64,000 nt of DNA from an uncultured Poribacteria bacterium (GTDB lineage Bacteria > Poribacteria > WGA-4E > WGA-3G): positions 3,760,217 to 3,824,216 of the forward strand of contig OX639992.1 of NCBI GenBank assembly GCA_951828515.1, given 5' to 3'. Positions 1 through 64,000 of this stretch are shown in pieces. Position 1 is the first letter of the stretch. Each line of letters starts with the position of its first letter. The position numbers and the translations under genes were made by a program. The notes under the pieces are model-generated. The model did no database searches and was not told where the DNA came from. It was given only the letters and a program-made list of their open reading frames with translations.

Positions 1-987
1 CAGTATGGCAGACAAACCTATCCGGGTGAGAATCGCTATAAGATTATCAGCCGGTATCGTGGGTATCACGGGTTTACGTACGGTGCGATGTCAGCAACAG
101 GACAGGCACGCAGACGGAAGGCGTTTGAACCGCTCGTTCCAGGTTTTCCGCATGCACATCCACCCTACTGCTACCGGTGTCCTCTTGGCTTAGACGTTTC
201 TTCTTGCGGTATCGCATGCGCTGATGAAATTGAACGGATAATTCAGTCGGAGGGACCCGAAACCGTGATTGGTGTCATCGCTGAGCCTATCATCGGTGGT
301 GGCGGCGTGATTGTCCCGCCAGATGAATATTTCCCGAAGTTGAGACAAATCTGTGACGATTACGGACTGCTTCTCATCCTTGATGAGGTAATCACCGGTT
401 TTGGACGCACTGGAAAGATGTTTGCCTGTGAGCATTGGGACGTACAGCCTGATCTTATTACGCTGGCAAAGGGGCTGACGAGTGGTTATCTACCGCTCGG
501 TGCATGTGTCGCCTCAACAGCGGTCTTTAACACATTCCTTGGCGAATCCGATGAAAACAAAGAATTCGCCCAAGTTTGCACCTACGGCGGACACCCAGTG
601 GCATGTGCCGCTGGGATTGCGAACCTCGAAATTCTTCAAAAGGAACGCCTCTGGGAGAATTCGGAGAAGGTCGGTGCGCATCTGCTCTCGAAATTAGAAA
701 CCTTGCGTGACTTACCCATTGTCGGTGATGTGCGTGGCAAAGGGTTGATGATAGCTGTGGAATTTGTCCAAGCCGATGGCACGCATCTGGAAACGGCAAC
801 GACCAACCAAATTGTGGGTCAGTTGCGAGACTTTGATACAGGGGGAATCATCGTCGGAAAAATCGGACACGCTGTTGATGAACCGGAAAACATCATTTAC
901 ATCGCGCCACCCCTGATTCTCACAGAAGCAGAGGCGGACAGAATTTTTGAAACGTTACGTCAAGTATTTATCCAACAAGAGTTTTAA
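1..987 (+). CDS. class III aminotransferase, 5' end outside the window
   Basis: PLP-dependent class III (omega) aminotransferase; the amino donor cannot be read from the sequence. The frame is already open at base 1 and has no start in the window, so roughly the first hundred residues are missing and 328 remain. Family marks seen are YRGYHG, the AEPIIGGGGVIVPP loop, DEVITGFGRTG (the Asp that contacts the PLP ring nitrogen) and LAKGLTSGYLPLGA, which holds the Schiff-base lysine. The C-terminal small domain (GKGLMIAVEF) is complete. Its last 33 bp overlap the end of mtnP tail to tail, so the two genes are convergent and not an operon. No frameshift is visible. Confidence 0.9.
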   Translation, partial: QYGRQTYPGENRYKIISRYRGYHGFTYGAMSATGQARRRKAFEPLVPGFPHAHPPYCYRCPLGLDVSSCGIACADEIERIIQSEGPETVIGVIAEPIIGGGGVIVPPDEYFPKLRQICDDYGLLLILDEVITGFGRTGKMFACEHWDVQPDLITLAKGLTSGYLPLGACVASTAVFNTFLGESDENKEFAQVCTYGGHPVACAAGIANLEILQKERLWENSEKVGAHLLSKLETLRDLPIVGDVRGKGLMIAVEFVQADGTHLETATTNQIVGQLRDFDTGGIIVGKIGHAVDEPENIIYIAPPLILTEAEADRIFETLRQVFIQQEF

Positions 988-1812
988 TTCGTGCCGCTTG
1001 GCCGTTGGTATCTTGTCTGGTTGTGTAGCGAGTGCATATTGAAGGGCAGTTGAACAGGCACAGTTCCGTTCTCCCTCTGGGATTTTCGCAACAGCACTTC
1101 GGATGATCTTTTTGGAAGCCTCCACATTGGCACGGACATTGTCGAGAATCATCTCGGTAGTAACGTGATCATGTTCCGGATGCCAGCAATCATAATCCGT
1201 AGAGCATGCGAGGACGGCGTAACAGATTTCTGCCTCGCGTGCTAATTTGGCTTCTTGTGCGGCTGTCATTCCAATAATATCGAAACCGAGAGTCCGATAT
1301 ACGTTCGATTCTGCTTGTGTTGAAAACGCTGGTCCCTCCATACAGATATAAGTGCCGCCGTTATGTGCGGTTGCACCGACATCGGTTGTTGCAGCGTATA
1401 AAGAGTCACTCAGGATTGAACAGAAGGGGTGTGCAAGACTAATATGTGCGGCAATGCCGTCACCGAAAAAAGTTGATTCTCGGTACTTGGTGTGGTCGTA
1501 GAGCTGATCTGGTACAACGAAATGGCGGGGTTCAATTTCTTGTTTTAGGCTCCCGACAGCACTGACAGCAATGAGCCATTCTACGCCCAACGATTTTAAG
1601 GCATAAATATTCGCGCGGACGTTAATCTCAGAAGGAAGGATCCGGTGACCAACGCCGTGCCGTGGTAGAAAAACAACGGGTTTCCCATCAAGGTTTCCCA
1701 GAATAAGAGCATCGCTCGGTTTGCCGAACGGGGTTTCCACGGTAGTTTCTTCGATGTCTGTTAAGCCTTCCATCTGATAAAAACCGCTGCCGCCAATAAT
1801 TCCGATACGCAT
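955..1812 (-). CDS. mtnP: S-methyl-5'-thioadenosine phosphorylase
   Basis: Phosphorolysis of 5'-methylthioadenosine to adenine and methylthioribose-1-phosphate, in methionine salvage and polyamine by-product removal; cytoplasmic. It has 285 residues, normal for the family. Seen in order: IGIIGGSGFY (phosphate loop), FLPRHGVGH, CMEGPAFSTQAE (substrate pocket), GMTAAQEAKLAREAEI and STDYDCW; the last is typical of MTA phosphorylases rather than purine nucleoside phosphorylases. The ATG at 1812 lies directly behind an R1 element, whose AAGGA is the ribosome binding site, 10 nt away. Other salvage genes are not adjacent. Confidence 0.93.
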   Translation of the reverse strand: MRIGIIGGSGFYQMEGLTDIEETTVETPFGKPSDALILGNLDGKPVVFLPRHGVGHRILPSEINVRANIYALKSLGVEWLIAVSAVGSLKQEIEPRHFVVPDQLYDHTKYRESTFFGDGIAAHISLAHPFCSILSDSLYAATTDVGATAHNGGTYICMEGPAFSTQAESNVYRTLGFDIIGMTAAQEAKLAREAEICYAVLACSTDYDCWHPEHDHVTTEMILDNVRANVEASKKIIRSAVAKIPEGERNCACSTALQYALATQPDKIPTAKRHELKLLLDKYLT

Positions 1813-1927
1813 TTTTAATTGTTCCTTGCGGAGTTATCAAGTAGGTTTCGTACTTGATGTGCCTTTCTATAGAGTTAGGGGAAATGCCCAAGCAAAAACC
1901 CCTCCACTTTGTTTCGGGCTACGGGTT
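1813..1927 (-). repeat. R1 element, copy A (upstream of mtnP)
   Basis: Dispersed R1 repeat read on the minus strand. The 5' hairpin lies at 1899-1919 (GCCC, 13-nt loop GAAACAAAGTGGA, GGGG) and the 3' end is CCGCAAGGAACAATTAAAA followed directly by the mtnP ATG. An extra 8-bp stem (ATCAAGTA/TACTTGAT) lies at 1837-1859 between hairpin and ribosome binding site. Confidence 0.8.
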
Positions 1928-2041
1928 TTGTATTATACCAAGAACCTGCGCATAATGAAATTATGCCTGTTTTAGACCTACCGGCATCATTTGTCTTTAC
2001 TTTACTTATGGAGCGCAGTTCAGGAGACCAGAGTTAAAAAA

Positions 2042-2863
2042 ATGGCATTCTTGCATTGTGGTAATTTAACGCTTGAGGGAAAATCCAGTTCCGCCGTCGC
2101 AACTTACATTCGCGTAAGAGAGCTGGACCTCGTTTTCGATTTAGGCAGATGTCCGATGAATTTTATCGGCATCGGCAACGTTTTCATTTCCCATTTCCAC
2201 CTCGATCACTACTTCGGATTACCTATCTACATCAGTCAGCGCTGGCTTGCGGGCATACCGCCGGGCAATATCTATGTTCCGTGGAGCGGGTCTAAGCAAC
2301 TGATGCACATTCTTGATAGGCTCTCGGCGTTGGATACCGGTAGGAGTTGGGCGTATCAAATCACACCGGTTCGGGTAGGTGATGAAATTCCGTTTCGACA
2401 AAATTTGGTAGCACACATTTTGCCAAGCGATCACAGTGTCCCGTCTGTTTCTTATTTGATTTGTGAGGTACGCAAGAAACTAAAGCCAGAGTTTCAGCAT
2501 TTGTCAGGACGCGACATCGCGGAACTGAAACATTCAGGAGTCGAGATAACGACAGAGGTGCAATTGCCCTTAATCGCCTACTTAGGAGATACGCGGAGTA
2601 TCCCGCTTGATGCACACCCATTACTCAAGCAGTGCAAAGTCCTAATTTGCGAATGCACATTCATCTTACCGGAGCATCGAGTACGTGCGAAGCGGACAAT
2701 GCATCTGCATCTTGAGATGTTGCCCTCAATTTTGTCAGAGATTGAAAGCGAACATATCGTCCTAACCCACTTTTCCCGCCGTTATACACCGGAACTTATC
2801 CGCCAAAAAGTCTTCAACCACTTACCGCCTGAGGAACGCTCTCGAGTTCAACTGTTCCTTTAA
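2042..2863 (+). CDS. ribonuclease Z-like metallo-beta-lactamase-fold hydrolase
   Basis: Metal-dependent hydrolase of the RNase Z/ElaC branch of the MBL fold, possibly a tRNA 3'-end endonuclease. Seen are the HFHLDH metal motif (SHFHLDHYFGLP), a later DHS histidine, YLGDT with the bridging Asp, ECTF, and the LTHFSRRY block characteristic of RNase Z. About 273 residues. The open frame extends upstream to a TTG at 1991, but the ATG at 2042 gives the expected N-terminus (AFLHCGNLTLEG); an AGGAG lies about 15 nt before it, a rather long spacing. The usual RNase Z N-terminal GTxxGxP signature is degenerate, so the substrate is uncertain. The 3' end overlaps the next (minus-strand) gene by 50 bp. 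Confidence 0.8.
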   Translation: MAFLHCGNLTLEGKSSSAVATYIRVRELDLVFDLGRCPMNFIGIGNVFISHFHLDHYFGLPIYISQRWLAGIPPGNIYVPWSGSKQLMHILDRLSALDTGRSWAYQITPVRVGDEIPFRQNLVAHILPSDHSVPSVSYLICEVRKKLKPEFQHLSGRDIAELKHSGVEITTEVQLPLIAYLGDTRSIPLDAHPLLKQCKVLICECTFILPEHRVRAKRTMHLHLEMLPSILSEIESEHIVLTHFSRRYTPELIRQKVFNHLPPEERSRVQLFL

Positions 2864-3854
2864 GGACGGTCCCTGCCCGTTCCATGTAGAGATGTGTTGT
2901 CAGGAGTGCCCAGACGGGTGCGAATACAGCGTCTATCAATATACTTACAACGAGCATCACCACAATTGCCCAAGTAGGTCCATCCTGTAAAGTTATTTGG
3001 ACATGGCCACCCAAAAAGATACTAAAGAATTTTCCTGATAGCAGGACCTCACGCAAGGGCACAAATTCAGGCGCGGAAACAGAAAGCAGTAGCAATGTTA
3101 GACCGAGAATTGCGGTAGTAAACACCATTGTCACCAAAACAAGCAGCAGGTACATACCGAAAAACCTACCCCATGTCCCCCGAACAAGTTGACTGCTCCG
3201 GCGTAGGGCAGCCACTACCGATAGATTTTCAATAATGACACACTGATTACTAAGACTCCATTTTACCAAAAAATGAAACATGGCAAGGTTAACAAGCGAC
3301 AGGATCAGGAACATCGTGACTGCAAGTCCCACCGAAAGTCTTCTCAACACGAGGGATGCGAAGACAACACCCGCACCCGTTGAGAGTAGCCATAACAAGA
3401 TATATACTCCCAAAATGGGCACAACCTTGCGGCGGGTCTGTTGCCAAGTCTCGCCAAAAGTGATAGCCACACCACGATGTTGATGGACTATGATAAAAGC
3501 GAAAGGACACATCGCTAACCATAGGAAGCCAATATCAAAGGCAGAGCCATGGAAGCCAACGTATGTCTTTACACCCGAGGACTCGGAGACTGGCTGAAGG
3601 GTTTCACTTGAGCCAGCAGAGATTAATGAGTTGACTCCCGCTGATGTGCTAAAAGTCCATTGTGCCTCCGGGTTCATCTGTTTGAAAAAGAGAAACCAAC
3701 CAATGTAAAGTATGAGACTGGCAATGATAAGGGGTAACATCACACGCCAGAACAGACCAAAATGGTTCCGATACTCTCGGAATATCGTTGAGATAAGTCC
3801 GGACTGCTGTGGCACGGAAGTCGTGTTACTCGTGTTTTCCAAAGCATCCTGCAT
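2814..3854 (-). CDS. polytopic membrane protein, function unknown
   Basis: About 346 residues with six likely membrane segments: near residues 35-60 (VMLPLIIASLILYIGWFLF), after FDIGFLWLAMCPFAFIIV, a VVPILGVYILLWLL segment, LAVTMFLILSLVNLAMF, MYLLLVLVTMVFTTAI and IVVMLVVSILIDAVFAPVW. It resembles the membrane domains found beside glycerophosphodiester phosphodiesterases, but I do not recognise a defining motif. The ATG at 3854 is preferred over an upstream TTG at 3887 because GAGGATAAAACT precedes it at good spacing. It converges on the RNase Z-like gene with a 50-bp overlap of coding ends. Confidence 0.8.
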   Translation of the reverse strand: MQDALENTSNTTSVPQQSGLISTIFREYRNHFGLFWRVMLPLIIASLILYIGWFLFFKQMNPEAQWTFSTSAGVNSLISAGSSETLQPVSESSGVKTYVGFHGSAFDIGFLWLAMCPFAFIIVHQHRGVAITFGETWQQTRRKVVPILGVYILLWLLSTGAGVVFASLVLRRLSVGLAVTMFLILSLVNLAMFHFLVKWSLSNQCVIIENLSVVAALRRSSQLVRGTWGRFFGMYLLLVLVTMVFTTAILGLTLLLLSVSAPEFVPLREVLLSGKFFSIFLGGHVQITLQDGPTWAIVVMLVVSILIDAVFAPVWALLTTHLYMERAGTVLKGTVELESVPQAVSG

Positions 3855-4184
3855 AGTTTTATCCTCTACCGGGACATAGCGAAACAAAATGAAAAAAGGA
3901 CACAGTGAATCACTGGTCCAGCACAGTAGTCAGGTGACGTTCTAATTTCAAACATTGCAGTTAATATAGCAATTCCCTACCTGCGGGATAGGTTTCAAAT
4001 AAGCCTCTAATGCGTGATGTCGGGGGGTGTATGTAGGGGCAAGTCCCTATGCCATCCATCTTCATGCATTTATGAACGATGAAGAAGCACAGGGTCTCGC
4101 CCTACAACACATGACCGATCACTCTTCTACTAAAGCGGTGTAGGGAAACCGAGTATAGGAGGGTGGTTTCCCTAAAAATTGAAA
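3855..4184. other. intergenic stretch, no gene seen
   Basis: 330 bp between the membrane protein start and the end of the TPR lipoprotein gene. It holds short dispersed words such as GTAGGGGCAAGTCCCTAT near 4033 and GGGTCTCGCCCTACAAC near 4092, which recur in related form elsewhere in the window, but no convincing gene, RNA or terminator. Confidence 0.5.
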
Positions 4185-5585
4185 TTAACTGCCCATGCCA
4201 GGGTGGGAACTGGCATCTTGGTCAGACGTTCCCGCTTCTTGTTCCTCGTAGAACTTGTATCCGTCTTCGTCCTGATCAAGTTCATACTGACGTACAATCT
4301 GCTCTGCTTCACGAAGGTAAGGGGTATCTCCCTTTGTAATGCTCATATAGGCTTTGAATCCTTCATAAGCAGCCCCGAATTCACGAATGGAACGATAGCA
4401 AACCGCCTGTTGGTAGACGGCTTCGTTTCGCCATACAGACTCCGGAGCGTTTTCAAACAGATTGTCGTATGCCTCAATTGCACGCTCGTACTCAGCATTT
4501 TGTTGATAAAGGGTACCGGTACGATACAATGCGTCTGCGGAGGCAAATTTCTTATGGGATAGATCTCGCGCCAACGTCTTGTAGGCATTAATAGCACGGG
4601 GGAAGTTGCGAAGTTTTTCCCAGTTACCCCCAATCTGTTGAAAGTTCTGAACGACTTGGTCACTATATCCCATCACCCACATATCAGCGGGTGTAATTTT
4701 CCGTCCAGTCTTTTGGTATTCGACTGCTTTCTTATTGCGGAACTTATTAATTTCATCCATCAGAAAACTAATCTCTATCAGGATTTCATTTGTCTGCTTC
4801 AGAAGTGTTCCAGCCTGCGAAGCCTCGTAAGAATCTGGAAACTTCTCAGCGACACCGACAAAGGCGGGCCAGCCGCCTCCATAGTCGAAAAGAGTGTAAA
4901 AATAGACGTTGCCGATCTGGAATTGCGCCTGCGCTGCTTTGGAGTGTTCAGGAAACTCTTCGACCATTCGTTCGTAATTGCGGATGGCTTCGGTATAATT
5001 CTCTAAGCTTTCATAAGCACGAGCGACATCGTAGAGTGCCTCTGCAGCGATGTTAAAGGTCTCATCCGTTGGCGAATCATCGTAGATAGCTTTATAGTTT
5101 TGGTATTCAGCGCGCTTTGCCTTAATGACCTCGCGGTTCTTTCGAATATTCGCCGTACCACTTTTCGCTTCGTTTGCGTAATATCCGGTGGGATCTAACG
5201 CTACAATGGCTTGATGATGCTCAACCGCTTTATCCCAATCGTAGCGACGCTTATAGATTTTGGCGATCTGGAAGTGTGCACGCTGTGCCCATTTCCCTTT
5301 CGTATCGCGTTCGATGACCTCTGAATAGAGTGCTATCGCTCTGTCGTAAAGTTCTTGTTGTCTCTGGCGTTTCTCCTCCATTCTTGCCGGATCATCATCG
5401 CGTACTTCCATAGTTTCAGCTTCGTCAAACGCGCTGTCGGCGTTCTGGAGCTTGGCACCGAGTGGAATAATGTTAATACCGCCTTGCCCGCACCCGATAA
5501 TCGTCACTGTGAGAAAAGCGAAGGCAAAGATGAGAAGACAGGCTCGATCTATTCGGAGACCGGAGTCGTATGTGAAACGGTTCAT
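4185..5585 (-). CDS. TPR-repeat lipoprotein (BamD/YfiO-like)
   Basis: Secreted lipoprotein with tetratricopeptide repeats, 466 residues. The N-terminal segment (ACLLIFAFAFLTVTIIGC) ends in a lipobox (TIIGC) near residue 32. TPRs follow: residues about 78-150 (YDRAIALYSEVIERD and WDKAVEHHQAIVALDP), 180-245, and 330-430 including YERAIEAYDNLFENAPES. The last part is acidic and low complexity. The layout resembles outer-membrane lipoproteins of the BamD type, but BamD is about 250 residues, so a direct role in beta-barrel assembly is only a guess. A strong ribosome binding site (AAGGAGG) lies 7 nt before the ATG at 5585. The gene stands alone. Confidence 0.85.
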   Translation of the reverse strand: MNRFTYDSGLRIDRACLLIFAFAFLTVTIIGCGQGGINIIPLGAKLQNADSAFDEAETMEVRDDDPARMEEKRQRQQELYDRAIALYSEVIERDTKGKWAQRAHFQIAKIYKRRYDWDKAVEHHQAIVALDPTGYYANEAKSGTANIRKNREVIKAKRAEYQNYKAIYDDSPTDETFNIAAEALYDVARAYESLENYTEAIRNYERMVEEFPEHSKAAQAQFQIGNVYFYTLFDYGGGWPAFVGVAEKFPDSYEASQAGTLLKQTNEILIEISFLMDEINKFRNKKAVEYQKTGRKITPADMWVMGYSDQVVQNFQQIGGNWEKLRNFPRAINAYKTLARDLSHKKFASADALYRTGTLYQQNAEYERAIEAYDNLFENAPESVWRNEAVYQQAVCYRSIREFGAAYEGFKAYMSITKGDTPYLREAEQIVRQYELDQDEDGYKFYEEQEAGTSDQDASSHPGMGS

Positions 5586-5933
5586 TGTGAGTCCTCCTTA
5601 GAAAAATAGAAATGTGCCGGTGTATTTTTAATCAGAACAACATAACTAACCGGCTCCCGTTCATTGTTGGAAATATTATACTAAATTTACAAAAAATGTC
5701 AATTCTTTTTTAATTTTTTAAAAATTCCAATCAGTTTGATTCTTGCCAAGATTTGTGCGAAATCCGAAGATTATATCTATAGAAAGAGACAAACACAAAC
5801 AGGAAAAACTTGACAAACATCTGTAAATATGTAAAAATTGCGTTTGTACAAAATGGTTAATATCCCAACAGCGGGATCATGTGTTCAACATAAATTTTTC
5901 CATCTGAAAGTCAAAGGGTATAAGGAGGAAAAC
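5586..5933. promoter_or_regulatory. divergent intergenic region with a likely plus-strand promoter
   Basis: 348 AT-rich bases between two divergent genes. A plausible promoter for the reductase gene is TTGACA at 5810-5815 with TAAAAA around 5832-5837 (16-17 nt spacing; weak -10). The TPR lipoprotein is expected to have its own promoter on the other strand, not clearly resolved. Confidence 0.45.
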
Positions 5934-6848
5934 ATGGCACAGTCACAAAATAGGGCAGATTACAAAATTGGTGTTGTAGGGGTAGGCAGAATGGGAGCAA
6001 ATATCGCTCGACATCTTAATGATGAAGGGTTTGATGTTACCGTTGTGTACGATGCCGCAAACGAGCGTGCACAGGAACTCGCATCAGAAATCGGAGCAAC
6101 AGCAGCAGGAGAACTCGCGAAAGTTACATCACTCGCAGACTATATCATTACCGTGGTTACGGACGATGCCGCGATGCGGACAATTTTTTCTGACGATGCA
6201 GAAGACAGCCTGCTTCAAAGCGCATCTGGCAAAGTCTTTATTAACTGTGCCACGATTAGTCCGCAGGTTCACGTGGATGTCGAGCAACTCGCGGCGAAGC
6301 ATGGGGCTGAGAGCCTTGAAGGGTGTATGGCAAGTAGCATCACACAGGCGCGGGAAGGCACACTTTACCTCATGTGCGGCGGTAAAAAGGAAACATTCGA
6401 CAAGACACGCGCTATTCTGGATTCAATGAGCATTTCGCTCCGTTACATCGGGGCAGCCGGTCAGGCAGCACAGGTAAAGGCACTCGTTAACATGGTGATG
6501 AACATCAATACCGCAGGCCTCGCTGAAGGACTCGGCTTAGGTTCAGCACTCGGATTGGATCTAGCAATGTTACAGGAGGTCTTTTCGCAAACAGGGGCAA
6601 ACTCCCGTGTCTTGGAAACCGATGGCGAAGACATGGAGGCGCGCGATCATGAGTGTTATTTCTCCGCTGCTCATGCATCCAAAGATTCAGGGATCGCGCT
6701 TGATTTGGCAGATGACGCTGGTATTTCTCTCCCACTCGCTCAGGCAACGAAGGCGCAGTATGATCGGATGATTGAATTTGGGTTGGGAGATCTGGATAAG
6801 TCGGGTGTTGCTGAACTCACGTTCCCCGGACGGGGACCGAAGAATTAA
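5934..6848 (+). CDS. NAD(P)-dependent 3-hydroxyisobutyrate-dehydrogenase-family reductase
   Basis: Beta-hydroxyacid dehydrogenase family, about 304 residues, cytoplasmic. The Rossmann motif is GVVGVGRMGANIARHL near residue 12, the family's active-site lysine lies in QAAQVKALVNMVMNIN, and the C-terminal KDSGIALDLADDAGISLPLAQA block matches the family. The substrate could be 3-hydroxyisobutyrate, tartronate semialdehyde or another beta-hydroxyacid. The ATG at 5934 follows AAGGAGGAAAAC, an excellent ribosome binding site; the frame is open 32 codons further upstream but lacks one there. It is monocistronic as far as can be seen. Confidence 0.92.
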   Translation: MAQSQNRADYKIGVVGVGRMGANIARHLNDEGFDVTVVYDAANERAQELASEIGATAAGELAKVTSLADYIITVVTDDAAMRTIFSDDAEDSLLQSASGKVFINCATISPQVHVDVEQLAAKHGAESLEGCMASSITQAREGTLYLMCGGKKETFDKTRAILDSMSISLRYIGAAGQAAQVKALVNMVMNINTAGLAEGLGLGSALGLDLAMLQEVFSQTGANSRVLETDGEDMEARDHECYFSAAHASKDSGIALDLADDAGISLPLAQATKAQYDRMIEFGLGDLDKSGVAELTFPGRGPKN

Positions 6849-6969
6849 AACGTCTGAGTCCTCATCACGAAATCAGGGGTGAGGGGCGGGCGTTTGTGGC
6901 GGCGACTATAATTATTATCATTGCTCTCGTGACCGAGCGGTGTGATAGTATCGAGTGCAAAATTGGTCC

Positions 6970-7085
6970 AAAGCGCGTAGCCTGCAACAACAGCACAGGG
7001 TTTTTGCTTGGGTATTTCTTCAAGATTTAAGAAAGGCGCGTTAAATCACAAACCTATGATCTTTAACCGCATGGAAAAATTAAAA
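6970..7085 (+). repeat. R1 element, copy N (runs into the nucleotidyltransferase start)
   Basis: R1 copy with the GCCTGC-type 5' hairpin (GTAGCCTGCAACAACAGC at 6977). Its 3' end reads CCGCATGG then AAAAATTAAAA at 7067-7085. The usual AAGG ribosome binding site has become ATGG, and this ATG (7071) is in frame with the downstream gene. Confidence 0.65.
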
Positions 7086-7802
7086 GGCGTAATCCTCGCA
7101 GGTGGACTCGGCACCCGTTTGCATCCACTCACAAAAGTCACCAGTAAGCACCTCTTGCCTGTAGGTAACGAGCCGATGGTGTTTCATAGTGTCAAGCAAT
7201 TTACGACCGCAGGAATTACCGATATCCTTATCGTGACGAACTCTCAATATGTTGGAGACTTCGTGAAAGTCTTGGGGGGTGGAAGTGGTTTTGGGTGTGA
7301 ATTCACCTTTCGGGTGCAAGAGGAAGCCAAAGGCATCGCACATGCCCTTGCAATGGCAGAAGGGTTCGCCAACGGTGGTAGAATCGCTGTTCTGTTGGGG
7401 GACAATATCTTTGAAACCTCTATTCGGCAAGCTGTTACCGACTTCCAGACACAACAGCACGGAGCTCGAGTCCTGCTCAAACAGGTGTCGGATCCAGAAC
7501 GTTACGGCGTAGCGACGTTGGACGGGGACCATATCGTCGCAATAGAAGAGAAACCGAAGCATCCGAAAAGTGATTACGCAGTCGTGGGGGTCTATTTCTA
7601 CGAGGCATCCGTGTTTGACATCATCCGTACAGTTGAACCTTCAGCACGCGGGGAATATGAGATTACCACTGTCAACAACGCTTATATTCAGCGCGGAGAA
7701 CTTGAATACAGTCTTGTCCAGGGAGAATGGATTGACGCGGGTACCTTTGAATCACTCACTGAAGCACATCAGATTTTACTGAATTCCTCGGAGTGGCAGT
7801 AA
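7071..7802 (+). CDS. sugar-1-phosphate nucleotidyltransferase (RmlA-like)
   Basis: Transfers a nucleotidyl group to a sugar-1-phosphate, supplying activated sugars for surface polysaccharide or glycolipid synthesis. Seen are the nucleotide-binding loop (GVILAGGLGTRLHPLT), KHLLPVGNEPM, the metal/sugar region LLGDNIF, EEKPKHPKSDYAVVGVYFYE and GEWIDAGTFESL near the C-terminus. It has 243 residues, like the short thymidylyltransferases. Starts are possible at 7056 and 7071; the latter ATG lies inside a mutated R1 copy and has no clear ribosome binding site. A membrane glycosyltransferase follows 109 bp downstream, so the two may act in the same glycan pathway. Confidence 0.9.
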   Translation: MEKLKGVILAGGLGTRLHPLTKVTSKHLLPVGNEPMVFHSVKQFTTAGITDILIVTNSQYVGDFVKVLGGGSGFGCEFTFRVQEEAKGIAHALAMAEGFANGGRIAVLLGDNIFETSIRQAVTDFQTQQHGARVLLKQVSDPERYGVATLDGDHIVAIEEKPKHPKSDYAVVGVYFYEASVFDIIRTVEPSARGEYEITTVNNAYIQRGELEYSLVQGEWIDAGTFESLTEAHQILLNSSEWQ

Positions 7803-7911
7803 GAGTGGTTATCAGTTATCAGTAACTCCCCTTGATTCCCTTATCACGCGGATAAAGGTTTTCGTTTAACAAGAGAAACACGCAAGCCAAACACCCGCGA
7901 CAACTATTAAA
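7803..7911 (+). repeat. R2-type repeat fragment
   Basis: Between two genes, GGTTATCAGTTATCAGTAAC (7806) and TCGTTTAACAAGAG (7863) match the arm and core of R2 (compare 44701-44818). No gene. Confidence 0.5.
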
Positions 7912-9129
7912 ATGGACGAAAAACCGATTCTATCCATTGTGGTCCCCGTTTACAACGAAGAAGAAAACGTTCGCCTATTGTTTGAAAAGATCCAAGCGGT
8001 ATGTGAGACGATCGGTGAAACTTATGAGGTGTTGTTTGTAGACGATGGAAGTCACGACGCAACCTTCGCAGTGCTTTCGGAACTTAGCGAGCAGAGATCG
8101 GAACTGAAGGTCATTCGATTTGAAAAGAATGCGGGGCAGACAGCAGCGATGGCGGCAGGATTTGAATTCGCACAGGGGCAACGGATCATCAGTATGGACG
8201 GTGATTTACAAAACGATCCCGCCGATATTCCGAAATTGCTTGAGAAACTCGACGAAGGCTACGATTTGGTGTGCGGATGGCGAAAAGAACGACAGGATAA
8301 ATTTTTGACACGGCGCGTCCCGTCTATCGTTGCGAATTGGATAATTGGCAAAGTAACGAGAGTCCCCATCCATGACAACGGATGTTCACTTAAAGCGTAC
8401 CGAGCATCGGTTATCAAACAGGTCCCGCTCTATGGAGAGATGCACCGATTTATCCCCGCGATGTCTACAGTCGTCGGTGCGCGTATCGCTGAAATTGTTG
8501 TCACACATCATCCACGACGTTTCGGGAAAAGCAAGTACGGACTTGGCAGGGTATGGCGCGTGATGCTGGACATTATCGCCTTTAAGTTTATCATCTCCGT
8601 TTTTGCGCAACGTTCCAAACCACAAAAACCATCAATGCGACAGCGGTTGTCGAATGTTCTTTTCAAACCGAAGCAGAGGGTATTTCGCGTTGCCGCATTC
8701 CTAAGTCTCCCTTTCTTTGTATTGGGGCGTGTTTTGTTCGGAAATGCTAACGTTGCGGCACTGAGCTGCTTCGGCTTAGCGATAGCCCTACTAACACTTG
8801 GGTGGATAACTGAGAACACGATTCAACACGCCAAAAAAGAGTCATCTACATTCGGCACACTCGCACGTTTTTTTATCATTCGGTGTAAACGGAGACCTAT
8901 TCGATGTTTTGGACCCGCTGGCGCGGCTTTGTTCATACTCGGTGGCATCCTCTCAATCGTGCCTTTCAATACTCTGTTGCTGAAAATTTTTAACATCGGA
9001 TCATCGAACCCGAGTGCTATTTTTGTCACCAGCGGAATTTTAGTATTCTGCTCTGGTTTGTTTGGTGAACTCATCACTTATGCCAACGCAAAGCGGGTGA
9101 AAGACTATACGATTGGAGGGCGGATATAA
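7912..9129 (+). CDS. membrane-anchored family 2 glycosyltransferase (DPM1/GtrB-like)
   Basis: GT-A fold glycosyltransferase likely using a nucleotide sugar to charge a polyprenyl phosphate. Motifs seen: SIVVPVYNEEENV (residue 8), FVDDGSHD (42), MDGDLQNDP as the metal-binding DxD region (95) and GCSLKAYRASVI (about 157), all typical of polyprenyl-phosphate sugar transferases. The C-terminal third has four hydrophobic segments (from AAFLSLPFFVLGRVLF on), so it is an integral membrane protein. 405 residues is longer than the roughly 310 of simple GtrB proteins. It sits after the nucleotidyltransferase. No strong ribosome binding site precedes the ATG. Confidence 0.88.
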   Translation: MDEKPILSIVVPVYNEEENVRLLFEKIQAVCETIGETYEVLFVDDGSHDATFAVLSELSEQRSELKVIRFEKNAGQTAAMAAGFEFAQGQRIISMDGDLQNDPADIPKLLEKLDEGYDLVCGWRKERQDKFLTRRVPSIVANWIIGKVTRVPIHDNGCSLKAYRASVIKQVPLYGEMHRFIPAMSTVVGARIAEIVVTHHPRRFGKSKYGLGRVWRVMLDIIAFKFIISVFAQRSKPQKPSMRQRLSNVLFKPKQRVFRVAAFLSLPFFVLGRVLFGNANVAALSCFGLAIALLTLGWITENTIQHAKKESSTFGTLARFFIIRCKRRPIRCFGPAGAALFILGGILSIVPFNTLLLKIFNIGSSNPSAIFVTSGILVFCSGLFGELITYANAKRVKDYTIGGRI

Positions 9130-9186
9130 GCAACGCACCTAAAAGTCGAAACGGGCGTTGTTTCTCCGCAAGGAACAATTAAAAAT
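9130..9186 (+). repeat. R1 element, copy B (3' end only)
   Basis: CGTTGTTTCTCCGCAAGG then AACAATTAAAAAT at 9153-9186 is the R1 3' module upstream of the class V aminotransferase. The 5' hairpin is absent; the preceding gene ends at 9129. Confidence 0.6.
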
Positions 9187-9216
9187 AAATTTCCGGTAAC
9201 TGAAACTTACATTTAT

Positions 9217-10293
9217 ATGAACCATGCCGGGGTTGCCCCGTTATCGCGTCGGGTGCAGGACGCGATGACAGGTTTTATAGAGGATGCGACTGTGAACGGT
9301 GCCGTAAACGCTGAGCAATGGGCGGAAACGGCTGAGGTTTGTCGCGCAGCGGCAGCACAACTCATCAATGCCGATACCACAGAAATCGCATTCATGAAGA
9401 ATACGACACAAGGTATTCTGATCGCAGCCAACGGTATTGATTGGCGAGAAGGCGACAATGTCGTCACAACAGCGGTTGAGTTCCCCGCTAATATCTATCC
9501 CTGGTGGAGCTTAAAAGAACGCTACGGTGTTCAAACGCGTATGGTACCCGAGCGAGATGGATGCATTCATATCGATGATATTGCTTCCGCTATTGACGCA
9601 CGTACACGTGCCTTGACAATCAGTCATGTAGAGTTCGCCTCCGGCTTCCGGAACGATATTCAGGCACTCGGAGATCTGTGCCGAGAGCATGGTATTTGGT
9701 TCATCGTTGACGCTATTCAGAGCCTCGGCGCAATTGAAGTGGATGTGAAAGCTTGTAATGTTGATATTCTCGCAGCCGATGGACATAAATGGTTATTGGC
9801 ACCCGAGGGCGCGGCGATTTTCTATTGCGCCGACGAAAAACGTGATCAACTCATCAATACCAATGTTGGTTGGTCGAGTGTCGTAAACCCACGCGATTTT
9901 CTCAATTACGATTTAACACAGAAGCCGGACGCAACCCGTTTTGAGGAAGGCTCTTACAACAGCGTCGGACTTTATGGACTCAAGGCAGCGATCGACTTAC
10001 TCCTTGACATTGGTATCCCTATAATCGAAGCGCGCGTTTTGGAACTTACGAAACGTTTAGTAGGAGGGTTAGAAGCCAAAGGCTATCGTGTCGTTACACC
10101 GAAAGCAGATTCAGATCGAGCGGGGATTGTGATCTTTGAAAGCGAGCAGCACACGCCATCTGAAATTTATGAGAAACTCCACGCTGAAAATATAATTACG
10201 GCAGAACGTGGAAGCGGTGTCAGGGTCTCCCCTCATTTTTACAACACGGCATCTGAGGTTGAACGGCTACTTGAAGTACTACCCGACCTGTAA
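9217..10293 (+). CDS. class V aminotransferase (cysteine-desulfurase-like fold)
   Basis: PLP enzyme of the class V/NifS-like group, 358 residues. The N-terminal NHAGVAPLSRRV and the PLP-lysine block AADGHKWLLAPEGAAIFY (about residue 190) are clear, with HVEFASGFRNDI before it. Its role could be a lyase, desulfurase or aminotransferase. The start is problematic. Relatives usually have a few residues before the NHAG block, and the frame upstream (FPVTETYIYM) continues to an ATT at 9178 just 3 nt after the R1 ribosome binding site. The first ATG (9217) is 42 nt from that AAGGA, so a non-AUG start or a small deletion in the repeat is possible. Confidence 0.88.
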   Translation: MNHAGVAPLSRRVQDAMTGFIEDATVNGAVNAEQWAETAEVCRAAAAQLINADTTEIAFMKNTTQGILIAANGIDWREGDNVVTTAVEFPANIYPWWSLKERYGVQTRMVPERDGCIHIDDIASAIDARTRALTISHVEFASGFRNDIQALGDLCREHGIWFIVDAIQSLGAIEVDVKACNVDILAADGHKWLLAPEGAAIFYCADEKRDQLINTNVGWSSVVNPRDFLNYDLTQKPDATRFEEGSYNSVGLYGLKAAIDLLLDIGIPIIEARVLELTKRLVGGLEAKGYRVVTPKADSDRAGIVIFESEQHTPSEIYEKLHAENIITAERGSGVRVSPHFYNTASEVERLLEVLPDL

Positions 10294-10430
10294 GTTCAAT
10301 GGTGGTCAGTTGTCAGTTGTCGGTTAAGAGAGCTTTTGGGACAATCTTCGTTGCTGTTGGACTATTCCAAGTTTGGGAAGATTATCCCCAGTGCCCTCTT
10401 TAACTGATAACCGATAACTGACAACGATAA
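10294..10430. repeat. R2 repeat copy
   Basis: TCAGTTGTCAGTTGTCGGTT (about 10306-10325) and, 80 bp on, AACTGATAACCGATAACTGACAAC (starting near 10402) form an inverted pair of 7-bp-word arrays around a core containing AAGAGAGCTTTT and CCTCTTT. It occupies the gap before the DUF4861-like gene. Confidence 0.65.
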
Positions 10431-10553
10431 AAAAAGGAAAGACAATTGATTATACATCAACAAAACAACACTCAGGCGCATACAACAGGTCGGTCATCCA
10501 GCAAGAAGAAAACGTTGATGAAGGACAGGAAAGATAGAACGGCGGGTGTTCCG

Positions 10554-10584
10554 AATCTTCCAATCTTCCAATCTTCCAATCTTC
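10554..10584. repeat. 8-bp tandem repeat (AATCTTCC)
   Basis: Nearly four perfect copies of AATCTTCC just upstream of the chosen start of the lipoprotein gene. Slippage here would alter any start codon placed further upstream (10446 or 10518), which is one reason to prefer the ATG at 10599. Confidence 0.8.
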
Positions 10585-10598
10585 TTTTCCGACCGCCG

Positions 10599-12068
10599 AT
10601 GGGAACTGACCGCCGACAGTCCGTCTTTTACCTGTCACTTATTTTAGCCACGCTGTTAATGCTCAATGCCTGTACGATGCCCGGCGGTAATCAGAAGATT
10701 AGCAAAATCCGTCTCTCCATCCAAAATCCGTTACCTATCCAACGGAAAAAGATTCCAATCGTGCTGACCGGAGCGCAACTCCGAAAGGTGAACCCCGATT
10801 TCACCTTCAAAGCCTATTCCGTTGTTACCGGGAATGCCCCGCGAGAAGTGATGATTCCTGCACAAGCGGATGATTTGGACTATGACGGTGAACGCGATCA
10901 ACTCTGCTTTCTATTAGATTTAGAGCCGGAAGAGACAAAAGAGGTTTCGATTCTTTACGATCCCAACGTCAAGGCAACATTGACACTGGATATCAATAAA
11001 CAGACGCGCGCCGCTATCTTTCCCGAACTCGATGTCGTGGCGGCAATGGAATCGAATTTGATTGCGTATTTATTAAAGCCGAACGGTGCTTTCATCGCTT
11101 ATGGAAAAAGACGGGCAGAATTGTTTAGTGTAGATGCGATGTTTCAGCCCGAATTAGATTACGAAAGACCGCTCTCGCCAGAACTCAGACACCATTTTGA
11201 TAACAACGGCATTACCCTCTCCCAACAGGTCCAAGTAGAGATAGAAAAACAGGAGCAGCGGTGGATCGTCCGCGATCTCGAGAACCAAGAGATTTACTTT
11301 ATCCGAAAATCATACAATACCGAAGCCGGTCTCGAGCAGGAAACTACAGCAGAGGGACAGTTAGACATAGGGCAATCGATTGGCTTATCGCTGAACGCGC
11401 TTCTCAAGCCTGATACACCTGAGATGGTTGCGCTAAATGGTTCAGAAGGTCTAATAGGTTGTGGCGGAATTGCACTATGGCACAGAGAAAGCGAGGAGAT
11501 GATTCCACTACCCACTGAAGGCAATTACGTCCGGATTCTCGCCGATGGTTCCATTCGCTCTATTGTCCAGCGAATTGTGCCTGAGTGGGATATTCAAGGT
11601 GAAATACACCGGTTAACATTAACCACCTTCATCTATGGAGATAATCCGTGGATCGAACACTATATTCATATTGATGGAAACCTCATCACGGATTATGCTG
11701 TTGCTACAGGGATTCCATACCTGAACGGTGCTTATGAGGAGGATAGAAAGCAGGGGTGGATATGGAGTTGGGGTACAGATCCGAGCGACATAGATACACT
11801 TGGTGTTGCACTCATTGCCTTCACCGATCGCGAGACACTGGACATAAACGCCGCTGTCAATCGCAATGGATCGGGAGATTCTCTTTTGCCGGTTATCCTC
11901 GTTCCAGATGCAGAAGGCAGGCTCAATTATCGGACGTTTGCTATTTGGGGAGGCGGTATAGATGGCTTTGAGACCGAGGCGGAATTCGCGGAGCACGTTC
12001 AAATCACGACGACTGCGTTGAAGACTCCACCACACATCAAGTTCCTGCCCAAAGAAGAGGAAAAGTAG
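10599..12068 (+). CDS. secreted lipoprotein, DUF4861-like
   Basis: About 489 residues with a lipoprotein signal (RRQSVFYLSLILATLLMLNAC; Cys near residue 25). The body is predicted beta-rich and resembles DUF4861 proteins of polysaccharide-degrading bacteria (IRLSIQNPLPIQRKKIPIVL at the start, GTDPSDIDTLGVAL and YRTFAIWGGG near the end). The catalytic role is unknown. The open frame reaches back to 10446 through an 8-bp tandem repeat and an R2 copy; ATG 10599 gives a clean signal peptide but lacks an obvious ribosome binding site. The next two genes (TPP subunit, aldo/keto reductase) follow in the same direction with gaps of 78 and 38 bp, so they may be co-transcribed and used in sugar-acid breakdown (inference). 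Confidence 0.75.
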   Translation: MGTDRRQSVFYLSLILATLLMLNACTMPGGNQKISKIRLSIQNPLPIQRKKIPIVLTGAQLRKVNPDFTFKAYSVVTGNAPREVMIPAQADDLDYDGERDQLCFLLDLEPEETKEVSILYDPNVKATLTLDINKQTRAAIFPELDVVAAMESNLIAYLLKPNGAFIAYGKRRAELFSVDAMFQPELDYERPLSPELRHHFDNNGITLSQQVQVEIEKQEQRWIVRDLENQEIYFIRKSYNTEAGLEQETTAEGQLDIGQSIGLSLNALLKPDTPEMVALNGSEGLIGCGGIALWHRESEEMIPLPTEGNYVRILADGSIRSIVQRIVPEWDIQGEIHRLTLTTFIYGDNPWIEHYIHIDGNLITDYAVATGIPYLNGAYEEDRKQGWIWSWGTDPSDIDTLGVALIAFTDRETLDINAAVNRNGSGDSLLPVILVPDAEGRLNYRTFAIWGGGIDGFETEAEFAEHVQITTTALKTPPHIKFLPKEEEK

Positions 12069-12103
12069 GGATTAGGTAGGCGGAACGCCCGGCATAGACT
12101 TAA

Positions 12104-12136
12104 CGAACGTTATTACTCCGCAAGGTAGAATTAAAA
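12104..12136 (+). repeat. R1 element, copy C (3' end only)
   Basis: CTCCGCAAGG then TAGAATTAAAA matches the R1 3' module. A second ribosome binding site (AAAAGGAGAAAG) has replaced the usual abutting ATG, and the start codon at 12147 lies 10 nt further on. Confidence 0.6.
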
Positions 12137-12146
12137 GGAGAAAGTT

Positions 12147-12746
12147 ATGCTCAACAAGGAAGAATGTTTACAACTTATCGCAAACCAACGGACAGATGAA
12201 GTTGTCGTTACAACAATGGGAACTACCGTGCCGTGGGGTAAAATATCAGCACATCCGCTGGACTACGCCTCCGTCGGAAGTGCGATGGGACACGCCGCCG
12301 ACTTTGGACTCGGCATCGCACTTGCTAAACCCGATAAAAAGGTAATCGTGCTCAATGGTGACGGAAGTATGCTGATGTGTTTAGGGACATTGGCGACGAT
12401 TACCGCTCTGAACACACCACCCCCTAACTATCTGCTTTTTGTGTGTGACAACGGTACCTATGAAGTCACAGGCAATCAACCGGTGCCTGATGGCAACTCA
12501 GGTTTCAGTTGGACCACAATAGCGAGAGGGGTCGGTTTCGAGCAGGTTTATGAATTTGACAATTCAAATGCGCTTGATGAAGCACTCCCGAAGATCTGGA
12601 ATGAAACTGGACCCACTTTTGTGAGCTTGAAGATTGCGCAAGCACACGAACCACCGCCGGATCGGTGGGGCGGTTTCCCGTATCCGTATCTGCAAGAGTC
12701 ACTTGCCGAATCCACACATAAGTTAAAAGATGCACTCGCAAGGTAG
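12147..12746 (+). CDS. stand-alone TPP-binding domain protein (sulfopyruvate/phosphonopyruvate decarboxylase beta-like)
   Basis: 199 residues forming only the pyrophosphate-binding half of a thiamine-diphosphate enzyme. The TPP motif GDGSMLMCLGTLATI begins near residue 71 and is followed by CDNGTYEVTGNQ, with the metal-ligand Asn. The upstream GSAMGHAADFGLGIALA is also typical. Two-subunit enzymes of this type (for example sulfopyruvate decarboxylase ComDE) keep the other half in a separate subunit; no such partner lies in this window. The ribosome binding site AAAGGAGAAAG is strong. Confidence 0.85.
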   Translation: MLNKEECLQLIANQRTDEVVVTTMGTTVPWGKISAHPLDYASVGSAMGHAADFGLGIALAKPDKKVIVLNGDGSMLMCLGTLATITALNTPPPNYLLFVCDNGTYEVTGNQPVPDGNSGFSWTTIARGVGFEQVYEFDNSNALDEALPKIWNETGPTFVSLKIAQAHEPPPDRWGGFPYPYLQESLAESTHKLKDALAR

Positions 12747-12784
12747 TAGGCATGCTCCGTCGTGCCGTAACCCATAGGACAATT

Positions 12785-13687
12785 ATGGAAACCACCACAA
12801 AATTAGAAACTCGACGAATGGGACGTACTGAGATGCGTCCGAACGCGCTGGCTCTCGGCGCGGCGTGGATGTGGCAGAAACCGGATACTGAAGTTATCGG
12901 TGCAATTCGGCGCGGCATCGAACTCGGTATCAACTATATCGACACGTATCCGGGACACGCGGAGCATCTCTGGGGCGAGGCACTCTCCGATGGATTGAGG
13001 GAAAAGGTCTATTTGCAAGCGAAAGTAGGCACACACCCGGAACGACGGAAAGATTTCTCCGCAGATGGGACACGCTGGAGTGTCACAAACAGCCTCAAAA
13101 ACCTTCGCACGGATGTCCTTGATTCTGTACTCATCCACGATCCAATCGATATGGAGAGCGTGCTGGCACCCGGACAGGCATTGGATACGTTGTTAGAGAT
13201 GAAATCGGAAGGTTATATTCGACATATCGGTGCCGGTGTCCGTTCCCATGAATTCCACAAAGAACTTGTCGAAACGGGACATGTCGATATCATCCTTACC
13301 TTTTTAGACTATACGCTGTTATCTCAATCCGCGTCTGAGACAACCTTGCCGTTGGCACGCGAACACGATGTCGGTATCATCCTCGCGAGTCCGTTGGGTA
13401 TGGGAAGTCTGACTGGCGCAGAACCCGATGTTGAAGATGAACGCCGACGGAATCCCGATGCTGAGCCGAAAGCATACTTGATGTGGAAATGGTGCCAGGA
13501 ACGTAATGTCAACATCCGTCATCTGGCGATGCAGTTTTGTCTCGCTGCCCCTATAGAAGGGGTCGTGATGTTCGGTCCAGCGGATAAAGCACAGGTGGAA
13601 GACGGATATGAAGCGGCGACAGCTGACATCTCGGAAGGCATTTGGGAGGCATTCGAGGCGGAATTTGGTATCAAGCGCGGTATGTAA
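12785..13687 (+). CDS. aldo/keto reductase family protein with an altered active site
   Basis: TIM-barrel aldo/keto reductase family, about 300 residues. The N-terminal RRMGRTEM, INYIDTYPGH, LQAKVG with the catalytic Lys, SVLIHDP with the catalytic His, and the C-terminal VVMFGPAD cofactor region are present. The usual DTAxxYG tyrosine position reads DTYPGH, so the catalytic Tyr appears replaced by His or shifted. Activity may be weak or different. The start at 12785 (ATG after AGGACAATT) is preferred over 12752. It lies 38 bp after the TPP gene and may share its transcript. Confidence 0.85.
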   Translation: METTTKLETRRMGRTEMRPNALALGAAWMWQKPDTEVIGAIRRGIELGINYIDTYPGHAEHLWGEALSDGLREKVYLQAKVGTHPERRKDFSADGTRWSVTNSLKNLRTDVLDSVLIHDPIDMESVLAPGQALDTLLEMKSEGYIRHIGAGVRSHEFHKELVETGHVDIILTFLDYTLLSQSASETTLPLAREHDVGIILASPLGMGSLTGAEPDVEDERRRNPDAEPKAYLMWKWCQERNVNIRHLAMQFCLAAPIEGVVMFGPADKAQVEDGYEAATADISEGIWEAFEAEFGIKRGM

Positions 13688-13725
13688 GTGATTGTTGTAG
13701 CACTCCTGGGCTAAAAACCATTACA

Positions 13726-13754
13726 TTGCATTCTTCATCAAAATCTGGTATAAT
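13726..13754 (+). promoter_or_regulatory. sigma-70-type promoter ahead of the AbrB-like gene
   Basis: TTGCAT (13726-13731), 17-nt spacer, TATAAT (13749-13754). An AAAGGAG ribosome binding site follows at about 13770, and then, instead of a start codon, a MITE begins at 13794. Confidence 0.65.
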
Positions 13755-13793
13755 ATCGAAAAGATTACAAAGGAGCAAGGGGCTGTCAGCAAT

Positions 13794-13910
13794 TATAGCA
13801 AAGTCAACAATTAACTATACACCCACCGGAAGGCGAGGTTAGAAACCTCGCCAGCGGCGGAACGGTGCTTGTGTTTCTAAAGTGTGCACTTATTTTTAGG
13901 ATTTACTATA
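13794..13910 (+). mobile_element. M-family MITE, copy 1 (117 bp)
   Basis: Ends TATAGCAAAG and GGATTTACTATA are inverted repeats, with the central palindrome GGCGAGGTTAGAAACCTCGCC. Length and layout equal copy 2 at 23983-24099. TA dinucleotides at both edges are compatible with a TA target site. No internal gene. Confidence 0.8.
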
Positions 13911-14197
13911 AGATTCTTCAGGATGGTCGAGTAACTATCCCCAAGTACATCAGAGATACTTTGGGACTCAAGGAAGGCGATATTGCGGAAGCAAAACTTG
14001 AAGACGGTCGAATCGTGATCACGCCAAACCTTTATAAAAAGAAAACCAGCAAACTATCCTCAAAACGAACGAAGGCATCGGATTGGCATAAACTTCAACG
14101 TGTCATGGATAGTGTTCATGAGAAAAACAAAGGTGTGAGCGAAGCGGAGGTCTCCGCAGATATCCAATTTCGCTTCGACGAGGATGATGACAGGTGA
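13865..14197 (+). CDS. AbrB/MazE-type DNA-binding protein (solitary antitoxin?) with MITE-derived start
   Basis: About 110 residues. The core KILQDGRVTIPKYIRDTLGL then KEGDIAEAKLEDGRIVITP is the swapped-hairpin AbrB/MazE domain of antitoxins and transition-state regulators; a basic middle (KKKTSKLSSKRTK) follows. The first 15 residues are encoded by the MITE that ends at 13910, and the only start codons are GTGs inside it (13865 or 13871). The last 12 codons are antisense to the decayed gene on the other strand, so both ends of the protein look secondary. No toxin gene is adjacent. Translation in its present form is doubtful although a promoter lies upstream. Confidence 0.6.
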   Translation: MLVFLKCALIFRIYYKILQDGRVTIPKYIRDTLGLKEGDIAEAKLEDGRIVITPNLYKKKTSKLSSKRTKASDWHKLQRVMDSVHEKNKGVSEAEVSADIQFRFDEDDDR

Positions 14198-14532
14198 CTC
14201 CAAATAATACTGGTTTGGGATAGGCTCACCAAAAAATTGCACACACCCGTCAAGTCGTTTTCCGTATCCACATTGAAATCAATACCTGAAAAAAGACTAA
14301 TGCGATGCTCAAAGTGCTCCCGGAGTTCAACGAGTATATCGGCGACAATCATTTCCGATTTCGCCTTCTCTGTACCTATCGCAACGGCTAAGGGTACCTT
14401 CTTTGCCAGTGCCTTGCTGAGTTCCGAGCTCGGATTGACCTGCTCTGTTTCGGAAAAGATGCCTATAGACTGAACCATTTCCAATTGAAATGTTTTTTGT
14501 ACTGCTTCTAAAGTGAAATTGCTATAAGCCAT
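14161..14532 (-). pseudogene. frameshifted and truncated conserved hypothetical protein
   Basis: The frame from ATG 14532 (MAYSNFTLEAVQKTFQLEM) matches a family of roughly 200-residue hypothetical proteins I recall from cyanobacteria and Poribacteria. Near 14218 the frame loses the family sequence, which continues in the next frame as PNQYYLESPVIILVEAKLDI down to 14161. Adding one C to the CCC run would restore SLSPNQYYLESPV, so a single-base deletion is the likely lesion. The 3' remainder is missing where the AbrB-like gene begins on the other strand. Confidence 0.75.
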
Positions 14533-14569
14533 ATATTGAACCCTCCATCTGTTAAATTCAGGAGATTCT

Positions 14570-15370
14570 TTACAGCTTTACCCCTGTAGCTAAATCTGAC
14601 GCAAATTGCTTCACCGCAGCGAGCAATTTTGTCTCGTCATCCGTATTTTCCTCAATAACATTAACAATAGCACTTCCCACGATTACACCGTCAGCGATCT
14701 GCGCGATCTGTGTTGCCTGATCCGGTGTTGACACACCGAAACCGACGCTAATCGGTTTGTCCGTGTGTTTTCGCAGTTCTGCAATCATAGGCGCGATTTC
14801 GTCTGACAACATCGCCCGCGCCCCTGTTACACCCGTCACTGAGACACAATAAACAAATCCGGTGCTGACCGAGGCGATTAATTGCATCCGTTCTGGTGGG
14901 CTTGTCGGTGCGGCAAGGAAGATGGTGGAAAGGTTGTATCGCGGTGCGATCTCAAGGAGCGATTGTGATTGTTCGGGTGGCAAATCCGGGACGATGACAC
15001 CGTCAACGCCTGCGTCTTGTGCCGCCTTACAAAATGCGTCCTCCCCCATCCGAAAAATCGGATTGTAGTAGCTCATGAGTGCGATAGGGATCTCCGTCTG
15101 TGTGCGGAGGGTTGCGACTATCTCCAGGATGTGTTGGAGTGAGATGTGATGCGTGAGTGCGCGTTCACTTGCGCGTTGGATGGTGGGTCCGTCTGCAATC
15201 GGATCGGAAAAGGGAACGCCGAGTTCGATGAGGTCTGCACCTGCTTCCTCAAGTGTCAGGAGGAGTTTGGCGGTAAGTTCGGGATTCGGGTCTCCGGCAC
15301 AAAGGTATGGCATAAACGCCTTGGCATTTTGGTGTCGGAGTTCTTGAAATTTTTGGTCGATTCGATTCAT
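14570..15370 (-). CDS. trpA: tryptophan synthase alpha chain
   Basis: Cleaves indole-3-glycerol phosphate to indole and glyceraldehyde-3-phosphate; acts with the TrpB beta subunit in the cytoplasm. 266 residues, standard length. Seen are MPYLCAGDP, LIELGVPFSDPIADGPTIQ (with catalytic Glu and Asp), DGVIVPDLPPEQ, FVYCVSVTGVTGAR and PISVGFGVSTP followed by DGVIVGSAIV. TrpB and other trp genes are not next to it, so the pathway is split here. An insertion sequence lies about 90 bp upstream of its start. Confidence 0.95.
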   Translation of the reverse strand: MNRIDQKFQELRHQNAKAFMPYLCAGDPNPELTAKLLLTLEEAGADLIELGVPFSDPIADGPTIQRASERALTHHISLQHILEIVATLRTQTEIPIALMSYYNPIFRMGEDAFCKAAQDAGVDGVIVPDLPPEQSQSLLEIAPRYNLSTIFLAAPTSPPERMQLIASVSTGFVYCVSVTGVTGARAMLSDEIAPMIAELRKHTDKPISVGFGVSTPDQATQIAQIADGVIVGSAIVNVIEENTDDETKLLAAVKQFASDLATGVKL

Positions 15371-15523
15371 GGATATACTTGGGTTCCGGCTTTCTGTTAA
15401 TATGTTTTTTCAATTATACCCTGAATGGAATGAATTGTCAAGAAGTGTTTGTGGGAGACCCAGAGGGATTCAGTTTTCGTTTTTTTGCTGTATTTTTTCA
15501 CAGATGTTAATATCTTCAGAAAA

Positions 15524-15557
15524 GCAGAAGTCGCGTGACGTTTCACGCGACTTCTGC
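15524..15557. terminator. 15-bp perfect hairpin in the IS leader
   Basis: GCAGAAGTCGCGTGA, loop CGTT, then the exact complement TCACGCGACTTCTGC, between the left IS end and the transposase start. There is no U-tract. It could block outside transcription or hide the transposase ribosome binding site in read-through RNA, as leader hairpins in other IS elements do. Confidence 0.7.
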
Positions 15558-15597
15558 TATACTTCACCTTAAAACCAACCTATTTTTGAGGTGAATC

Positions 15598-16779
15598 ATG
15601 ACAAGAAACCACTCTTGCCACTTACTTGATATGTTAGCAGAAGTCCCAGAACCTCGCAAGAAAAAAGGTCTCCGGTATCCTTTGAAGGCAATGCTCGGTG
15701 TGTTGGTCGTCGGGTTGCTGTGTGGTCATAAAGGTTATACCTGCATAGCGACGTGGCTCCGAAGACAGCCAGCAGTGGCAGAAGCTTTAGGGTTCAGACG
15801 TAGAGAAAAGCCTTGCGGTAGCACGTTTCATAATCTCTTGAAGGCCCTTGATGTCGTCAAGTTAGAACAGGTCTTGACGAAGTGGGTGATGACGACGCGT
15901 CAAAGATACCCGTTTTTCGAGACGCGTCTGACGGGCGTTGCGATAGATGGGAAAAGTTTGCGTGGCACCGACTCCGAAGAGTCCCGCAGGCTCCATCTAC
16001 TTGCTGCGGTATCTCACGAGTTAGGCATCCCCCTGGCAGAATGTGCTGTCGGTGAGAAAACCAATGAAATCCCTGTGGCTTCCCAACTCCTGAAACACTT
16101 TGATGTCGCCGGGACAGTCATCACAACCGATGCCCTTCTGACGCAGCGGGCGTTTTGTAAGGATATTCTCGCCGCGAATGCCGATTACGCCCTCCCCGTC
16201 AAAGCGAATCAGAAGCACTTGTTTGAGGATATCCGAGACCTCTTTGAACCTCTCTCGGAGACAGACCCCCCGGAAGTAGATGCCCGGCGGTTTGAAAACC
16301 TCCACATCCAGGCAGAGGCACATCTTGACAAGCACATCGACGTTGAAACCGCACATGGGTTTATCACCACGCGAACCCTGAGAAGTAGCACCTTGTTGAC
16401 CCCCGATGCCGATTGGCCAGGACTCGCACAGGTCTACGAATACCACATTGAGCGACGGCACATCCAGACGGAAACCGAAATTACACACCAGACGCAGTTT
16501 GGCATCACAAGTCTGCCTCCCGAGAAGGCTTCGGCTGAAGACTTACTCAAACTTCGGCGAGAGCATTGGACGATAGAAAACAAACTTCATTGGGTCCGAG
16601 ATGTCATCTTCGATGAAGACGCTTCACAGGCACGAACCGGCAGCATTCCACACGTCATGGCGGCGTTGCGAAACACCGCCATTTCCGTCCTACGATTCGC
16701 AGGATGCACAAAAATCTCGCAAACACTACGAGAGTTCGCTGACACACCTAAACTCGCAGTTAACCTTATTCATGGATAA
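15598..16779 (+). CDS. ISAs1-family DDE transposase
   Basis: Cuts and joins the IS ends. 393 residues, intact, with an N-terminal domain containing DMLAEVPEPRKKKGLRYPL and ATWLRR, and a DDE core with GVAIDGKSLRG (first Asp), TDALLTQR (second Asp) and LRREHWTIENKLHWVRDV, holding the catalytic Glu. This pattern is that of H-repeat-associated/ISAs1 transposases. The ATG at 15598 follows CTATTTTTGAGGTGAATC, giving a GAGGTG ribosome binding site. No frameshift. Confidence 0.95.
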   Translation: MTRNHSCHLLDMLAEVPEPRKKKGLRYPLKAMLGVLVVGLLCGHKGYTCIATWLRRQPAVAEALGFRRREKPCGSTFHNLLKALDVVKLEQVLTKWVMTTRQRYPFFETRLTGVAIDGKSLRGTDSEESRRLHLLAAVSHELGIPLAECAVGEKTNEIPVASQLLKHFDVAGTVITTDALLTQRAFCKDILAANADYALPVKANQKHLFEDIRDLFEPLSETDPPEVDARRFENLHIQAEAHLDKHIDVETAHGFITTRTLRSSTLLTPDADWPGLAQVYEYHIERRHIQTETEITHQTQFGITSLPPEKASAEDLLKLRREHWTIENKLHWVRDVIFDEDASQARTGSIPHVMAALRNTAISVLRFAGCTKISQTLREFADTPKLAVNLIHG

Positions 16780-16811
16780 CTCTTAAAACTGAATCGCTCT
16801 GGTGGGAGACC

Positions 16812-17053
16812 AGGGTCATTTCGTTTTAAGAAATTATCGGATTGTTTGGCGTTTGAACACCTCTTTTTCAATACCCGGAGCGGTTTGCAACCGCACCTAC
16901 CGGGTCTGGGGGAAACATAGCATTACCGACAACGTCTCTCGGACCTGCATCTATAACTGGATCCCTGTGCGTCAGATGGTTAAAAATGCCAAAGAAAAAT
17001 GTCAATGCCTTTGATACTGCTAAAGATGTTCTCCTTTGTATGAAAAAAGTAAA
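16812..17053. other. gap between IS and LRR gene terminator
   Basis: No gene. A nested hairpin is visible: ACCCGG (16873-16878) pairs with CCGGGT (16900-16905) and encloses GCGGTT/AACCGC. It looks like a short dispersed palindromic repeat. Confidence 0.5.
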
Positions 17054-17078
17054 GTGGCGGGGTGAGGGACCCCGCCAC
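17054..17078 (-). terminator. rho-independent terminator of the Ig-like/LRR gene
   Basis: Perfect 10-bp stem (GTGGCGGGGT/ACCCCGCCAC) with a 5-nt loop, followed on the minus strand by TTTACTTTTTT. It lies 36 bp after the minus-strand stop codon. Confidence 0.9.
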
Positions 17079-17114
17079 TGAAGAAATCGCTATTAGAAGA
17101 TCGCTCCTACAGTG

Positions 17115-19982
17115 TTACTGCAAGATGACCATTTTGCGCAGGAGGGAGATATGATCCGCCTGCAGTTGATAGAAATAGATACCACTCGCCACGCGTTCAC
17201 CCCTATTATTTCTGCCGTCCCAATACGCCGCACGGCTACGACTCGTGTAGTAACCCGCACGTTGATGACCGAGATCCAAGCGACGGACAACGGTGCCACG
17301 CATATCATAGATCGTAATCTTGACATCGCTCGTATTTGATAACTGATAGGGTATCCACGTCTCTGGGTTGAAAGGGTTAGGATAGTTCGCCGAAAGCGCC
17401 GTTTCGCTGGGGACTGCGTCGACAGGGATCCTTCTCGGTGCCGCATTTCCCAACGCATCTATGACCGTCAGCGGTAAATCCGTGGATTTAACGAGCGCAC
17501 ACCCCGAATATTCCGTATAATATATGCTGTTGGGCAGACCGGGTAATGTCCCAATATCGACCCAGACGGCATCCACTGTCCCAGGTGTCCGGGATACCGT
17601 AACCGATTCGCTCTCTACCGTGCCTGTGGAAATCGTGATACGCGGGGTGCCTCCATCGTCAATACTACCATTGGTAACAGTCAAAGGTAGAACAATATCA
17701 AACGGCGCACCGGTGGGTGCGGTTGCCTTGAACTGACCTTCTCCAGCCTGTTTCAGGGATACCGTCAGCGGTAAAGGGGCAACAGCATTGCCAGATAGGT
17801 TGAGCTTCTTCAGGGCAGTGAGACCCTCAAAAATACCCGCCGGCAAACTGCTCAAATCGTTAGAATTCAGGCGGAGATCCTCCAGTGCGGTGAGACCCTC
17901 AAAAATACCCGCCGGCAAACTGCTCAAATCGTTAGAATTCAGGCGGAGATCCTCCAGTGCGGTGAGACCCTCAAAAATACCCGCCGGCAAAGAACTCAAA
18001 TCGTTAGAATCTAAGCGGAGCTCCTTCAAGGCGGTGAGACCCTCAAAAATACCCGACGGCAAACTGCTCAAATCGTTGTACTGCAGGTAGAGATGCTTCA
18101 AGGCAGTGCGACCCTCAAAAATATCCGCCGGCAAAGAACTCAAATCGTTATGGGACAGGCGGAGATACCTCAGAGCGATGGAGTAATCAAAAATACCCGC
18201 CGGCAAAGAACCCAAATCGTTGTCCTCCAAGACGAGCGTATCCAAGGCGGTGAGGTTATCAAAAATACCCGCCGGCAAAGAACCCAAATCGTTACCGTAT
18301 AGGTCAAGACTCGTCAGGGCGGTGAGGTTATCAAAAATACCCGCCGGCAAAGAACCCAAATCGTTGTCCTCCAAGACGAGCGTATCCAAGGCGGTGAGGT
18401 TATCAAAAATACCCGCCGGCAAAGAACCCAAATCGTTACCGTATAGGTCAAGACTCGTCAGGGCGGTGAGGTTATCAAAAATACCCGCCGGCAAAGAACC
18501 CAAATCGTTATAGGACAGGTCAAGTATCTCCAAGGCGGTGAGTCCGTTGAAATCGTCCTCTTTTAGGGCGGTGATGTTCTCATATCGAATGTCAATCGAT
18601 GTAATTGTCGCGAGGTCTGCCGCGGTTACATTGGCGCAATTGCTTATGTTTGGTAAGGCGGCAACGATCGCATTGCGGACATCAGGCGTGCGATCACAGA
18701 CCGATACGAACACAGAGTCGTCAGCTACATCCAGAGTGATGCTCACCTGTGCTGTGCTGAGAACGTTTGTGTTCCCCGCAGTATCGGTTACCGCACCTGC
18801 GGCAATACTCAGCGTCAGTGTCCCACTCGCCGTCGGTGTGATTGTGGCGGTGTAAGTCGTGTCGTCTGTCGTTGTCCATGCTGTGATGCTCGCCGTGGCT
18901 GTCCCGGAAAGCGTCAGGTCTGATTGCTCAAAACCGGACACTACCTCTGTGAAGGTGATCGTCGCTTCAAACGCGTCACTCTGAGCATCTGTTGGTACAG
19001 AAATACTGACATCCGGTGGCGTCATATCTACGGTGACGGTCTGTGTCTCAGAGGCAGTATTGTTGTTACTCGCCGCATCCGTGGCGACATCTGCCGGAAT
19101 GCTCACCACCACCGTCCCACTCGTCGTGGGTGTGATCGTGGCGGTAAAGACCGTGTCATATATGCCCTGCCACGCCGTGATACTCGCTGTTGCCGTCCCG
19201 GAGACAGACAGATCTGATTGCTCAAAGTCGGAGACCGATTCTGAGAATATGATTGTTACATTAAACGCACTCTTCTGAACACCTCCTGGCACAGAAAGGC
19301 TAACACCCGGTGGTATCATATCTATGCTGACTGTTTTGGGGGTCGCAGCGGTATTGTTGTTACTCGCCGCATCCGTGGCGACATCTGCAGGCACGCTAAT
19401 GATCACCGTCCCACTCGTCGTGGGTGTGATTGTGGTGGTAAAGACCGTGTCATCTGTCGTTGTCCATCCCGTGATGCTCGCTGTCCCTGAGACCGAGAGG
19501 TCTGCCTGCTCAAACCCGGAGACGGCTTCTGTGAAGGTGATGGTTACATCAAACGCACCATTCTGGGCACCTTCTGGCACAGAAAGGCTAACCCCCGGTG
19601 AAGTCATATCTACGGTGACCGTCTGTGTCTCGGCAGCCGTATTGTTGTTGCTCGCCGCATCCGTGGCGACATCTGCAGGCACGCTAATGATCACCGTCCC
19701 ACTCGTCGTGGGTGTGATTGTGGCGGTAAAGACTGTGTCGTCTGTAGACGACCATCCCGTGATCGATGCTGTTGCCGTCCCAGCCAGTACGACATCGCTT
19801 TGCACAAAATCTGTGACCTCTCCTGTGAATCTGATACTCGCAGTAAACGCGCTATTCTGGACATCCGAGGGAACCGTGATACTCACATCCAAGCCCGGAT
19901 CAAGCGCAATTTGCGAATATCCAACAGGACTGAATACGAGCGCAGCAAAGAAAATAGATAAAAGTGTGGAAAACCGTTTCAT
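17115..19982 (-). CDS. secreted Ig-like/LRR protein with C-terminal sorting domain
   Basis: About 955 residues. The signal peptide (KRFSTLLSIFFAALVFSPVG) begins at the second ATG of the frame (19982), which has GGAAC 7 nt upstream. Four near-identical bacterial Ig-like repeats of about 95 residues follow (each with TATASITGW and TTSGTVIISVPADVATDAA). Then come about eleven 24-residue LRRs of the form LTALxxLxLxxNDLxSLPAGIF, a type close to vertebrate VLR/Toll repeats. A beta-sandwich stretch leads to the last 90 residues, NYPNPFNPETWIPYQL to the end, the sorting-type domain shared with the four LRR genes at 29-43 kb. It is probably a cell-surface adhesin or binding protein. DNA repeats make it prone to length change. 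Confidence 0.92.
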   Translation of the reverse strand: MKRFSTLLSIFFAALVFSPVGYSQIALDPGLDVSITVPSDVQNSAFTASIRFTGEVTDFVQSDVVLAGTATASITGWSSTDDTVFTATITPTTSGTVIISVPADVATDAASNNNTAAETQTVTVDMTSPGVSLSVPEGAQNGAFDVTITFTEAVSGFEQADLSVSGTASITGWTTTDDTVFTTTITPTTSGTVIISVPADVATDAASNNNTAATPKTVSIDMIPPGVSLSVPGGVQKSAFNVTIIFSESVSDFEQSDLSVSGTATASITAWQGIYDTVFTATITPTTSGTVVVSIPADVATDAASNNNTASETQTVTVDMTPPDVSISVPTDAQSDAFEATITFTEVVSGFEQSDLTLSGTATASITAWTTTDDTTYTATITPTASGTLTLSIAAGAVTDTAGNTNVLSTAQVSITLDVADDSVFVSVCDRTPDVRNAIVAALPNISNCANVTAADLATITSIDIRYENITALKEDDFNGLTALEILDLSYNDLGSLPAGIFDNLTALTSLDLYGNDLGSLPAGIFDNLTALDTLVLEDNDLGSLPAGIFDNLTALTSLDLYGNDLGSLPAGIFDNLTALDTLVLEDNDLGSLPAGIFDYSIALRYLRLSHNDLSSLPADIFEGRTALKHLYLQYNDLSSLPSGIFEGLTALKELRLDSNDLSSLPAGIFEGLTALEDLRLNSNDLSSLPAGIFEGLTALEDLRLNSNDLSSLPAGIFEGLTALKKLNLSGNAVAPLPLTVSLKQAGEGQFKATAPTGAPFDIVLPLTVTNGSIDDGGTPRITISTGTVESESVTVSRTPGTVDAVWVDIGTLPGLPNSIYYTEYSGCALVKSTDLPLTVIDALGNAAPRRIPVDAVPSETALSANYPNPFNPETWIPYQLSNTSDVKITIYDMRGTVVRRLDLGHQRAGYYTSRSRAAYWDGRNNRGERVASGIYFYQLQADHISLLRKMVILQ
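17788..18560. repeat. 72-bp coding repeat array (LRRs) with a 144-bp duplicated block
   Basis: Tandem 72-bp units, each beginning with a form of CAAAAATACCCGCCGGCAAA. The 144-bp block (two alternating units) starting near 18203 is repeated without visible change starting near 18347. Two further units near 17830-17975 are almost identical to each other. Confidence 0.85.
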
Positions 19983-20216
19983 AGCTTCAGTTCCTTCCAT
20001 TTTAGGGTAATGTTGGGCTTCGATTGTGGTTCAACCCAACCTATATTTGACTCCCTGAGCCGCGTCTGAAAAGGCGGATAACAGTAGAGATGATGTTTCA
20101 ACATAAGATGTCGGTTTGTGAACAAGATACCTAAACGTGTCTCTCACACAAATTTTCTTGTGAAATATAGCAGACGTGCAAAGGGCTCTGTCTCTGCGAA
20201 AATATTTATATCCTGT

Positions 20217-20301
20217 TAGGTCTATTTTTGTGATTATTCTAAAATCTATTTTTATAGACCTAATAAGGTTAAATTATACTTTAATCCGACATACAAGTCA
20301 A
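20217..20301 (-). promoter_or_regulatory. promoter with a palindrome at the predicted start site, for the Ig-like/LRR gene
   Basis: On the minus strand TTGACT (20296-20301), 17-nt spacer, TATAAT (20273-20278). Directly downstream are TTAGGTCTAT-type arms (about 20217-20228 and 20254-20263), inverted and about 27 bp apart. The implied 5' untranslated region is about 285 nt. The arms could be an operator or a hairpin at the 5' end of the mRNA. Confidence 0.55.
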
Positions 20302-20844
20302 ATTAAATCTGTATAACTTGCCCGAAGAAAGCATAATTCCATGGATTTCAGCGATTTTTTCAAAAACAGACGGGTAAATTGGAAACGAGGTCCACTGCGA
20401 CGGGAAAAAGTTTGAAAAAGCGTTATGCTGTTGGCTACAGAGGCTGGACACCGGTCAGGGGCGTGACTATTGACGGCGTTTATCGCGTTGATAAGAAGAG
20501 AACCTACCGGATTTTGGAGGGTTGGAGGGGTATGAAATCTATATCCTATCAATAGCGAAAGAATTCGGGGACGATTTCTAAAGTCGTATTATAGTAAAAT
20601 CCACAATACCATAGGTGTCAATTTAGGGATGTTTCACGGTATTTGGTCGCTGCGTCTTTACAAATGCTGAAGAAAGGGAAATTTTTCGCAAGACAGAATT
20701 CGTGTTGAACAGTATTGCCTTGTCAAGACTCAGTGGATGCAAACCGAGTTTCACGGACATGAAGATGTGTTGCCGCGCATTTCCATCGGATGTGAGTTAC
20801 CCTTGCGGGACCTCTACAGACGCGTTACGTTTTCTGATTGAAGG
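20302..20844. other. gene-poor stretch with a possible gene relic
   Basis: No intact gene. The plus-strand frame 20697-20841 (RIRVEQYCLVKTQWMQTEFH to LRDLYRRVTF) resembles the C-terminus of Uma2/DUF820 nuclease-like proteins but has no start; this is a weak guess. TATTATAGTAAAATCC near 20587 looks like a lone M-family MITE end. Confidence 0.35.
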
Positions 20845-21108
20845 TTAGGTCCACCTGTCTAATCCTTCATCAACACGTTCAAGAATCCATTCCTCAATCA
20901 GTTCACCCGCTGGGATACCGCGTTCCTCAGCAAGTTTTATCACAACCTCGACATCCTCAGGGGTTAGCCAAACAGAGACTTTGAATTCATTGCCCTGTTT
21001 CAAGAGCATTCCCTCTCGTTGCTGCATCTCTTGGGCTGCGAGGTATTCATGATCATCGTAGACATCCTCGTATTCTTCAACTTCGGGATCTATGATGTGT
21101 TTAAGCAT
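20845..21108 (-). CDS. small antitoxin-like protein (CopG/BrnA type?)
   Basis: 87 residues: an acidic N-terminal half (DPEVEEYEDVYDDHEYLA), then FKVSVWLTPEDVEVVIKLAE and an ERGIPAGELIEEWILERV helix. A beta strand followed by two helices is the layout of ribbon-helix-helix antitoxins that act on DNA as dimers. No toxin gene is next to it: clpB lies upstream and a gene-poor stretch downstream. The ribosome binding site TAGGAGGAAC is strong, so expression is likely. Function is inferred only from shape. Confidence 0.65.
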   Translation of the reverse strand: MLKHIIDPEVEEYEDVYDDHEYLAAQEMQQREGMLLKQGNEFKVSVWLTPEDVEVVIKLAEERGIPAGELIEEWILERVDEGLDRWT

Positions 21109-21171
21109 TATCAGTTCCTCCTATTGGCTGTTTTCGCGTCAAGATGAAAACTTTACCCTATAACAGTTAAA

Positions 21172-23754
21172 TCACGCCTTGCGGAAGACGAACTCGCCAT
21201 CTTCAAAATCAACGGCGATTGCATCGCCATCGCGGAAGGTGCCCTCCAGCATCTGGATAGCCAACAGATTGAGGATATCCCGCTGGAGTGTTCGTCGGAG
21301 TGGACGTGCACCGTACACCGTATCAAATCCGCGTTCTACTAACTCTCCCTTGGCAGATTCAGAAAGTGTCAGTGCCATCTCCTTCTCTGCGAAGCGATTG
21401 CTGAGTTGCATGAGTTCCAGCGTGACAATCCGCTTCAATTCTTCGATACCGAGACGGTCGAAGATAATCAGATCGTCAACACGGTTTAGAAATTCCGGTG
21501 GAAAATGTGTCTGTACCGCTTCCATCACTTTCCAACGAATCTCTTTCGCGTCCAAAAGTGCATCGCTAATCCACTGACTCCCAATATTGGAGGTCATGAT
21601 GACAACTGTGTTTTTGAAATCGACCGTGCGTCCTTGTCCGTCCGTCATTCTGCCATCATCAAGCATCTGGAGTAAGACATTGAACACCTCTGGATGCGCC
21701 TTCTCAACCTCATCAAGCAGGATGACGCAGTATGGGTGTCGTCGGACAGCTTCGGTGAGTTGTCCACCTTCATCGTAGCCGACGTAGCCTGGGGGGGCAC
21801 CGATCAATCGGGAGACGGTGTGTTTCTCCATGTACTCACTCATATCGATACGCGCCATGGCATTTGCATCGTCGAACATAAATTCAGCGAGGGATTTGGC
21901 GAGATGCGTCTTACCGACGCCGGTCGGTCCCATGAAGAGGAAAGAGCCGAGCGGTCGATCAGGATCGCCGAGACCGACGCGAGCGCGTCGAATCGCATTG
22001 GAGACAGAACGCACTGCTTCATCTTGTCCAATGACCTGTTCGCGCAAGCGTTCTTCCATGTTGAGGAGTTTTTGTGTCTCGCCTTCCATGAGTCGAGAAA
22101 CAGGGATACCAGTCCATTTCGCTACAATTTCAGCGATGTCTTCTGCACTTACGCGTTCCTTCAACATCTGCGCGCCTTGCGTGTCTGTTTCCAAAGTGTC
22201 TCGGACTGCCTTGAGTTGTGCTTCCAATTCCGGTATCTTACCGTACTCAATCTCTGATGCTCTGCCGAGGCTACCTGCACGTTTGGCTTGCTCCGACGCA
22301 ATACGGAGTGCTTCAATCTGTTCCATTAACTCGCCAATCTGTGTCAGATTCGCTTTTTCATTCTGCCACGCGGCTTTGAGCGCGTTTGCCCTCTCTTTGA
22401 GTTCGGCAAGTTCAGCTATCAGTTTTTCAAGACGCTGTTGTGAGGCACCGTCCTCCTCTTTCTCCAATGCTTGTTGCTCAATTTGGAGTTGGATAATCCG
22501 GCGTTCCACCTCATCAATCTCCTCTGGCACACTATCGATCTCAATGCGCAACCTCGACGCGGCTTCATCCACCAAATCCACGGCTTTATCCGGTAGAAAC
22601 CGTTCAGAGATATAACGTTTCGAGAGAGTAGCTGCCGCGACAATGGCACTATCTTGGATTTGTACGCCGTGATGTGTCTCATAGCGTTCCTTCAGACCCC
22701 GAAGAATGGCAATCGTGTCTTCAACCGATGGCTCTTCAACCCGCACGGGCTGGAATCGGCGTTCCAAGGCGGCATCCTTCTCAATGTGTTTACGGTACTC
22801 ATCGAGAGTGGTCGCGCCTATACACCGGAGTTCACCGCGTGCCAATGCGGGTTTGAGCATGTTTGAAGCGTCCACCGCACCTTCCGCCGCACCCGCACCG
22901 ACGATGGTATGGAGTTCATCAATAAAGAGCACTACCTGTCCTTCTGCCTGTTCCACATCGGCAAGGACAGCTTTCAACCGATCTTCAAATTCACCTCGGT
23001 ACTTACTACCTGCGATGAGTGCCCCTAAATCGAGAGCAATGAGTCGTTTATCGCGGAGGCTTTCTGGAACATCACCATCAGCAATCCGTTGTGCTAACCC
23101 TTCTACAATCGCCGTTTTCCCGACACCCGGTTCACCGATCAAGACGGGGTTATTTTTCCGTCTGCGGGAGAGCACTTGCATCACACGGCGGATTTCATCG
23201 TCCCGTCCGATAACTGGATCGAGTTTACCTGAGATTGCCTCTTGCGTGAGTTCTCTACCAAACCGAGTGAGCGCCTGATATTTGTCCTCCGGGTTCTGGT
23301 CGGTTACCCGCTGTGTCCCTCGGATATCGACGAGTGCCTTGAGAACCTTGTCCTTTGTTACACCCGCTTCACGAAGGATTTTACCCACTTCGCTCTGTTG
23401 CGTCTCCGCACACGCTACCAAGAGATGCTCTGTACTGACGTATTCATCTTTGAGTGCTGTTGCCTCTTTGAAGCCAGTATCCAGAACGGATTGTAAAGCA
23501 GGGGCAATACGCATTTCAGCCGCCGTGCCTTGGACTTTCGGTGCTTTTTGAACAGCGATTTCAATCGCTGACGTAATCCCTGCAGTATCAACACCCAATT
23601 TCTGAAGAATCGGTGTGACGATTCCATCCGTCTGCCTGATGAGAGTCAACATCAGATGTTCAACCCCAAGTTCAGGACTTTGGGCATCTGTCGCTAAATT
23701 TTGTGCTGTTTCGAGGGCTTCTTGTGCTTTAATTGTAAATCTATCAAATCTCAT
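21172..23754 (-). CDS. clpB: ATP-dependent disaggregase ClpB
   Basis: Hexameric AAA+ chaperone that, with DnaK, pulls proteins out of aggregates; cytoplasmic and stress-related. 860 residues, full length. The N-domain ([15 protein letters not shown]) is followed by AAA1 with Walker A GEPGVGKT near residue 207 and Walker [15 protein letters not shown], the coiled-coil M-domain (residues about 400-530, with [19 protein letters not shown]), and AAA2 with [16 protein letters not shown] and [16 protein letters not shown]. The M-domain identifies ClpB rather than ClpA or ClpC. No CIRCE-type heat-shock operator is seen; instead the start abuts an R1 element. Confidence 0.97.
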
Positions 23755-23856
23755 TTTTTAATTGTTCCTTGCGGTTCGGTGAGTTGAGTTGGTTAAATGC
23801 GCTTACTTTCCGTATATCCGCCTGCGCCGTTGTTGCAGGCTGCGCGTTTTGGTTGT
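23755..23856 (-). repeat. R1 element, copy D (upstream of clpB)
   Basis: Minus-strand R1 with the GCCTGC-type hairpin (23820-23840: GCCTGC, loop AACAACGGC, GCAGGC) and 3' end CCGCAAGGAACAATTAAAA directly before the clpB ATG (one extra A pair). Confidence 0.8.
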
Positions 23857-23982
23857 AGTTTGTACTCAGATTCTAATCATTCTTTAATTATTCCTTCCCC
23901 TAAATCCCGCTTATCGGGGGACTTTGTTGAGAGGAAAGACATAAGGCCTCTATATAATAGTATAGCAAGATCTATGCCATTT

Positions 23983-24099
23983 TATAGTAAATCCCGAAAA
24001 TACTTGCACGCTCTTGAAAACACAAAACCTAAATTGCTGGCGAGGTTTCCTAACCTCGCCGCATTACAGAGTGTAAACTTAATTATGGGTTTTACTATA
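23983..24099 (-). mobile_element. M-family MITE, copy 2 (117 bp)
   Basis: TATAGTAAATCCC at one end and GGGTTTTACTATA at the other, with the GCTGGCGAGG...CCTCGCC palindrome in the middle. It is the same length as copy 1. It lies next to an R2 copy. Confidence 0.85.
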
Positions 24100-24235
24100 A
24101 TAGTTGTCAGTTGTCGGTTCGGTTTTTCTGCGAAAAATCTTTCAGTTTTCAGTTAAGAAGCGGTTTGCCTTGGCGTTCCCTCGTTTAGCAACACCCTCTT
24201 GTAACTGACAACTGATAACTGATAACCACTAAGCC
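24100..24235. repeat. R2 repeat copy
   Basis: TAGTTGTCAGTTGTCGGTT at the left, AACTGACAACTGATAACTGA at the right (about 24198), with a core containing TCAGTTAAGAAGCGG and TCGTTTAGCAACACCCTCTT. The rest of 23857-24305 has no gene. Confidence 0.7.
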
Positions 24236-24305
24236 ATTTTGGCATCCGATGCGCAAATCTGGCAGGAACAATCGGTTGTGGCACGCCAATTTAACACTTG
24301 ATTTT

Positions 24306-26063
24306 TCATTTAGCTGGTAGAGGTTCGACCACCACAAGTTCTTGGTTCACCGCGAGGTTTTCCAACGTCTGCCCAATACCACTTTGCCAGCGAATCTGAA
24401 GTTTATCTACAACGGTCCGCTCCCCAAGCCCAAAGGTCAATCTCGGATCGTTGCTACTGAGATAACTGTATCCTCGGTGGACTTCACGCGTTTCGGATTC
24501 GGTGCCGACCGTCAATGTAACGCGTGCCCCGATGCCATCACGATTGCTTCGGGTACCGATCAGTTTGAGACGCAGATAGTTGTTGGAAGTGTGGTTCTCA
24601 TTTCGGAGGAGTGTCACTTTGTCATTCAGCTGAGTGATAAGAAGGTCTGTATCGCCATCGTTGTCATAGTCGCCGAAAAGGGTCCCACGACTCACAGCGT
24701 GTTGACCTTCAAGTCGCACATCGACAAATGTGCTATCGCCATGATTTCGGAAGAGTTGATTCGGTTGCTTATATGAGAGGACATCTGTGGTGCGTTCAAC
24801 ATTTGGAAAGATATGACCGTTCGCGACAAAAATATCGAGGTAGCCATCGTTATCAGGGTCGAAGAATCCGGTGCCGAACCCTAAAAAGAGGTAACTCTCT
24901 TCACCGAGCCGCGCTTTATAACTGACATCGGTGAAAGTCCCGTCTCCATTATTCCGATACAGGGTGTTTGCTTCATAGGAAAAATTGGTGACGAAGATAT
25001 CCAGAAAACCATCGCCGTTGTAATCCCCCGCGTCAACACCCATACCGGCTTGGGCTACACCATCCGCGCTGTAGGCACAACCTGTGAGGATAGCGATTTC
25101 GGCGAATGTCCCATCGCCTTTGTTATAGAAGAGATAATTTGGCGTGTCATCGTTGGCGACGTAAATATCTGGATTGCCATCGGCATCAAAGTCCGCAGCG
25201 ACAACGCCTAATCCCTTGCCAAGAAACATTCCACCCGGATCCCGAATATTGGCAGTCTCAGTTGCATCAGTAAAGGTGCCATTGCCGTTGTTTCGGTAGA
25301 GTCTATCGGATGCACCTTCAAAGTGTTTTGGGTGGCAGTACCCGCGAACTTTCTCGGTTGTACTGAACGCCGGTTTTTCAAAACAGGTGGGAGAGGCAGC
25401 ATCTAACCTATAGTTGACGTAGTTAACGACGTAGAGATCAAGATAACCATCGCTGTCGTAATCGGAAAAAGTCGCGCTGCTACTCCAGTAGGGGTCGCCT
25501 ACACCTGCTGGAACCGTAACGTCGGTGAATGTCCCATCACCGTTGTTACGATAGAGCCGGTTCGCGCCGAAATTGGTTACATAAAGATCCACGTAACCAT
25601 CATTGTCATAATCTCCACAGGCGACACCGTGTCCATAACTGCCTTGATTGTCAACTTTAGCAGATTCAGTAACATCTGTGAATGTCCCATCACCGTTATT
25701 TCGGAAAAGTACACTTGGAGCAGCACTATTGACGAGGTAAAGATCGAGGTTACCATCGTTATCATAATCGAGGAATGCCCCGCCAGCACCGAGGGTCTCA
25801 GGTAAGTGAAAATCACCTGTCGCACCGTTGGCATGCGTAAAGCGGATACCGGCTATATCAGTAACATCTGTGAAATGGATAGAGGGTTCTATTGATAGGA
25901 TGGGAAACGAAATGAGGAAAAAAAAGAGGGCGAGATAGGTTATAATCGCAGTTCGTTGCCTACATTCTAAAGAGGCGAGGTTAGAAACCTCGCCAGCATC
26001 AGTAGTAGAGCAGTCGTGAAATCTCTCATGTTCTAAAGTGGCATTAAACGCGGGGACATTCAT
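24306..26063 (-). CDS. FG-GAP/VCBS repeat protein with ASPIC/UnbV C-terminus (CRTAC1-like)
   Basis: 585 residues; secreted or surface beta-propeller protein. Repeats of the form LxDYDNDGxLDLYLVN and LYRNNGDGTFTDVT run from about residue 70 to 480; their Asp-rich loops are typical calcium sites. The last about 90 residues (NNYLRLKLIGTRSNRDGIGA and GYSYLSSNDPRLTFGLG) are the ASPIC/UnbV domain. A hydrophobic segment (AIITYLALFFFLISFPIL) near residue 40 is the likely export signal. The preceding 38 residues contain GEVSNLASLE, encoded by an M-family palindrome (25974-25997), so the N-terminal extension is probably repeat-derived. The start abuts an R1 element. Confidence 0.9.
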   Translation of the reverse strand: MNVPAFNATLEHERFHDCSTTDAGEVSNLASLECRQRTAIITYLALFFFLISFPILSIEPSIHFTDVTDIAGIRFTHANGATGDFHLPETLGAGGAFLDYDNDGNLDLYLVNSAAPSVLFRNNGDGTFTDVTESAKVDNQGSYGHGVACGDYDNDGYVDLYVTNFGANRLYRNNGDGTFTDVTVPAGVGDPYWSSSATFSDYDSDGYLDLYVVNYVNYRLDAASPTCFEKPAFSTTEKVRGYCHPKHFEGASDRLYRNNGNGTFTDATETANIRDPGGMFLGKGLGVVAADFDADGNPDIYVANDDTPNYLFYNKGDGTFAEIAILTGCAYSADGVAQAGMGVDAGDYNGDGFLDIFVTNFSYEANTLYRNNGDGTFTDVSYKARLGEESYLFLGFGTGFFDPDNDGYLDIFVANGHIFPNVERTTDVLSYKQPNQLFRNHGDSTFVDVRLEGQHAVSRGTLFGDYDNDGDTDLLITQLNDKVTLLRNENHTSNNYLRLKLIGTRSNRDGIGARVTLTVGTESETREVHRGYSYLSSNDPRLTFGLGERTVVDKLQIRWQSGIGQTLENLAVNQELVVVEPLPAK

Positions 26064-26065
26064 TT

Positions 26066-26156
26066 TTTAATTTTCCCTTGCGGTTAAACGACGCGGATTC
26101 GGACTTTAGAGTTCTTTTCTTAAGAGTCGCACTCCACTTCGTTATGGGCTTGGTTT
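26066..26156 (-). repeat. R1 element, copy E
   Basis: Hairpin at 26129-26149 on the minus strand (GCCC, loop ATAACGAAGTGGA, GTGC; one mismatch). The 3' end is CCGCAAGGGAAAATTAAAA just before the start of the UnbV protein gene. Confidence 0.8.
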
Positions 26157-26162
26157 TCGCGT

Positions 26163-26957
26163 TTAATTTTGCCTTTCATCCGAGGTTCGATACATCTCCA
26201 AGATGATTTCAAGCATGTCGGGTGCTTTGGCGAGATAGCGCACCTTTGCTTCTTCTTTAATTTCGTTAGGGATATCGTGTAGTGCTTCTGCGATACCACC
26301 CGCAATCGAACCGAGAGTATCCGAATCGCCACCGAGAGAGACAGCGTTACGCACCGCATCTTCATAACTCTCTGATTCCAAAGCACACGTGACCGCCTGT
26401 GGGACTGTGCCTTGGCACGTCATATCGAAAGCATAATCCGGACGGATATCGTCTGCCGTTTGTGTCAGGTCGTAGCCGTACTCGGCAGTGATAGTCTCGC
26501 GGATACTTGTAGGACTTTCGCCTCGGAAGGCGAGATAGATGGCGTGAGTCGTCGCCCGAGCACCTTTTATACCTTCCGGATGGTCGTGACTAATAACGGT
26601 CACTTTGTCAGCCGCGACGAGTGCCGCATCCAAATCATCTCGGTTCAGAAACGCCGCTGGTGAGACGCGCATCGCCGCACCGTTACGGAAAGTGCAGTTC
26701 GGTGCATCCGTCTCAGCGTAAATCCAGTTTTTAAAGATTTGGCTAAAACCGCATTTTGGGTACCGTTTCCCCCACTTCCGCATCGTTTCCGCTGGCGATA
26801 GATCGTGTAAAAGAGTATCAGCGACAGCAGTCGTGCAAACCGAATCATCTGTGAAACGGCACTCCTCACCGAAAAAAGGGAAATCTTTGGTTTTAATCCG
26901 ACGATCCTTGGGTTCGTAGATTGATCCAACAATGTCTCCAATAATTGCACCCAGCAT
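26163..26957 (-). CDS. ADP-ribosylglycohydrolase family protein
   Basis: Likely removes ADP-ribose from proteins or small molecules using two magnesium ions. 264 residues. GAIIGDIVGSIYE at the N-terminus, FTDDS (metal ligands) near residue 34, and LGGDSDTLGSIAGGIAEALHD near residue 210 (second metal cluster) are the hallmark motifs of the DraG-like family. No ADP-ribosyltransferase is next to it. The UnbV gene starts about 100 bp downstream on the same strand, with an R1 copy between, so it is probably expressed separately. Confidence 0.92.
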   Translation of the reverse strand: MLGAIIGDIVGSIYEPKDRRIKTKDFPFFGEECRFTDDSVCTTAVADTLLHDLSPAETMRKWGKRYPKCGFSQIFKNWIYAETDAPNCTFRNGAAMRVSPAAFLNRDDLDAALVAADKVTVISHDHPEGIKGARATTHAIYLAFRGESPTSIRETITAEYGYDLTQTADDIRPDYAFDMTCQGTVPQAVTCALESESYEDAVRNAVSLGGDSDTLGSIAGGIAEALHDIPNEIKEEAKVRYLAKAPDMLEIILEMYRTSDERQN

Positions 26958-26979
26958 ATTCTGTCCCCCTAAAAAAACG

Positions 26980-27146
26980 CTGTAGGGCTGAGATACAGAG
27001 ACCTCGCCCTACAGGAACACACAATTAACTGTCAACTGTCAGGCGGATTTTTACCCAAAAAATCTTCCGATTCTCCGTCAGCATAAGAGCCGATGTTTAG
27101 CAAAAGCCTCGTTACTGACAACTGACAACCGACTGCCGATAACTAT
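26980..27146. repeat. short inverted repeat plus R2 copy
   Basis: CTGTAGGGC (26980-26988) and GCCCTACAG (27006-27014) form a 9-bp stem. An R2 copy then runs from TAACTGTCAACTGTC (about 27025) to TGACAACTGACAACCGACTG (near 27116). No gene. Confidence 0.65.
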
Positions 27147-27982
27147 TATCGCAGTGTGCGTTGTGCTTTGATCGTCGCCCATGTAGTGGTAAACTTATCT
27201 TGCGGTTCAACGCTCGTGACGGCACCAACATACTCAGCGAAATCGGATTCATCAAAAGCAGAGCCATAAACGATAACCTCGTCTATAATACCACCGAAGT
27301 AGTGGATATCTGTCCCTTCGCCATCTTCATCGTGAAAAACGGCGTTGGCGTTGACATGCCCGATGCCGATATCGTCACCGTGACCATAAAGTGCGCCGCC
27401 TTCTTCACTTGCGACGAGTTCGCCATTAACCCACATCTCGAATTTATCAGCTTCGACTTCGTCCTTAGCATCTCGGATAACCAAGGCGACGTGATACCAG
27501 ACCCCAGATTCTACTGGAGCCGAGGGCCACGCACCGTCCCAATTGTATTCTGCTCGGTTCCAACCGGCGACATAGACCTGTCCGTCAAAGACATTGATGA
27601 CGAGACCGCGTGTCCGTCCGCCTTCCTCATAAATCGTCTGCTTCTGTTCTGTGACACCCACATCTGTGCAGTTAAAGTAGCAGGCGATCGTCCGGTCAGT
27701 ATAGAAGTCGGGTTGTGCTAAGGTATTAATACCGACAGAATCAGGAAGCTTAACGCCATCATCTTCACCGTCAAAAAGCAGTGCTTTGCCAACGATACCG
27801 TCAACGACCTCGGGGTCTCCAACGATTGTTCCATCTAAGCCCTTTCCGGAGGTATCTGCGGCATCTCCATCGTCAAAATTCCAAACTCCCTCAGCAGTCG
27901 CCTCGTCTCGCGCAGCGTAAGTCGCTACAGCGATAAGCATGAGTAAAACACTCAATACACAGAAAAAACGATACTTCGCCAT
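27146..27982 (-). CDS. secreted LamG-like concanavalin-fold protein (paralogue 1)
   Basis: 278 residues. A signal peptide (MAKYRFFCVLSVLLMLIAVA) is followed by a single LamG/concanavalin-type jelly roll: WNFDDGDAADTSGKGLDG at the first strand, ALLFDGEDDGVKLPDS, TIACYFNCTD, WYHVALVIRDAKD, FEMWVNGELVASEEGG and FGGIIDEVIVYGSAFDE. This arrangement binds carbohydrate or calcium in many secreted proteins. The C-terminus (SVEPQDKFTTTWATIKAQR) is shared with the next gene upstream, a tandem duplicate 57 bp away. No catalytic motif is seen. Confidence 0.9.
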   Translation of the reverse strand: MAKYRFFCVLSVLLMLIAVATYAARDEATAEGVWNFDDGDAADTSGKGLDGTIVGDPEVVDGIVGKALLFDGEDDGVKLPDSVGINTLAQPDFYTDRTIACYFNCTDVGVTEQKQTIYEEGGRTRGLVINVFDGQVYVAGWNRAEYNWDGAWPSAPVESGVWYHVALVIRDAKDEVEADKFEMWVNGELVASEEGGALYGHGDDIGIGHVNANAVFHDEDGEGTDIHYFGGIIDEVIVYGSAFDESDFAEYVGAVTSVEPQDKFTTTWATIKAQRTLR

Positions 27983-28039
27983 TGTAGCAAATCTCCTCTA
28001 TAAATTGTTAGTGTTGAACCCCAATTTGTGGGGTTGAGA

Positions 28040-28873
28040 CTACTTTTCAGTACGTTGGGCTTTCAGAGCTGCCCAAGTCGTTGTGAATTTGCCTTGCGGT
28101 TCGACGCTCAAAGGTGCCGCGAGTTCTGCGAAATCGGCTTCGTCGAAAGCGGAACCATAGACAAGAACCTCATCGATTAAACCACCAAACCAATCAAGAT
28201 CGCTTCCACCGCCACCGCCATCATGGTAAACGGTGTTCTGATTGAGATGACCGATACCAATATCATCACCGTGCGCGTGGAGTTGACCGCCCTTTTCCTG
28301 GGCAATACGTTTGCCATCGAGCCACATCTCAAACTTTTTGCTCTCGACCTTATCCTTGGCATCGCGAATTACCAAGCCGACGTGGTACCACCGCTTTGAC
28401 TTAACGTCCGCGGAGGGCCAGGCACCGTTCCAGTTGTATTCGGCGCGATTCCAGCCGCCGGCGTAGACTTTATCGTCATGCACATAAAGTACTAAACCGC
28501 GTGTAGCACCGCCTTCTTCGAAGATTACTTGTTTCCGGTCTTTAACACCGACATCGTCGCAATTAAATAACGCCGCAACCGTTCTGTTCGTATACGGACC
28601 TCCAGTGTTGATATCAGCAGAATCCGGGAGTTTTATACCATCGCTTTTGCCGTTGAACTGCAACGCTTTTCCAGAGATACCATCAACGGCTTTCGGTTTT
28701 CCAGCGAAGTTGCCATCGAGTCCTTTCTTCGAGGTATCTTTGGCACTGCCATCGTTAAAGGTCCAGTTCGCAGCGACTGTTGCTTCATCTCGTTGGGCAT
28801 CTGTTGGAGCAATAGGTAATAACACGCCCAGCAACAGAACAATACAGATTGTAGAAATACATACTCGCATCAC
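28040..28873 (-). CDS. secreted LamG-like concanavalin-fold protein (paralogue 2)
   Basis: 277 residues, collinear with its neighbour at 27146: signal peptide (STICIVLLLGVLLPIAPTDA), WTFNDGSAKDTSKKGLDG, ALQFNGKSDGIKLPDS, WYHVGLVIRDAKD, FEMWLDGKRIAQEKGG, WFGGLIDEVLVYGSAFDEAD and the SVEPQGKFTTTWAALKAQR tail. The two genes are an old tandem duplication, diverged throughout but with identical domain order. Probably co-transcribed, this copy first. Ligand unknown. Confidence 0.9.
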   Translation of the reverse strand: MMRVCISTICIVLLLGVLLPIAPTDAQRDEATVAANWTFNDGSAKDTSKKGLDGNFAGKPKAVDGISGKALQFNGKSDGIKLPDSADINTGGPYTNRTVAALFNCDDVGVKDRKQVIFEEGGATRGLVLYVHDDKVYAGGWNRAEYNWNGAWPSADVKSKRWYHVGLVIRDAKDKVESKKFEMWLDGKRIAQEKGGQLHAHGDDIGIGHLNQNTVYHDGGGGGSDLDWFGGLIDEVLVYGSAFDEADFAELAAPLSVEPQGKFTTTWAALKAQRTEK

Positions 28874-29302
28874 TTTTATCCCCCCTAATTATTTGTCTCC
28901 TTTTTATATTTGCGGGTTAAGGTTTTGAGGTGGTGATATCCGTGCCTCAAGCTGCTGGCGCATAATACGCCTTTAATTGTTTTATTATTAAAAATTTCTA
29001 AAATTTTGTCAAACTAAAATTGGGATGTAAAGTTTATGACGTAAAGTGGCTTAAGAGTTGGGAATCGGAGTTCCCTTCTACAAGAACCCTCGGTAGGCGC
29101 GATCTCTGAGTCGCGACCTTTAGCAAAATATCTACACATCCTTTGCCTGCGCCTTGATTTGTTTTTTTGCTTATGCTATTATCATATCAGGAACTCTAAG
29201 GGAAATGCATAAAATACCCAAGCACAAACACCTTCAATTTTTTAGTTTTGAAATGGAGCACTTACGGACGTATACCATCCATAGAAAAGGAGATACATCT
29301 AA
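28874..29302. promoter_or_regulatory. divergent intergenic region with a promoter for the LRR operon
   Basis: 429 bp. On the plus strand TTGATT (29154-29159), 17-nt spacer, TATTAT (29177-29182) is a good sigma-70-type promoter, giving a 5' untranslated region of about 115 nt. Small palindromes (GGGAATCGGAGTTCCC near 29059, recurring near 63164 on the other strand) lie upstream. No gene. Confidence 0.55.
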
Positions 29303-31573
29303 ATGCAACTCACCAAAACACAACACATTTTCATTTGCACGCTCATATCCTGCACATTACTCTTAACCCCCCTTTCAACCTCAGCACAAACGGTTAACAT
29401 CCCTGACGCAAACCTACGCGAGGCAATTAATGAAGTACTCGGCAAAACACCAAATGCTCGAATCACAGCGACTGAGATGCAGAGGTTAACCCTGCTCCAT
29501 GCGAATAACAGAGAAATCAGTGATTTGACGGGACTTGAGCATGCGAAAAATCTGGAGCGTATTCAACTTAATAACAACTTGATATCCGATATATCCCCCC
29601 TCGCGGGATTAATTGGATTACGCGGCGTAGAACTGAACGGTAATGTAATATCCGATATATCACCGCTTAAAGGCTTAGTCAACTTAGATGGGTTGCATAT
29701 TGCGCATAACTTGGTATCCGACCTATCCGCTCTCAAAGACCTAACCAACTTGAGACGGACAAATCTCGGTCATAACGCTATATCCGACCTATCTCCCCTC
29801 TCGGGTTTAATAAAACTCGAATGGATAGCAATGACTGATATTCCACTGGCAGATCTGTCCCCTCTCGCTGGATTAGTTAACCTGCGGAATTATCATTCCT
29901 GGGGCACACCTATAGTAAACCTTTCCGCCTTAGCGGGTTTACCGAAACTAAGAGAGATAAATGTTTGCGGTGGGGACCTATCTGATATCTCCGCTTTGGC
30001 ACGTGCGACAGGTTTAAAAGAATTGTATCTTGCTGGTAACGAGATCTCGGACCTCTCAGCGTTGGAGAGTTTAACTGGCTTAACGCGCCTAAGTCTTAAA
30101 CATAACGAAGCATCCGATCTATCACCTCTTGAAGGGTTAAGCAACCTCACATGGTTAGAAGTACGCGATAACGCAATATCGGACATATCCCCGCTTGCAG
30201 GGTTAAATAATTTGACCTGGATAGACCTTAGTGAGAATGCGATAACGGACGTATCCTCGCTTTCATCTTTGCCTAACTTGACCTGGATGGGACTTACTGA
30301 AAATCCCATATCAGACGTATCGAGCTTTGAAAGGTTTTCTGAGGAGACATCTATCTCGCACTCGAATTTCATTAACTCCGCTTTCCCAGAAGCCGGTCCA
30401 AAAATAGAGGGACCGTGGTTATGGGCAATCGTCCCAGGATCACGTCTTGACAATAACACAGATTTGTTAGCAAAAGCGAGTGGTGGTGCCGCAACGGAGG
30501 TGAAAGTTGCCACTTTTGGGGCAACTGAAGGGAAGCCTATCGGAGAAGGCAAGTGGAGGGCCCACAGGCTCTTCCCTACGGGTGGGGATAACCTTAACGA
30601 AATGACAGATGCCCTCGGCTGGGGGTCAGGTTCAGAGATATACGACCATGTTGTTTATGGTTCTGTCACGTTGAATTCGCCGCGAGAACAGGACACAATA
30701 ATGCTTGTCGGGAGCGATGATGAGGTAAAAGTCTGGCTCAATGGTGAGTTAGTTCACTATAATCCGGTACTCCGAGGAGCAGGTGATTTCCAAGATGCAT
30801 TCCCCGTCACACTGAAGAAGGGTGTAAATGTGTTATTAGTCGCTGTTGACAATCGAGGACATGGTGCCTTTAGCGGTTTTTTCGGTTTCGCAAAGGACAC
30901 CGACTATACAGTGAATCCTCCTGAGAAAAAAGTTGTGGTAACAACGCCCGCATGGGACGTGAATAGGGATGGACAGACAAATATTCTGGATCTGATTCTG
31001 GTAGGGCAAGATATGGCAAGGAATAGACCTACTAACACACGTACCGATGTAAACAAAGATGGGAGACGCAATATCTCAGACCTTGTCCTTATCGCACAAC
31101 ACCTCGGCGAACTCAGCGGCATTTCTGCTGCGCCTTCTGCACTTGTGATCGGCAATATAAGATTAGATCCAGCAATGATACGCGGATGGATAGCGCAGGC
31201 ACAGATTGAAAACGATGGATCGCTTGCTTTTCAACAAGGTATCGCCAATCTCGAACGCCTTTTAGCATTGATGACTCCGCGTGAGACACAATTGCTTGCA
31301 AACTACCCAAACCCCTTTAACCCAGAGACATGGATACCGTATCAGCTGTCTGAATCCACCGAAGTTACAGTGCGTATCTATGAGATAAGTGGGGTTTTGG
31401 TTCGGACGTTGCATCTCGGGCATCAGCTGGCAGGCATCTACCAGTCACGGAGTCGTGCGGCGTATTGGGATGGCAAGAATGAACTCGGTGAACCTGTGGC
31501 GAGTGGCATCTATTTCTATACACTCACCGCAGGTGATTTCATCGGAACGCGAAAAATGTTAATAATGAAATAA
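29303..31573 (+). CDS. secreted LRR-dockerin protein with sorting domain (pair 1, short)
   Basis: 756 residues. Signal peptide (TLISCTLLLTPLSTSAQ) to about 29; IPDANLREAINEVLGK cap and about thirteen 22-residue internalin-type LRRs (LxxLxxLxxNxISDISPL) to about 345; a beta-sandwich region starting GPWLWAIVP and containing VGSDDEVKVWLNGELVH (about 370-540); a type I dockerin with two calcium loops (DVNRDGQTNILDL, DVNKDGRRNISDL; about 553-610); then NYPNPFNPETWIPYQL and a FlgD-like domain ending TRKMLIMK. The dockerin suggests docking to a cohesin, present in the next gene. The ribosome binding site is AAAAGGAG. First of four genes separated by 54-63 bp. Confidence 0.93.
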   Translation: MQLTKTQHIFICTLISCTLLLTPLSTSAQTVNIPDANLREAINEVLGKTPNARITATEMQRLTLLHANNREISDLTGLEHAKNLERIQLNNNLISDISPLAGLIGLRGVELNGNVISDISPLKGLVNLDGLHIAHNLVSDLSALKDLTNLRRTNLGHNAISDLSPLSGLIKLEWIAMTDIPLADLSPLAGLVNLRNYHSWGTPIVNLSALAGLPKLREINVCGGDLSDISALARATGLKELYLAGNEISDLSALESLTGLTRLSLKHNEASDLSPLEGLSNLTWLEVRDNAISDISPLAGLNNLTWIDLSENAITDVSSLSSLPNLTWMGLTENPISDVSSFERFSEETSISHSNFINSAFPEAGPKIEGPWLWAIVPGSRLDNNTDLLAKASGGAATEVKVATFGATEGKPIGEGKWRAHRLFPTGGDNLNEMTDALGWGSGSEIYDHVVYGSVTLNSPREQDTIMLVGSDDEVKVWLNGELVHYNPVLRGAGDFQDAFPVTLKKGVNVLLVAVDNRGHGAFSGFFGFAKDTDYTVNPPEKKVVVTTPAWDVNRDGQTNILDLILVGQDMARNRPTNTRTDVNKDGRRNISDLVLIAQHLGELSGISAAPSALVIGNIRLDPAMIRGWIAQAQIENDGSLAFQQGIANLERLLALMTPRETQLLANYPNPFNPETWIPYQLSESTEVTVRIYEISGVLVRTLHLGHQLAGIYQSRSRAAYWDGKNELGEPVASGIYFYTLTAGDFIGTRKMLIMK

Positions 31574-31636
31574 GGACTTACTATCCAAAGATATTGAGAG
31601 TCCAACTCGCTTCTACAAAAACGGGGAGAAAGATAC

Positions 31637-34600
31637 ATGAAGAATGTCATCAAAATTAGTTTTATATTAACATTAGCGTTTATTCTGGGATATCAGACTG
31701 CCGAGGCACAGCAGAATCCCGCACAAGAGGCATATCTTATCTTTGAACAAAGTTGCTTTGATTGCCACGGACCCCACGGTGCTTTCACTGAACAATTCGT
31801 CATTGAATCGGCATCACAGTTGGTTGCTACCGGCGCAGTTGTGCGAGAGAAACCTGCCGCATCCGAACTCTATCGGCGACTGCTTGAAAATGATCCAGCG
31901 AAACGGATGCCTTTGGGACAAGACCCACTTCCCGTTGAAGCGATTCTGACCATCGGTAATTGGATTCAAGCAGGCGCGCCGAGTTGGGACATCCAACGGG
32001 ATGTTGACTTCATTACGATGGACACAATGCTCGACACGATCAAGAAGCATGTCGAATCACTGCCGAGGTTTAATCGTCCCTTCGCTCGCTACTTTACGAC
32101 GACGCATCTCTATAACGCTGGTGAAAGTCAAGAAACACTTCGTGCCTATCAGCTTGCACTTTCAAAACTCGTAAACAGTTTATCTTGGGGATCTGAAATC
32201 ATCAAACCCCAACCCATTGATCCCAGAAAAACTATTTTCTATATCGACCTCCGTCGCTACGAGTGGGATGTCAGAAACGATGCATGGACACAGATCGAAC
32301 AGGAGTATCCCTATGGCATTGAGTTTGATTCGGACACACAGGCAGGACTACGTGCGAAACTAACGTCCCTCCGTCAACAGATGGAATGCGAGGTGCCGTT
32401 TGTGCATGTTGACTGGTTCCTCGCAACTGCCTCACTACCACCGCTCTACCACGATATTCTGGATCTTCCAGAGACAGATCGTGAACTGGAAAGAGATCTG
32501 GGGATAGATGTCGCAAGAAATCTCCAAAGCGCGCAGGGGTTTCGCGTCTGGCGTGCGGGGCTCAACGATTCAGGCGTCTCAAAAAATAATCGAGTTGTCG
32601 AACGCCACACATCTCAACACGGTGCGTATTGGAAAAGTTACGATTTTGCCGGAAATGTCGGTGTGCAGAATATCTTTGACCATCCGCTGACATTTAGGCA
32701 TGACGGTGGTGAGATCGTCTTTAATCTCCCTAACGGGTTGCAGGCATACTATATCTCCGACGCATCGGGCACCCGCCTTGATGAAGCACCAACACGGATC
32801 GTCTCCAACCCCGATGAGAGAGATGGCATCGTCCGAAACGGCATCTCTTGTATCGGTTGCCATACAGAAGGGATGAAGACATTTGAAGATGGCGTGCGTG
32901 AGGTTTTCACAAAGGCACCAGACGGACTTGCCAAAGTGCAGGTATTGCGTCTATATGTAGAAAAAGCAAAAATGGACGAACTTGTGAGCGAGGATACAGA
33001 ACGTTACAGACGAGCCCTTGAAGCGACAGGGGGTGTTTTTGGTGGGATTGAACCGGTGTATCGGTTCTATAAGGCGTTTGAAGGACCCGTGGATGCGGCA
33101 CATGCGGCTGCGGCTGTGGGTTTAGAGGCGGAAGTCTTCCTCACAGAGATTCGTAGAAAGCCGAGTTTACAGCGTCTGGGTTTGCGAACATTGGAGAGCG
33201 CGAACGGTAACGTCAAACGCGATGCATGGACATCTAACTTTGCTGCGGTGATTTCTGCGCTGAACTCCCCGGATAGCGTCGGACCAAGACCAGTTGTCCC
33301 TGTGGATGACCTGAGTCCGAGTGATTTGATTCCGATTCCAGACATAAACCTTCGCGCTGCGGTTGAATCGGCACTCGGCAAACCGGCAGGTGCATTGATT
33401 ACAGCGGCGGATATGGCAAGATTGGAGCGTCTTGAAGCAGATGAAGCTGGGATTGTCAGTTTAACAGGACTTGAAGCAGCAACGAACCTTGAACGTATAG
33501 AATTTCGTCTTAATGCGATATCCGATCTCACCCCGTTGGCGAGATTAACACGACTGAATAATATCAAGCTGCGCGGGAACAGAATCACTGACGTGTCACC
33601 GCTCGCAGGTCTAATCAACGTAGACTGGCTTGGGCTTGAGGAAAACCAAATAACCGATTTGTCCCCATTGAAAGGTTTAACAAAATTAAACGGGATAGGG
33701 ATTTCGGGTAATCCAGTATCGAACGTGTTGCCCCTTGCGAGTCTGACGAGTCTGGCAGGCATAGCCGCTGGGAGGACGCTTATCTCAGATTTTTCGTCCT
33801 TAGCAAAACTACCCAGACTGCGATGGATAGAGTTTGGTGGCGATCGATCTATATCAAAGATTCCCTCTCTAAAGGGATTAAAAACACTGAGACGACTGAA
33901 CATTGATCACTGCAGTATTAAAGATCTTTCCGCTTTGGCGGAATTAACGCAGTTGCAGGAACTAGCATTCGTAAATAACTCGATATCGGACGTGTCGCCA
34001 TTGAGAAACCTAAAAAACTTGGAACATCTGAATCTCGGTGCCAACGTCATCTCCGACGTATCTCCGCTTGCGGGGTTAACCAAGTTGAAGGGGTTATACC
34101 TTGAAAACAACGTCATATCGGATGTATCGCCCCTTGCGGGACTAAAGAATTTGGAACGACTCGACCTCCGTAACAACGCAATATCCGACTTTTCACCTTT
34201 AGACGGATTGCCCGAAGAGACTATTATCCGAATGGAAGGCAATTCGGGTTCTGTTGTAAGAAGAGGGGCGAGGAAAATAGTGGGACCATGGCTATGGATG
34301 ATTGCACCAACAGGTGGCAGGTCCGGTGCTGAGGCTGTTAATTCTCGGATAGATTTCCTTTCACAAGCGAGTGGCGGTGCTGTAACAGAATTGAAGATTG
34401 CAAGCCAGGGCGCAACAGCAGGAAACTCTGTTGGAAATAAAGCGTGGATGGTCGGGACACTTTCTCCTGAAGGAGGCAATAACATTAATGAGATGGTGAA
34501 TGATACTGGTTTGGGATCAGGCAATGTAGACCATCATGTTGCCTATGGTTCGGTTAACTTGAATTCGCCCCGGGAGCAAAAAACAAAAATGCTTGTCGGC

Positions 34601-36295
34601 AGCGATGATGCTGTCAAGGTTTGGCTCAATGGCAGTTTAGTGCACAACAATCCTGTGGACCGAGGAGCCAACGATTTCCAAGATCAGTTTTCTGTTACTT
34701 TGAAAAAGGGAACAAATATCTTATTAATTGCTGTTTACGAGGCGCGAGGCGGGTGGAGCGGCTTTTTTGGGTTTGAAACTGGTACAGAATATACAGTATT
34801 AACCCCCAGTGAGCGATTCTCCTTGTCTATAGGAACAACGCAGGTTGGACTCGGTGATACTTTCACCCTCCGTCTCAGTGCAGACAATATAACCGATTTA
34901 GCGGGCTGGCAAACTGATATTACCTTTGATCCGAATGTACTAAAAGCAAACAGCGTGAACGAGGGCAACTTTCTGAAGCAGAAGGGTGGACGCACCCACT
35001 TTCGGGAAGGCACGATTGATAATCAAAAAGGGAATATCGCCAGTGTAAGTTCGACGCGGACCTCCCAAGGTGGGGCAGATGGTGAAGGCACATTGTTGTC
35101 CGTCACGTTCATGGCAAAGGCTACCGGAAAAACTCGAGTGTCCCTACGTGGGTTTCACGCAGGTTCCAGTGTTGGTAAGACAATTCCGTCTCGTGCTCTT
35201 GATGTAATTATGACTATCGGAACTCCTTCTGTTTCGGATGTGAGTGATAACCTGTTTGCCCTTTCTGCCGATACGTCGCCTGTCAATTCTGGTGGTTCCT
35301 TTACCCTTCGTCTTAGTGCAGAAGATATTGTCGATTTAGCAGGCTGGCAAACTGATATTACCTTTGATCCTGCTGTGCTTGAAGCGGTTAAGGTTAACGA
35401 AGGTGATTTTCTGAAAGCAGGGGGTGAAGGCAGTTTCTTTTTGAGAGGCACAATTGATAATACAGCGGGTAAAATTACAGGAGTCAGTGCCGCGCGACTC
35501 ACCGGAGGGGTCAACGGCACAGGTAGGTTGCTGTCGGTCACATTCACTGCGAAGGCTGTTGGAGAAACCCGAGTGACATTTAGCAACTTCCAAGCTGGGA
35601 ACAGGAGGAGTGAAGTAATCCCTGCAAACACGCCCGAAATTATCGTTACTATTGAAGACAGCGCGTTTCCTGCGTGGGATATAAATCAGGACGGTCACGT
35701 AAACGTTCTGGATCTAATTCAGGTCGCACAACACTTTGGTTCAACTGTATCTGCGAATCACAAATCTGACATGAATGGCGATGGTGTTATTAACGTTTTA
35801 GACCTGATCACTGTGGCACAACACTTAGGTGAGTCAACAACTTCAGCGTCTCCTATTATCGTTGCGATGGATAACATAGAGGGCTTGGATGCTACGATGA
35901 TACAGACATGGATAGAACGTGCGCAGGTTGAAAATGATGGCTCCATTGCCTTCCGGCAGGCGATTGCCAACCTTGAGCAACTTTTAGCGTTATTTGTCCC
36001 AGAGGAAACGGTTTTACTTCACAACTACCCGAATCCCTTTAACCCAGAGACATGGATACCGTACCACCTTGCGGAACCTGCGGAAGTCACGTTCCGTATC
36101 TATGCTGCGAGTGGTGTTTTAGTTCGGACGTTGGCATTGGGGTATCAACCGGCTGGCATCTATGAGTATCGGAGTCGTGCGGCATATTGGGACGGGAAAA
36201 ACGCAGTGGGTGAGTCAGTCGCAAGCGGAGTCTATTTTTATACACTCACCGCTGGCGATTTCACGGCTACCGGAAAAATGCTGATAATGAAATAA
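31637..36295 (+). CDS. giant dihaem-cytochrome / LRR / double-cohesin / dockerin surface protein (pair 1, long)
   Basis: 1552 residues. Signal peptide to about 24; CFDCH haem motif at 40-44 in a planctomycete-type cytochrome domain; a conserved region with IFNLPNGLQAYYISDASG and a second haem motif CIGCH at 405-409; an internalin-type LRR array from IPDINLRAAVESALGK (about 567) to 862; a GPWLW beta-sandwich region (about 880-1050); two cohesin-like domains (about 1059-1193 and 1205-1340, each with DLAGWQTDITFDP); a dockerin (DINQDGHVNVLDL, DMNGDGVINVLDL; about 1343-1400); and the NYPNPFNPETWIPYHL sorting domain from about 1459. Cohesin and dockerin in one chain could allow head-to-tail assembly. 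Ribosome binding site GGGGAGAAAG. Confidence 0.92.
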   Translation: MKNVIKISFILTLAFILGYQTAEAQQNPAQEAYLIFEQSCFDCHGPHGAFTEQFVIESASQLVATGAVVREKPAASELYRRLLENDPAKRMPLGQDPLPVEAILTIGNWIQAGAPSWDIQRDVDFITMDTMLDTIKKHVESLPRFNRPFARYFTTTHLYNAGESQETLRAYQLALSKLVNSLSWGSEIIKPQPIDPRKTIFYIDLRRYEWDVRNDAWTQIEQEYPYGIEFDSDTQAGLRAKLTSLRQQMECEVPFVHVDWFLATASLPPLYHDILDLPETDRELERDLGIDVARNLQSAQGFRVWRAGLNDSGVSKNNRVVERHTSQHGAYWKSYDFAGNVGVQNIFDHPLTFRHDGGEIVFNLPNGLQAYYISDASGTRLDEAPTRIVSNPDERDGIVRNGISCIGCHTEGMKTFEDGVREVFTKAPDGLAKVQVLRLYVEKAKMDELVSEDTERYRRALEATGGVFGGIEPVYRFYKAFEGPVDAAHAAAAVGLEAEVFLTEIRRKPSLQRLGLRTLESANGNVKRDAWTSNFAAVISALNSPDSVGPRPVVPVDDLSPSDLIPIPDINLRAAVESALGKPAGALITAADMARLERLEADEAGIVSLTGLEAATNLERIEFRLNAISDLTPLARLTRLNNIKLRGNRITDVSPLAGLINVDWLGLEENQITDLSPLKGLTKLNGIGISGNPVSNVLPLASLTSLAGIAAGRTLISDFSSLAKLPRLRWIEFGGDRSISKIPSLKGLKTLRRLNIDHCSIKDLSALAELTQLQELAFVNNSISDVSPLRNLKNLEHLNLGANVISDVSPLAGLTKLKGLYLENNVISDVSPLAGLKNLERLDLRNNAISDFSPLDGLPEETIIRMEGNSGSVVRRGARKIVGPWLWMIAPTGGRSGAEAVNSRIDFLSQASGGAVTELKIASQGATAGNSVGNKAWMVGTLSPEGGNNINEMVNDTGLGSGNVDHHVAYGSVNLNSPREQKTKMLVGSDDAVKVWLNGSLVHNNPVDRGANDFQDQFSVTLKKGTNILLIAVYEARGGWSGFFGFETGTEYTVLTPSERFSLSIGTTQVGLGDTFTLRLSADNITDLAGWQTDITFDPNVLKANSVNEGNFLKQKGGRTHFREGTIDNQKGNIASVSSTRTSQGGADGEGTLLSVTFMAKATGKTRVSLRGFHAGSSVGKTIPSRALDVIMTIGTPSVSDVSDNLFALSADTSPVNSGGSFTLRLSAEDIVDLAGWQTDITFDPAVLEAVKVNEGDFLKAGGEGSFFLRGTIDNTAGKITGVSAARLTGGVNGTGRLLSVTFTAKAVGETRVTFSNFQAGNRRSEVIPANTPEIIVTIEDSAFPAWDINQDGHVNVLDLIQVAQHFGSTVSANHKSDMNGDGVINVLDLITVAQHLGESTTSASPIIVAMDNIEGLDATMIQTWIERAQVENDGSIAFRQAIANLEQLLALFVPEETVLLHNYPNPFNPETWIPYHLAEPAEVTFRIYAASGVLVRTLALGYQPAGIYEYRSRAAYWDGKNAVGESVASGVYFYTLTAGDFTATGKMLIMK

Positions 36296-36351
36296 TTTCC
36301 TGCTGTATTTGAAAATCACTCCAGTGAGAACTATAAAAGGAGATAGCCTGA

Positions 36352-38463
36352 ATGCAACTAACGAAAACAAAATATCTTTTCGTTTTCACGCTCTGTATAG
36401 CGTTGTTCTTGATCCTTCCACTAACGACAGCCGCACAAACGGTTAACATCCCTGACGCGAATCTGCGCGCTGCGATCTCAGAAGTACTCGGTAAAGCACC
36501 AGGGGCAGGGATTACAAGAGATGAAATGGCAACGCTAACGCGTCTTGAAGCACATGATGCGGATATTAGCGATTTGACGGGACTCGAGTTTGCGACAGAT
36601 CTGGAAGAGATAAGATGCAATAACAATTCGATTGCCGACCTGTCGCCATTGGCGAAATTGATTAGACTACGCACTATAGAATTGAGAACTAACGAGATAC
36701 GCGATTTATCACCAATCACAGAATTGCTTAATCTGGAATGGCTAATTGTTGATCATAATTTGATATCCAATCTCTCACCTATTAAGGGTTTAATCAATTT
36801 ACGCGGGTTAGGTCTTGTGGACAACTCAATATCCGACCTATCTCCTATTGCTGGTTTAATAAAACTTGAGAGGATATGGATGCACGAGAACCCGCCAATA
36901 GATATTTCACCGCTCTCCGGGTTAACAAGCCTAACAGGCATTCACACTTGGGGCACCCCTATTGTCTCAGGACTCTCTTCCTTAGCGGAATTACCAAAAT
37001 TGCAAGTCATAGATATTTGTGGCGGAGAAATATCGGATATTTCTCCCTTAGCGAATTTAACGGATTTGAAGGAACTCTACTTGGTCGGTAATGAGATATC
37101 GGACGTATCACCCTTGGCGGGGTTAAGTGGTTTGACTCGTTTGAGTCTTGCAGAGAATGAGATATCGGATGTATCGCCACTCGCCGGGTTAACCAACTTG
37201 ACATGGTTAGGACTCAACCACAATAAAGTATCGGATCTATCGCCTTTAGAAGGATTATCTATTCCTATCGTTCACCACAACACCCGTGCATTCCCACCCG
37301 GCGGTCGAAAAATAGAGGGACCTTGGTTGTGGGTACTCGTACCGGGGGACAGGGTCGGCAACACAGACTGGCTCGCACAAGTCAGTAACGGGGCATCAAC
37401 AGAACAGGAAGTTGCCACTGCCGGTGCCTCGGAGGGAAAACTGGTTGGAAAAAATGAATGGACTGCCGACAACATTGCTCCTGTCGGGCATAATAACATC
37501 GGTGAAATGCTGAAACGCCAAGGTGTCGGAAACAATGGGATCGCCTACGGTTCTGCTACCTTAGAGTCACCGCGGGAACAGGAAACAAGGATGTTCATCG
37601 CTCATCGTGATGGAGTCAAAGTATGGATTAACGGCGAACTCATTCACCAAAAACGTGATGGACATTGGGGTGAAGGTTACCACAAGTTTTTTCCTGTCAC
37701 TCTAAATGCGGGTACAAATGTTTTGTTAGTCGCGCTCGACAACCATCACGCTAACGAATGGAAAGGGTTTTTTGGATTTGACGTTGACACTGAATACACG
37801 GTGAACCGACCGATTTCCCGAACTGCATCAAAAACTCCAGCCTATGATGTGAACAAAGATGGACAAATCAGCATTCTGGATCTGATTCTGGTGGGGCAAG
37901 ATTTCGGAAAAGCCAAATCCACCAACGCGCGAACGGACGTGAACGGCGATGGAAAGCGTAATATTTCAGACCTCGTTCTTGTCGCACAACACCTTGGTGA
38001 AATAACCGGAATTCCGGGCGCGCCTTCTGCACTTGTAATAAGTAGTATGGGATTAGACCCACCGATGATACGGGGATGGATAACACAAGCGCAAATTGAA
38101 AATGATGGTTCGCTTGTTTTCCAACAAGGCATCGCGAATCTCGAACGTCTTTTAGCATTGATGACTCCGCGTGAAGCACAACTGCTTGCTAACTATCCAA
38201 ACCCGTTCAATCCAGAGACATGGATACCGTATCAGCTGTCTGAATCCACCGAAGTTACAGTGCGTATCTATACGGTGAATGGTGCCTTGGTTCGGACGTT
38301 GCCTCTGGGGCATCAACCGGCAGGCATCTACCAGTCACGGAGTCGTGCGGCGTATTGGGATGGCAAGAATCAACTCGGTGAATCTGTGGCAAGTGATGTC
38401 TATTTCTATACGCTAACCGCTGGTGATTTCACGGGAACGCGAAAAATGTTGATAATGAAGTAA
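36352..38463 (+). CDS. secreted LRR-dockerin protein with sorting domain (pair 2, short)
   Basis: 703 residues and the same domain order as the gene at 29303: signal peptide (FVFTLCIALFLILPLTTAAQ), IPDANLRAAISEVLGK cap, about eleven LRRs, the GPWLWVLVP beta-sandwich region, dockerin loops DVNKDGQISILDL and DVNGDGKRNISDL, then NYPNPFNPETWIPYQL and a TRKMLIMK end. It has fewer LRRs than its paralogue. The DNA coding the sorting domain is locally almost identical to that of 29303, while the LRRs differ, which suggests gene conversion or constraint. Ribosome binding site AAAAGGAG; 56 bp after the previous gene. Confidence 0.93.
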   Translation: MQLTKTKYLFVFTLCIALFLILPLTTAAQTVNIPDANLRAAISEVLGKAPGAGITRDEMATLTRLEAHDADISDLTGLEFATDLEEIRCNNNSIADLSPLAKLIRLRTIELRTNEIRDLSPITELLNLEWLIVDHNLISNLSPIKGLINLRGLGLVDNSISDLSPIAGLIKLERIWMHENPPIDISPLSGLTSLTGIHTWGTPIVSGLSSLAELPKLQVIDICGGEISDISPLANLTDLKELYLVGNEISDVSPLAGLSGLTRLSLAENEISDVSPLAGLTNLTWLGLNHNKVSDLSPLEGLSIPIVHHNTRAFPPGGRKIEGPWLWVLVPGDRVGNTDWLAQVSNGASTEQEVATAGASEGKLVGKNEWTADNIAPVGHNNIGEMLKRQGVGNNGIAYGSATLESPREQETRMFIAHRDGVKVWINGELIHQKRDGHWGEGYHKFFPVTLNAGTNVLLVALDNHHANEWKGFFGFDVDTEYTVNRPISRTASKTPAYDVNKDGQISILDLILVGQDFGKAKSTNARTDVNGDGKRNISDLVLVAQHLGEITGIPGAPSALVISSMGLDPPMIRGWITQAQIENDGSLVFQQGIANLERLLALMTPREAQLLANYPNPFNPETWIPYQLSESTEVTVRIYTVNGALVRTLPLGHQPAGIYQSRSRAAYWDGKNQLGESVASDVYFYTLTAGDFTGTRKMLIMK

Positions 38464-38517
38464 GAAGGGAGTCGCGATTCGCAGATCGCTCCTATCAAGT
38501 TTAAGAGGAAAACGCAC

Positions 38518-41500
38518 ATGACAAATTGGAAGAACTTCATCAAAATAAGTTTTCTATTAATATTCATCTTAGGATGTCAGATTGCTGAAGCACAACAGAA
38601 CCTCGGACAAGAGGCGTATCTTATCTTTGAACAAAGTTGCCTTGACTGCCACGGACCCCACGGATCCTTCACCGAACAATTCGTCATTGAATCCGCAGCA
38701 CAATTGGTTGCCACCGGCGCAGTTGTACGAGGAAAACCTATTGATTCCAAACTCTATCGGCGACTGCTTGAAAAGGACCCAGCGAAACGGATGCCGTTGG
38801 GCAGATCTCAGTTGCCACCCGCAGCGATTCTGAAGATTGGCGAGTGGATTCAAAAAGGCGCGCCGAATTGGGAAACCGACAGCGATGTTGACTTCATTCC
38901 CATGGACGCAATGTTTAACACTATCAAGAGGCATATCGAATCCCTACCGAGGTTTGATCGTGCCTCCGCCCGCTACTTTACGACGACGCATCTCTATAAC
39001 GCTGGTGAAAGTCAAGAAACACTTCGTGCCTATCAGCTTGCGCTTTCAAAACTCGTCAACAGTCTTTCTTGGGGATCCGAAATCGTCAAACCCATTCCCA
39101 TTGACCCCAGAAAAACTATTTTCTATATCGACCTACGCCGCTACGAGTGGGATGTCAGAAACGATGCGTGGACACAGATTGAACAGGAGTATCCCTATAG
39201 CATTGAATTTGATTCGGAAACACAGGCAGGTCTATCTTCAACACTGACATTCCTACGGCAAGAGATGGATTGCGATGTGCCGTTTGTTCACGCTGATTGG
39301 TTCCTTGCAACTGCGTCACTGCCACCGCTCTACCACGATATTCTGGATCTTCCAGAAGCAGATAGCGAACTGGAGAGAGACTTGGGGATAGATGTCACAA
39401 GAAATCTCCAAAGCGCGCCTGGGGTTCGCGTCTGGCGTGCGGGTCTCAACAATTCGGGGGTCTCAAAAAATAACCGAGTTGTCGAACGCCATCAATCTCA
39501 ACACGGTGCGTATTGGAAAAGTTACGATTTTGCCGGAAATGTCGGTGTGCAGAATATCTTTGACCATCCACTCACGTTTAGACACGACGGCGGTGAGATA
39601 GTATTCAATCTCCCTAACGGGTTGCAGGCATACTATATCTCCGACGCGTCGGGGAGCCGCATTGATGCGGCACCGACAAACATCGTTTCCAACCCCGATG
39701 AGAGAGATGGCATCGTGCGGAACGGCATCTCTTGTATCGGCTGCCATACAGAAGGAATGAAGACATTTGAAGATGGGGTGCGTGAGGTTATCGCAAAAGC
39801 ACCAGACAGTCCTGTGAAAGTGCAGGCATTGCGTTTGTATGTAGAGAAAGCAAAAATGGACGAACTCCTGAACGAAGATACACAAACTTACAGACGCGCC
39901 CTTGAAGCGACAGGGGGTGTTTTTGGTGGGATTGAACCGGTGTATCGGTTCTATAAGGCATTTGAAGGACCCGTGGATGCGGCACATGCGGCCGCAGTTG
40001 TAGGTTTAGAGACGGAGGTGTTCATTGCAAAGATTCGCGAGAATCCAAGTTTACAACGTCTGGGTTTACGGACCTTGGGGAGCGCTAGCGGTAACGTCAA
40101 ACGCGATGCGTGGACATCTAACTTTGCTGCAGTGATTGCTGCTATTTATTGGGACGACACTGGAAAGACCGAAGATGATGATGAGATAGACGACGGTTTG
40201 GTTCACATTCCTGACGTAAACCTCCGATCTGCCATTGAAGCGGCACTCGGCGAACCCGCTGGTGCATTGATTACAGCGGCGGATATGGAGAGACTGGAGT
40301 CCCTTATTGCGGATGACGCTGGTATTAGCAATTTAAGAGGACTTGAGGCTGCGACAAATCTGCAACGGATAGAACTTCGTCATAATGCGATATCCGATTT
40401 ATCGCCGGTTGCGGGGTTAACACGACTGAATAATATCAAGCTACGCGGTAACAGAATAACTGATGTATCGCCGCTTGCGGGTCTAACCATGGACTGGTTG
40501 GGGCTTGAGGAGAATGAGATAACTGATCTATCCCCACTGAAGGAGTTAAGAAAATTAAATGGAATAGGGATTGAGGGAAACCCGGTGTCCGATGTGTCGC
40601 CACTTGCGAGTCTCAGGAGTTTAGAAGGTATAAGAGCTTGGAATACCGCGATATCAGACTTCTCTCCCTTGGCAAATTCTTCGAGGCTCCGATGGTTAGA
40701 ATTTAGCGGCAATAGATCAATGTCAAAACTCACGTCTCTGAGGGGTTTGAAAACACTCAGACGATTGGAAATCAACCATTGTGGTATTTCGGATATATCG
40801 GGATTGGCACAGTTAACACAACTGACATCGTTAACATTGTATGATAACTTGATATCGGATGTATCGCTGTTGAAAAATTTAAAAGGGTTGACCCATTTAA
40901 ATCTGAGTGACAATGTCATATCGGATGTATCACCCCTTTCAGGACTCAGTAAATTGGAAACGTTAATCCTTCAGAATAATGTGATCGCCGATATCTCGCC
41001 CTTAGAAAAGTTGCCCAATAAAACATCTATCTCCTTGGCTAACAATCCAGGATTTCCGCGCGGCGGTCCGAAAATAACAGGCCCATGGTTATGGGTCCTG
41101 ATGCGAGGAGCACAGTTTGACACTTTCCGTAACACAGATTTACTTGCACAGGCAAGTGGTGGTGATGTAACGGAGCGGGAGATTGCTACCAATGGTGCAG
41201 CGGCCGGGGAATCCGTTGGTGATAGCGTCTGGACATCCCACACAGTCTCCCCGGATGCAGATAACATCAACCGCCTCTTGAGAGATCTCAGTATATCAAA
41301 AGATGGCAACCCCGAGCATGTGATTTATGGTTCAGTCACCTTGGATTCACCGCGTGAGCAGAACACAAAAATGTTTGCTGGGAGTGATAATAACCACAAA
41401 ATTTGGCTCAATGGAGGATTAGTTAAGGAGAAACTGGGTGAAGGGTGGGCGCATGATTATGAACAGTTCTTCCCAGTCACACTTAAACAGGGAAGAAATG

Positions 41501-43077
41501 TGTTGTTAGTTGCTATTCATTATTGGGGCGGTGGGTGGGCCGGTCATTTCGGGTTCGCGCCTGATGCCGAATATACGGTGTTGTCCCCAGATGAGAGATT
41601 CTCCTTATCCACGCAAGCAGCACAAATCGGGATTAACAAGGCGTTCACCCTCCAGTTGAAGACAAACAATATCACTGACTTAGCGGGCTGGCAAGCCGAT
41701 CTTGTATTTGACCCAGATGTGCTTAAGGCAAACAGCGTGACTGAAGGCAACTTCCTAAAGCAGAAAGGTGGACGCACCCACTTTCGCAAAGGCACGATTG
41801 ATAATCAAAAGGGTAAAATCGCTGGTATAAGTTCGACGCGGATCTCCCAAGGCGGCGTAGACGGTGAAGGGGCACTGCTGTCAGTCACATTCACGACGAA
41901 GGCTGTCGGAGAAACACGAGTAGCACTGCGTAGGTTTCAGGCAGGTTCCAGTGCCGGCGAGGTAATTCCCGCCCGCCCTTCTGAAATAATCATTGCCGTT
42001 GGAACACAGTCTACCTCGGATGTGAGTGATGTTGGGTTTGTCCTTTCCACGGATGCAACGTCTGTCCGTTCTGGCGATCCCTTCACCCTTCGTCTCAGCG
42101 CAGAAAAGGTTGCCGATTTAGCAGGTTGGCAAACCGATATTGCGTTTGACTCGGAGGCGCTTGAAGCGGTTGAGGTAAACGAAGGCGATTTTCTGAAAAA
42201 AGGAGGCGAAGGCACCTTCTTTTTGAGAGGAACAATTGATAACGCAGCAGGTAAAATCACCAGCATCAGTTCCGCGCGACTCAGTGGTGGTGTCAATGGC
42301 ACAGGCACATTGTTATCGGTCACATTCACAGCAAAGACTACCGGGGAAACACGAATAACGCTCAGCAATCTCCATGCTGGAGACAGCAGCACTGAGGCGA
42401 TCCTTTTAGACGCGCCCGAAATTGTCATCATGATTGGAGACAGAGCATTTCCTGCTTGGGATGTAAATCAGGATGGTCAAGTGAACGTTCTGGATCTAAT
42501 TGGGGTTGCACAACACTTAGGCAACGACGCATCCGTGAACTCCCAAGCCGACGTAAACGGCGACGGTACTATTAACGTCTTAGACCTGATCACTGTGGCG
42601 CAACACTTAGGTGAGTCAACAACTTCAGCGTCTCCTATTATCGTTGCGATGGATAACATAGAGGGCTTGGATGCTACGATGATACAGACATGGATAGAAC
42701 GTGCGCAGGTTGAAAATGATGGCTCCATTGCCTTCCGGCAGGCGATTGCCAACCTTGAGCAACTTTTAGCGTTATTTGTCCCAGAGGAAACGGTTTTACT
42801 TCACAACTACCCGAATCCCTTTAACCCAGAGACATGGATACCGTACCACCTTGCGGGACCTGCGGAAGTCACGTTCCGTATCTATGCTGCGAGTGGTGTT
42901 TTAGTTCGGACGTTGGCATTGGGGTATCAACCCGCAGGCATCTATGAGTATCGGAGTCGTGCGGCGTATTGGGATGGTAAGAATGAACTCGGTGAGTCTG
43001 TGGCGAGTGGTATCTATTTTTATACCCTAACCGCAGGTGATTTCGCTGCCACGCGCAAGATGTTGATAATGAAGTAA
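38518..43077 (+). CDS. giant dihaem-cytochrome / LRR / double-cohesin / dockerin surface protein (pair 2, long)
   Basis: 1519 residues, paralogue of the gene at 31637 with the same order: export signal, CLDCH (41-45), second haem motif CIGCH (406-410), LRRs, GPWLWVLM beta-sandwich region, two cohesin-like domains (DLAGWQADLVFDP and DLAGWQTDIAFDS), dockerin (DVNQDGQVNVLDL, DVNGDGTINVLDL) and the sorting domain ending TRKMLIMK. Unlike its twin, the signal has a lipobox-like ILGCQ (Cys 20 where the twin has Tyr), so it might be lipidated at the N-terminus. Its last kilobase includes a 350-bp tract almost identical to the twin. Last gene of the four-gene run. Confidence 0.92.
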   Translation: MTNWKNFIKISFLLIFILGCQIAEAQQNLGQEAYLIFEQSCLDCHGPHGSFTEQFVIESAAQLVATGAVVRGKPIDSKLYRRLLEKDPAKRMPLGRSQLPPAAILKIGEWIQKGAPNWETDSDVDFIPMDAMFNTIKRHIESLPRFDRASARYFTTTHLYNAGESQETLRAYQLALSKLVNSLSWGSEIVKPIPIDPRKTIFYIDLRRYEWDVRNDAWTQIEQEYPYSIEFDSETQAGLSSTLTFLRQEMDCDVPFVHADWFLATASLPPLYHDILDLPEADSELERDLGIDVTRNLQSAPGVRVWRAGLNNSGVSKNNRVVERHQSQHGAYWKSYDFAGNVGVQNIFDHPLTFRHDGGEIVFNLPNGLQAYYISDASGSRIDAAPTNIVSNPDERDGIVRNGISCIGCHTEGMKTFEDGVREVIAKAPDSPVKVQALRLYVEKAKMDELLNEDTQTYRRALEATGGVFGGIEPVYRFYKAFEGPVDAAHAAAVVGLETEVFIAKIRENPSLQRLGLRTLGSASGNVKRDAWTSNFAAVIAAIYWDDTGKTEDDDEIDDGLVHIPDVNLRSAIEAALGEPAGALITAADMERLESLIADDAGISNLRGLEAATNLQRIELRHNAISDLSPVAGLTRLNNIKLRGNRITDVSPLAGLTMDWLGLEENEITDLSPLKELRKLNGIGIEGNPVSDVSPLASLRSLEGIRAWNTAISDFSPLANSSRLRWLEFSGNRSMSKLTSLRGLKTLRRLEINHCGISDISGLAQLTQLTSLTLYDNLISDVSLLKNLKGLTHLNLSDNVISDVSPLSGLSKLETLILQNNVIADISPLEKLPNKTSISLANNPGFPRGGPKITGPWLWVLMRGAQFDTFRNTDLLAQASGGDVTEREIATNGAAAGESVGDSVWTSHTVSPDADNINRLLRDLSISKDGNPEHVIYGSVTLDSPREQNTKMFAGSDNNHKIWLNGGLVKEKLGEGWAHDYEQFFPVTLKQGRNVLLVAIHYWGGGWAGHFGFAPDAEYTVLSPDERFSLSTQAAQIGINKAFTLQLKTNNITDLAGWQADLVFDPDVLKANSVTEGNFLKQKGGRTHFRKGTIDNQKGKIAGISSTRISQGGVDGEGALLSVTFTTKAVGETRVALRRFQAGSSAGEVIPARPSEIIIAVGTQSTSDVSDVGFVLSTDATSVRSGDPFTLRLSAEKVADLAGWQTDIAFDSEALEAVEVNEGDFLKKGGEGTFFLRGTIDNAAGKITSISSARLSGGVNGTGTLLSVTFTAKTTGETRITLSNLHAGDSSTEAILLDAPEIVIMIGDRAFPAWDVNQDGQVNVLDLIGVAQHLGNDASVNSQADVNGDGTINVLDLITVAQHLGESTTSASPIIVAMDNIEGLDATMIQTWIERAQVENDGSIAFRQAIANLEQLLALFVPEETVLLHNYPNPFNPETWIPYHLAGPAEVTFRIYAASGVLVRTLALGYQPAGIYEYRSRAAYWDGKNELGESVASGIYFYTLTAGDFAATRKMLIMK

Positions 43078-43079
43078 CG

Positions 43080-43165
43080 AATGGGTATCAGCGAAATGGT
43101 TATCGGTTACAAACCTCTCTTTAACCGACAACCGAAGACTGACAACTGAAAACTATTCTGTTGAC
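43080..43165. repeat. R2 repeat copy (short)
   Basis: GGTTATCGGTTACAAACCTCTCTTTAACCGACAACCGAAGACTGACAACTGAAAACT, here given only in outline: left arm near 43098, right arm 43123-43155. It lies in the gap between convergent genes. Confidence 0.55.
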
Positions 43166-43167
43166 TG

Positions 43168-43545
43168 CTATTTCGCCGATGGCTGATTGCTATAAAAGCC
43201 GAGAAAAGTGATGTCTCGTAAGCCTCGGAAAAGTCTTCGCCGCACTTTGAAACGGCTTTTTGCCCAACCGTCGATGTATTTCACGGCATCACGTGGGACG
43301 AGCTGCGTGAAACGGCACGGCTTCCCGATGAATAGCGATGGACCCCATTGAAATAAATGGAGTCCAAAACGGAGTTGTCTTTGCAATGTTTTGGGTAGTT
43401 GCTGGACAAAAGCGTCAATCACAATAACTGGCGTATCCAGTGCGGTATCGGTTGAAACTCCCACCATATATGCGCATACCGATTTCAGGATATCGTGTTC
43501 AACTTGGGTGAAAAAGTAAGTGGCTTTTGGAGTCGTTCTAAACAT
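43168..43545 (-). CDS. small protein resembling gluconate 2-dehydrogenase subunit 3 / GMC-oxidoreductase N-terminal module
   Basis: 125 residues. The pattern FFTQVEHDILKSVCAYMVG, IDAFVQQLPKTLQRQLRFGLHLFQW, PRDAVKYIDGW, FRGLRDITFLGFYS resembles the helical small subunit that accompanies membrane GMC dehydrogenases. No twin-arginine signal or large subunit is seen here, so the assignment is tentative. The start codon follows the R1 ribosome binding site (AAGGTAAATTAAAAAACTG) directly. The next gene upstream (TIM barrel) is 232 bp away, behind a cluster of repeats. Confidence 0.7.
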   Translation of the reverse strand: MFRTTPKATYFFTQVEHDILKSVCAYMVGVSTDTALDTPVIVIDAFVQQLPKTLQRQLRFGLHLFQWGPSLFIGKPCRFTQLVPRDAVKYIDGWAKSRFKVRRRLFRGLRDITFLGFYSNQPSAK

Positions 43546-43547
43546 CA

Positions 43548-43645
43548 GTTTTTTAATTTACCTTGCGGAGAAACAACGTGCATCTGAACTATCAAGTGTG
43601 CTCCTTTACATCCGCACTCCATTACATTACGTGCTAACGTTTTTG
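43548..43645 (-). repeat. R1 element, copy F
   Basis: Minus-strand R1. Hairpin at 43614-43634 (GCAC, loop GTAATGTAATGGA, GTGC), then ACGTTGTTTCT and CCGCAAGGTAAATTAAAA to the start of the small gene. Confidence 0.85.
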
Positions 43646-43655
43646 ATATGATACC

Positions 43656-43716
43656 GCTGGCGAGGTTTGAAACCTCATCCATTGTCAAGGTCCAAGTAAT
43701 CATGGGCTTCACTATA
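43656..43716 (+). mobile_element. truncated M-family MITE, copy 4
   Basis: From GCTGGCGAGGTTTGAAACCT to CATGGGCTTCACTATA; matches the right half of copy 2. It is sandwiched between two outward-facing R1 copies. Confidence 0.65.
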
Positions 43717-43815
43717 AACCAAAACCGTAGCCTGCAACAACGGCGCAGGCGACTCTTGGGGAAGGGACGTTGAAGTCTCAACCTACGTCGTTTACCCGCA
43801 AGGTAAAATTAAAAC
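43717..43815 (+). repeat. R1 element, copy G (not upstream of a gene)
   Basis: Plus-strand R1 with the GCCTGC hairpin at 43730-43750 and 3' end ACGTCGTTTACCCGCAAGG then TAAAATTAAAAC. It points into the 3' end of the minus-strand TIM-barrel gene; its complement encodes that protein's last residues (LCFNFTLRVNDVG). Confidence 0.85.
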
Positions 43816-44698
43816 ATAAATCTCGTGCTTCTATCACAGGTTCTGCTTCGCACGGACGAATTTCCAACACCTTCAAGACCTCTGATGGAATCTGCTCGAA
43901 GAGTTCGTCCCACTCTAAGTCTCCAGTTCCGGGTGGATGATACGCCTCAAGCCCTTGCAGGTCGTGGAGATTCACACCGACGAGGTATTCTGCGTACTGC
44001 TCAAGCCACCTATCTGCCCAGCACACACCGAGTTTTTCCTGCAACGCGGCGTGTCCTATGTCGTGCCAATAACGCATTGGACTACCATAAAACTCCTCAA
44101 AAAACAGCCCAACCTCATCAAAATTCGGGATTTGGTAATAGTGTGGACGATTCTCAATAGCGATACAGAGTTCCATCTTCAGAGCGGACTCGTTGAGTTC
44201 ATCGAGGCTCCGTAACACTGCGTCTTGGTGTCTTGTCTCCTTACGTTTCCGCCACTCTGTAGCTTCGGTCACTTTTTGATCGAAGGCTTCAAACTCACGC
44301 TCCCCATAATTGTATAAGTCTCTCATCAAATAGGACCTGTCATAGGTGTCAACTTTGCCGAGGTGAAGGACTACAATTGGTACCTCCAATTCAACAGCGA
44401 GTTCCATAGTTTGGACGGTGCGACGGACAGCCTCCAGTCGTTCGTCTGTATTGAGACTCGAAAGTGAAATCTTGTCTGGCTCCGCCTCAGTTTGCGATGT
44501 TCCGGGGAGGATAGGACAGAAATTGTGGATTGAACAGGGCGGATTTTCGCGGAGATAGGGCTTGAGTTGCTCTACCTGATCCGGTGTAAGATGTCTGCTG
44601 AGTTCGAGTGTTTCAAAGCCGAGGTCTTGAAGCTCATCGAACAGTACAGCACCATCCTGTTGTTTCAAAGCGTTCCACATTGTTGAAATTGCTAACAT
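43778..44698 (-). CDS. sugar phosphate isomerase/epimerase-like TIM barrel
   Basis: 306 residues, AP-endonuclease-2-type TIM barrel (xylose-isomerase-like). Seen are LAISTMWNAL, LGFETLELSRHLTPDQ, CSIHNFCPI, VVLHLGKVD, LCIAIENRPHYYQIP (Glu ligand), YWHDIGHAALQE (Asp/His ligands), VGVNLHDLQG and VLEIRP. These carry the usual metal-binding Glu-Asp-His-Glu set. The substrate is unknown. The last 13 residues are coded by an R1 element in antisense and are unlikely to belong to the ancestral protein. An R2 copy lies upstream. It may be transcribed independently. Confidence 0.87.
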   Translation of the reverse strand: MLAISTMWNALKQQDGAVLFDELQDLGFETLELSRHLTPDQVEQLKPYLRENPPCSIHNFCPILPGTSQTEAEPDKISLSSLNTDERLEAVRRTVQTMELAVELEVPIVVLHLGKVDTYDRSYLMRDLYNYGEREFEAFDQKVTEATEWRKRKETRHQDAVLRSLDELNESALKMELCIAIENRPHYYQIPNFDEVGLFFEEFYGSPMRYWHDIGHAALQEKLGVCWADRWLEQYAEYLVGVNLHDLQGLEAYHPPGTGDLEWDELFEQIPSEVLKVLEIRPCEAEPVIEARDLCFNFTLRVNDVG

Positions 44699-44700
44699 TT

Positions 44701-44818
44701 TTTATGGCTTTCAGCAATCGGTTATCGGAACCATCGGAAATCTTCGGTTAAGAGGTTGTCGTTTAACAAGACCCTCTTGCTGACTGCCGACGGCTGACTG
44801 CCGACGGCAGTATGATTA
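44701..44818. repeat. R2 repeat copy, also coding the PurN tail
   Basis: GCAATCGGTTATCGGAACC at the left and GCTGACTGCCGACGGCTGAC at the right, with core TCTTCGGTTAAGAGGTTGTC and GTTTAACAAGACCCTCTT. The right arm encodes the last residues of PurN on the minus strand. Confidence 0.75.
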
Positions 44819-45407
44819 CTTTTCGTCCTTCAATTTTCAGCCTACCCTGCGCGTACCATTTAATCACTTCAGGGTAGAGTTTATGCTCCTCAACCTGAAT
44901 CCTGTTGTGTAAACTTTCCTCGTCGTCTGTGTCCAAAACAGGGACAGCCGACTGTGCGATGATGGGACCCGAATCTACATCCTCATCGACAAAATGAACC
45001 GTGACACCCGCAATTTTCACACCGTATGCCAATGTATCAGCGACGGGATGCGCGCCCGGAAATGCTGGTAGAAGCGTTGGATGGACATTGATAATCCTGT
45101 TTCGGTACTGTCGCACAAAGGGAGGTTGAAATAACTTCATAAAGCCCGCAAGGACAACTAATTCAACAGCATAATGTTCGACAAGCCTTGAAATTTCTGC
45201 GTCAAAATCGAGGCGACTTTCATAATCCTTCGTTCTGATGACGTGTGTCGGTATACCAGCACGCTTCGCCCGTGTAAGTGCGTAAACTTTGCGCCGATCA
45301 CTGAGGACAACTGCGATGTCGATACCGCTCGTTTCATCTTGATGTAACTGCTCAATCAGGGTTTGTAGGTTGGTTCCACTCCCTGAAACGAGGACTGCGA
45401 TTCTCAA
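44763..45407 (-). CDS. purN: phosphoribosylglycinamide formyltransferase
   Basis: Transfers formyl from 10-formyl-THF to glycinamide ribonucleotide in purine synthesis. About 214 residues. Motifs: RIAVLVSGSGTNLQTLIE at the N-terminus (phosphate loop), LVVLAGFMKLF, RIINVHPTLLPAFPGAHP (catalytic Asn-His), and VHFVDEDVDSGPIIAQ with the catalytic Asp. The start is a TTG at 45407 with AAAGGA 6 nt upstream and 10 nt between it and the previous stop; a longer frame to 45473 would overlap the VWA gene. The C-terminal SAVSRRQSARGSC comes from an R2 repeat. It is the last gene of the sigma/anti-sigma/VWA run. Confidence 0.93.
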   Translation of the reverse strand: MRIAVLVSGSGTNLQTLIEQLHQDETSGIDIAVVLSDRRKVYALTRAKRAGIPTHVIRTKDYESRLDFDAEISRLVEHYAVELVVLAGFMKLFQPPFVRQYRNRIINVHPTLLPAFPGAHPVADTLAYGVKIAGVTVHFVDEDVDSGPIIAQSAVPVLDTDDEESLHNRIQVEEHKLYPEVIKWYAQGRLKIEGRKVIILPSAVSRRQSARGSC

Positions 45408-45417
45408 TCTTAATCCT

Positions 45418-47193
45418 TTACCAGTACGAATTATTTGTTGTATGTCCCTCTGGAATCGGTACCCAAACTCCACCGGTTTTGATCGCTACCTGTTGTTGGA
45501 AATCGTCGTAAGTGCCAACAACACTGACAAGGACATGTTTTTGTTGTAACATTTGGATAATCGCGAGAGACGAGTATTCACCCTCTGCGGGTTCATCTGT
45601 AACCAAAATAAAATACGGTTGCACATTTGTGCGGAATTTAATCCGTCGCAGCCCTTCCGCTACAGCATCCAATAACATCTCATCTTCTTGGCATGGCAGT
45701 TCAACGATTTTCCGAATCTGTTTGAGCGTTTGTGGCGGATTGAAAATATTGACAATGTTCACAGATGCACGCGATCGGAAACGGACCACACCCATCTGAT
45801 AATCTATAAGCGCGTTATCCAAATCGCGAACGAGGAGGTCGAGTTGCTTCAAGAAGTGTGGAAGTTTACGGTTCATACTCTCGCTACTGTCAACAAAAAA
45901 AATAATATCAACCGGCGTGCTACCGCCGTATTGGAGCAGATTGCCACCAATTTTTGCAACATCCACCCACTGTGCGTTCCGTAGCGACAGTGCCCTGTTT
46001 CGTGGGTGCATCGGGACGTTGGACCGTTGTGTCACCTGCACTTGTGGTTCTTCAGGAATGATATGCCACTTGCCCCCTGTTCCAGCAGCAAGTCTCTGGT
46101 GTTCATTCAGAGGAAGTCCAAGCACATTCACATAAATACCAAATTCCCGACAGTAAGCGATGGTGTCTTCTACGCTTAATCCCTCTCGACTTGTGAAAGG
46201 TTCATCGGTAACAAGGATGAAATGTCTCTTGGATGTAGGGCGGAATCGGAGTTCTTTAACAGTCTGAACAACAGCATCCAAGGCGTTTTCATCTTGCTTC
46301 AGATGTGCGTCAATTGTTTGGAGGGTCCGTTTGTAGTCAATGAAACTTTTTGTTAACTGAACAACTCTGATTCTATTCCGGTTCTTATTCGCCCAAAATT
46401 CTGTTACACCGAGCGCATAATCTATTTTAGAGGTTTTGTATACGTTCACCATCTCACTCAAGTGTTCTACAACAGATTTGATATTATCGCGCATACTCCC
46501 ACTGGCATCAATAACGAGGACCACATCAATTGGACCGCCGTCACTGGTTTCGATAATCTCTTGAGCGAGTGTCTTCATAAGCGTCGAAAATGGAACATGA
46601 GGCAATGCCTTCCGCTTCTCCTGTACCTCCGCCAACTGCGCCGCGGACAATCCCTCCTCCTCTTCCACTATCTTAAGTGTCGAAATCTCTGGAGCGCGTT
46701 GAATTCTTGGTGGACCAGGACGTTTCGCGCCGAAGGTAGTGTCTCCTGCTGGACTTGCGGCTTCCGTTTTCGACAAATCTCCTTTAACATCCTGAAGCGT
46801 ACGGGTCGCCGTACTGACTTCCCCCCAATTTTTTCTCGACAGATCTAAAGATGTCGATGGATCTTCTGTTTTAACTTCATCTTGCAAACTGCGACCTAAG
46901 GCAGGACGTGGCGTTTCAGTGTTCACTATAACAGGGGATGTGAGAGATGGCGACTCCCCAGTACTGACATGCGGCTTTGTGAAATCGCGTTCAGAAGCGA
47001 GAAAACGCGGCGATACCTTTTTCAGTGGAGCCCTCGGTCGGGAGGTGTTTTCGACTGAAATGATCTCTCCAGCCAAGCCAGTTTTTTCTGATGCTATCGG
47101 CTGATTCTGCATCACAACGTAAAACGTTGTGATGAAAAAAAAGACGTGAAATATCAACGAGATGAGCAACGCTCTACGAGTTACAGATTGCAT
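45418..47193 (-). CDS. membrane-anchored protein with two von Willebrand A domains
   Basis: 591 residues. An N-terminal membrane anchor (LLISLIFHVFFFITTFYVVM) is followed by a proline- and serine-rich linker to about residue 190. VWA-1 (about 222-400) has the MIDAS start DVVLVIDASGSM and VTDEPF; VWA-2 (about 428-585) starts DIIFFVDSSESM, with VTDEPAEGEY. Both keep DxSxS, so both may bind a metal and ligand. The anchor resembles TonB-type proteins. It lies between an anti-sigma gene and purN on one strand, so it may report an envelope signal or be a structural partner (inference). No close homologue is recalled. Confidence 0.88.
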   Translation of the reverse strand: MQSVTRRALLISLIFHVFFFITTFYVVMQNQPIASEKTGLAGEIISVENTSRPRAPLKKVSPRFLASERDFTKPHVSTGESPSLTSPVIVNTETPRPALGRSLQDEVKTEDPSTSLDLSRKNWGEVSTATRTLQDVKGDLSKTEAASPAGDTTFGAKRPGPPRIQRAPEISTLKIVEEEEGLSAAQLAEVQEKRKALPHVPFSTLMKTLAQEIIETSDGGPIDVVLVIDASGSMRDNIKSVVEHLSEMVNVYKTSKIDYALGVTEFWANKNRNRIRVVQLTKSFIDYKRTLQTIDAHLKQDENALDAVVQTVKELRFRPTSKRHFILVTDEPFTSREGLSVEDTIAYCREFGIYVNVLGLPLNEHQRLAAGTGGKWHIIPEEPQVQVTQRSNVPMHPRNRALSLRNAQWVDVAKIGGNLLQYGGSTPVDIIFFVDSSESMNRKLPHFLKQLDLLVRDLDNALIDYQMGVVRFRSRASVNIVNIFNPPQTLKQIRKIVELPCQEDEMLLDAVAEGLRRIKFRTNVQPYFILVTDEPAEGEYSSLAIIQMLQQKHVLVSVVGTYDDFQQQVAIKTGGVWVPIPEGHTTNNSYW

Positions 47194-47199
47194 TTTTTT

Positions 47200-47365
47200 A
47201 TTGGTTATCGGCTATCGGTTTCCGTCGGCTTTCAGTGGGCGTTGTAACGGTTGCTGTCATTTTTACCTGCCATTGGGCGTGCTCTGGTTTCCGACTGCTG
47301 ATCGCTGGCGGCTGGCTTATCTTGCTGACTGCCGACCGCTGACTGCTGACGACTGACTAAGGTAG
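47200..47365. repeat. R2 repeat copy, also coding the anti-sigma tail
   Basis: GGTTATCGGCTATCGGTTTC at 47204 and GCTGACTGCCGACCGCTGAC at 47322, inverted. The right arm encodes SSAVSGRQSAR at the end of the zinc-finger protein. Confidence 0.7.
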
Positions 47366-47949
47366 GTTGTGAGTAGGCGTTTCGGAGGTTCGTATTGTAT
47401 TACCTCAAAGGAAATTAATTTTTCACCATCCAGTTTCTGAGACTTCTCCAGTGCTTGCATTGACTGACCGAACCGATCATTAGAGGATTGGTAAAGCGTT
47501 GCCCCCACCATCGTAAAAACAGCGAAGGTCAGCACAAATATGTAGACTGGACTACGCGTCCGAATACTGTAGCGCAGCCTGTCCGCCAATGTTGAACTGT
47601 GTCGCACCCACCGAAGCGACGATCCAATGAATCGTGTGACATGCGACCACAGTGAGTCGTATGGTCTCTGGTATTTCGTTGCTTCCGCTGCGTGCTCCAT
47701 TACACTGCTTAAAAAGTCATCAGCGACTTCGATCTCACCACCTTGACGTAGAAAATCGTCGGTGTGTTGCAGCCGTTGGACCTGATTGGCACAAGTAACA
47801 CACTTTTTGAGGTGCCGTCTGATGAGATGGCGTTTCCATGCTGGTAATTCTTTATCAATGTAAGCTGAGAGTTCGTCTGGACTTGCAAGATGCGCTTCAC
47901 ACGTAGAGCCGTAAACATCTGAGGATTCGGTCTGATTATATTTTCGCAT
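47317..47949 (-). CDS. zinc-finger anti-sigma factor (zf-HC2 type), single-pass membrane protein
   Basis: 210 residues. The N-terminal SPDELSAYIDKELPAWKRH then HLKKCVTC carries the anti-sigma zinc-binding motif (H-x3-C-x2-C). A membrane segment SPVYIFVLTFAVFTMVGATL lies near residue 140. It directly follows the ECF sigma gene (29 bp), as expected for a sigma/anti-sigma pair. The C-terminal SSAVSGRQSAR is encoded by an R2 repeat, so the true end of the domain is probably near YLSQ. The start follows the R1-like sequence AAGGAACAATTAAAAA. Confidence 0.9.
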   Translation of the reverse strand: MRKYNQTESSDVYGSTCEAHLASPDELSAYIDKELPAWKRHLIRRHLKKCVTCANQVQRLQHTDDFLRQGGEIEVADDFLSSVMEHAAEATKYQRPYDSLWSHVTRFIGSSLRWVRHSSTLADRLRYSIRTRSPVYIFVLTFAVFTMVGATLYQSSNDRFGQSMQALEKSQKLDGEKLISFEVIQYEPPKRLLTTYLSQSSAVSGRQSAR

Positions 47950-47972
47950 TTTTTAATTGTTCCTTCTCTTGC
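47950..47972 (-). repeat. R1 element, copy H (3' end only)
   Basis: GAGAAGGAACAATTAAAAA precedes the anti-sigma ATG. Only the ribosome-binding tail is present; the usual CCGC is replaced. Confidence 0.6.
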
Positions 47973-47978
47973 TGATGC

Positions 47979-48560
47979 CTATTCCCCTATTCCGGCTTTG
48001 ATAAGCAGTTTTCTCATTTTTTGCCGAGCACGATGAATCAATGCTTTCACAGCACCTACTGAGCATCCAAGAATTTTCGCAACATCTTCATATCGTAAAT
48101 CTTGATAGGTAACGAGCGTTAGTGCCACGCGTTGGTTTTCTGGTAACTGTGCGAGTGCTTTTCGGATAATTTGTCTCTGTTCTTTTTTCTCTAAGAGCAA
48201 GTCTGGCAGATAGCGAGTATCCCGCATGATGTCGGTATAGTGAACATCCTTGCCTTCTTCGACCAGATCTTCCAAAAAACAGGTGTTTCGACGCATACGG
48301 TTCCGAATCTCATTTCGACATAAATTAGTGGCAATTGTATAGAGCCAACTTTTGAACGATGCCGTCGGCTCATAACGGTTCGCACTTTTGAAGACTCGGA
48401 GGAACGTTTCTTGGGAAAGGTCTTCCGCGCGCTGATAATCATCAATGGAGCGGTGAATGTAGTTAATCAAAGGGTTCTGATATCGCCTCACCAACAACTC
48501 GAAGGCACTCATATCCCCTTTGCCGCATTTCACCATCAAATCTTCATCCGAAACAAACAT
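47979..48560 (-). CDS. ECF-type RNA polymerase sigma factor
   Basis: 193 residues. Region 2: SAFELLVRRYQNPLINYIHR and RAEDLSQETFLRVFKS, with SFKSWLYTIATNLCRNEIR following. Region 4: LPENQRVALTLVTYQDLRYE then VAKILGCSVGAVKALIHRAR, the helix-turn-helix that binds the -35 element. It is paired with a zinc-finger anti-sigma protein next on the strand, then a VWA protein. The target promoters are unknown. The start abuts an R1 element. Confidence 0.96.
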   Translation of the reverse strand: MFVSDEDLMVKCGKGDMSAFELLVRRYQNPLINYIHRSIDDYQRAEDLSQETFLRVFKSANRYEPTASFKSWLYTIATNLCRNEIRNRMRRNTCFLEDLVEEGKDVHYTDIMRDTRYLPDLLLEKKEQRQIIRKALAQLPENQRVALTLVTYQDLRYEDVAKILGCSVGAVKALIHRARQKMRKLLIKAGIGE

Positions 48561-48656
48561 TCTTTAATTTTACCTTGCGGAGAAACGACGTGCGCTTAGG
48601 CTTTGACGTGTGTTTCTTAAATCCGCCCTCCATTTCATTACGGGCTATAGGGTTTG
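48561..48656 (-). repeat. R1 element, copy I (upstream of the ECF sigma gene)
   Basis: Best-preserved R1: hairpin at 48625-48645 (GCCC, loop GTAATGAAATGGA with one extra G, GGGC), GGATTTAAGAAACAC, ACGTCGTTTCT, then CCGCAAGG and TAAAATTAAAGA to the ATG at 48560. Confidence 0.88.
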
Positions 48657-48676
48657 ATGTTAAAAAACCGTCGGGC

Positions 48677-49240
48677 TTACACGCTCTGGTCAAAATCCGA
48701 TTGAAGTTTCGATTTAAGTTTAAGGAGCATCGCCGTTTTATAAGCACTGACAGCTTCACGCCGCTTGCCCTGAAATGTATAGACTGTCCCAAGTTCGGAA
48801 TGAAACTCAGGGTGGTTCGGTAGGGACCGAATGGCACGCGTGTAAACGTCAATAGCCTCGTCATAGCGTTTGAGCAAGCGGTAGGTTGCTGCGAGATTGA
48901 GGTATGCTATCGCTTCGCTCGGTTCACATGCTATCGCCATTTTGTATGCATCTATCGCCTTTTCATAGTCTTCCAGCATAAAATGTGCCAAACCGAGGTG
49001 AAAGTGTGCTTCAGCCGATTCGCGATTGTGTTGAATTACCCGTTGGAATTCTTCAATCGCTTTCGCGTAGTCCCGAACGTTTAATGCATCTGTGCCTTGT
49101 TTCAAATGCTTAGCAGCGGTCTGATGCGCGTGAATATCGACGCGTCCACGCTGGATGAGTTCTTTTTGCAACCCACTCGAGGACACCGAGGATTTTTCAG
49201 GTGTTAAGGCGTGTTCTTCCTTAGTTTTGTTATCTTTCAT
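48677..49240 (-). CDS. TPR-repeat protein
   Basis: About 187 residues with four to five tetratricopeptide repeats: ALNVRDYAKAIEEFQRVIQ, AHFMLEDYEKAIDAYKMAI, YRLLKRYDEAIDVYTRAI, VYTFQGKRREAVSAYKTAM. There is no signal peptide, so it is probably a cytoplasmic scaffold. The ATG at 49240 (after GGAAAGATTG) is preferred to the longer frame from 49306, which would run back into the SUMF1-like gene. It lies 43 bp after that gene and may be co-transcribed with it. Confidence 0.87.
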   Translation of the reverse strand: MKDNKTKEEHALTPEKSSVSSSGLQKELIQRGRVDIHAHQTAAKHLKQGTDALNVRDYAKAIEEFQRVIQHNRESAEAHFHLGLAHFMLEDYEKAIDAYKMAIACEPSEAIAYLNLAATYRLLKRYDEAIDVYTRAIRSLPNHPEFHSELGTVYTFQGKRREAVSAYKTAMLLKLKSKLQSDFDQSV

Positions 49241-49283
49241 CAATCTTTCCGGGTTAAAGCAAACTCTGGTCTTCTGTGTAACA

Positions 49284-50183
49284 TCACCACGCGATGCGGA
49301 ATCCAATTACAAACTCCGCATACCCATTGCTAAAAAAATCGTAACTGGTACAGGTGCTATAGTCGTGGTTGTAATACCACGCGCCTCCACACGCTACACG
49401 AAAATTGCCTTCATCGTCATAAAGCGTGTTCGTCCATTCCCAGACATTCCCTACCATGTCGTAGCAGCCGAACGGACTCGCGCCGTCTCTGAAACTAACA
49501 ACCGGAGTTGTCGTTCCTGCACCGAGTTCTGCTGTATTGCACCGCGGTCTGTCAACTTCGTAACCCCATGGAAAAAGCCTGTCGTCAGCACCGCGGGCAG
49601 CGTATTGCCACTCTGGGAACGTCGGTAGCCTACCGCCAACGTAACGGGCATAGGCTTCTGCGTCTTCACACGTGACCCAAACCACCGGGTGATCCCCTTT
49701 GTTGGCGGGATAGACCCCATCTGTCCAATCTTGGGGTGGCGTGTGTCCTGTATCCTGAAGAAACCGATGGTACTGTGCGTTGGTTACAGGATAGACCCCA
49801 ATCCGAAACCCGTCCATTTCCAAAGGTTCACATTCTTCGCCGATATAAGCAACGCCTGCCGGAATGTGAACAGTTGCATCCAATACCTGTCGCGCGGCAT
49901 CTCGGATACCCTTATTCTCGTGTGCGAGCGCATAACCGAGTGGCGATATAACTTCACCAACCGGTGGTGTTGTGAGCTGTGGCATCGTTTCCCAGCCGAG
50001 TTCCGCGCTCAGGAGCAACCGAACGGCATCAGATAACGACACGTCGAAGTGCCACGTCCAATAATCTCGACAGAGTTTTTGAAGGGCATCGGGTGTATCG
50101 CTTTTCACCAGTTCAATTCGCGACGCGCTCGGCTTCGTAAGGTTCAGGGGATGTTTTGTTGTAATGCCGTTCCTGCTCTCCAT
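49284..50183 (-). CDS. SUMF1/FGE-sulfatase-domain protein
   Basis: About 299 residues. The C-terminal half shows the formylglycine-generating-enzyme fold: DGFRIGVYPVTNAQYHRFLQ, HPVVWVTCEDAEAYARYVGG, RLPTFPEWQYAARG, GCYDMVGNVWEWTNTLYDD, VACGGAWYYNHD and FVIGFRIAW. The catalytic cysteine pair of true FGEs is not evident, so it may be a binding or EgtB-like member. The N-terminal part (SDAVRLLLSAELGWETMPQL) is helical. The ATG at 50183 lies 7 nt after a TATCAT -10 box, suggesting a leaderless mRNA; 50192 is an alternative. No sulfatase is adjacent. Confidence 0.85.
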   Translation of the reverse strand: MESRNGITTKHPLNLTKPSASRIELVKSDTPDALQKLCRDYWTWHFDVSLSDAVRLLLSAELGWETMPQLTTPPVGEVISPLGYALAHENKGIRDAARQVLDATVHIPAGVAYIGEECEPLEMDGFRIGVYPVTNAQYHRFLQDTGHTPPQDWTDGVYPANKGDHPVVWVTCEDAEAYARYVGGRLPTFPEWQYAARGADDRLFPWGYEVDRPRCNTAELGAGTTTPVVSFRDGASPFGCYDMVGNVWEWTNTLYDDEGNFRVACGGAWYYNHDYSTCTSYDFFSNGYAEFVIGFRIAW

Positions 50184-50190
50184 AGATATC

Positions 50191-50220
50191 ATGATACCAC
50201 AAAAAAATAATTTTATGCAA
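50191..50220 (-). promoter_or_regulatory. promoter giving a probable leaderless transcript
   Basis: Minus strand: TTGCAT (50215-50220), 18-nt spacer, TATCAT (50191-50196), 7 nt, then ATG at 50183. No ribosome binding site precedes the start. Confidence 0.5.
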
Positions 50221-50273
50221 GAAGAAGACAACAAAAACTCGAGGCATCGCCAATAGAAAATCGCTCTTATCAA

Positions 50274-50978
50274 TTATTGTTGAATTGCCCTTTGTGGAAT
50301 TGTCCCTAATCCAGGAATAATCGTCCTCTTTCCTCTTTCAATAACACCCATCAGTTGTTTTTCATAGAAGGACAGTTCTGATAGTGGAAACTCCATTTCA
50401 TAGAGTTGGTCATAGAACGCTCTATCAACGTATGCAAATACCCCATCAAAGTATTTAATCACTCCCTCCTCACCCCGTTTCGCCAGGTTCCGCTGCAGAA
50501 CGTCCCGAAGCAGACCGCCAGACGTATGTTGATATTTTGTTTGTGTCACCTTCTTTACTGAATCATATACGTTGGCAAATATAACGGTGTCGGAGTTTTT
50601 CCACATCATCTCCGTGTTATTTACGGTTGTTGGCATACCGTATTTGTCAACAGCTTCTTCAATTATATTTTCCGCATTCATTACCGGTGTCACGGTCACA
50701 TAGCCTGCTGTTCGCAATTGGTTATCCTTGAATGTGTAGATGAGCAGGCAATCGACACCATTGATTTTATGCCTATAGACGAGTGCGTTTTCAGTCCTTT
50801 CATACACTCGATTCCCGGCTTCAGCCAGTTCAACGCGTTCTTGACTGAACCCCCATCTCACTTTGCGAAAAGAGGGGTTAGAATCTTCGGAAAGAGAGTC
50901 TAAAATAGAGTGTGAGGCACAACCAGTGATCGCAACCATCAATACGGCTACCATATAGAAGCACAGCAATTTACGCAT
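50274..50978 (-). CDS. lipoprotein of unknown function
   Basis: About 234 residues. The signal RKLLCFYMVAVLMVAITGC ends in a lipobox (AITGC). The mature part has RKVRWGFSQERVELAE, LVYRHKINGVDCLLIYTFKD and EEAVDKYGMPTTVNN, a pattern seen in small periplasmic lipoproteins that I cannot name, and a C-terminal helix (LSFYEKQLMGVIERGK). A GTG at 50990 is an alternative start. It lies just upstream of the SUMF1-like gene, but that gene seems to have its own promoter. Confidence 0.82.
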   Translation of the reverse strand: MRKLLCFYMVAVLMVAITGCASHSILDSLSEDSNPSFRKVRWGFSQERVELAEAGNRVYERTENALVYRHKINGVDCLLIYTFKDNQLRTAGYVTVTPVMNAENIIEEAVDKYGMPTTVNNTEMMWKNSDTVIFANVYDSVKKVTQTKYQHTSGGLLRDVLQRNLAKRGEEGVIKYFDGVFAYVDRAFYDQLYEMEFPLSELSFYEKQLMGVIERGKRTIIPGLGTIPQRAIQQ

Positions 50979-51096
50979 TATATCTTTCACGGTTTTTTCT
51001 CCTATATTAGGGATACTACCGTCAGTTTCCGCTGTAGAGATACCTCAGAGAGTCGTTTCTTTTCAATAGCGTATTATTTTCGTTCCTCTGAAACCC

Positions 51097-51795
51097 TTAC
51101 TTTCCACCCAACCCCAGAATCGTAGGAATTTCAGTCAACAAAGTCACCTCGTGATCAGGGCGAATTTCTGTGTCGTTCGGCACACTTTCACGATTGAGCC
51201 AGACGGAAGACACACCAGCGTTCCGCGCACCGGCAACATCGTTCTCCAGTGAGTCTCCTACGTGGAGCATCTGCGCGAGTTCACAACCCGCTCGCTGGGC
51301 AGTTATTTCAAAGATTCTTCGATTCGGTTTCTCAATCTGCACATCTTGGGAAAAGACAACAAAGGCGAAATATCCCTCAAGTCCACAACGTTCCGGGTAG
51401 GTATTTCCATTTGAGAGCAATCCGAGTTTGAATTGTGGTGCCAAAACATCAAAAGTCGAGATGACGTCTGGATATAACTCTACATCTTCAAACCGATGCT
51501 TCCGGTATATTGCATTCAGATGCACAGCAAGTTCTTTATCTGCACAACCGACATATTCAAGTGTTTTCTCAAATGCGCGCAATCTGATTTCTTCAAGGTT
51601 CCAAATTTTGCCCTTTACTTCTCCAGCAAACTGATTCCGAATTACAACCATTTCATCGACTGTCAGTTCTAAAACACGCTGGGTTGGAACCTGTCTTTGC
51701 AACTCCACCAATGTATATTTGAGCGAATGACGCATAACCTTCCGAAAATCCCACAAGGTCATATCGCCATCAAAAGAGATAGTTGAGATTTGCAA
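51097..51795 (-). CDS. HAD-superfamily hydrolase
   Basis: About 232 residues; phosphatase-like haloacid dehalogenase fold. Motif I is ISFDGDMTLWDF (DxDxT), motif II KLGLLSNGNTYPE, motif III around QIEKPNRRIFEI (Lys), and motif IV MLHVGDSLENDVAGARNAG. An inserted helical cap lies between motifs I and II. The start is probably a TTG at 51795 preceded by AGGAAGGA; the open frame extends to 51963 but would overlap the SnoaL-like gene in another frame. The substrate is unknown. Third gene of the TenA-like/SnoaL/HAD run. Confidence 0.88.
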   Translation of the reverse strand: MQISTISFDGDMTLWDFRKVMRHSLKYTLVELQRQVPTQRVLELTVDEMVVIRNQFAGEVKGKIWNLEEIRLRAFEKTLEYVGCADKELAVHLNAIYRKHRFEDVELYPDVISTFDVLAPQFKLGLLSNGNTYPERCGLEGYFAFVVFSQDVQIEKPNRRIFEITAQRAGCELAQMLHVGDSLENDVAGARNAGVSSVWLNRESVPNDTEIRPDHEVTLLTEIPTILGLGGK

Positions 51796-51815
51796 AAGTC
51801 CTTCCTGAGAAAAAA

Positions 51816-52205
51816 TTAAGACGTAGGGACACCAACTGAGGCGTGTATCTGCACAAACCTCCACAACTCGTTGTTCTTTTCCAAGACACCCGTCATCCGC
51901 ATCACGAATTCCTCCGGCGTGCCTTGCCATTTGAGCCGCCAGATCTGGCGCGTGTAGAACCAAGCGACATCGTCCCGTTCCTGCACGTCAAGGTTAATAA
52001 ATTCAATGCTGAAATCCTCTGTGCTCGCGACGTGGTTTTGGTAATACGCCGCGATTTCTGCGCTTCCCTCAACAACCTCGTCAGCATCAGTCCCGATCTT
52101 GACATAGTGTGAGGCACGAAGCATCATTGCAATGAGGGTTTCAGCATCACCAACAACAAGCGCGTCAAAATACGCCTTCACTGTATCATGCGCATTCCGC
52201 ATCAT
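51816..52205 (-). CDS. SnoaL-like/DUF4440-type small protein
   Basis: About 129 residues; NTF2-like cone fold. MRNAHDTVKAYFDALVVGDA at the N-terminus, EVVEGSAEIAAYYQNHV, then DDVAWFYTRQIWRLKW and VLEKNNELWRFVQIHAS are typical of the SnoaL/SgcJ group of small hydrolases, isomerases or binding proteins. It overlaps the end of the TenA-like gene by 20 bp, so the two are translationally coupled. Start ATG 52205 or 52202, with AGGAATTC before it. Function unknown. Confidence 0.85.
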   Translation of the reverse strand: MMRNAHDTVKAYFDALVVGDAETLIAMMLRASHYVKIGTDADEVVEGSAEIAAYYQNHVASTEDFSIEFINLDVQERDDVAWFYTRQIWRLKWQGTPEEFVMRMTGVLEKNNELWRFVQIHASVGVPTS

Positions 52206-52776
52206 GAATTCCTGTGAGCGCATTCCACAAAGCAGTACTCATCTTTTCACATGCCTGCACGACAGTCGCGTGCGAATCTGATGGCAACGTACCGATACGC
52301 GCAAGTAGTTTTTCCGCTTCATGTTCGTTGTGTGAATGCGTTTCAAAATATGGCTCTACCGATTTCGGGAGTTGATAGAACGCTTTTAGACCTGTGAGTT
52401 TCGATTGGGCAGTTGCTGGTTGCTGTGCCTCAAACGCATAGAGCGCACCGAGCGCAGTCGTAGGTTCTGAAAAGAGTTCGTGTGCTGTATCCGTCAGTGC
52501 CTTTACTTGCGGAATTTGTGCTTCAGTAACAGCGGTGTCAAGTCCAGCAGCGAAATCAGCCCATAAGTCGATGTGTTCGGTCTCTTCCTCTGCGATTTCG
52601 ACTTCGTTGAGTGTTTCCCATCCCGCTGGCACTGTAGAGATAAAAGCACCATACTCACGGGCATAGGAACGTAAAGCTTCGACTGGCAACTCGCCTGCAC
52701 TCCACGCTCGGTAAAATGGGTGATTGAGTAGGTTATAATCTGCGATTTTGTTATCTAATGCTTGTTTGAAATCCAT
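52186..52776 (-). CDS. TenA/PqqC-like haem-oxygenase-fold protein (CADD-like)
   Basis: 196 residues, all helical. HPFYRAWSAGELPVEALRSYAREYGAFI at the N-terminus (quoted here as two overlapping parts of the same helix pair), then EIAEEETEHIDLWADFAAGL and SHNEHEAEKLLARIG carry the Glu/His residues that bind iron in this family. Members include TenA, PqqC and Chlamydia CADD, which makes p-aminobenzoate. Which one applies is not clear. It is the first gene of a three-gene overlapping run (SnoaL-like, HAD). Confidence 0.85.
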   Translation of the reverse strand: MDFKQALDNKIADYNLLNHPFYRAWSAGELPVEALRSYAREYGAFISTVPAGWETLNEVEIAEEETEHIDLWADFAAGLDTAVTEAQIPQVKALTDTAHELFSEPTTALGALYAFEAQQPATAQSKLTGLKAFYQLPKSVEPYFETHSHNEHEAEKLLARIGTLPSDSHATVVQACEKMSTALWNALTGIHDAECA

Positions 52777-52841
52777 TAAATTGGTTACTCCATTTCATGT
52801 AGGTCAATAAAGTTCAACAGTCCGTTGATGCTTTCCACAGC

Positions 52842-52997
52842 GATTCTCGATTTGCAAGTTACACCGACTTTTTTTATAGTAAGTTTTCGGTTTGCAAGCT
52901 GCACCGCCTTTTCTATAGCAAGTTTTCGGTTTGCAAGCTGCACCGCCTTTTCTATAGCAAGTTTTCGGTTTGCAAGCTGCACCGAAAAGGGCTGTTC
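52842..52997. repeat. 39-bp tandem repeat, about four copies
   Basis: Units begin at 52881, 52920 and 52959 (AAGTTTTCGGTTTGCAAGCT then GCACCGCC and TTTTCTATAGC), preceded by one degenerate unit from 52842. The three later copies are nearly identical. No unique spacers, so this is not CRISPR. It lies upstream of the TenA-like gene. Confidence 0.9.
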
Positions 52998-53230
52998 GTG
53001 GCGTGCCTTTAGTATAGCACACAGCGTGCATCAGTGTCAAACAAAGGTTATTTATTTTTTTGACACATGCATCTACACAGAGGTCTATGAGTATAAAGGT
53101 AAAGAAAAAAATAAGTGCCCTGCTTGACTACGTTGATGTAGTCCAATTTAAAAAATAGTTTTGAATTAAACCCAAAGTCTGCTACAATCGTTAACAGAAC
53201 TGGAAGCGTTATTTGACAGAGGGGATTGCT
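52998..53230 (+). promoter_or_regulatory. intergenic region with promoter for the dioxygenase
   Basis: TTGAAT (53161-53166), 16-nt spacer, TACAAT (53183-53188) is a plausible promoter for the gene at 53231. The rest is AT-rich with no gene. Confidence 0.45.
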
Positions 53231-53974
53231 ATGACGGAAGAACAGAAATTTATCTTCGATCTCAAAGGTTACCTGTTGATTCCTGAAGTGTTAAAGCCTT
53301 CGGAGATCGCGGCACTGAAAACACAAATCGAGACTATCCGAACAGACCCTGAATCTTTGCCGCCACACGAACGGCGGTTTCCGGGTGGGACAGCATCATT
53401 TTTAATCGATCATCCGGTCGTGCTCGATATCCTCCATGAGATCTTAGGAGAAGTTCGAATGGAATCCAGTTGGTTCACCTACCGCACTGTCGGAGATGGA
53501 GGGCCTCCACCGCATGGTGGTGTGCGGAATGTGAATCCCAACTTCAACTACCAGTGTCGAGACGGGAAAATATACTCCGCCTTGACGCGAGTTGTCTTTG
53601 AACTGAACGAGGTTAAAGCGGGCGAAGGTGGTACGCTATTTCTGCCGGGGAGTCACAAAGCAAACTTCCAAATTCCTGAAGGGCATCGGCAGACAGATTC
53701 ACCGCTCTTTGAAACGTACAGCTGTCCCCCGGGTTCCGTAATTATCTTCACGGAAAACCTTTGTCATTCCGGGGTTGCGTGGCAAAATCCGGATCGACCG
53801 CGGGTGGCTATCTTCAATTGTTATAATTTCGTCGGGTGCCAATTTCATAAACCATCGGTGCCGAGTCACGTGATTGAAGGGTTGCCTCCAGAAAAACAGG
53901 CATATTTTCGGAACGTCTGGGTTTGGCATCAAGGCGGTCCCGACAACGGGAAAAACCTACGTTACGAGGACTAA
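53231..53974 (+). CDS. phytanoyl-CoA dioxygenase family protein
   Basis: Fe(II)/2-oxoglutarate-dependent oxygenase, about 247 residues. FDLKGYLLIPEVLKPSEIAAL at the N-terminus (the first strand and helix), PPPHGGVRNVNPNFNYQC, GGTLFLPGSHKANF and ITENLCHSGVAWQNPDRPRVA follow family order. The proximal ligands are in HGG form rather than HxD, as in a subgroup common in Poribacteria; His in LCHSG and Arg in RPRVA are the distal ligand and the 2-oxoglutarate anchor. The ATG at 53231 follows GAGGGG; a TTG at 53213 is a weaker start. The substrate is unknown. Confidence 0.9.
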   Translation: MTEEQKFIFDLKGYLLIPEVLKPSEIAALKTQIETIRTDPESLPPHERRFPGGTASFLIDHPVVLDILHEILGEVRMESSWFTYRTVGDGGPPPHGGVRNVNPNFNYQCRDGKIYSALTRVVFELNEVKAGEGGTLFLPGSHKANFQIPEGHRQTDSPLFETYSCPPGSVIIFTENLCHSGVAWQNPDRPRVAIFNCYNFVGCQFHKPSVPSHVIEGLPPEKQAYFRNVWVWHQGGPDNGKNLRYED

Positions 53975-54055
53975 TGCGTGTCGCGCGCAGAAAACGTTTC
54001 TACGATATAAAAGAGCGGAGCAAGGAAGTCTCGCGTTCCAATTCGGACCCCACGC

Positions 54056-54388
54056 ATGGCTCCAGAAGCAAAGATACCATCCGCATCGCTAATCCGTGTA
54101 GCACGGAGTGATGCGTCCTGTAGTGTTTCAAAATGGCGTTGGACCGTATTTGGCGCGGTTCTCAGTATCCTGCCGACAATCAATATCGTGCTTCTCGGTA
54201 TAAGTGCCGTTGTGATGCACAGATTAGCACCCAAAATTGATTTGTCCACACCGAAACGACTGACGTTCTATTTCCAAAATCCCGCGTGCTACACGACAGA
54301 ATACCGGCGTACAGCAAGAAGGTTACGGTGTCTTTGGACTTTCTACGGATGGCTTGCCGGTGTCATTATTTTGAATCTCTTTTTTTAA
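54056..54388 (+). CDS. possible small membrane protein
   Basis: The 110-residue frame has two hydrophobic segments (FGAVLSILPTINIVLLGISA and LWTFYGWLAGVIILNLFF) separated by a basic loop (YRRTARRLR). The first 30 residues do not look like a natural N-terminus and no ribosome binding site is seen, so the real start may be internal or absent. It follows the dioxygenase on the same strand. I do not recognise a family; it may be a relic. Confidence 0.35.
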   Translation: MAPEAKIPSASLIRVARSDASCSVSKWRWTVFGAVLSILPTINIVLLGISAVVMHRLAPKIDLSTPKRLTFYFQNPACYTTEYRRTARRLRCLWTFYGWLAGVIILNLFF

Positions 54389-54494
54389 TTTTCGGTTCTG
54401 CTCTGTCCTTCTTACGCAAGCTTCTATAGGAAACCTGTGGGATAATGTTTCGGAAGATTTCTGATCATGCTGTATTGGTTTCGCAGTGAGAATT

Positions 54495-54689
54495 TTAAAA
54501 CCGAACCCAAGCCTGAAACGAAGTGGAAGGGTTTTGCGAATCAACACAGGATTTAGTCTGGGGATAGACTAAATCCATTCCTCGTATTACATTTGCGCGT
54601 GTGGCATTCTGTGGGGTGTTTCTTCAACTCTTGAAAAAAGAACGTCAAATGCCAATCTCATGTTGTTTAACCGCAAGGAACATTTAAAA
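54495..54689 (+). repeat. R1 element, copy J, split by an extra hairpin
   Basis: The 5' hairpin (GCCT, loop GAAACGAAGTGGA, AGGG; 54511-54531) is separated from the 3' module (ACCGCAAGGAACATTTAAAA, about 54669-54688) by about 140 nt. Within these lies a perfect 11-bp stem GGATTTAGTCT/AGACTAAATCC (54549-54576). The 54389-54703 gap has no gene. Confidence 0.65.
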
Positions 54690-54703
54690 GAAGGAACAAG
54701 CAA

Positions 54704-55033
54704 ATGCAAGAGAAACCGACGCCTTACACAGGAATGGAGGACCAACTTATTTTGCGGGATCATCTCGCTGCGGACCGGACTATTCTCGCAAATGAGCGAA
54801 CCTTTCTCGCCTATATTCGGACGGCGTTAACCTTGTTCGTTGCGGGCTTATCCTTTGTGCATCTCAAAGAGATCTTCAGTTCACATATCGTTGAGGTGAT
54901 CGGTATTATCTTTATTATGCTCGGCATTGCGACCTTCTTCGTTGGACTCGTCAGATACAAACGGATGCAAGCCCTGATCCGCAAGATTAAGAACGAAGAA
55001 TTAAAGGAATTAGGAGAACAAGGCTCACCATGA
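54704..55033 (+). CDS. DUF202 (YidH-like) membrane protein
   Basis: 109 residues. LAADRTILANERTFLAYIRT is the DUF202 signature, followed by membrane segments TALTLFVAGLSFVHL and VIGIIFIMLGIATFFVGLVR, then a charged tail. Function of the family is unknown. The ribosome binding site is AGAAGGAAC, downstream of the R1 tail. It overlaps the dehydrogenase gene by 4 bp (ATGA), so the pair is probably translationally coupled. Confidence 0.9.
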   Translation: MQEKPTPYTGMEDQLILRDHLAADRTILANERTFLAYIRTALTLFVAGLSFVHLKEIFSSHIVEVIGIIFIMLGIATFFVGLVRYKRMQALIRKIKNEELKELGEQGSP

Positions 55034-56058
55034 AAATCAGAGAGGTTGTTGTAACAGGTCAGAATCAAGTTGAGTTGCAGACTGCCGATATAGACGCACC
55101 CCTGCTCGCTTCCAACGAATTATTGATAGAGACAGAATACACCTTTATCAGTAGTGGTACAGAACTGGCAAACTACACGGGGCGAGAACCGAAAGTCTTC
55201 CAGAAGGGATCATGGTGTGAATACCCGTGGCGTTCTGGATACGCGAATGTTGGCATTGTACGTGAAGTTGGCAGTGGCGTTACCCGCGCAACACCCGGTG
55301 ATCAGGTTTTCACTTATGGACGGCACGCTTCAACGATTCGGTATTCGCAAGATCGGCTGGTCGCGCCTGTGAGAGAAGCGGTGGACCCAGCCGTGGTTGC
55401 AGCATCACGGATGGCAGGCGTTGCGATGACCGCGATTGTTGTCGGTGAAATTGGGACGAACCCATGGGTTGTTGTCTTTGGGTTGGGGCTTGTTGGAAAT
55501 TTGGCATCACAGATGTTTCAGATTCACGGGTGTCGCGTGATTGGTGTAGATCCGGTTGCAGAGAGACGGGAACTCGCACAGCGGTGCGGAGTCAAGCATA
55601 CTGTTGGGGGTACTGCTGACGAGGCACAAGTACAGGTCGAGGAAATTACCGGCGGTGAACTTGGGAACATTACGGTCGATGCTGTTGGGCATAGCGGTGT
55701 TGTTATGCAGGCGCTCCGTGCTACTGCTAACCACGGACAACTTATTATTCTCGGTTCCCCGCGCGTTGAAGTCCAAGGGAACCTGACCGATCTGCTCTCC
55801 GAAACACATCTGCGATGGATTACCATCCGTGGGGCATTGGAATGGTGTGTGCCGATGTATCCAGATATTGGGAATCGAACTTCCCAATGGAGTAAACAAC
55901 AGATTATCTTTGATTGGATGGCACGCGAGGAATTACATGTCGAACCTTTAATCTCTCATCGTCTCAAACCAGAACAGATTAAGCAGGCTTATGACGGTCT
56001 ACTCAACGAACCGAATGTATATACAGGTGTCATTTTAGATTGGAATTCCGCGTCTTAA
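55030..56058 (+). CDS. zinc-type alcohol dehydrogenase-like (MDR) oxidoreductase
   Basis: 342 residues of the medium-chain dehydrogenase superfamily. FISSGTELANYTGREP, YANVGIVREVGSGVT, GDQVFTYGRHAS, VVVFGLGLVGNLASQMFQ (Rossmann loop), GCRVIGVDPV and DAVGHSGVVMQAL are visible. The structural-zinc cysteine cluster is absent, as in the sugar/polyol-type or biosynthetic members. Likely acts on a sugar alcohol or similar small polyol (inference from many Poribacteria-like neighbours). It starts inside the stop of the DUF202 gene. Confidence 0.88.
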   Translation: MKIREVVVTGQNQVELQTADIDAPLLASNELLIETEYTFISSGTELANYTGREPKVFQKGSWCEYPWRSGYANVGIVREVGSGVTRATPGDQVFTYGRHASTIRYSQDRLVAPVREAVDPAVVAASRMAGVAMTAIVVGEIGTNPWVVVFGLGLVGNLASQMFQIHGCRVIGVDPVAERRELAQRCGVKHTVGGTADEAQVQVEEITGGELGNITVDAVGHSGVVMQALRATANHGQLIILGSPRVEVQGNLTDLLSETHLRWITIRGALEWCVPMYPDIGNRTSQWSKQQIIFDWMAREELHVEPLISHRLKPEQIKQAYDGLLNEPNVYTGVILDWNSAS

Positions 56059-56069
56059 TTATTTTCGTA

Positions 56070-56158
56070 ATCGTAGTCCGTAATGAAATGGAGGACGGAT
56101 AGGTGGAATGCATGCAACAGTTCAAATACCCTTCCTTACTCCGCAAGGAAAAATTAAA
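56070..56158 (+). repeat. R1 element, copy K (upstream of the WD40 gene)
   Basis: Hairpin at 56076-56096 (GTCC, loop GTAATGAAATGGA, GGAC: perfect), then TCAAATACCCTTCCTTACTC, and CCGCAAGGAAAAATTAAA running straight into ATG 56159. Confidence 0.88.
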
Positions 56159-57037
56159 ATGTTCCAAAACTGCATCCAATCGGAGTTACCTCCGGGACTT
56201 AAAACTCGGTTCGATAAAAAGCAAGTAATGGCTATCACTTTCTCGCCAGATGGCACACGACTCGCCGCAGGCGGTGATGGTCGTATCTGGATATACGACA
56301 CAGCCACCGGAGCACAATTCGCAATGCTCTCGGGGTATACAGAACACATGCGCGCATTAGCATTTGCCCCGGATAATTCTCTGCTTGCCAGCGGAAGCGA
56401 AGACAATACGCTTAGACTCTGGGACACCGCCACTGCTCGCGAAGTCCTAACGTTGGCTGGGGATTCTAATCTCGTAAACGCTTTAGCATCATCTTCACCG
56501 GATGGTGTCCCGCTTCCGGGATGGGATCCGCGCACAGAGCGGCTGCTTGCTTCTTCCACTGAAGCCCCAGGGCGCATTAGGAGCCTGACGTTTTCGCCTG
56601 ATGGAACAACCCTCGCGAGTGGAAGTACGGACGGTAAGATTCGATTGTGGGAAATTGAAACAGGGGGATTACTCTCCACCTTTTCAGCACATGACGGACT
56701 TGTCTTGGCTTTGGCATTTTCGCCTGAAAGTGAGACGCTGGCGAGCGGCGGTTCGGACACACTTGTTCGGCTGTGGGATTTGGAAAGCAAGCAATTACTT
56801 ACTATATTAAGGGGGCATACCGACTCAGTCAATGCGTTGGCGTTTTCTACTGACGGTGAGCTACTCGTGAGTGGCGGGAGAGATAGCTACATTCAGTTAT
56901 GGGAAACAAGTAGTGGTAATCCTATCTCCATGTTTCCTATTCAAGGCAGTGGTATTCGTGAATTGACTTTTTCAGCAGACAGTGAAAAACTTATATGTGC
57001 GACGCATGAGGGTTCGCTTTTCATAAGAGAACGATAA
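56159..57037 (+). CDS. seven-bladed WD40 repeat protein
   Basis: About 292 residues forming seven WD40 blades, enough for a closed propeller: ITFSPDGTRLAAGGDGRIWI, LAFAPDNSLLASGSEDNTLR, a degenerate third blade near residues 105-135, LTFSPDGTTLASGSTDGKIR, LAFSPESETLASGGSDTLVR, LAFSTDGELLVSGGRDSYIQ and LTFSADSEKLICATHEGSL. No signal peptide, so probably a cytoplasmic binding scaffold. The ATG at 56159 follows the R1 ribosome binding site directly; the frame back to 56108 passes through the repeat. Confidence 0.92.
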   Translation: MFQNCIQSELPPGLKTRFDKKQVMAITFSPDGTRLAAGGDGRIWIYDTATGAQFAMLSGYTEHMRALAFAPDNSLLASGSEDNTLRLWDTATAREVLTLAGDSNLVNALASSSPDGVPLPGWDPRTERLLASSTEAPGRIRSLTFSPDGTTLASGSTDGKIRLWEIETGGLLSTFSAHDGLVLALAFSPESETLASGGSDTLVRLWDLESKQLLTILRGHTDSVNALAFSTDGELLVSGGRDSYIQLWETSSGNPISMFPIQGSGIRELTFSADSEKLICATHEGSLFIRER

Positions 57038-57072
57038 TTCATCGAAATCAAACAAATCTGATTGAAAAGAGT

Positions 57073-57262
57073 TAGGACTTACGCATGCGGCTCTTTTGTA
57101 GCATGATGCCCGTCGCATGAATCAACGGTATTCAGGTTCTCCGTGTGGCATGAACCGGGGCGAGTACGCCGCAAAACTGGTAGTTTGTGCCAAGGATGTT
57201 GACGTTTTTTTCGAGAATTCCCATCTAACCGAGCCTGATAAAGTCAAAATTGCTAAGTCCTG
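57073..57262. mobile_element. 190-bp MITE with 5-bp target duplication
   Basis: Left end TAGGACTTACGCATG, right end (complement) CAGGACTTAGCAATT; the flanks carry AGAGT on both sides (57068-57072 and 57263-57267). No gene inside. The TTAGGACTTACGCA type of end is familiar from transposases in cyanobacteria, so an autonomous relative probably exists elsewhere in the genome. Confidence 0.75.
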
Positions 57263-57290
57263 AGAGTGAAAGACATAAGGAGTTGAAACA

Positions 57291-58112
57291 GTGATTGGTA
57301 TCTCTTATCATGCGGGTGGGATGAAAGATATCCCATTACAAGAAGTTATCACGATTCTCGCCGATGTAGGCTACGATGCAATCGAGATGATGTGCGGACC
57401 AGAAGCACATATCCCTTCTGGTGAAGTCACCGATAGTTTGCTCAAAGAGGTCAAAACGATGGTCACCGACAGCGGATTAAAGGTGTCGGTCATTAATCCA
57501 TTTACAGGAAAAGGTTTGTACCAGTTGGCCGCAGAAGACCAGCAGAGTGCAGTTGACCATTACGCGCTTCTTCAGGACGTAGCCGCCGCACTTGGGGCGG
57601 GTGGTGTCAATTTTCTCACGGGGTATGGCGGCGAGGAAGGCGATGCATTCGCATGGCGGCTCCTTGTTGATGTCCTGAAGCCGATCTGCCGACGCGCCGA
57701 GGAACTCGGCATCACAATGAACATCCACAATCACGAAGCAACCACAATCGATGCCTCTGCAAAAGTCACGCTCCTCATTGAACACGTCGGATCTGACGCA
57801 CTGAGGTCCCTGAATGACATTACCAATTTCTATCACCTTGGTGAAGACATCGCCGAGGTCACCGAAAAACTGGGACCGCTCACGACACATTGCCATGTAA
57901 AAGGCGTGACAGGAATGTATCCCTACAGCACCTTCCTAATTCCGGGAGAGGAGGCGGATGAGTTGGATTTTCGAACCTTTGCAGAGAGTTTAGGGAAAGT
58001 CGGTTACGATAAGTATATCTCGGTAGAAACGTTTCCACACATGCGGATGGAGAAGGCGCAAATCGCTCACGACATGATGGCAAACACATTGAAGGAATTG
58101 AGGCTACGCTGA
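57291..58112 (+). CDS. sugar phosphate isomerase/epimerase-like TIM barrel
   Basis: 273 residues starting at GTG 57291 with AAGGAG 8 nt upstream. AP-endonuclease-2-type barrel: IGISYHAGGMKDIPL, VGYDAIEMMCGPEAH, LKVSVINPFTG, ITMNIHNHEATTID, LNDITNFYHLGEDIAE, HCHVKGVTGMYPYS and ISVETFPHMRM. The Glu-Asp-His-Glu metal set is partly recognisable (the first Glu appears replaced, IHNHE). The substrate is unknown; such proteins often act in inositol or sugar-alcohol breakdown. Confidence 0.87.
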   Translation: MIGISYHAGGMKDIPLQEVITILADVGYDAIEMMCGPEAHIPSGEVTDSLLKEVKTMVTDSGLKVSVINPFTGKGLYQLAAEDQQSAVDHYALLQDVAAALGAGGVNFLTGYGGEEGDAFAWRLLVDVLKPICRRAEELGITMNIHNHEATTIDASAKVTLLIEHVGSDALRSLNDITNFYHLGEDIAEVTEKLGPLTTHCHVKGVTGMYPYSTFLIPGEEADELDFRTFAESLGKVGYDKYISVETFPHMRMEKAQIAHDMMANTLKELRLR

Positions 58113-58138
58113 TATACCAGAAACGGAAGGGCTTGGTT

Positions 58139-58179
58139 GGAAGGTTGGAAGACTGGGGCACCCACCCTTTCAACCTTCC
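58139..58179. terminator. bidirectional hairpin between convergent genes
   Basis: GGAAGGTTG (58139-58147) pairs with CAACCTTCC (58171-58179). It lies between the TIM-barrel stop and the dioxygenase stop on the other strand. There is no U-tract, so the terminator role is a guess. Confidence 0.45.
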
Positions 58180-58218
58180 ATTCTTCCATCCGATAGTCGT
58201 TTTCTGCAGGGATAAGCA

Positions 58219-59016
58219 CTACAGAGATTCATTGTCCAACGCCTTGATACCGGGCCAATCCCGCCACATATCCTCATTTGGTGGTTCCTCTTGGGTATGT
58301 TCTAACTCCGTTTTCCGAAAGTCGTATAGCACCGCTTGCCGGATCTGCCGCGAATAGTTATGTCCCGCAGCATGACCGATGCGATGGTGCCAGAAAACAA
58401 CATCCCCTGCGTTCCCGTAGCATTCAACACCCGGCTCTTTGCTGAGACGCTCGCGATCGATGTCATATTGCGGTGTCGGTTCGTTCTTATATTGGGAATG
58501 GTAATCGAAATAGAAGATTTTGTGGCTCCGGGGCCAGACAGTAAATCCACCACCTTCCGGTGGCACATCGTCAATATAGCCGACAGCACCGAGATGAAAC
58601 GGATGCGCATCAACATGACATCCGATCGATTTCTTCGGAACATCGCCGTAAGGTAGGGTGCAATAGATACCACGCACACGGTCGGGTTGCGTCAAATTCC
58701 CATTACCCAAAAATTGCTCTGCCATCCGCCAGACGTTCGGATCGGTAGCGAGAAGCTGAACCATCCAATCCTCGCCACCCGGTTCACGGAAGTTCCACCG
58801 GAATCCACGTCGATGATTATTTCCGTCAGGGTTCTCTTCCTCTGGTGTGAAGGGACCGACCCATGTTTCAGGATCCTCGCGTTTGCGTCCTTCGGGGGCA
58901 CCGTCCCAGAGTCTTGCCCGTGCCCGCTCCATCAATTCCCGGTTCAGGACGTTCCGTTTCACCAAGTACCCTTCATTTCTGAAAAATTCAATGTCTTCCC
59001 GTGTAAGTTCAACCAT
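58219..59016 (-). CDS. phytanoyl-CoA dioxygenase family protein
   Basis: 265 residues, Fe(II)/2-oxoglutarate oxygenase. LTREDIEFFRNEGYLVKRNV at the N-terminus, the iron-binding HVDAHPFHLG (HxD), GGGFTVWPRSHK, DVVFWHHRIGHAAGHN (distal His) and RQAVLYDFRK (2-oxoglutarate Arg) are all in place, so it is probably active. The substrate is unknown. It converges with the TIM-barrel gene. Start abuts an R1 element. Confidence 0.93.
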   Translation of the reverse strand: MVELTREDIEFFRNEGYLVKRNVLNRELMERARARLWDGAPEGRKREDPETWVGPFTPEEENPDGNNHRRGFRWNFREPGGEDWMVQLLATDPNVWRMAEQFLGNGNLTQPDRVRGIYCTLPYGDVPKKSIGCHVDAHPFHLGAVGYIDDVPPEGGGFTVWPRSHKIFYFDYHSQYKNEPTPQYDIDRERLSKEPGVECYGNAGDVVFWHHRIGHAAGHNYSRQIRQAVLYDFRKTELEHTQEEPPNEDMWRDWPGIKALDNESL

Positions 59017-59106
59017 TTTTTAAGTATTCCTTGCGGTTAAATGACGTGAGTTTGCGCATTAATGTTCTTTGCTCGAATCCGCTCTTCATTTCATTACGAG
59101 CTACGC
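59017..59106 (-). repeat. R1 element, copy L
   Basis: Hairpin at 59081-59101 (minus strand GCTC, loop GTAATGAAATGAA, GAGC: perfect), ACGTCATTTAA, and CCGCAAGGAATACTTAAAA before the ATG at 59016. The rest of the gap to 59334 holds nothing recognisable. Confidence 0.88.
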
Positions 59107-59334
59107 ACTTATACTACGAAGACGAATCATTGGACAACTTTAAGTGGACATCGGATTTCACGTGCCTTTTTTCAATCCGCTATACCGGAAAAGAACAGGC
59201 ACATTATTCTAACCACATTGAAAGAATTTTAAAGGAATTCAACGTTTTTTTCAAGGAAAAGCGACAATTGTCCCATCCGGCACACTGTACGGGTGAAGAG
59301 GGAGCATTAGATATCTCACTGAGAACGGCAAAAT

Positions 59335-59363
59335 TTGACAACATACGGTGTTTCAACTATAAT
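59335..59363 (+). promoter_or_regulatory. consensus promoter of a leaderless gene
   Basis: TTGACA (59335-59340), 17-nt spacer, TATAAT (59358-59363): a perfect sigma-70 consensus. The ATG of the downstream gene is at 59370, the expected transcription start. No ribosome binding site is present. Confidence 0.85.
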
Positions 59364-59369
59364 TAATGC

Positions 59370-61604
59370 ATGTCAAAACTCGTAATTGCTCTACTGCTAT
59401 TCATTGCCTATCCACTACTCCTTTTTGCGCACCCAGAAGGCATGGGTGAACATGTTGTTGAAGCCCACCGAATCGCAGGCGAACCCCCACAAATTGACGG
59501 AATACTCGACGACGCTGTATGGCAGCAGGCAGAACTGCAAAGCGGTTTTATTCAACTCGAACCAGCACGCGGTAGTCTCGCAACTGACGACACAGAATTC
59601 CGCATCGCTTACGATGTGCATAACCTCTACGTTGCATTCCGATGTTACGATGCTGAACCGGATAAGATTGTCAATCGGATGACGCGACGCGGTGACCTCT
59701 ATGCCTCGGATGTCATCTCTTTCTTCATTGATCCACATCACGATCATCGTACAGGCTATAAATTCGCTACAAACCCAGCTGGTGTTCAGAGCGATAATTA
59801 TCGGTATGAGGACACCCAACGCGACAGCAATTGGAAAGGGATTTGGTGGGTTGAAAGCAATATTGATGCGTTAGGGTGGAGTGCCGAGTTTAAAATCCCG
59901 TTCGCAAACTTTCGGTTCACCGACAAACCGACACAGATATGGGGGTTCGATATTGAGCGGGTGAACCGCCGGAAGAGCGAAGTCACGGTATGGAAACAAT
60001 TGACCCAAGCCGGTGTTGTTACACGGATGTCTGATTTGGGACACATCGTAGGGATTCAAGGCATCGAAACCGGAAAAAACTTTGAAATCTCACCGTATCT
60101 TTTAGGTGGCGGTATGAATGCCACGGACGCGGATTTAACAAGCCAATTCGGAACGGGTTTGGATGTTCAATACAGCCTCACGAGTGCACTAAAGGCAAAC
60201 GTAACCGTTAATCCCGACTTCGCACAAGTTGAAGCAGATCAACTGGAGATTAATCTGACCCGATTTCCGACGCGTTTTCCTGAAAAACGTCCGTTTTTTG
60301 TTGAAGGAAACAGCTTTTTTGAAACGCCCTATGACCTGATGTTCAGCCGCCGTATTGGAAGTCGCGGTAATATTCTCTGGGGCGGTAAACTTACAGGAAA
60401 AGTCGGGGATTATTCTGTCGGGATTTTGGGAAATCAAACCGGTGAATTCAGGTTTTCTGAGAGTACGCCCTCCGAAAAGGAGGAAGCATGGTTCTCTGCA
60501 ATCCGTGTTAAACGCGACATCCTTAAACGTTCAAACGTCGGGATTCTACTCGTGAACAAGGAACAGCCCGATGGTGACAGATGGCGACATAGCCGAGTGG
60601 GTGGCGTTGACATGAACCTCGCTTTGGGCAAAACATATCATCTCACAGGACAATACGCGGGTAGTTTCCATCCGGGCGAGGATAGTGATAACTTCGCGTA
60701 TACGGTTGACTTCGCGCAGCGCAATTATCTCTGGAGTAGCGGGATCGGATTTGAACGGGTCGCACAGCACTTTGAAATTAATCAGACGGGGTTTCTACGA
60801 AAAGAACGAAACCGGGGTTGGCAGCGTGTCTATATGCGGACTTCCTATTCTCCACATTGGGGCAATCATCAATTTTTTTCCGGTATAACCACCCGTCTTT
60901 CGCAAAGTCTTTACACGCCAATGTATTTTACTGAGTGGGGATTGCGGAACCCAGAACTGTCTCTCTCGCCTGAATTCGATGAAGATTTGCTCAGGTGGAG
61001 TGTCGGTGGAAATATCGGGATGGACTTTAGGGAAATTCTTTTGGATGACATCCGGGTGTACTATAATCGAAGTCGGGAAGTTGAACTCACGGAGGTGTTT
61101 ACGGCAGACAATTATGGGTTTGAGATTGATACTAACGCTACATATCCGATTGCTATCGGTATCGGTATGGATTTCGCGGGCTATTTTAACTTCGGACGAC
61201 AACAAGCGGGCAAACAACGGAGCCTCGTGTTTGAGTCTACCATTCGTCCACGGAGCAATTTGTCCATAGAATTAGACAGCGGCTACGCCCAGAGTTTTGA
61301 TTTGGAAGGTGTGATTGATGGTAGGTTTTTCGTCAGTTCACTGCGGGCGACTTACTTGTTCACGCGAGAGTCGTTTCTCCGAATGTTTACCCAAGCGAGT
61401 CGGGAACGCCCACTTTCTATGGAAATTCATCGGACGTATCTGCTAAGTCTTCTATTTGGATGGGAATATAGCCCGAAGAGCCACCTTTTCGTTGCATATA
61501 ACGAGGCGTGGGGCGATGCTTCTGTTGGGGCAACCGCCGGTCGCGAGTTACAGATGGAGAACCGTGTCATTGTCGCTAAAGTAACGTATCTCTATAACTT
61601 ATAG
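59370..61604 (+). CDS. CBM9-like / DUF5916 outer-membrane beta-barrel protein
   Basis: 744 residues. A signal peptide (KLVIALLLFIAYPLLLFA) is followed by a carbohydrate-binding family 9-like domain (IDGILDDAVWQQAE; FRIAYDVHNLYVAFRCYD; VISFFIDPHHDH; about 35-240) and then DUF5916 from about residue 245 (NVTVNPDFAQVEADQLEIN, RFPEKRPFFVEGNSFF) with many amphipathic strands and an end (VIVAKVTYLYNL) typical of outer-membrane barrels. The ligand is not known; possibly uptake or display of a carbohydrate. It is the clearest case of a leaderless start in the window. Confidence 0.9.
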   Translation: MSKLVIALLLFIAYPLLLFAHPEGMGEHVVEAHRIAGEPPQIDGILDDAVWQQAELQSGFIQLEPARGSLATDDTEFRIAYDVHNLYVAFRCYDAEPDKIVNRMTRRGDLYASDVISFFIDPHHDHRTGYKFATNPAGVQSDNYRYEDTQRDSNWKGIWWVESNIDALGWSAEFKIPFANFRFTDKPTQIWGFDIERVNRRKSEVTVWKQLTQAGVVTRMSDLGHIVGIQGIETGKNFEISPYLLGGGMNATDADLTSQFGTGLDVQYSLTSALKANVTVNPDFAQVEADQLEINLTRFPTRFPEKRPFFVEGNSFFETPYDLMFSRRIGSRGNILWGGKLTGKVGDYSVGILGNQTGEFRFSESTPSEKEEAWFSAIRVKRDILKRSNVGILLVNKEQPDGDRWRHSRVGGVDMNLALGKTYHLTGQYAGSFHPGEDSDNFAYTVDFAQRNYLWSSGIGFERVAQHFEINQTGFLRKERNRGWQRVYMRTSYSPHWGNHQFFSGITTRLSQSLYTPMYFTEWGLRNPELSLSPEFDEDLLRWSVGGNIGMDFREILLDDIRVYYNRSREVELTEVFTADNYGFEIDTNATYPIAIGIGMDFAGYFNFGRQQAGKQRSLVFESTIRPRSNLSIELDSGYAQSFDLEGVIDGRFFVSSLRATYLFTRESFLRMFTQASRERPLSMEIHRTYLLSLLFGWEYSPKSHLFVAYNEAWGDASVGATAGRELQMENRVIVAKVTYLYNL

Positions 61605-61635
61605 TTGTGAGTCATTAGTTAAGAGATGGATTTGT

Positions 61636-61772
61636 TATAGTAAAACCCATAATTAAGTTTACACTCTGTAATGCGGCGAGGTTAGGGGGAAACGCCCTAT
61701 CAAAAACACCTCGCCAGCAATGTGGGGTTTTGTGTTTTCGAGAGTGTGCAAGTATTTTCGGGCTTTACTATA
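61636..61772 (-). mobile_element. M-family MITE, copy 3 (137 bp)
   Basis: TATAGTAAAACCC and GGGCTTTACTATA ends; the central palindrome is lengthened by about 20 bp compared with copies 1 and 2. It lies within an R2 repeat. Confidence 0.85.
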
Positions 61773-61885
61773 AACCAGGGTCCTCTTTAACTCTCACTGT
61801 GAGGCAACCGAAAACTGATAACTATTGAAAACTGAATACCTCTGAAGTGCCCTTAAAAATTGTAATAAAAAGAGTGGAGGTATGA

Positions 61886-61891
61886 TATAAT
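61886..61891 (+). promoter_or_regulatory. -10 box of a probable leaderless gene
   Basis: TATAAT followed by AAAGCC and ATG at 61898, the same spacing as at 59358-59370. A clear -35 is lacking. GGAGG at 61876-61880 is 17 nt from the ATG, too far for normal use. Confidence 0.55.
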
Positions 61892-61897
61892 AAAGCC

Positions 61898-62266
61898 ATG
61901 AAAGATTTTTTACTGTTATTCTTCAACGTTTTACTAACGGTCATCGGACAGATTTTGTTTAAACACGGTATGAACATGATCGGTCGTATCAACAGCCTAC
62001 GAGACGCTACGGGCAAATTGGTACAGGCATTTCTGAACCCCTATGTTCTCAGTGGAATTGCGATATATGGCTTCACAACGCTCGTCTGGTTGATTATCCT
62101 GTCGCGCGTTAAACTGAGCGTTGCGTATCCGATGTTAAGTTCTGGGTATGTCCTGTCAATCCTGTTTTCCTGGATGTTGTTCAAGGAGTCTGTCCCTAAG
62201 ATTCGTATAATAGGTGCTCTGGTCATCTGTATCGGGGTCTACCTGGTCGCACAAGGAGAGTCGTAA
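61898..62266 (+). CDS. EamA/SMR-like small transporter
   Basis: 122 residues with four membrane helices: FLLLFFNVLLTVIGQILF, VLSGIAIYGFTTLVWLIIL, VAYPMLSSGYVLSILFSWML and IIGALVICIGVYLVAQ. The pattern GQILFKHGM and SVAYPMLSSGYV is that of small multidrug-resistance/EamA half-transporters, similar to ArnE/F-type flippase subunits. It probably works as a dimer; the substrate is unknown. The next gene begins 3 bp after its stop. Confidence 0.85.
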   Translation: MKDFLLLFFNVLLTVIGQILFKHGMNMIGRINSLRDATGKLVQAFLNPYVLSGIAIYGFTTLVWLIILSRVKLSVAYPMLSSGYVLSILFSWMLFKESVPKIRIIGALVICIGVYLVAQGES

Positions 62267-62269
62267 TCA

Positions 62270-62725
62270 ATGGTAGAGCCCGCAAACCTGCGCGCTGCCT
62301 CCAGCAATTCTGGGGGTGCGGAAGATAAACCTGCTCGTTCTTTCGTTGCGATGGTCCTGTCCGCAATTCTTCCAGGACTCGGTCAACTGTACCTCGGACA
62401 ATCTCCAAAAGCAATTGTCCTTTTTGCCATTTTTGTTTCTGCAATCGGTATTTTCTACCTGAATTCGCTGCCAGTAACAGGGTGGGATGATTTAATGCGG
62501 TTTAAACCTGCAACGCAGAATAACATATCAACAGACACAGCAGAGGACTCTGAAGCACAGGAGCCTTATTCATTTCACATCTGGACGTTCGACGACGGCG
62601 AAAAGCTGATGTACCGTCCCTCTTGGAAACTGAAAATCAGTGCGTCTGTCCAAGGTATTTTATGTTGGCTCTACGCAGTTGGTGATGGATGGCGGGGCAG
62701 ACGTAGAACCAGAAGACACCCGTGA
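62270..62725 (+). CDS. TM2/DUF5683-like membrane protein
   Basis: 151 residues. AMVLSAILPGLGQLYLGQSP then KAIVLFAIFVSAIGIFYL is the hydrophobic hairpin of TM2-like proteins; a soluble part and a second hydrophobic segment (KISASVQGILCWLYAVGDGW) follow. The last residues (GRRRTRRHP) are basic and end at the edge of the structured region at 62728, so the original C-terminus may have been changed by that insertion. It starts 3 bp after the transporter gene and is likely co-translated with it. Confidence 0.7.
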   Translation: MVEPANLRAASSNSGGAEDKPARSFVAMVLSAILPGLGQLYLGQSPKAIVLFAIFVSAIGIFYLNSLPVTGWDDLMRFKPATQNNISTDTAEDSEAQEPYSFHIWTFDDGEKLMYRPSWKLKISASVQGILCWLYAVGDGWRGRRRTRRHP

Positions 62726-62727
62726 TA

Positions 62728-63033
62728 GAACACCCTGCTAAAGCATGGGTGCTTCTGAAGAAAGTCATCAGAAGTTTCGTGCGATCAACGACCACTGCTT
62801 GCGATATGCAAGACTTCTGTAGCCTCCGGCAACAGACACTATCCTGACTGCGTGCTAAAAAGCACCTTACGAAAAGTTTTGAGTCGTCTGTTTCAAACGG
62901 GATTCAGCATGACCTGTCTTTCCCTATTAACGACTGTAAGCTACGACTTTCAGGATTTTAGATATTAGAGCTTTACACTATAGGAATCTAACCTTAGAGG
63001 TGCGTAACAACCCTCTATAGCAACCTTACACTC
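62728..63033 (-). ncRNA. candidate structured RNA / IS200-IS605-like non-autonomous element
   Basis: About 300 bases without a gene but rich in hairpins, read on the minus strand. A promoter TTGACA-18-ACAATA (63064-63069, 63040-63045) points into it. Stems include TAGAGG/CCTCTA (about 63005), GTGCT/AGCAC, CTGT-GCC/GGC-ACAG, CTTGC/GCAAG, CTTCTG/CAGAAG and the terminal GCACCC/GGGTG around TGCTTTAGCA. That last hairpin, with the CCCCGTGCTTTCGTGCGGGG hairpin just outside (63108-63127), resembles the ends of IS200/IS605 elements. No TnpA, TnpB or IscB gene is present. It could be a relic element or an omega-RNA-like transcript. Confidence 0.45.
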
Positions 63034-63097
63034 TAAGAGTATTGTGGCATTTTTGACAGGATTTGTCAAGGAAAAACCTTGTCTAATTCACGAAAGC

Positions 63098-63138
63098 GAG
63101 ACTGTATCCCCGCACGAAAGCACGGGGTTTTAGTCTCG
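63098..63138. terminator. nested GC-rich hairpin
   Basis: GAGACT/AGTCTC outer stem enclosing CCCCG/CGGGG, followed on the plus strand by TTTTAG within the outer arm. It separates the structured region from the R1 copy and lipoprotein gene. Confidence 0.5.
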
Positions 63139-63183
63139 GAAGGTTTGATAATTAATTTTCTGTAGGGAACTCCGATTCCCGAT

Positions 63184-63345
63184 TAAACCCAAAAACACAG
63201 CCTGCAACACTGGCGCAGGTGACTCTACGGAAAAGAACATGAAATTATCAGCCTACCTGACCGAACCGCAAGGAATAATTAAAAACGGAAAAGAACGTGA
63301 AACTATTAACCTACCTGACCGAACCGCAAAGAATAATTAAAATAT
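63184..63345 (+). repeat. R1 element, copy M, with 58-bp tandem duplication
   Basis: GCCTGC hairpin at 63200-63220, then the 3' part twice: ACCGAACCGCAAGGAATAAT at 63264 and ACCGAACCGCAAAGAATAAT at 63322, 58 bp apart. The second copy is translated as part of the signal peptide of the next gene. Confidence 0.8.
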
Positions 63346-64000
63346 GTAGCATCCTTCTCGTTATTTTGGTGACCGGGTGTCAAGATGATACGGCAGTTCT
63401 CAAAAAGAGTGAGGAACTCTTGAACGCTGGAACGCCACAAGCGGCAGTGGAAGAACTGCAGGCTTTTATCGAAACAGCACCTGAGGATCCGAAGGCGCGG
63501 ATGTTGTTGGGGAAAGCCTACAATGACTTGGGGCATTACAACGACGCTGTTATGGAGCTGCAAAAGGCTTCACAACTTTATGCCGCACAACCCGAAGAAC
63601 GAATTACCGCACGCATTGAATTGGCACGTACCTATCTGAGATTCGGTGATAGAAGTTCCGCCTTTCGTGTGCTCCGGCTCATTCAGCGGAGTACTCTGGA
63701 TCCTGAGGTCTTGCGCGCAATCATCGAACTTGTCGGAGACAGTTATCACACGAAGCGGTTGACCCGTGGCGATTCAGATAACTATTCACCCACCTTCTCA
63801 CCCGATGGCACGCAAATTGCCTTTGCTTCATTTCGACTCGATAACGGCGAAATCTATTTAATGGACTTAAATGGACGTATCCAGCGGCGTGTAACCTTCA
63901 CAACAGATTTCAACGATAGTTCACCAGCGTTCCTCAAGACCCCAAACTATCTGTTTTATAGCAGTGAACCGAAGTCATCTCGCGAAGTTAAAGTTGTCAT
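63297..64000 (+). CDS. TPR and PD40 (TolB-like) repeat lipoprotein, 3' end outside the window
   Basis: The frame runs off the right edge; 234 residues are seen. From GTG 63297 the signal is KLLTYLTEPQRIIKICSILL then VILVTGC, a lipobox (LVTGC, Cys about residue 28). TPR-like helices follow (AAVEELQAFIETAPEDPKAR, KAYNDLGHYNDAVMELQ), then PD40/WD40-like beta-propeller repeats from about residue 160 (YSPTFSPDGTQIAFASFRLD, NGEIYLMDLNGRIQRRVTF). The codons for TYLTEPQRIIK belong to the second R1 copy. Because the duplication is 58 bp, the ATG at 63239 is out of frame and stops soon; the GTG has no good ribosome binding site. Confidence 0.8.
   Translation, partial: MKLLTYLTEPQRIIKICSILLVILVTGCQDDTAVLKKSEELLNAGTPQAAVEELQAFIETAPEDPKARMLLGKAYNDLGHYNDAVMELQKASQLYAAQPEERITARIELARTYLRFGDRSSAFRVLRLIQRSTLDPEVLRAIIELVGDSYHTKRLTRGDSDNYSPTFSPDGTQIAFASFRLDNGEIYLMDLNGRIQRRVTFTTDFNDSSPAFLKTPNYLFYSSEPKSSREVKVV

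Follow-up and report, generated by a model that had tools for sequence, protein, structure and literature searches.

In the Beggiatoaceae, TAACTGA intergenic heptamers lie upstream of unrelated, partly essential genes, and members of their largest class stop 1 nt short of the start codon, where the ribosome-binding site would be expected (MacGregor 2015; PMC4679880). GTAG-tagged REPs measure 20-40 bp and lie near ORF 3' ends in the species examined (PMC3733652, PMC2817692). For the ERIC, Correia and BOX/RUP repeats, mRNA-stability, protein-site or ORF effects have been described, and such MITE-like small repeats can alter the expression of their neighbours (PMC2229807, PMC3049150). We analysed R1, a repeat of approximately 100 nt from uncultured, sponge-associated Poribacteria that, like the TAACTGA repeats, is dispersed and in many copies ends 1 nt before the starts of unrelated, partly essential genes. 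No description of R1 was found in the literature searched, coverage of which was partial.

Anatomy and copy number of R1

The window is a 64-kb stretch (3,760,217-3,824,216) of a single contig of 5,849,392 bases, which represents a 5.85-Mb genome (G000). R1 begins A-rich, continues with a GTAG-headed hairpin and then a variable middle of at least three subtypes, and closes with a near-invariant 3' end, CCGCAAGG-N(2-3)-AATTAAAA. Conservation extends from about 16 nt 5' of the GTAG-like head (TTAAAnCAAAACCGTAG) through to AATTAAAA; within the head, G (66%) and T (67%) occupy the first and second places, and A and G are invariant by the alignment anchor. In the window, exact occurrences of CCGCAAGG-N(0-8)-AATTAAAA numbered 9, compared with 0 in 100 shuffles. 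The exact 3' motif occurred 367 times in the contig, and the reversed pattern 0 times. A profile built from full-length copies detected 87 copies in a sample of 864 kb (the window and two blocks of 400 kb, 15% of the genome), which extrapolates to about 590 per genome.

Profile and unfiltered covariance searches gave 14 copies in the window at E < 1e-4 (Table 1). The sequence-only reading had counted about 14 dispersed copies with a conserved 3' end. The conservation was confirmed and the number held; the copy placed at 47950 proved to be a remnant, the last ~18 nt of R1 (AAGGAACAATTAAAAA-ATG, E = 0.18), that placed at 54495 really lies at 54620-54689, and a partial copy at 63287 had been missed. 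Seven of the eight starts said to be abutted were recovered (mtnP, clpB, UnbV, ECF sigma, PhyH dioxygenase, the 125-aa gene and WD40, where R1 joins a codon that in G009 encodes an internal Met). The eighth, anti-sigma, was lost, since only the short remnant precedes it; this gene has a native leader in G021 and G009. At the ECF sigma locus, the leader is native in G021, and G009 and G026 carry different R1 copies.

Table 1. R1 copies, parts and remnants in the 64-kb window.
Feature	Position	Strand	Context
R1 with inserted TTTTTGCTTGGG hairpin	1813..1927	-	directly at mtnP start, offset 0
R1	6981..7085	+	3' end fused in frame to codon 4 of GVILAGG nucleotidyltransferase-like gene
R1	9078..9184	+	near 5' end of gene with ATG at 9217
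R1, 5'-shortened	12053..12136	+	upstream of retained native SD (GGAGAAAGTT-ATG) of 12147 gene
R1	23756..23855	-	at clpB start, +1
R1	26065..26164	-	spans stop-to-start junction before UnbV gene, +1
R1	43550..43649	-	before 125-aa gene (43545), +4; head-to-head with 43715..43814 copy
R1	43715..43814	+	no start codon; at 3' end of opposite-strand gene
R1 3' remnant only (GAGAAGGAACAATTAAAAA)	47950..47968	-	before anti-sigma gene
R1 (copy under study)	48562..48660	-	cmsearch 90.2 bits; 3' end 1 nt before ECF sigma factor gene
R1 3' core CCGCAAGG-TAA-AATTAAAG	48563..48581	-	SD-like AAGG and A-rich spacer, then ATG
R1, shortened	54620..54689	+	ATG 14 nt further on
R1	56061..56159	+	3' end meets ATG of in-frame internal Met, WD40 gene (AAATG), -1
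R1	59018..59116	-	start of PhyH dioxygenase gene, +1
R1 and tandem second 5'-shortened R1	63185..63342	+	63185-63284, then 63287-63342

The suggestion that R1 is a structured leader was borne out only in part. The first hairpin carries compensatory changes, with 98% of cells paired compared with 83.6% in shuffles, none of 500 of which reached the observed value. In the middle and second half, a second helix had no covariation support, and a long second stem in the middle was rejected on this ground. Single copies did not fold better than shuffles, and an Rfam search with R1 matched no curated model, even at an E of 5. Some copies are 5'-shortened and keep the constant 3' end. Tandem copies also exist, including 21-nt repeats of the 3' core alone; R1 pairs were found head-to-head and never tail-to-tail. 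A heptamer array is absent from R1. By inspection of the consensus, terminal inverted repeats were not found, as the 5' end TTAAANCAAAACCGTAG is not complementary to CCGCAAGG..AATTAAAA. A sigma70 promoter in the TATAAT-type 3' ends was rejected, on inspection only, for lack of a suitably spaced -35.

Several further features were observed in these regions. Small hairpin sequences lie nested in R1 (1813-1927, 6981-7085 and many other copies): TTTTTGCTTGGGCGTTTCCCC within the 3' arm of the R1 hairpin, and ATTATGCC..GGCATAATTTGTCTTTGCTTTACATT within its loop. The short gap between two genes at 12080-12147 holds different repeats in three species, R1 here and hairpin repeats of other types in G023 and in G001, each lying immediately 5' of the native GGAG. 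Near-identical stretches at 36063 and 42845, in large neighbouring plus-strand genes (31637-36295 and 38518-43077), suggest recent duplication or gene conversion.

R1 at start codons and the leaders of orthologues

We located R1 relative to start codons using ORFs of at least 80 codons; start calls were based on ORFs and orthologues, without expression data. A start codon lay at -2 to +4 nt for 42 of the 78 copies with an intact 3' end, and at exactly +1 in 31. An ATG was present within 15 nt of the 3' end in 50% of copies, compared with 5% of random positions and 7.7% of other TTAAAA sites, and within 15 nt outward from the 5' end in 0 of 61. When genes were modelled simply, 33 of the 87 copies stood at starts, compared with 1% of random placements. 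Of the 84 intergenic copies, 61 were in the sense direction and no more than 400 nt upstream of a start, where about a quarter would be expected. Among the long ATG ORFs in the sample, 29 of 417 had R1 within 25 nt. About half of the copies lie away from start codons, and two form in-frame fusions with codon 3 or 4. A strict NATG target site was rejected because ATG mostly does not follow the copies away from starts. Full-length copies stood at starts regardless of score (15 of 28 higher-scoring, 19 of 28 lower-scoring). These results indicate that the placement is not merely due to survival of old copies at starts alone, and this explanation was rejected.

In 32 of the 43 copies, the SD-like GG stood exactly 12 nt from the start codon; of the 7 copies with an inner spacer shorter by one base, 4 kept this distance. 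The spacing of strong native SDs in the same DNA was spread over 5-9 nt; that of R1 is much tighter, and sharper than ribosome binding seems to require. Pairing of AAGGA with the 16S 3' end (ACCTCCTTT) was calculated at about -4 to -5 kcal/mol, which is weaker than for strong native SDs. The R1-abutted genes, identified by translated N-termini, include pheS, rplI, secF, radA, scpA, hisA and clpB, and are unrelated in function, as had been claimed from the window alone. The presence of pheS, rplI, secF, radA and scpA indicates that the R1 leader must support essential translation. That AAGG and the A-rich stretch form a working ribosome-binding site is an inference from three observations, namely that essential genes have lost their native leaders, that AAGG lies at a fixed distance, and the sequence of the 16S tail; there are no translation data.

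We compared 41 R1-abutted genes with their orthologues in G021, a species free of R1. None of the 38 orthologues had R1, the start codon was at the same place in 37 (34 ATG, 3 TTG), and 30 of the 38 had an SD-like motif of their own, although this test relies on loose 4-mers. In G009, 36 of 40 orthologues lacked R1 by an automatic test; one of the 36, gene 13, reads as R1 by eye. The G021 orthologues indicate, as far as sequence comparison can, that R1 has taken the place of native leaders, among them those of pheS, rplI, secF, hisA and clpB. Sites without R1 were found at UnbV, clpB, mtnP and hisA. The empty UnbV site (25 nt, stop to ATG) is clean in G030, G034 and G001; in the gene with R1, the space from stop to start is filled by R1 and the native leader is gone. 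At clpB, most relatives keep a GGAGG leader and seven species have R1 at the same ATG. The native mtnP leader, AAAGGACAAAAA-ATG, is found across the genus in most other species, including distant ones and G034; one R1 copy is common to five species of the R1-rich clade, and a different copy stands at the same ATG in G026 and G033. The native start of hisA is TTG and every R1 version has ATG; secF likewise has TTG natively and ATG in its R1 version. One R1 copy (gene 10) retains the native TTG, and another has GTG where relatives have ATG.

Other sequences were noted at the same loci. The starts of secF and genes 12 and 21 are preceded by R1 in this genome and by a native SD in G021; in G009 they are preceded by another dispersed repeat, which resembles the TAACTGA repeats and has ...AACTAT-TAAAAAA or a similar sequence as its end. 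The replacement of leaders by repeats may be a general feature of the genus. The 'native' hisA leader (L192, L193, L204, L208 and others) contains a GTAG-headed palindrome, GTAGTAGGCACACGCCGTTGTGCC, in tandem in G001 and G009. Upstream of clpB (~23940-24000; L082-L110), TGGCATAGATCTTGCTA is conserved in both R1 and R1-free species and looks like a sigma-54 promoter.

Distribution and spread of R1

R1 is confined to one Poribacteria genus, apart from one copy elsewhere. The exact-motif count in species of this genus ranged from 0 (G021) to 373, and presence at orthologous loci was patchy among species. One genome per species was compared, and within-species polymorphism was thus invisible. Among 24 further genomes from the order and class, R1 was absent except for one copy in G047 (L031, another family of the order), where a single full-length R1 stands at an amidohydrolase-like start on an 11.6-kb contig; this represents either transfer between families or contamination. 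A search for the R1 motif plus N-ATG across the genomes of 85,000 species gave at least 80 matches, and all 80 listed were from Candidatus Poribacteria.

No mechanism of movement was identified. Flank words matched no better than shuffled pairs, local tandem duplications aside, and gave no evidence of target-site duplication; an apparent one at ~2.6714 Mb of the genome was rejected as a local tandem duplication. Retroposition by template jumping, which fits a constant 3' and variable 5' end, was rejected, as the genome has no RVT_1 match at E <= 0.001. Mobilisation of the IS200/IS605 or RAYT type, which two hairpins and no duplication fit loosely, was also rejected: the number of Y1 transposases does not follow that of R1 across genomes, and none of the Y1 transposase genes, the only transposases examined, is flanked by R1. 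Paralogous copies are old (median identity 62%; best non-local pair in the sample of this genome 87%), so no recent jump was caught.

The analysis demonstrates a repeat with a fixed 3' end and lineage-specific copy number, which joins genes at conserved starts with loss of the native leader. The sequence-only reading had proposed a mobile translation-initiation cassette, to be abandoned if copies lay at random relative to starts or if all orthologues carried the leader by common descent. Random placement is excluded by the 42 of 78 copies at starts compared with 5% of random positions within 15 nt, and R1-free G021 and the patchy presence among species show that the orthologues do not all carry the leader. 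Non-random placement and orthologues without R1 make a dispersing translation-initiation cassette the best reading, supported by native leaders at 37 of 38 G021 start codons. We assign a probability of roughly 0.6 to the reading in which R1 disperses as a non-autonomous element and carries a ready-made ribosome-binding leader at its right end. Its mobility is inferred from presence/absence patterns, no transposase having been identified; copies are inferred to arise by copying or transposition rather than by exchange between species. The right end would be a complete leader (AAGG, 12 nt ending AATTAAAA-N, start codon). A copy joined at a start codon would cause the native leader to be lost or displaced, and the gene would then be translated from the R1-borne site. 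This would make the join harmless and allow R1 to accumulate at the starts of unrelated genes.

Against this reading stand the lack of a Y1 transposase partner and of a target-site duplication, the age of the paralogous copies, a spacing sharper than ribosome binding seems to require, and the half of the copies that lie away from starts. The native leader DNA is, moreover, replaced and not just pushed upstream, as it would be in ordinary transposition. That start codons are themselves the target, with an element or a copying process homing to them and joining there so that one leader overwrites the native ones gene by gene across the genus, is a tentative proposal, and we rather doubt it. The spacing precision, start-codon conversion and leader loss also leave room for template switching or short-patch recombination between loci, with joining at the start codon and A-rich flank, in which a donor R1-plus-ATG is copied onto a recipient gene whose native leader is lost, without any transposase. 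Inheritance of the exact 12-nt spacing, the change from TTG to ATG at hisA and secF, leader replacement, the WD40 join at an internal Met, the 5'-shortened and tandem partial copies with constant 3' ends, and the failure to find target duplication or reverse transcriptase would all follow. We nevertheless regard it as unlikely, given that the sequence shared at clpB is only ~3 nt, that ATG is mostly missing after non-start copies, and that the gene 10 copy has its TTG and another copy a GTG.

Recruitment by selection of a regulatory leader RNA (a regulon or riboswitch-like) to many genes would explain the strong covariation of the first hairpin and the copies upstream of genes in the sense direction. 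It is improbable because the R1 genes have no common function, Rfam gave no match, single copies fold no better than shuffles, the second half has no covariation, and one species lives with zero copies. The most strongly disfavoured account makes R1 leaders ancestral in the genus and lost in some lineages, with the pattern due to descent and gene exchange between species. The mtnP copy common to five species agrees with it, but R1-free species, including distant ones, have conserved native leaders in common, and among R1-rich species the same start codon holds different R1 copies or native leaders. On a three-gene tree, moreover, parsimony requires no fewer than 3 changes each for clpB and mtnP and 8 for hisA (a rough presence test with weakly supported nodes).

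Comparison with known systems

If the reading of R1 as a dispersing leader is true, a spreading repeat can supplant ribosome-binding sites wholesale, even at essential genes, and comparison of related species would show the origin and turnover of translation signals directly. R1 would also serve as a natural experiment in SD spacing, and as a leader that comes ready-made and whose strength can be tested.

A SINE-like retroposon calls for a reverse transcriptase in the genome, and this genome has no RVT_1 match at E <= 0.001. R1 resembles the MITE-like small repeats (ERIC, Correia, BOX/RUP) in being short, non-coding, high-copy and probably non-autonomous. Terminal inverted repeats and target duplications, however, were looked for and neither was found, and those repeats are not described as the ribosome-binding site of their neighbours at a fixed spacing. 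In regard to GTAG-type REPs, R1 is similarly high-copy (>100 copies; 367) and extragenic, with a GTAG-headed palindrome and sometimes head-to-head pairs. It differs in its length of ~100 nt, its position at start codons and the absence of a linked RAYT gene, and its palindrome is not a stand-alone unit, being almost exclusive to R1 (37 of 39 hairpin occurrences). The TAACTGA repeats are 7-nt tandem heptamers without SD character or hairpin, whereas the ~100-nt R1 is a single unit that has both a hairpin and an SD-like AAGG, and for R1 it is the orthologues that show native-leader replacement.
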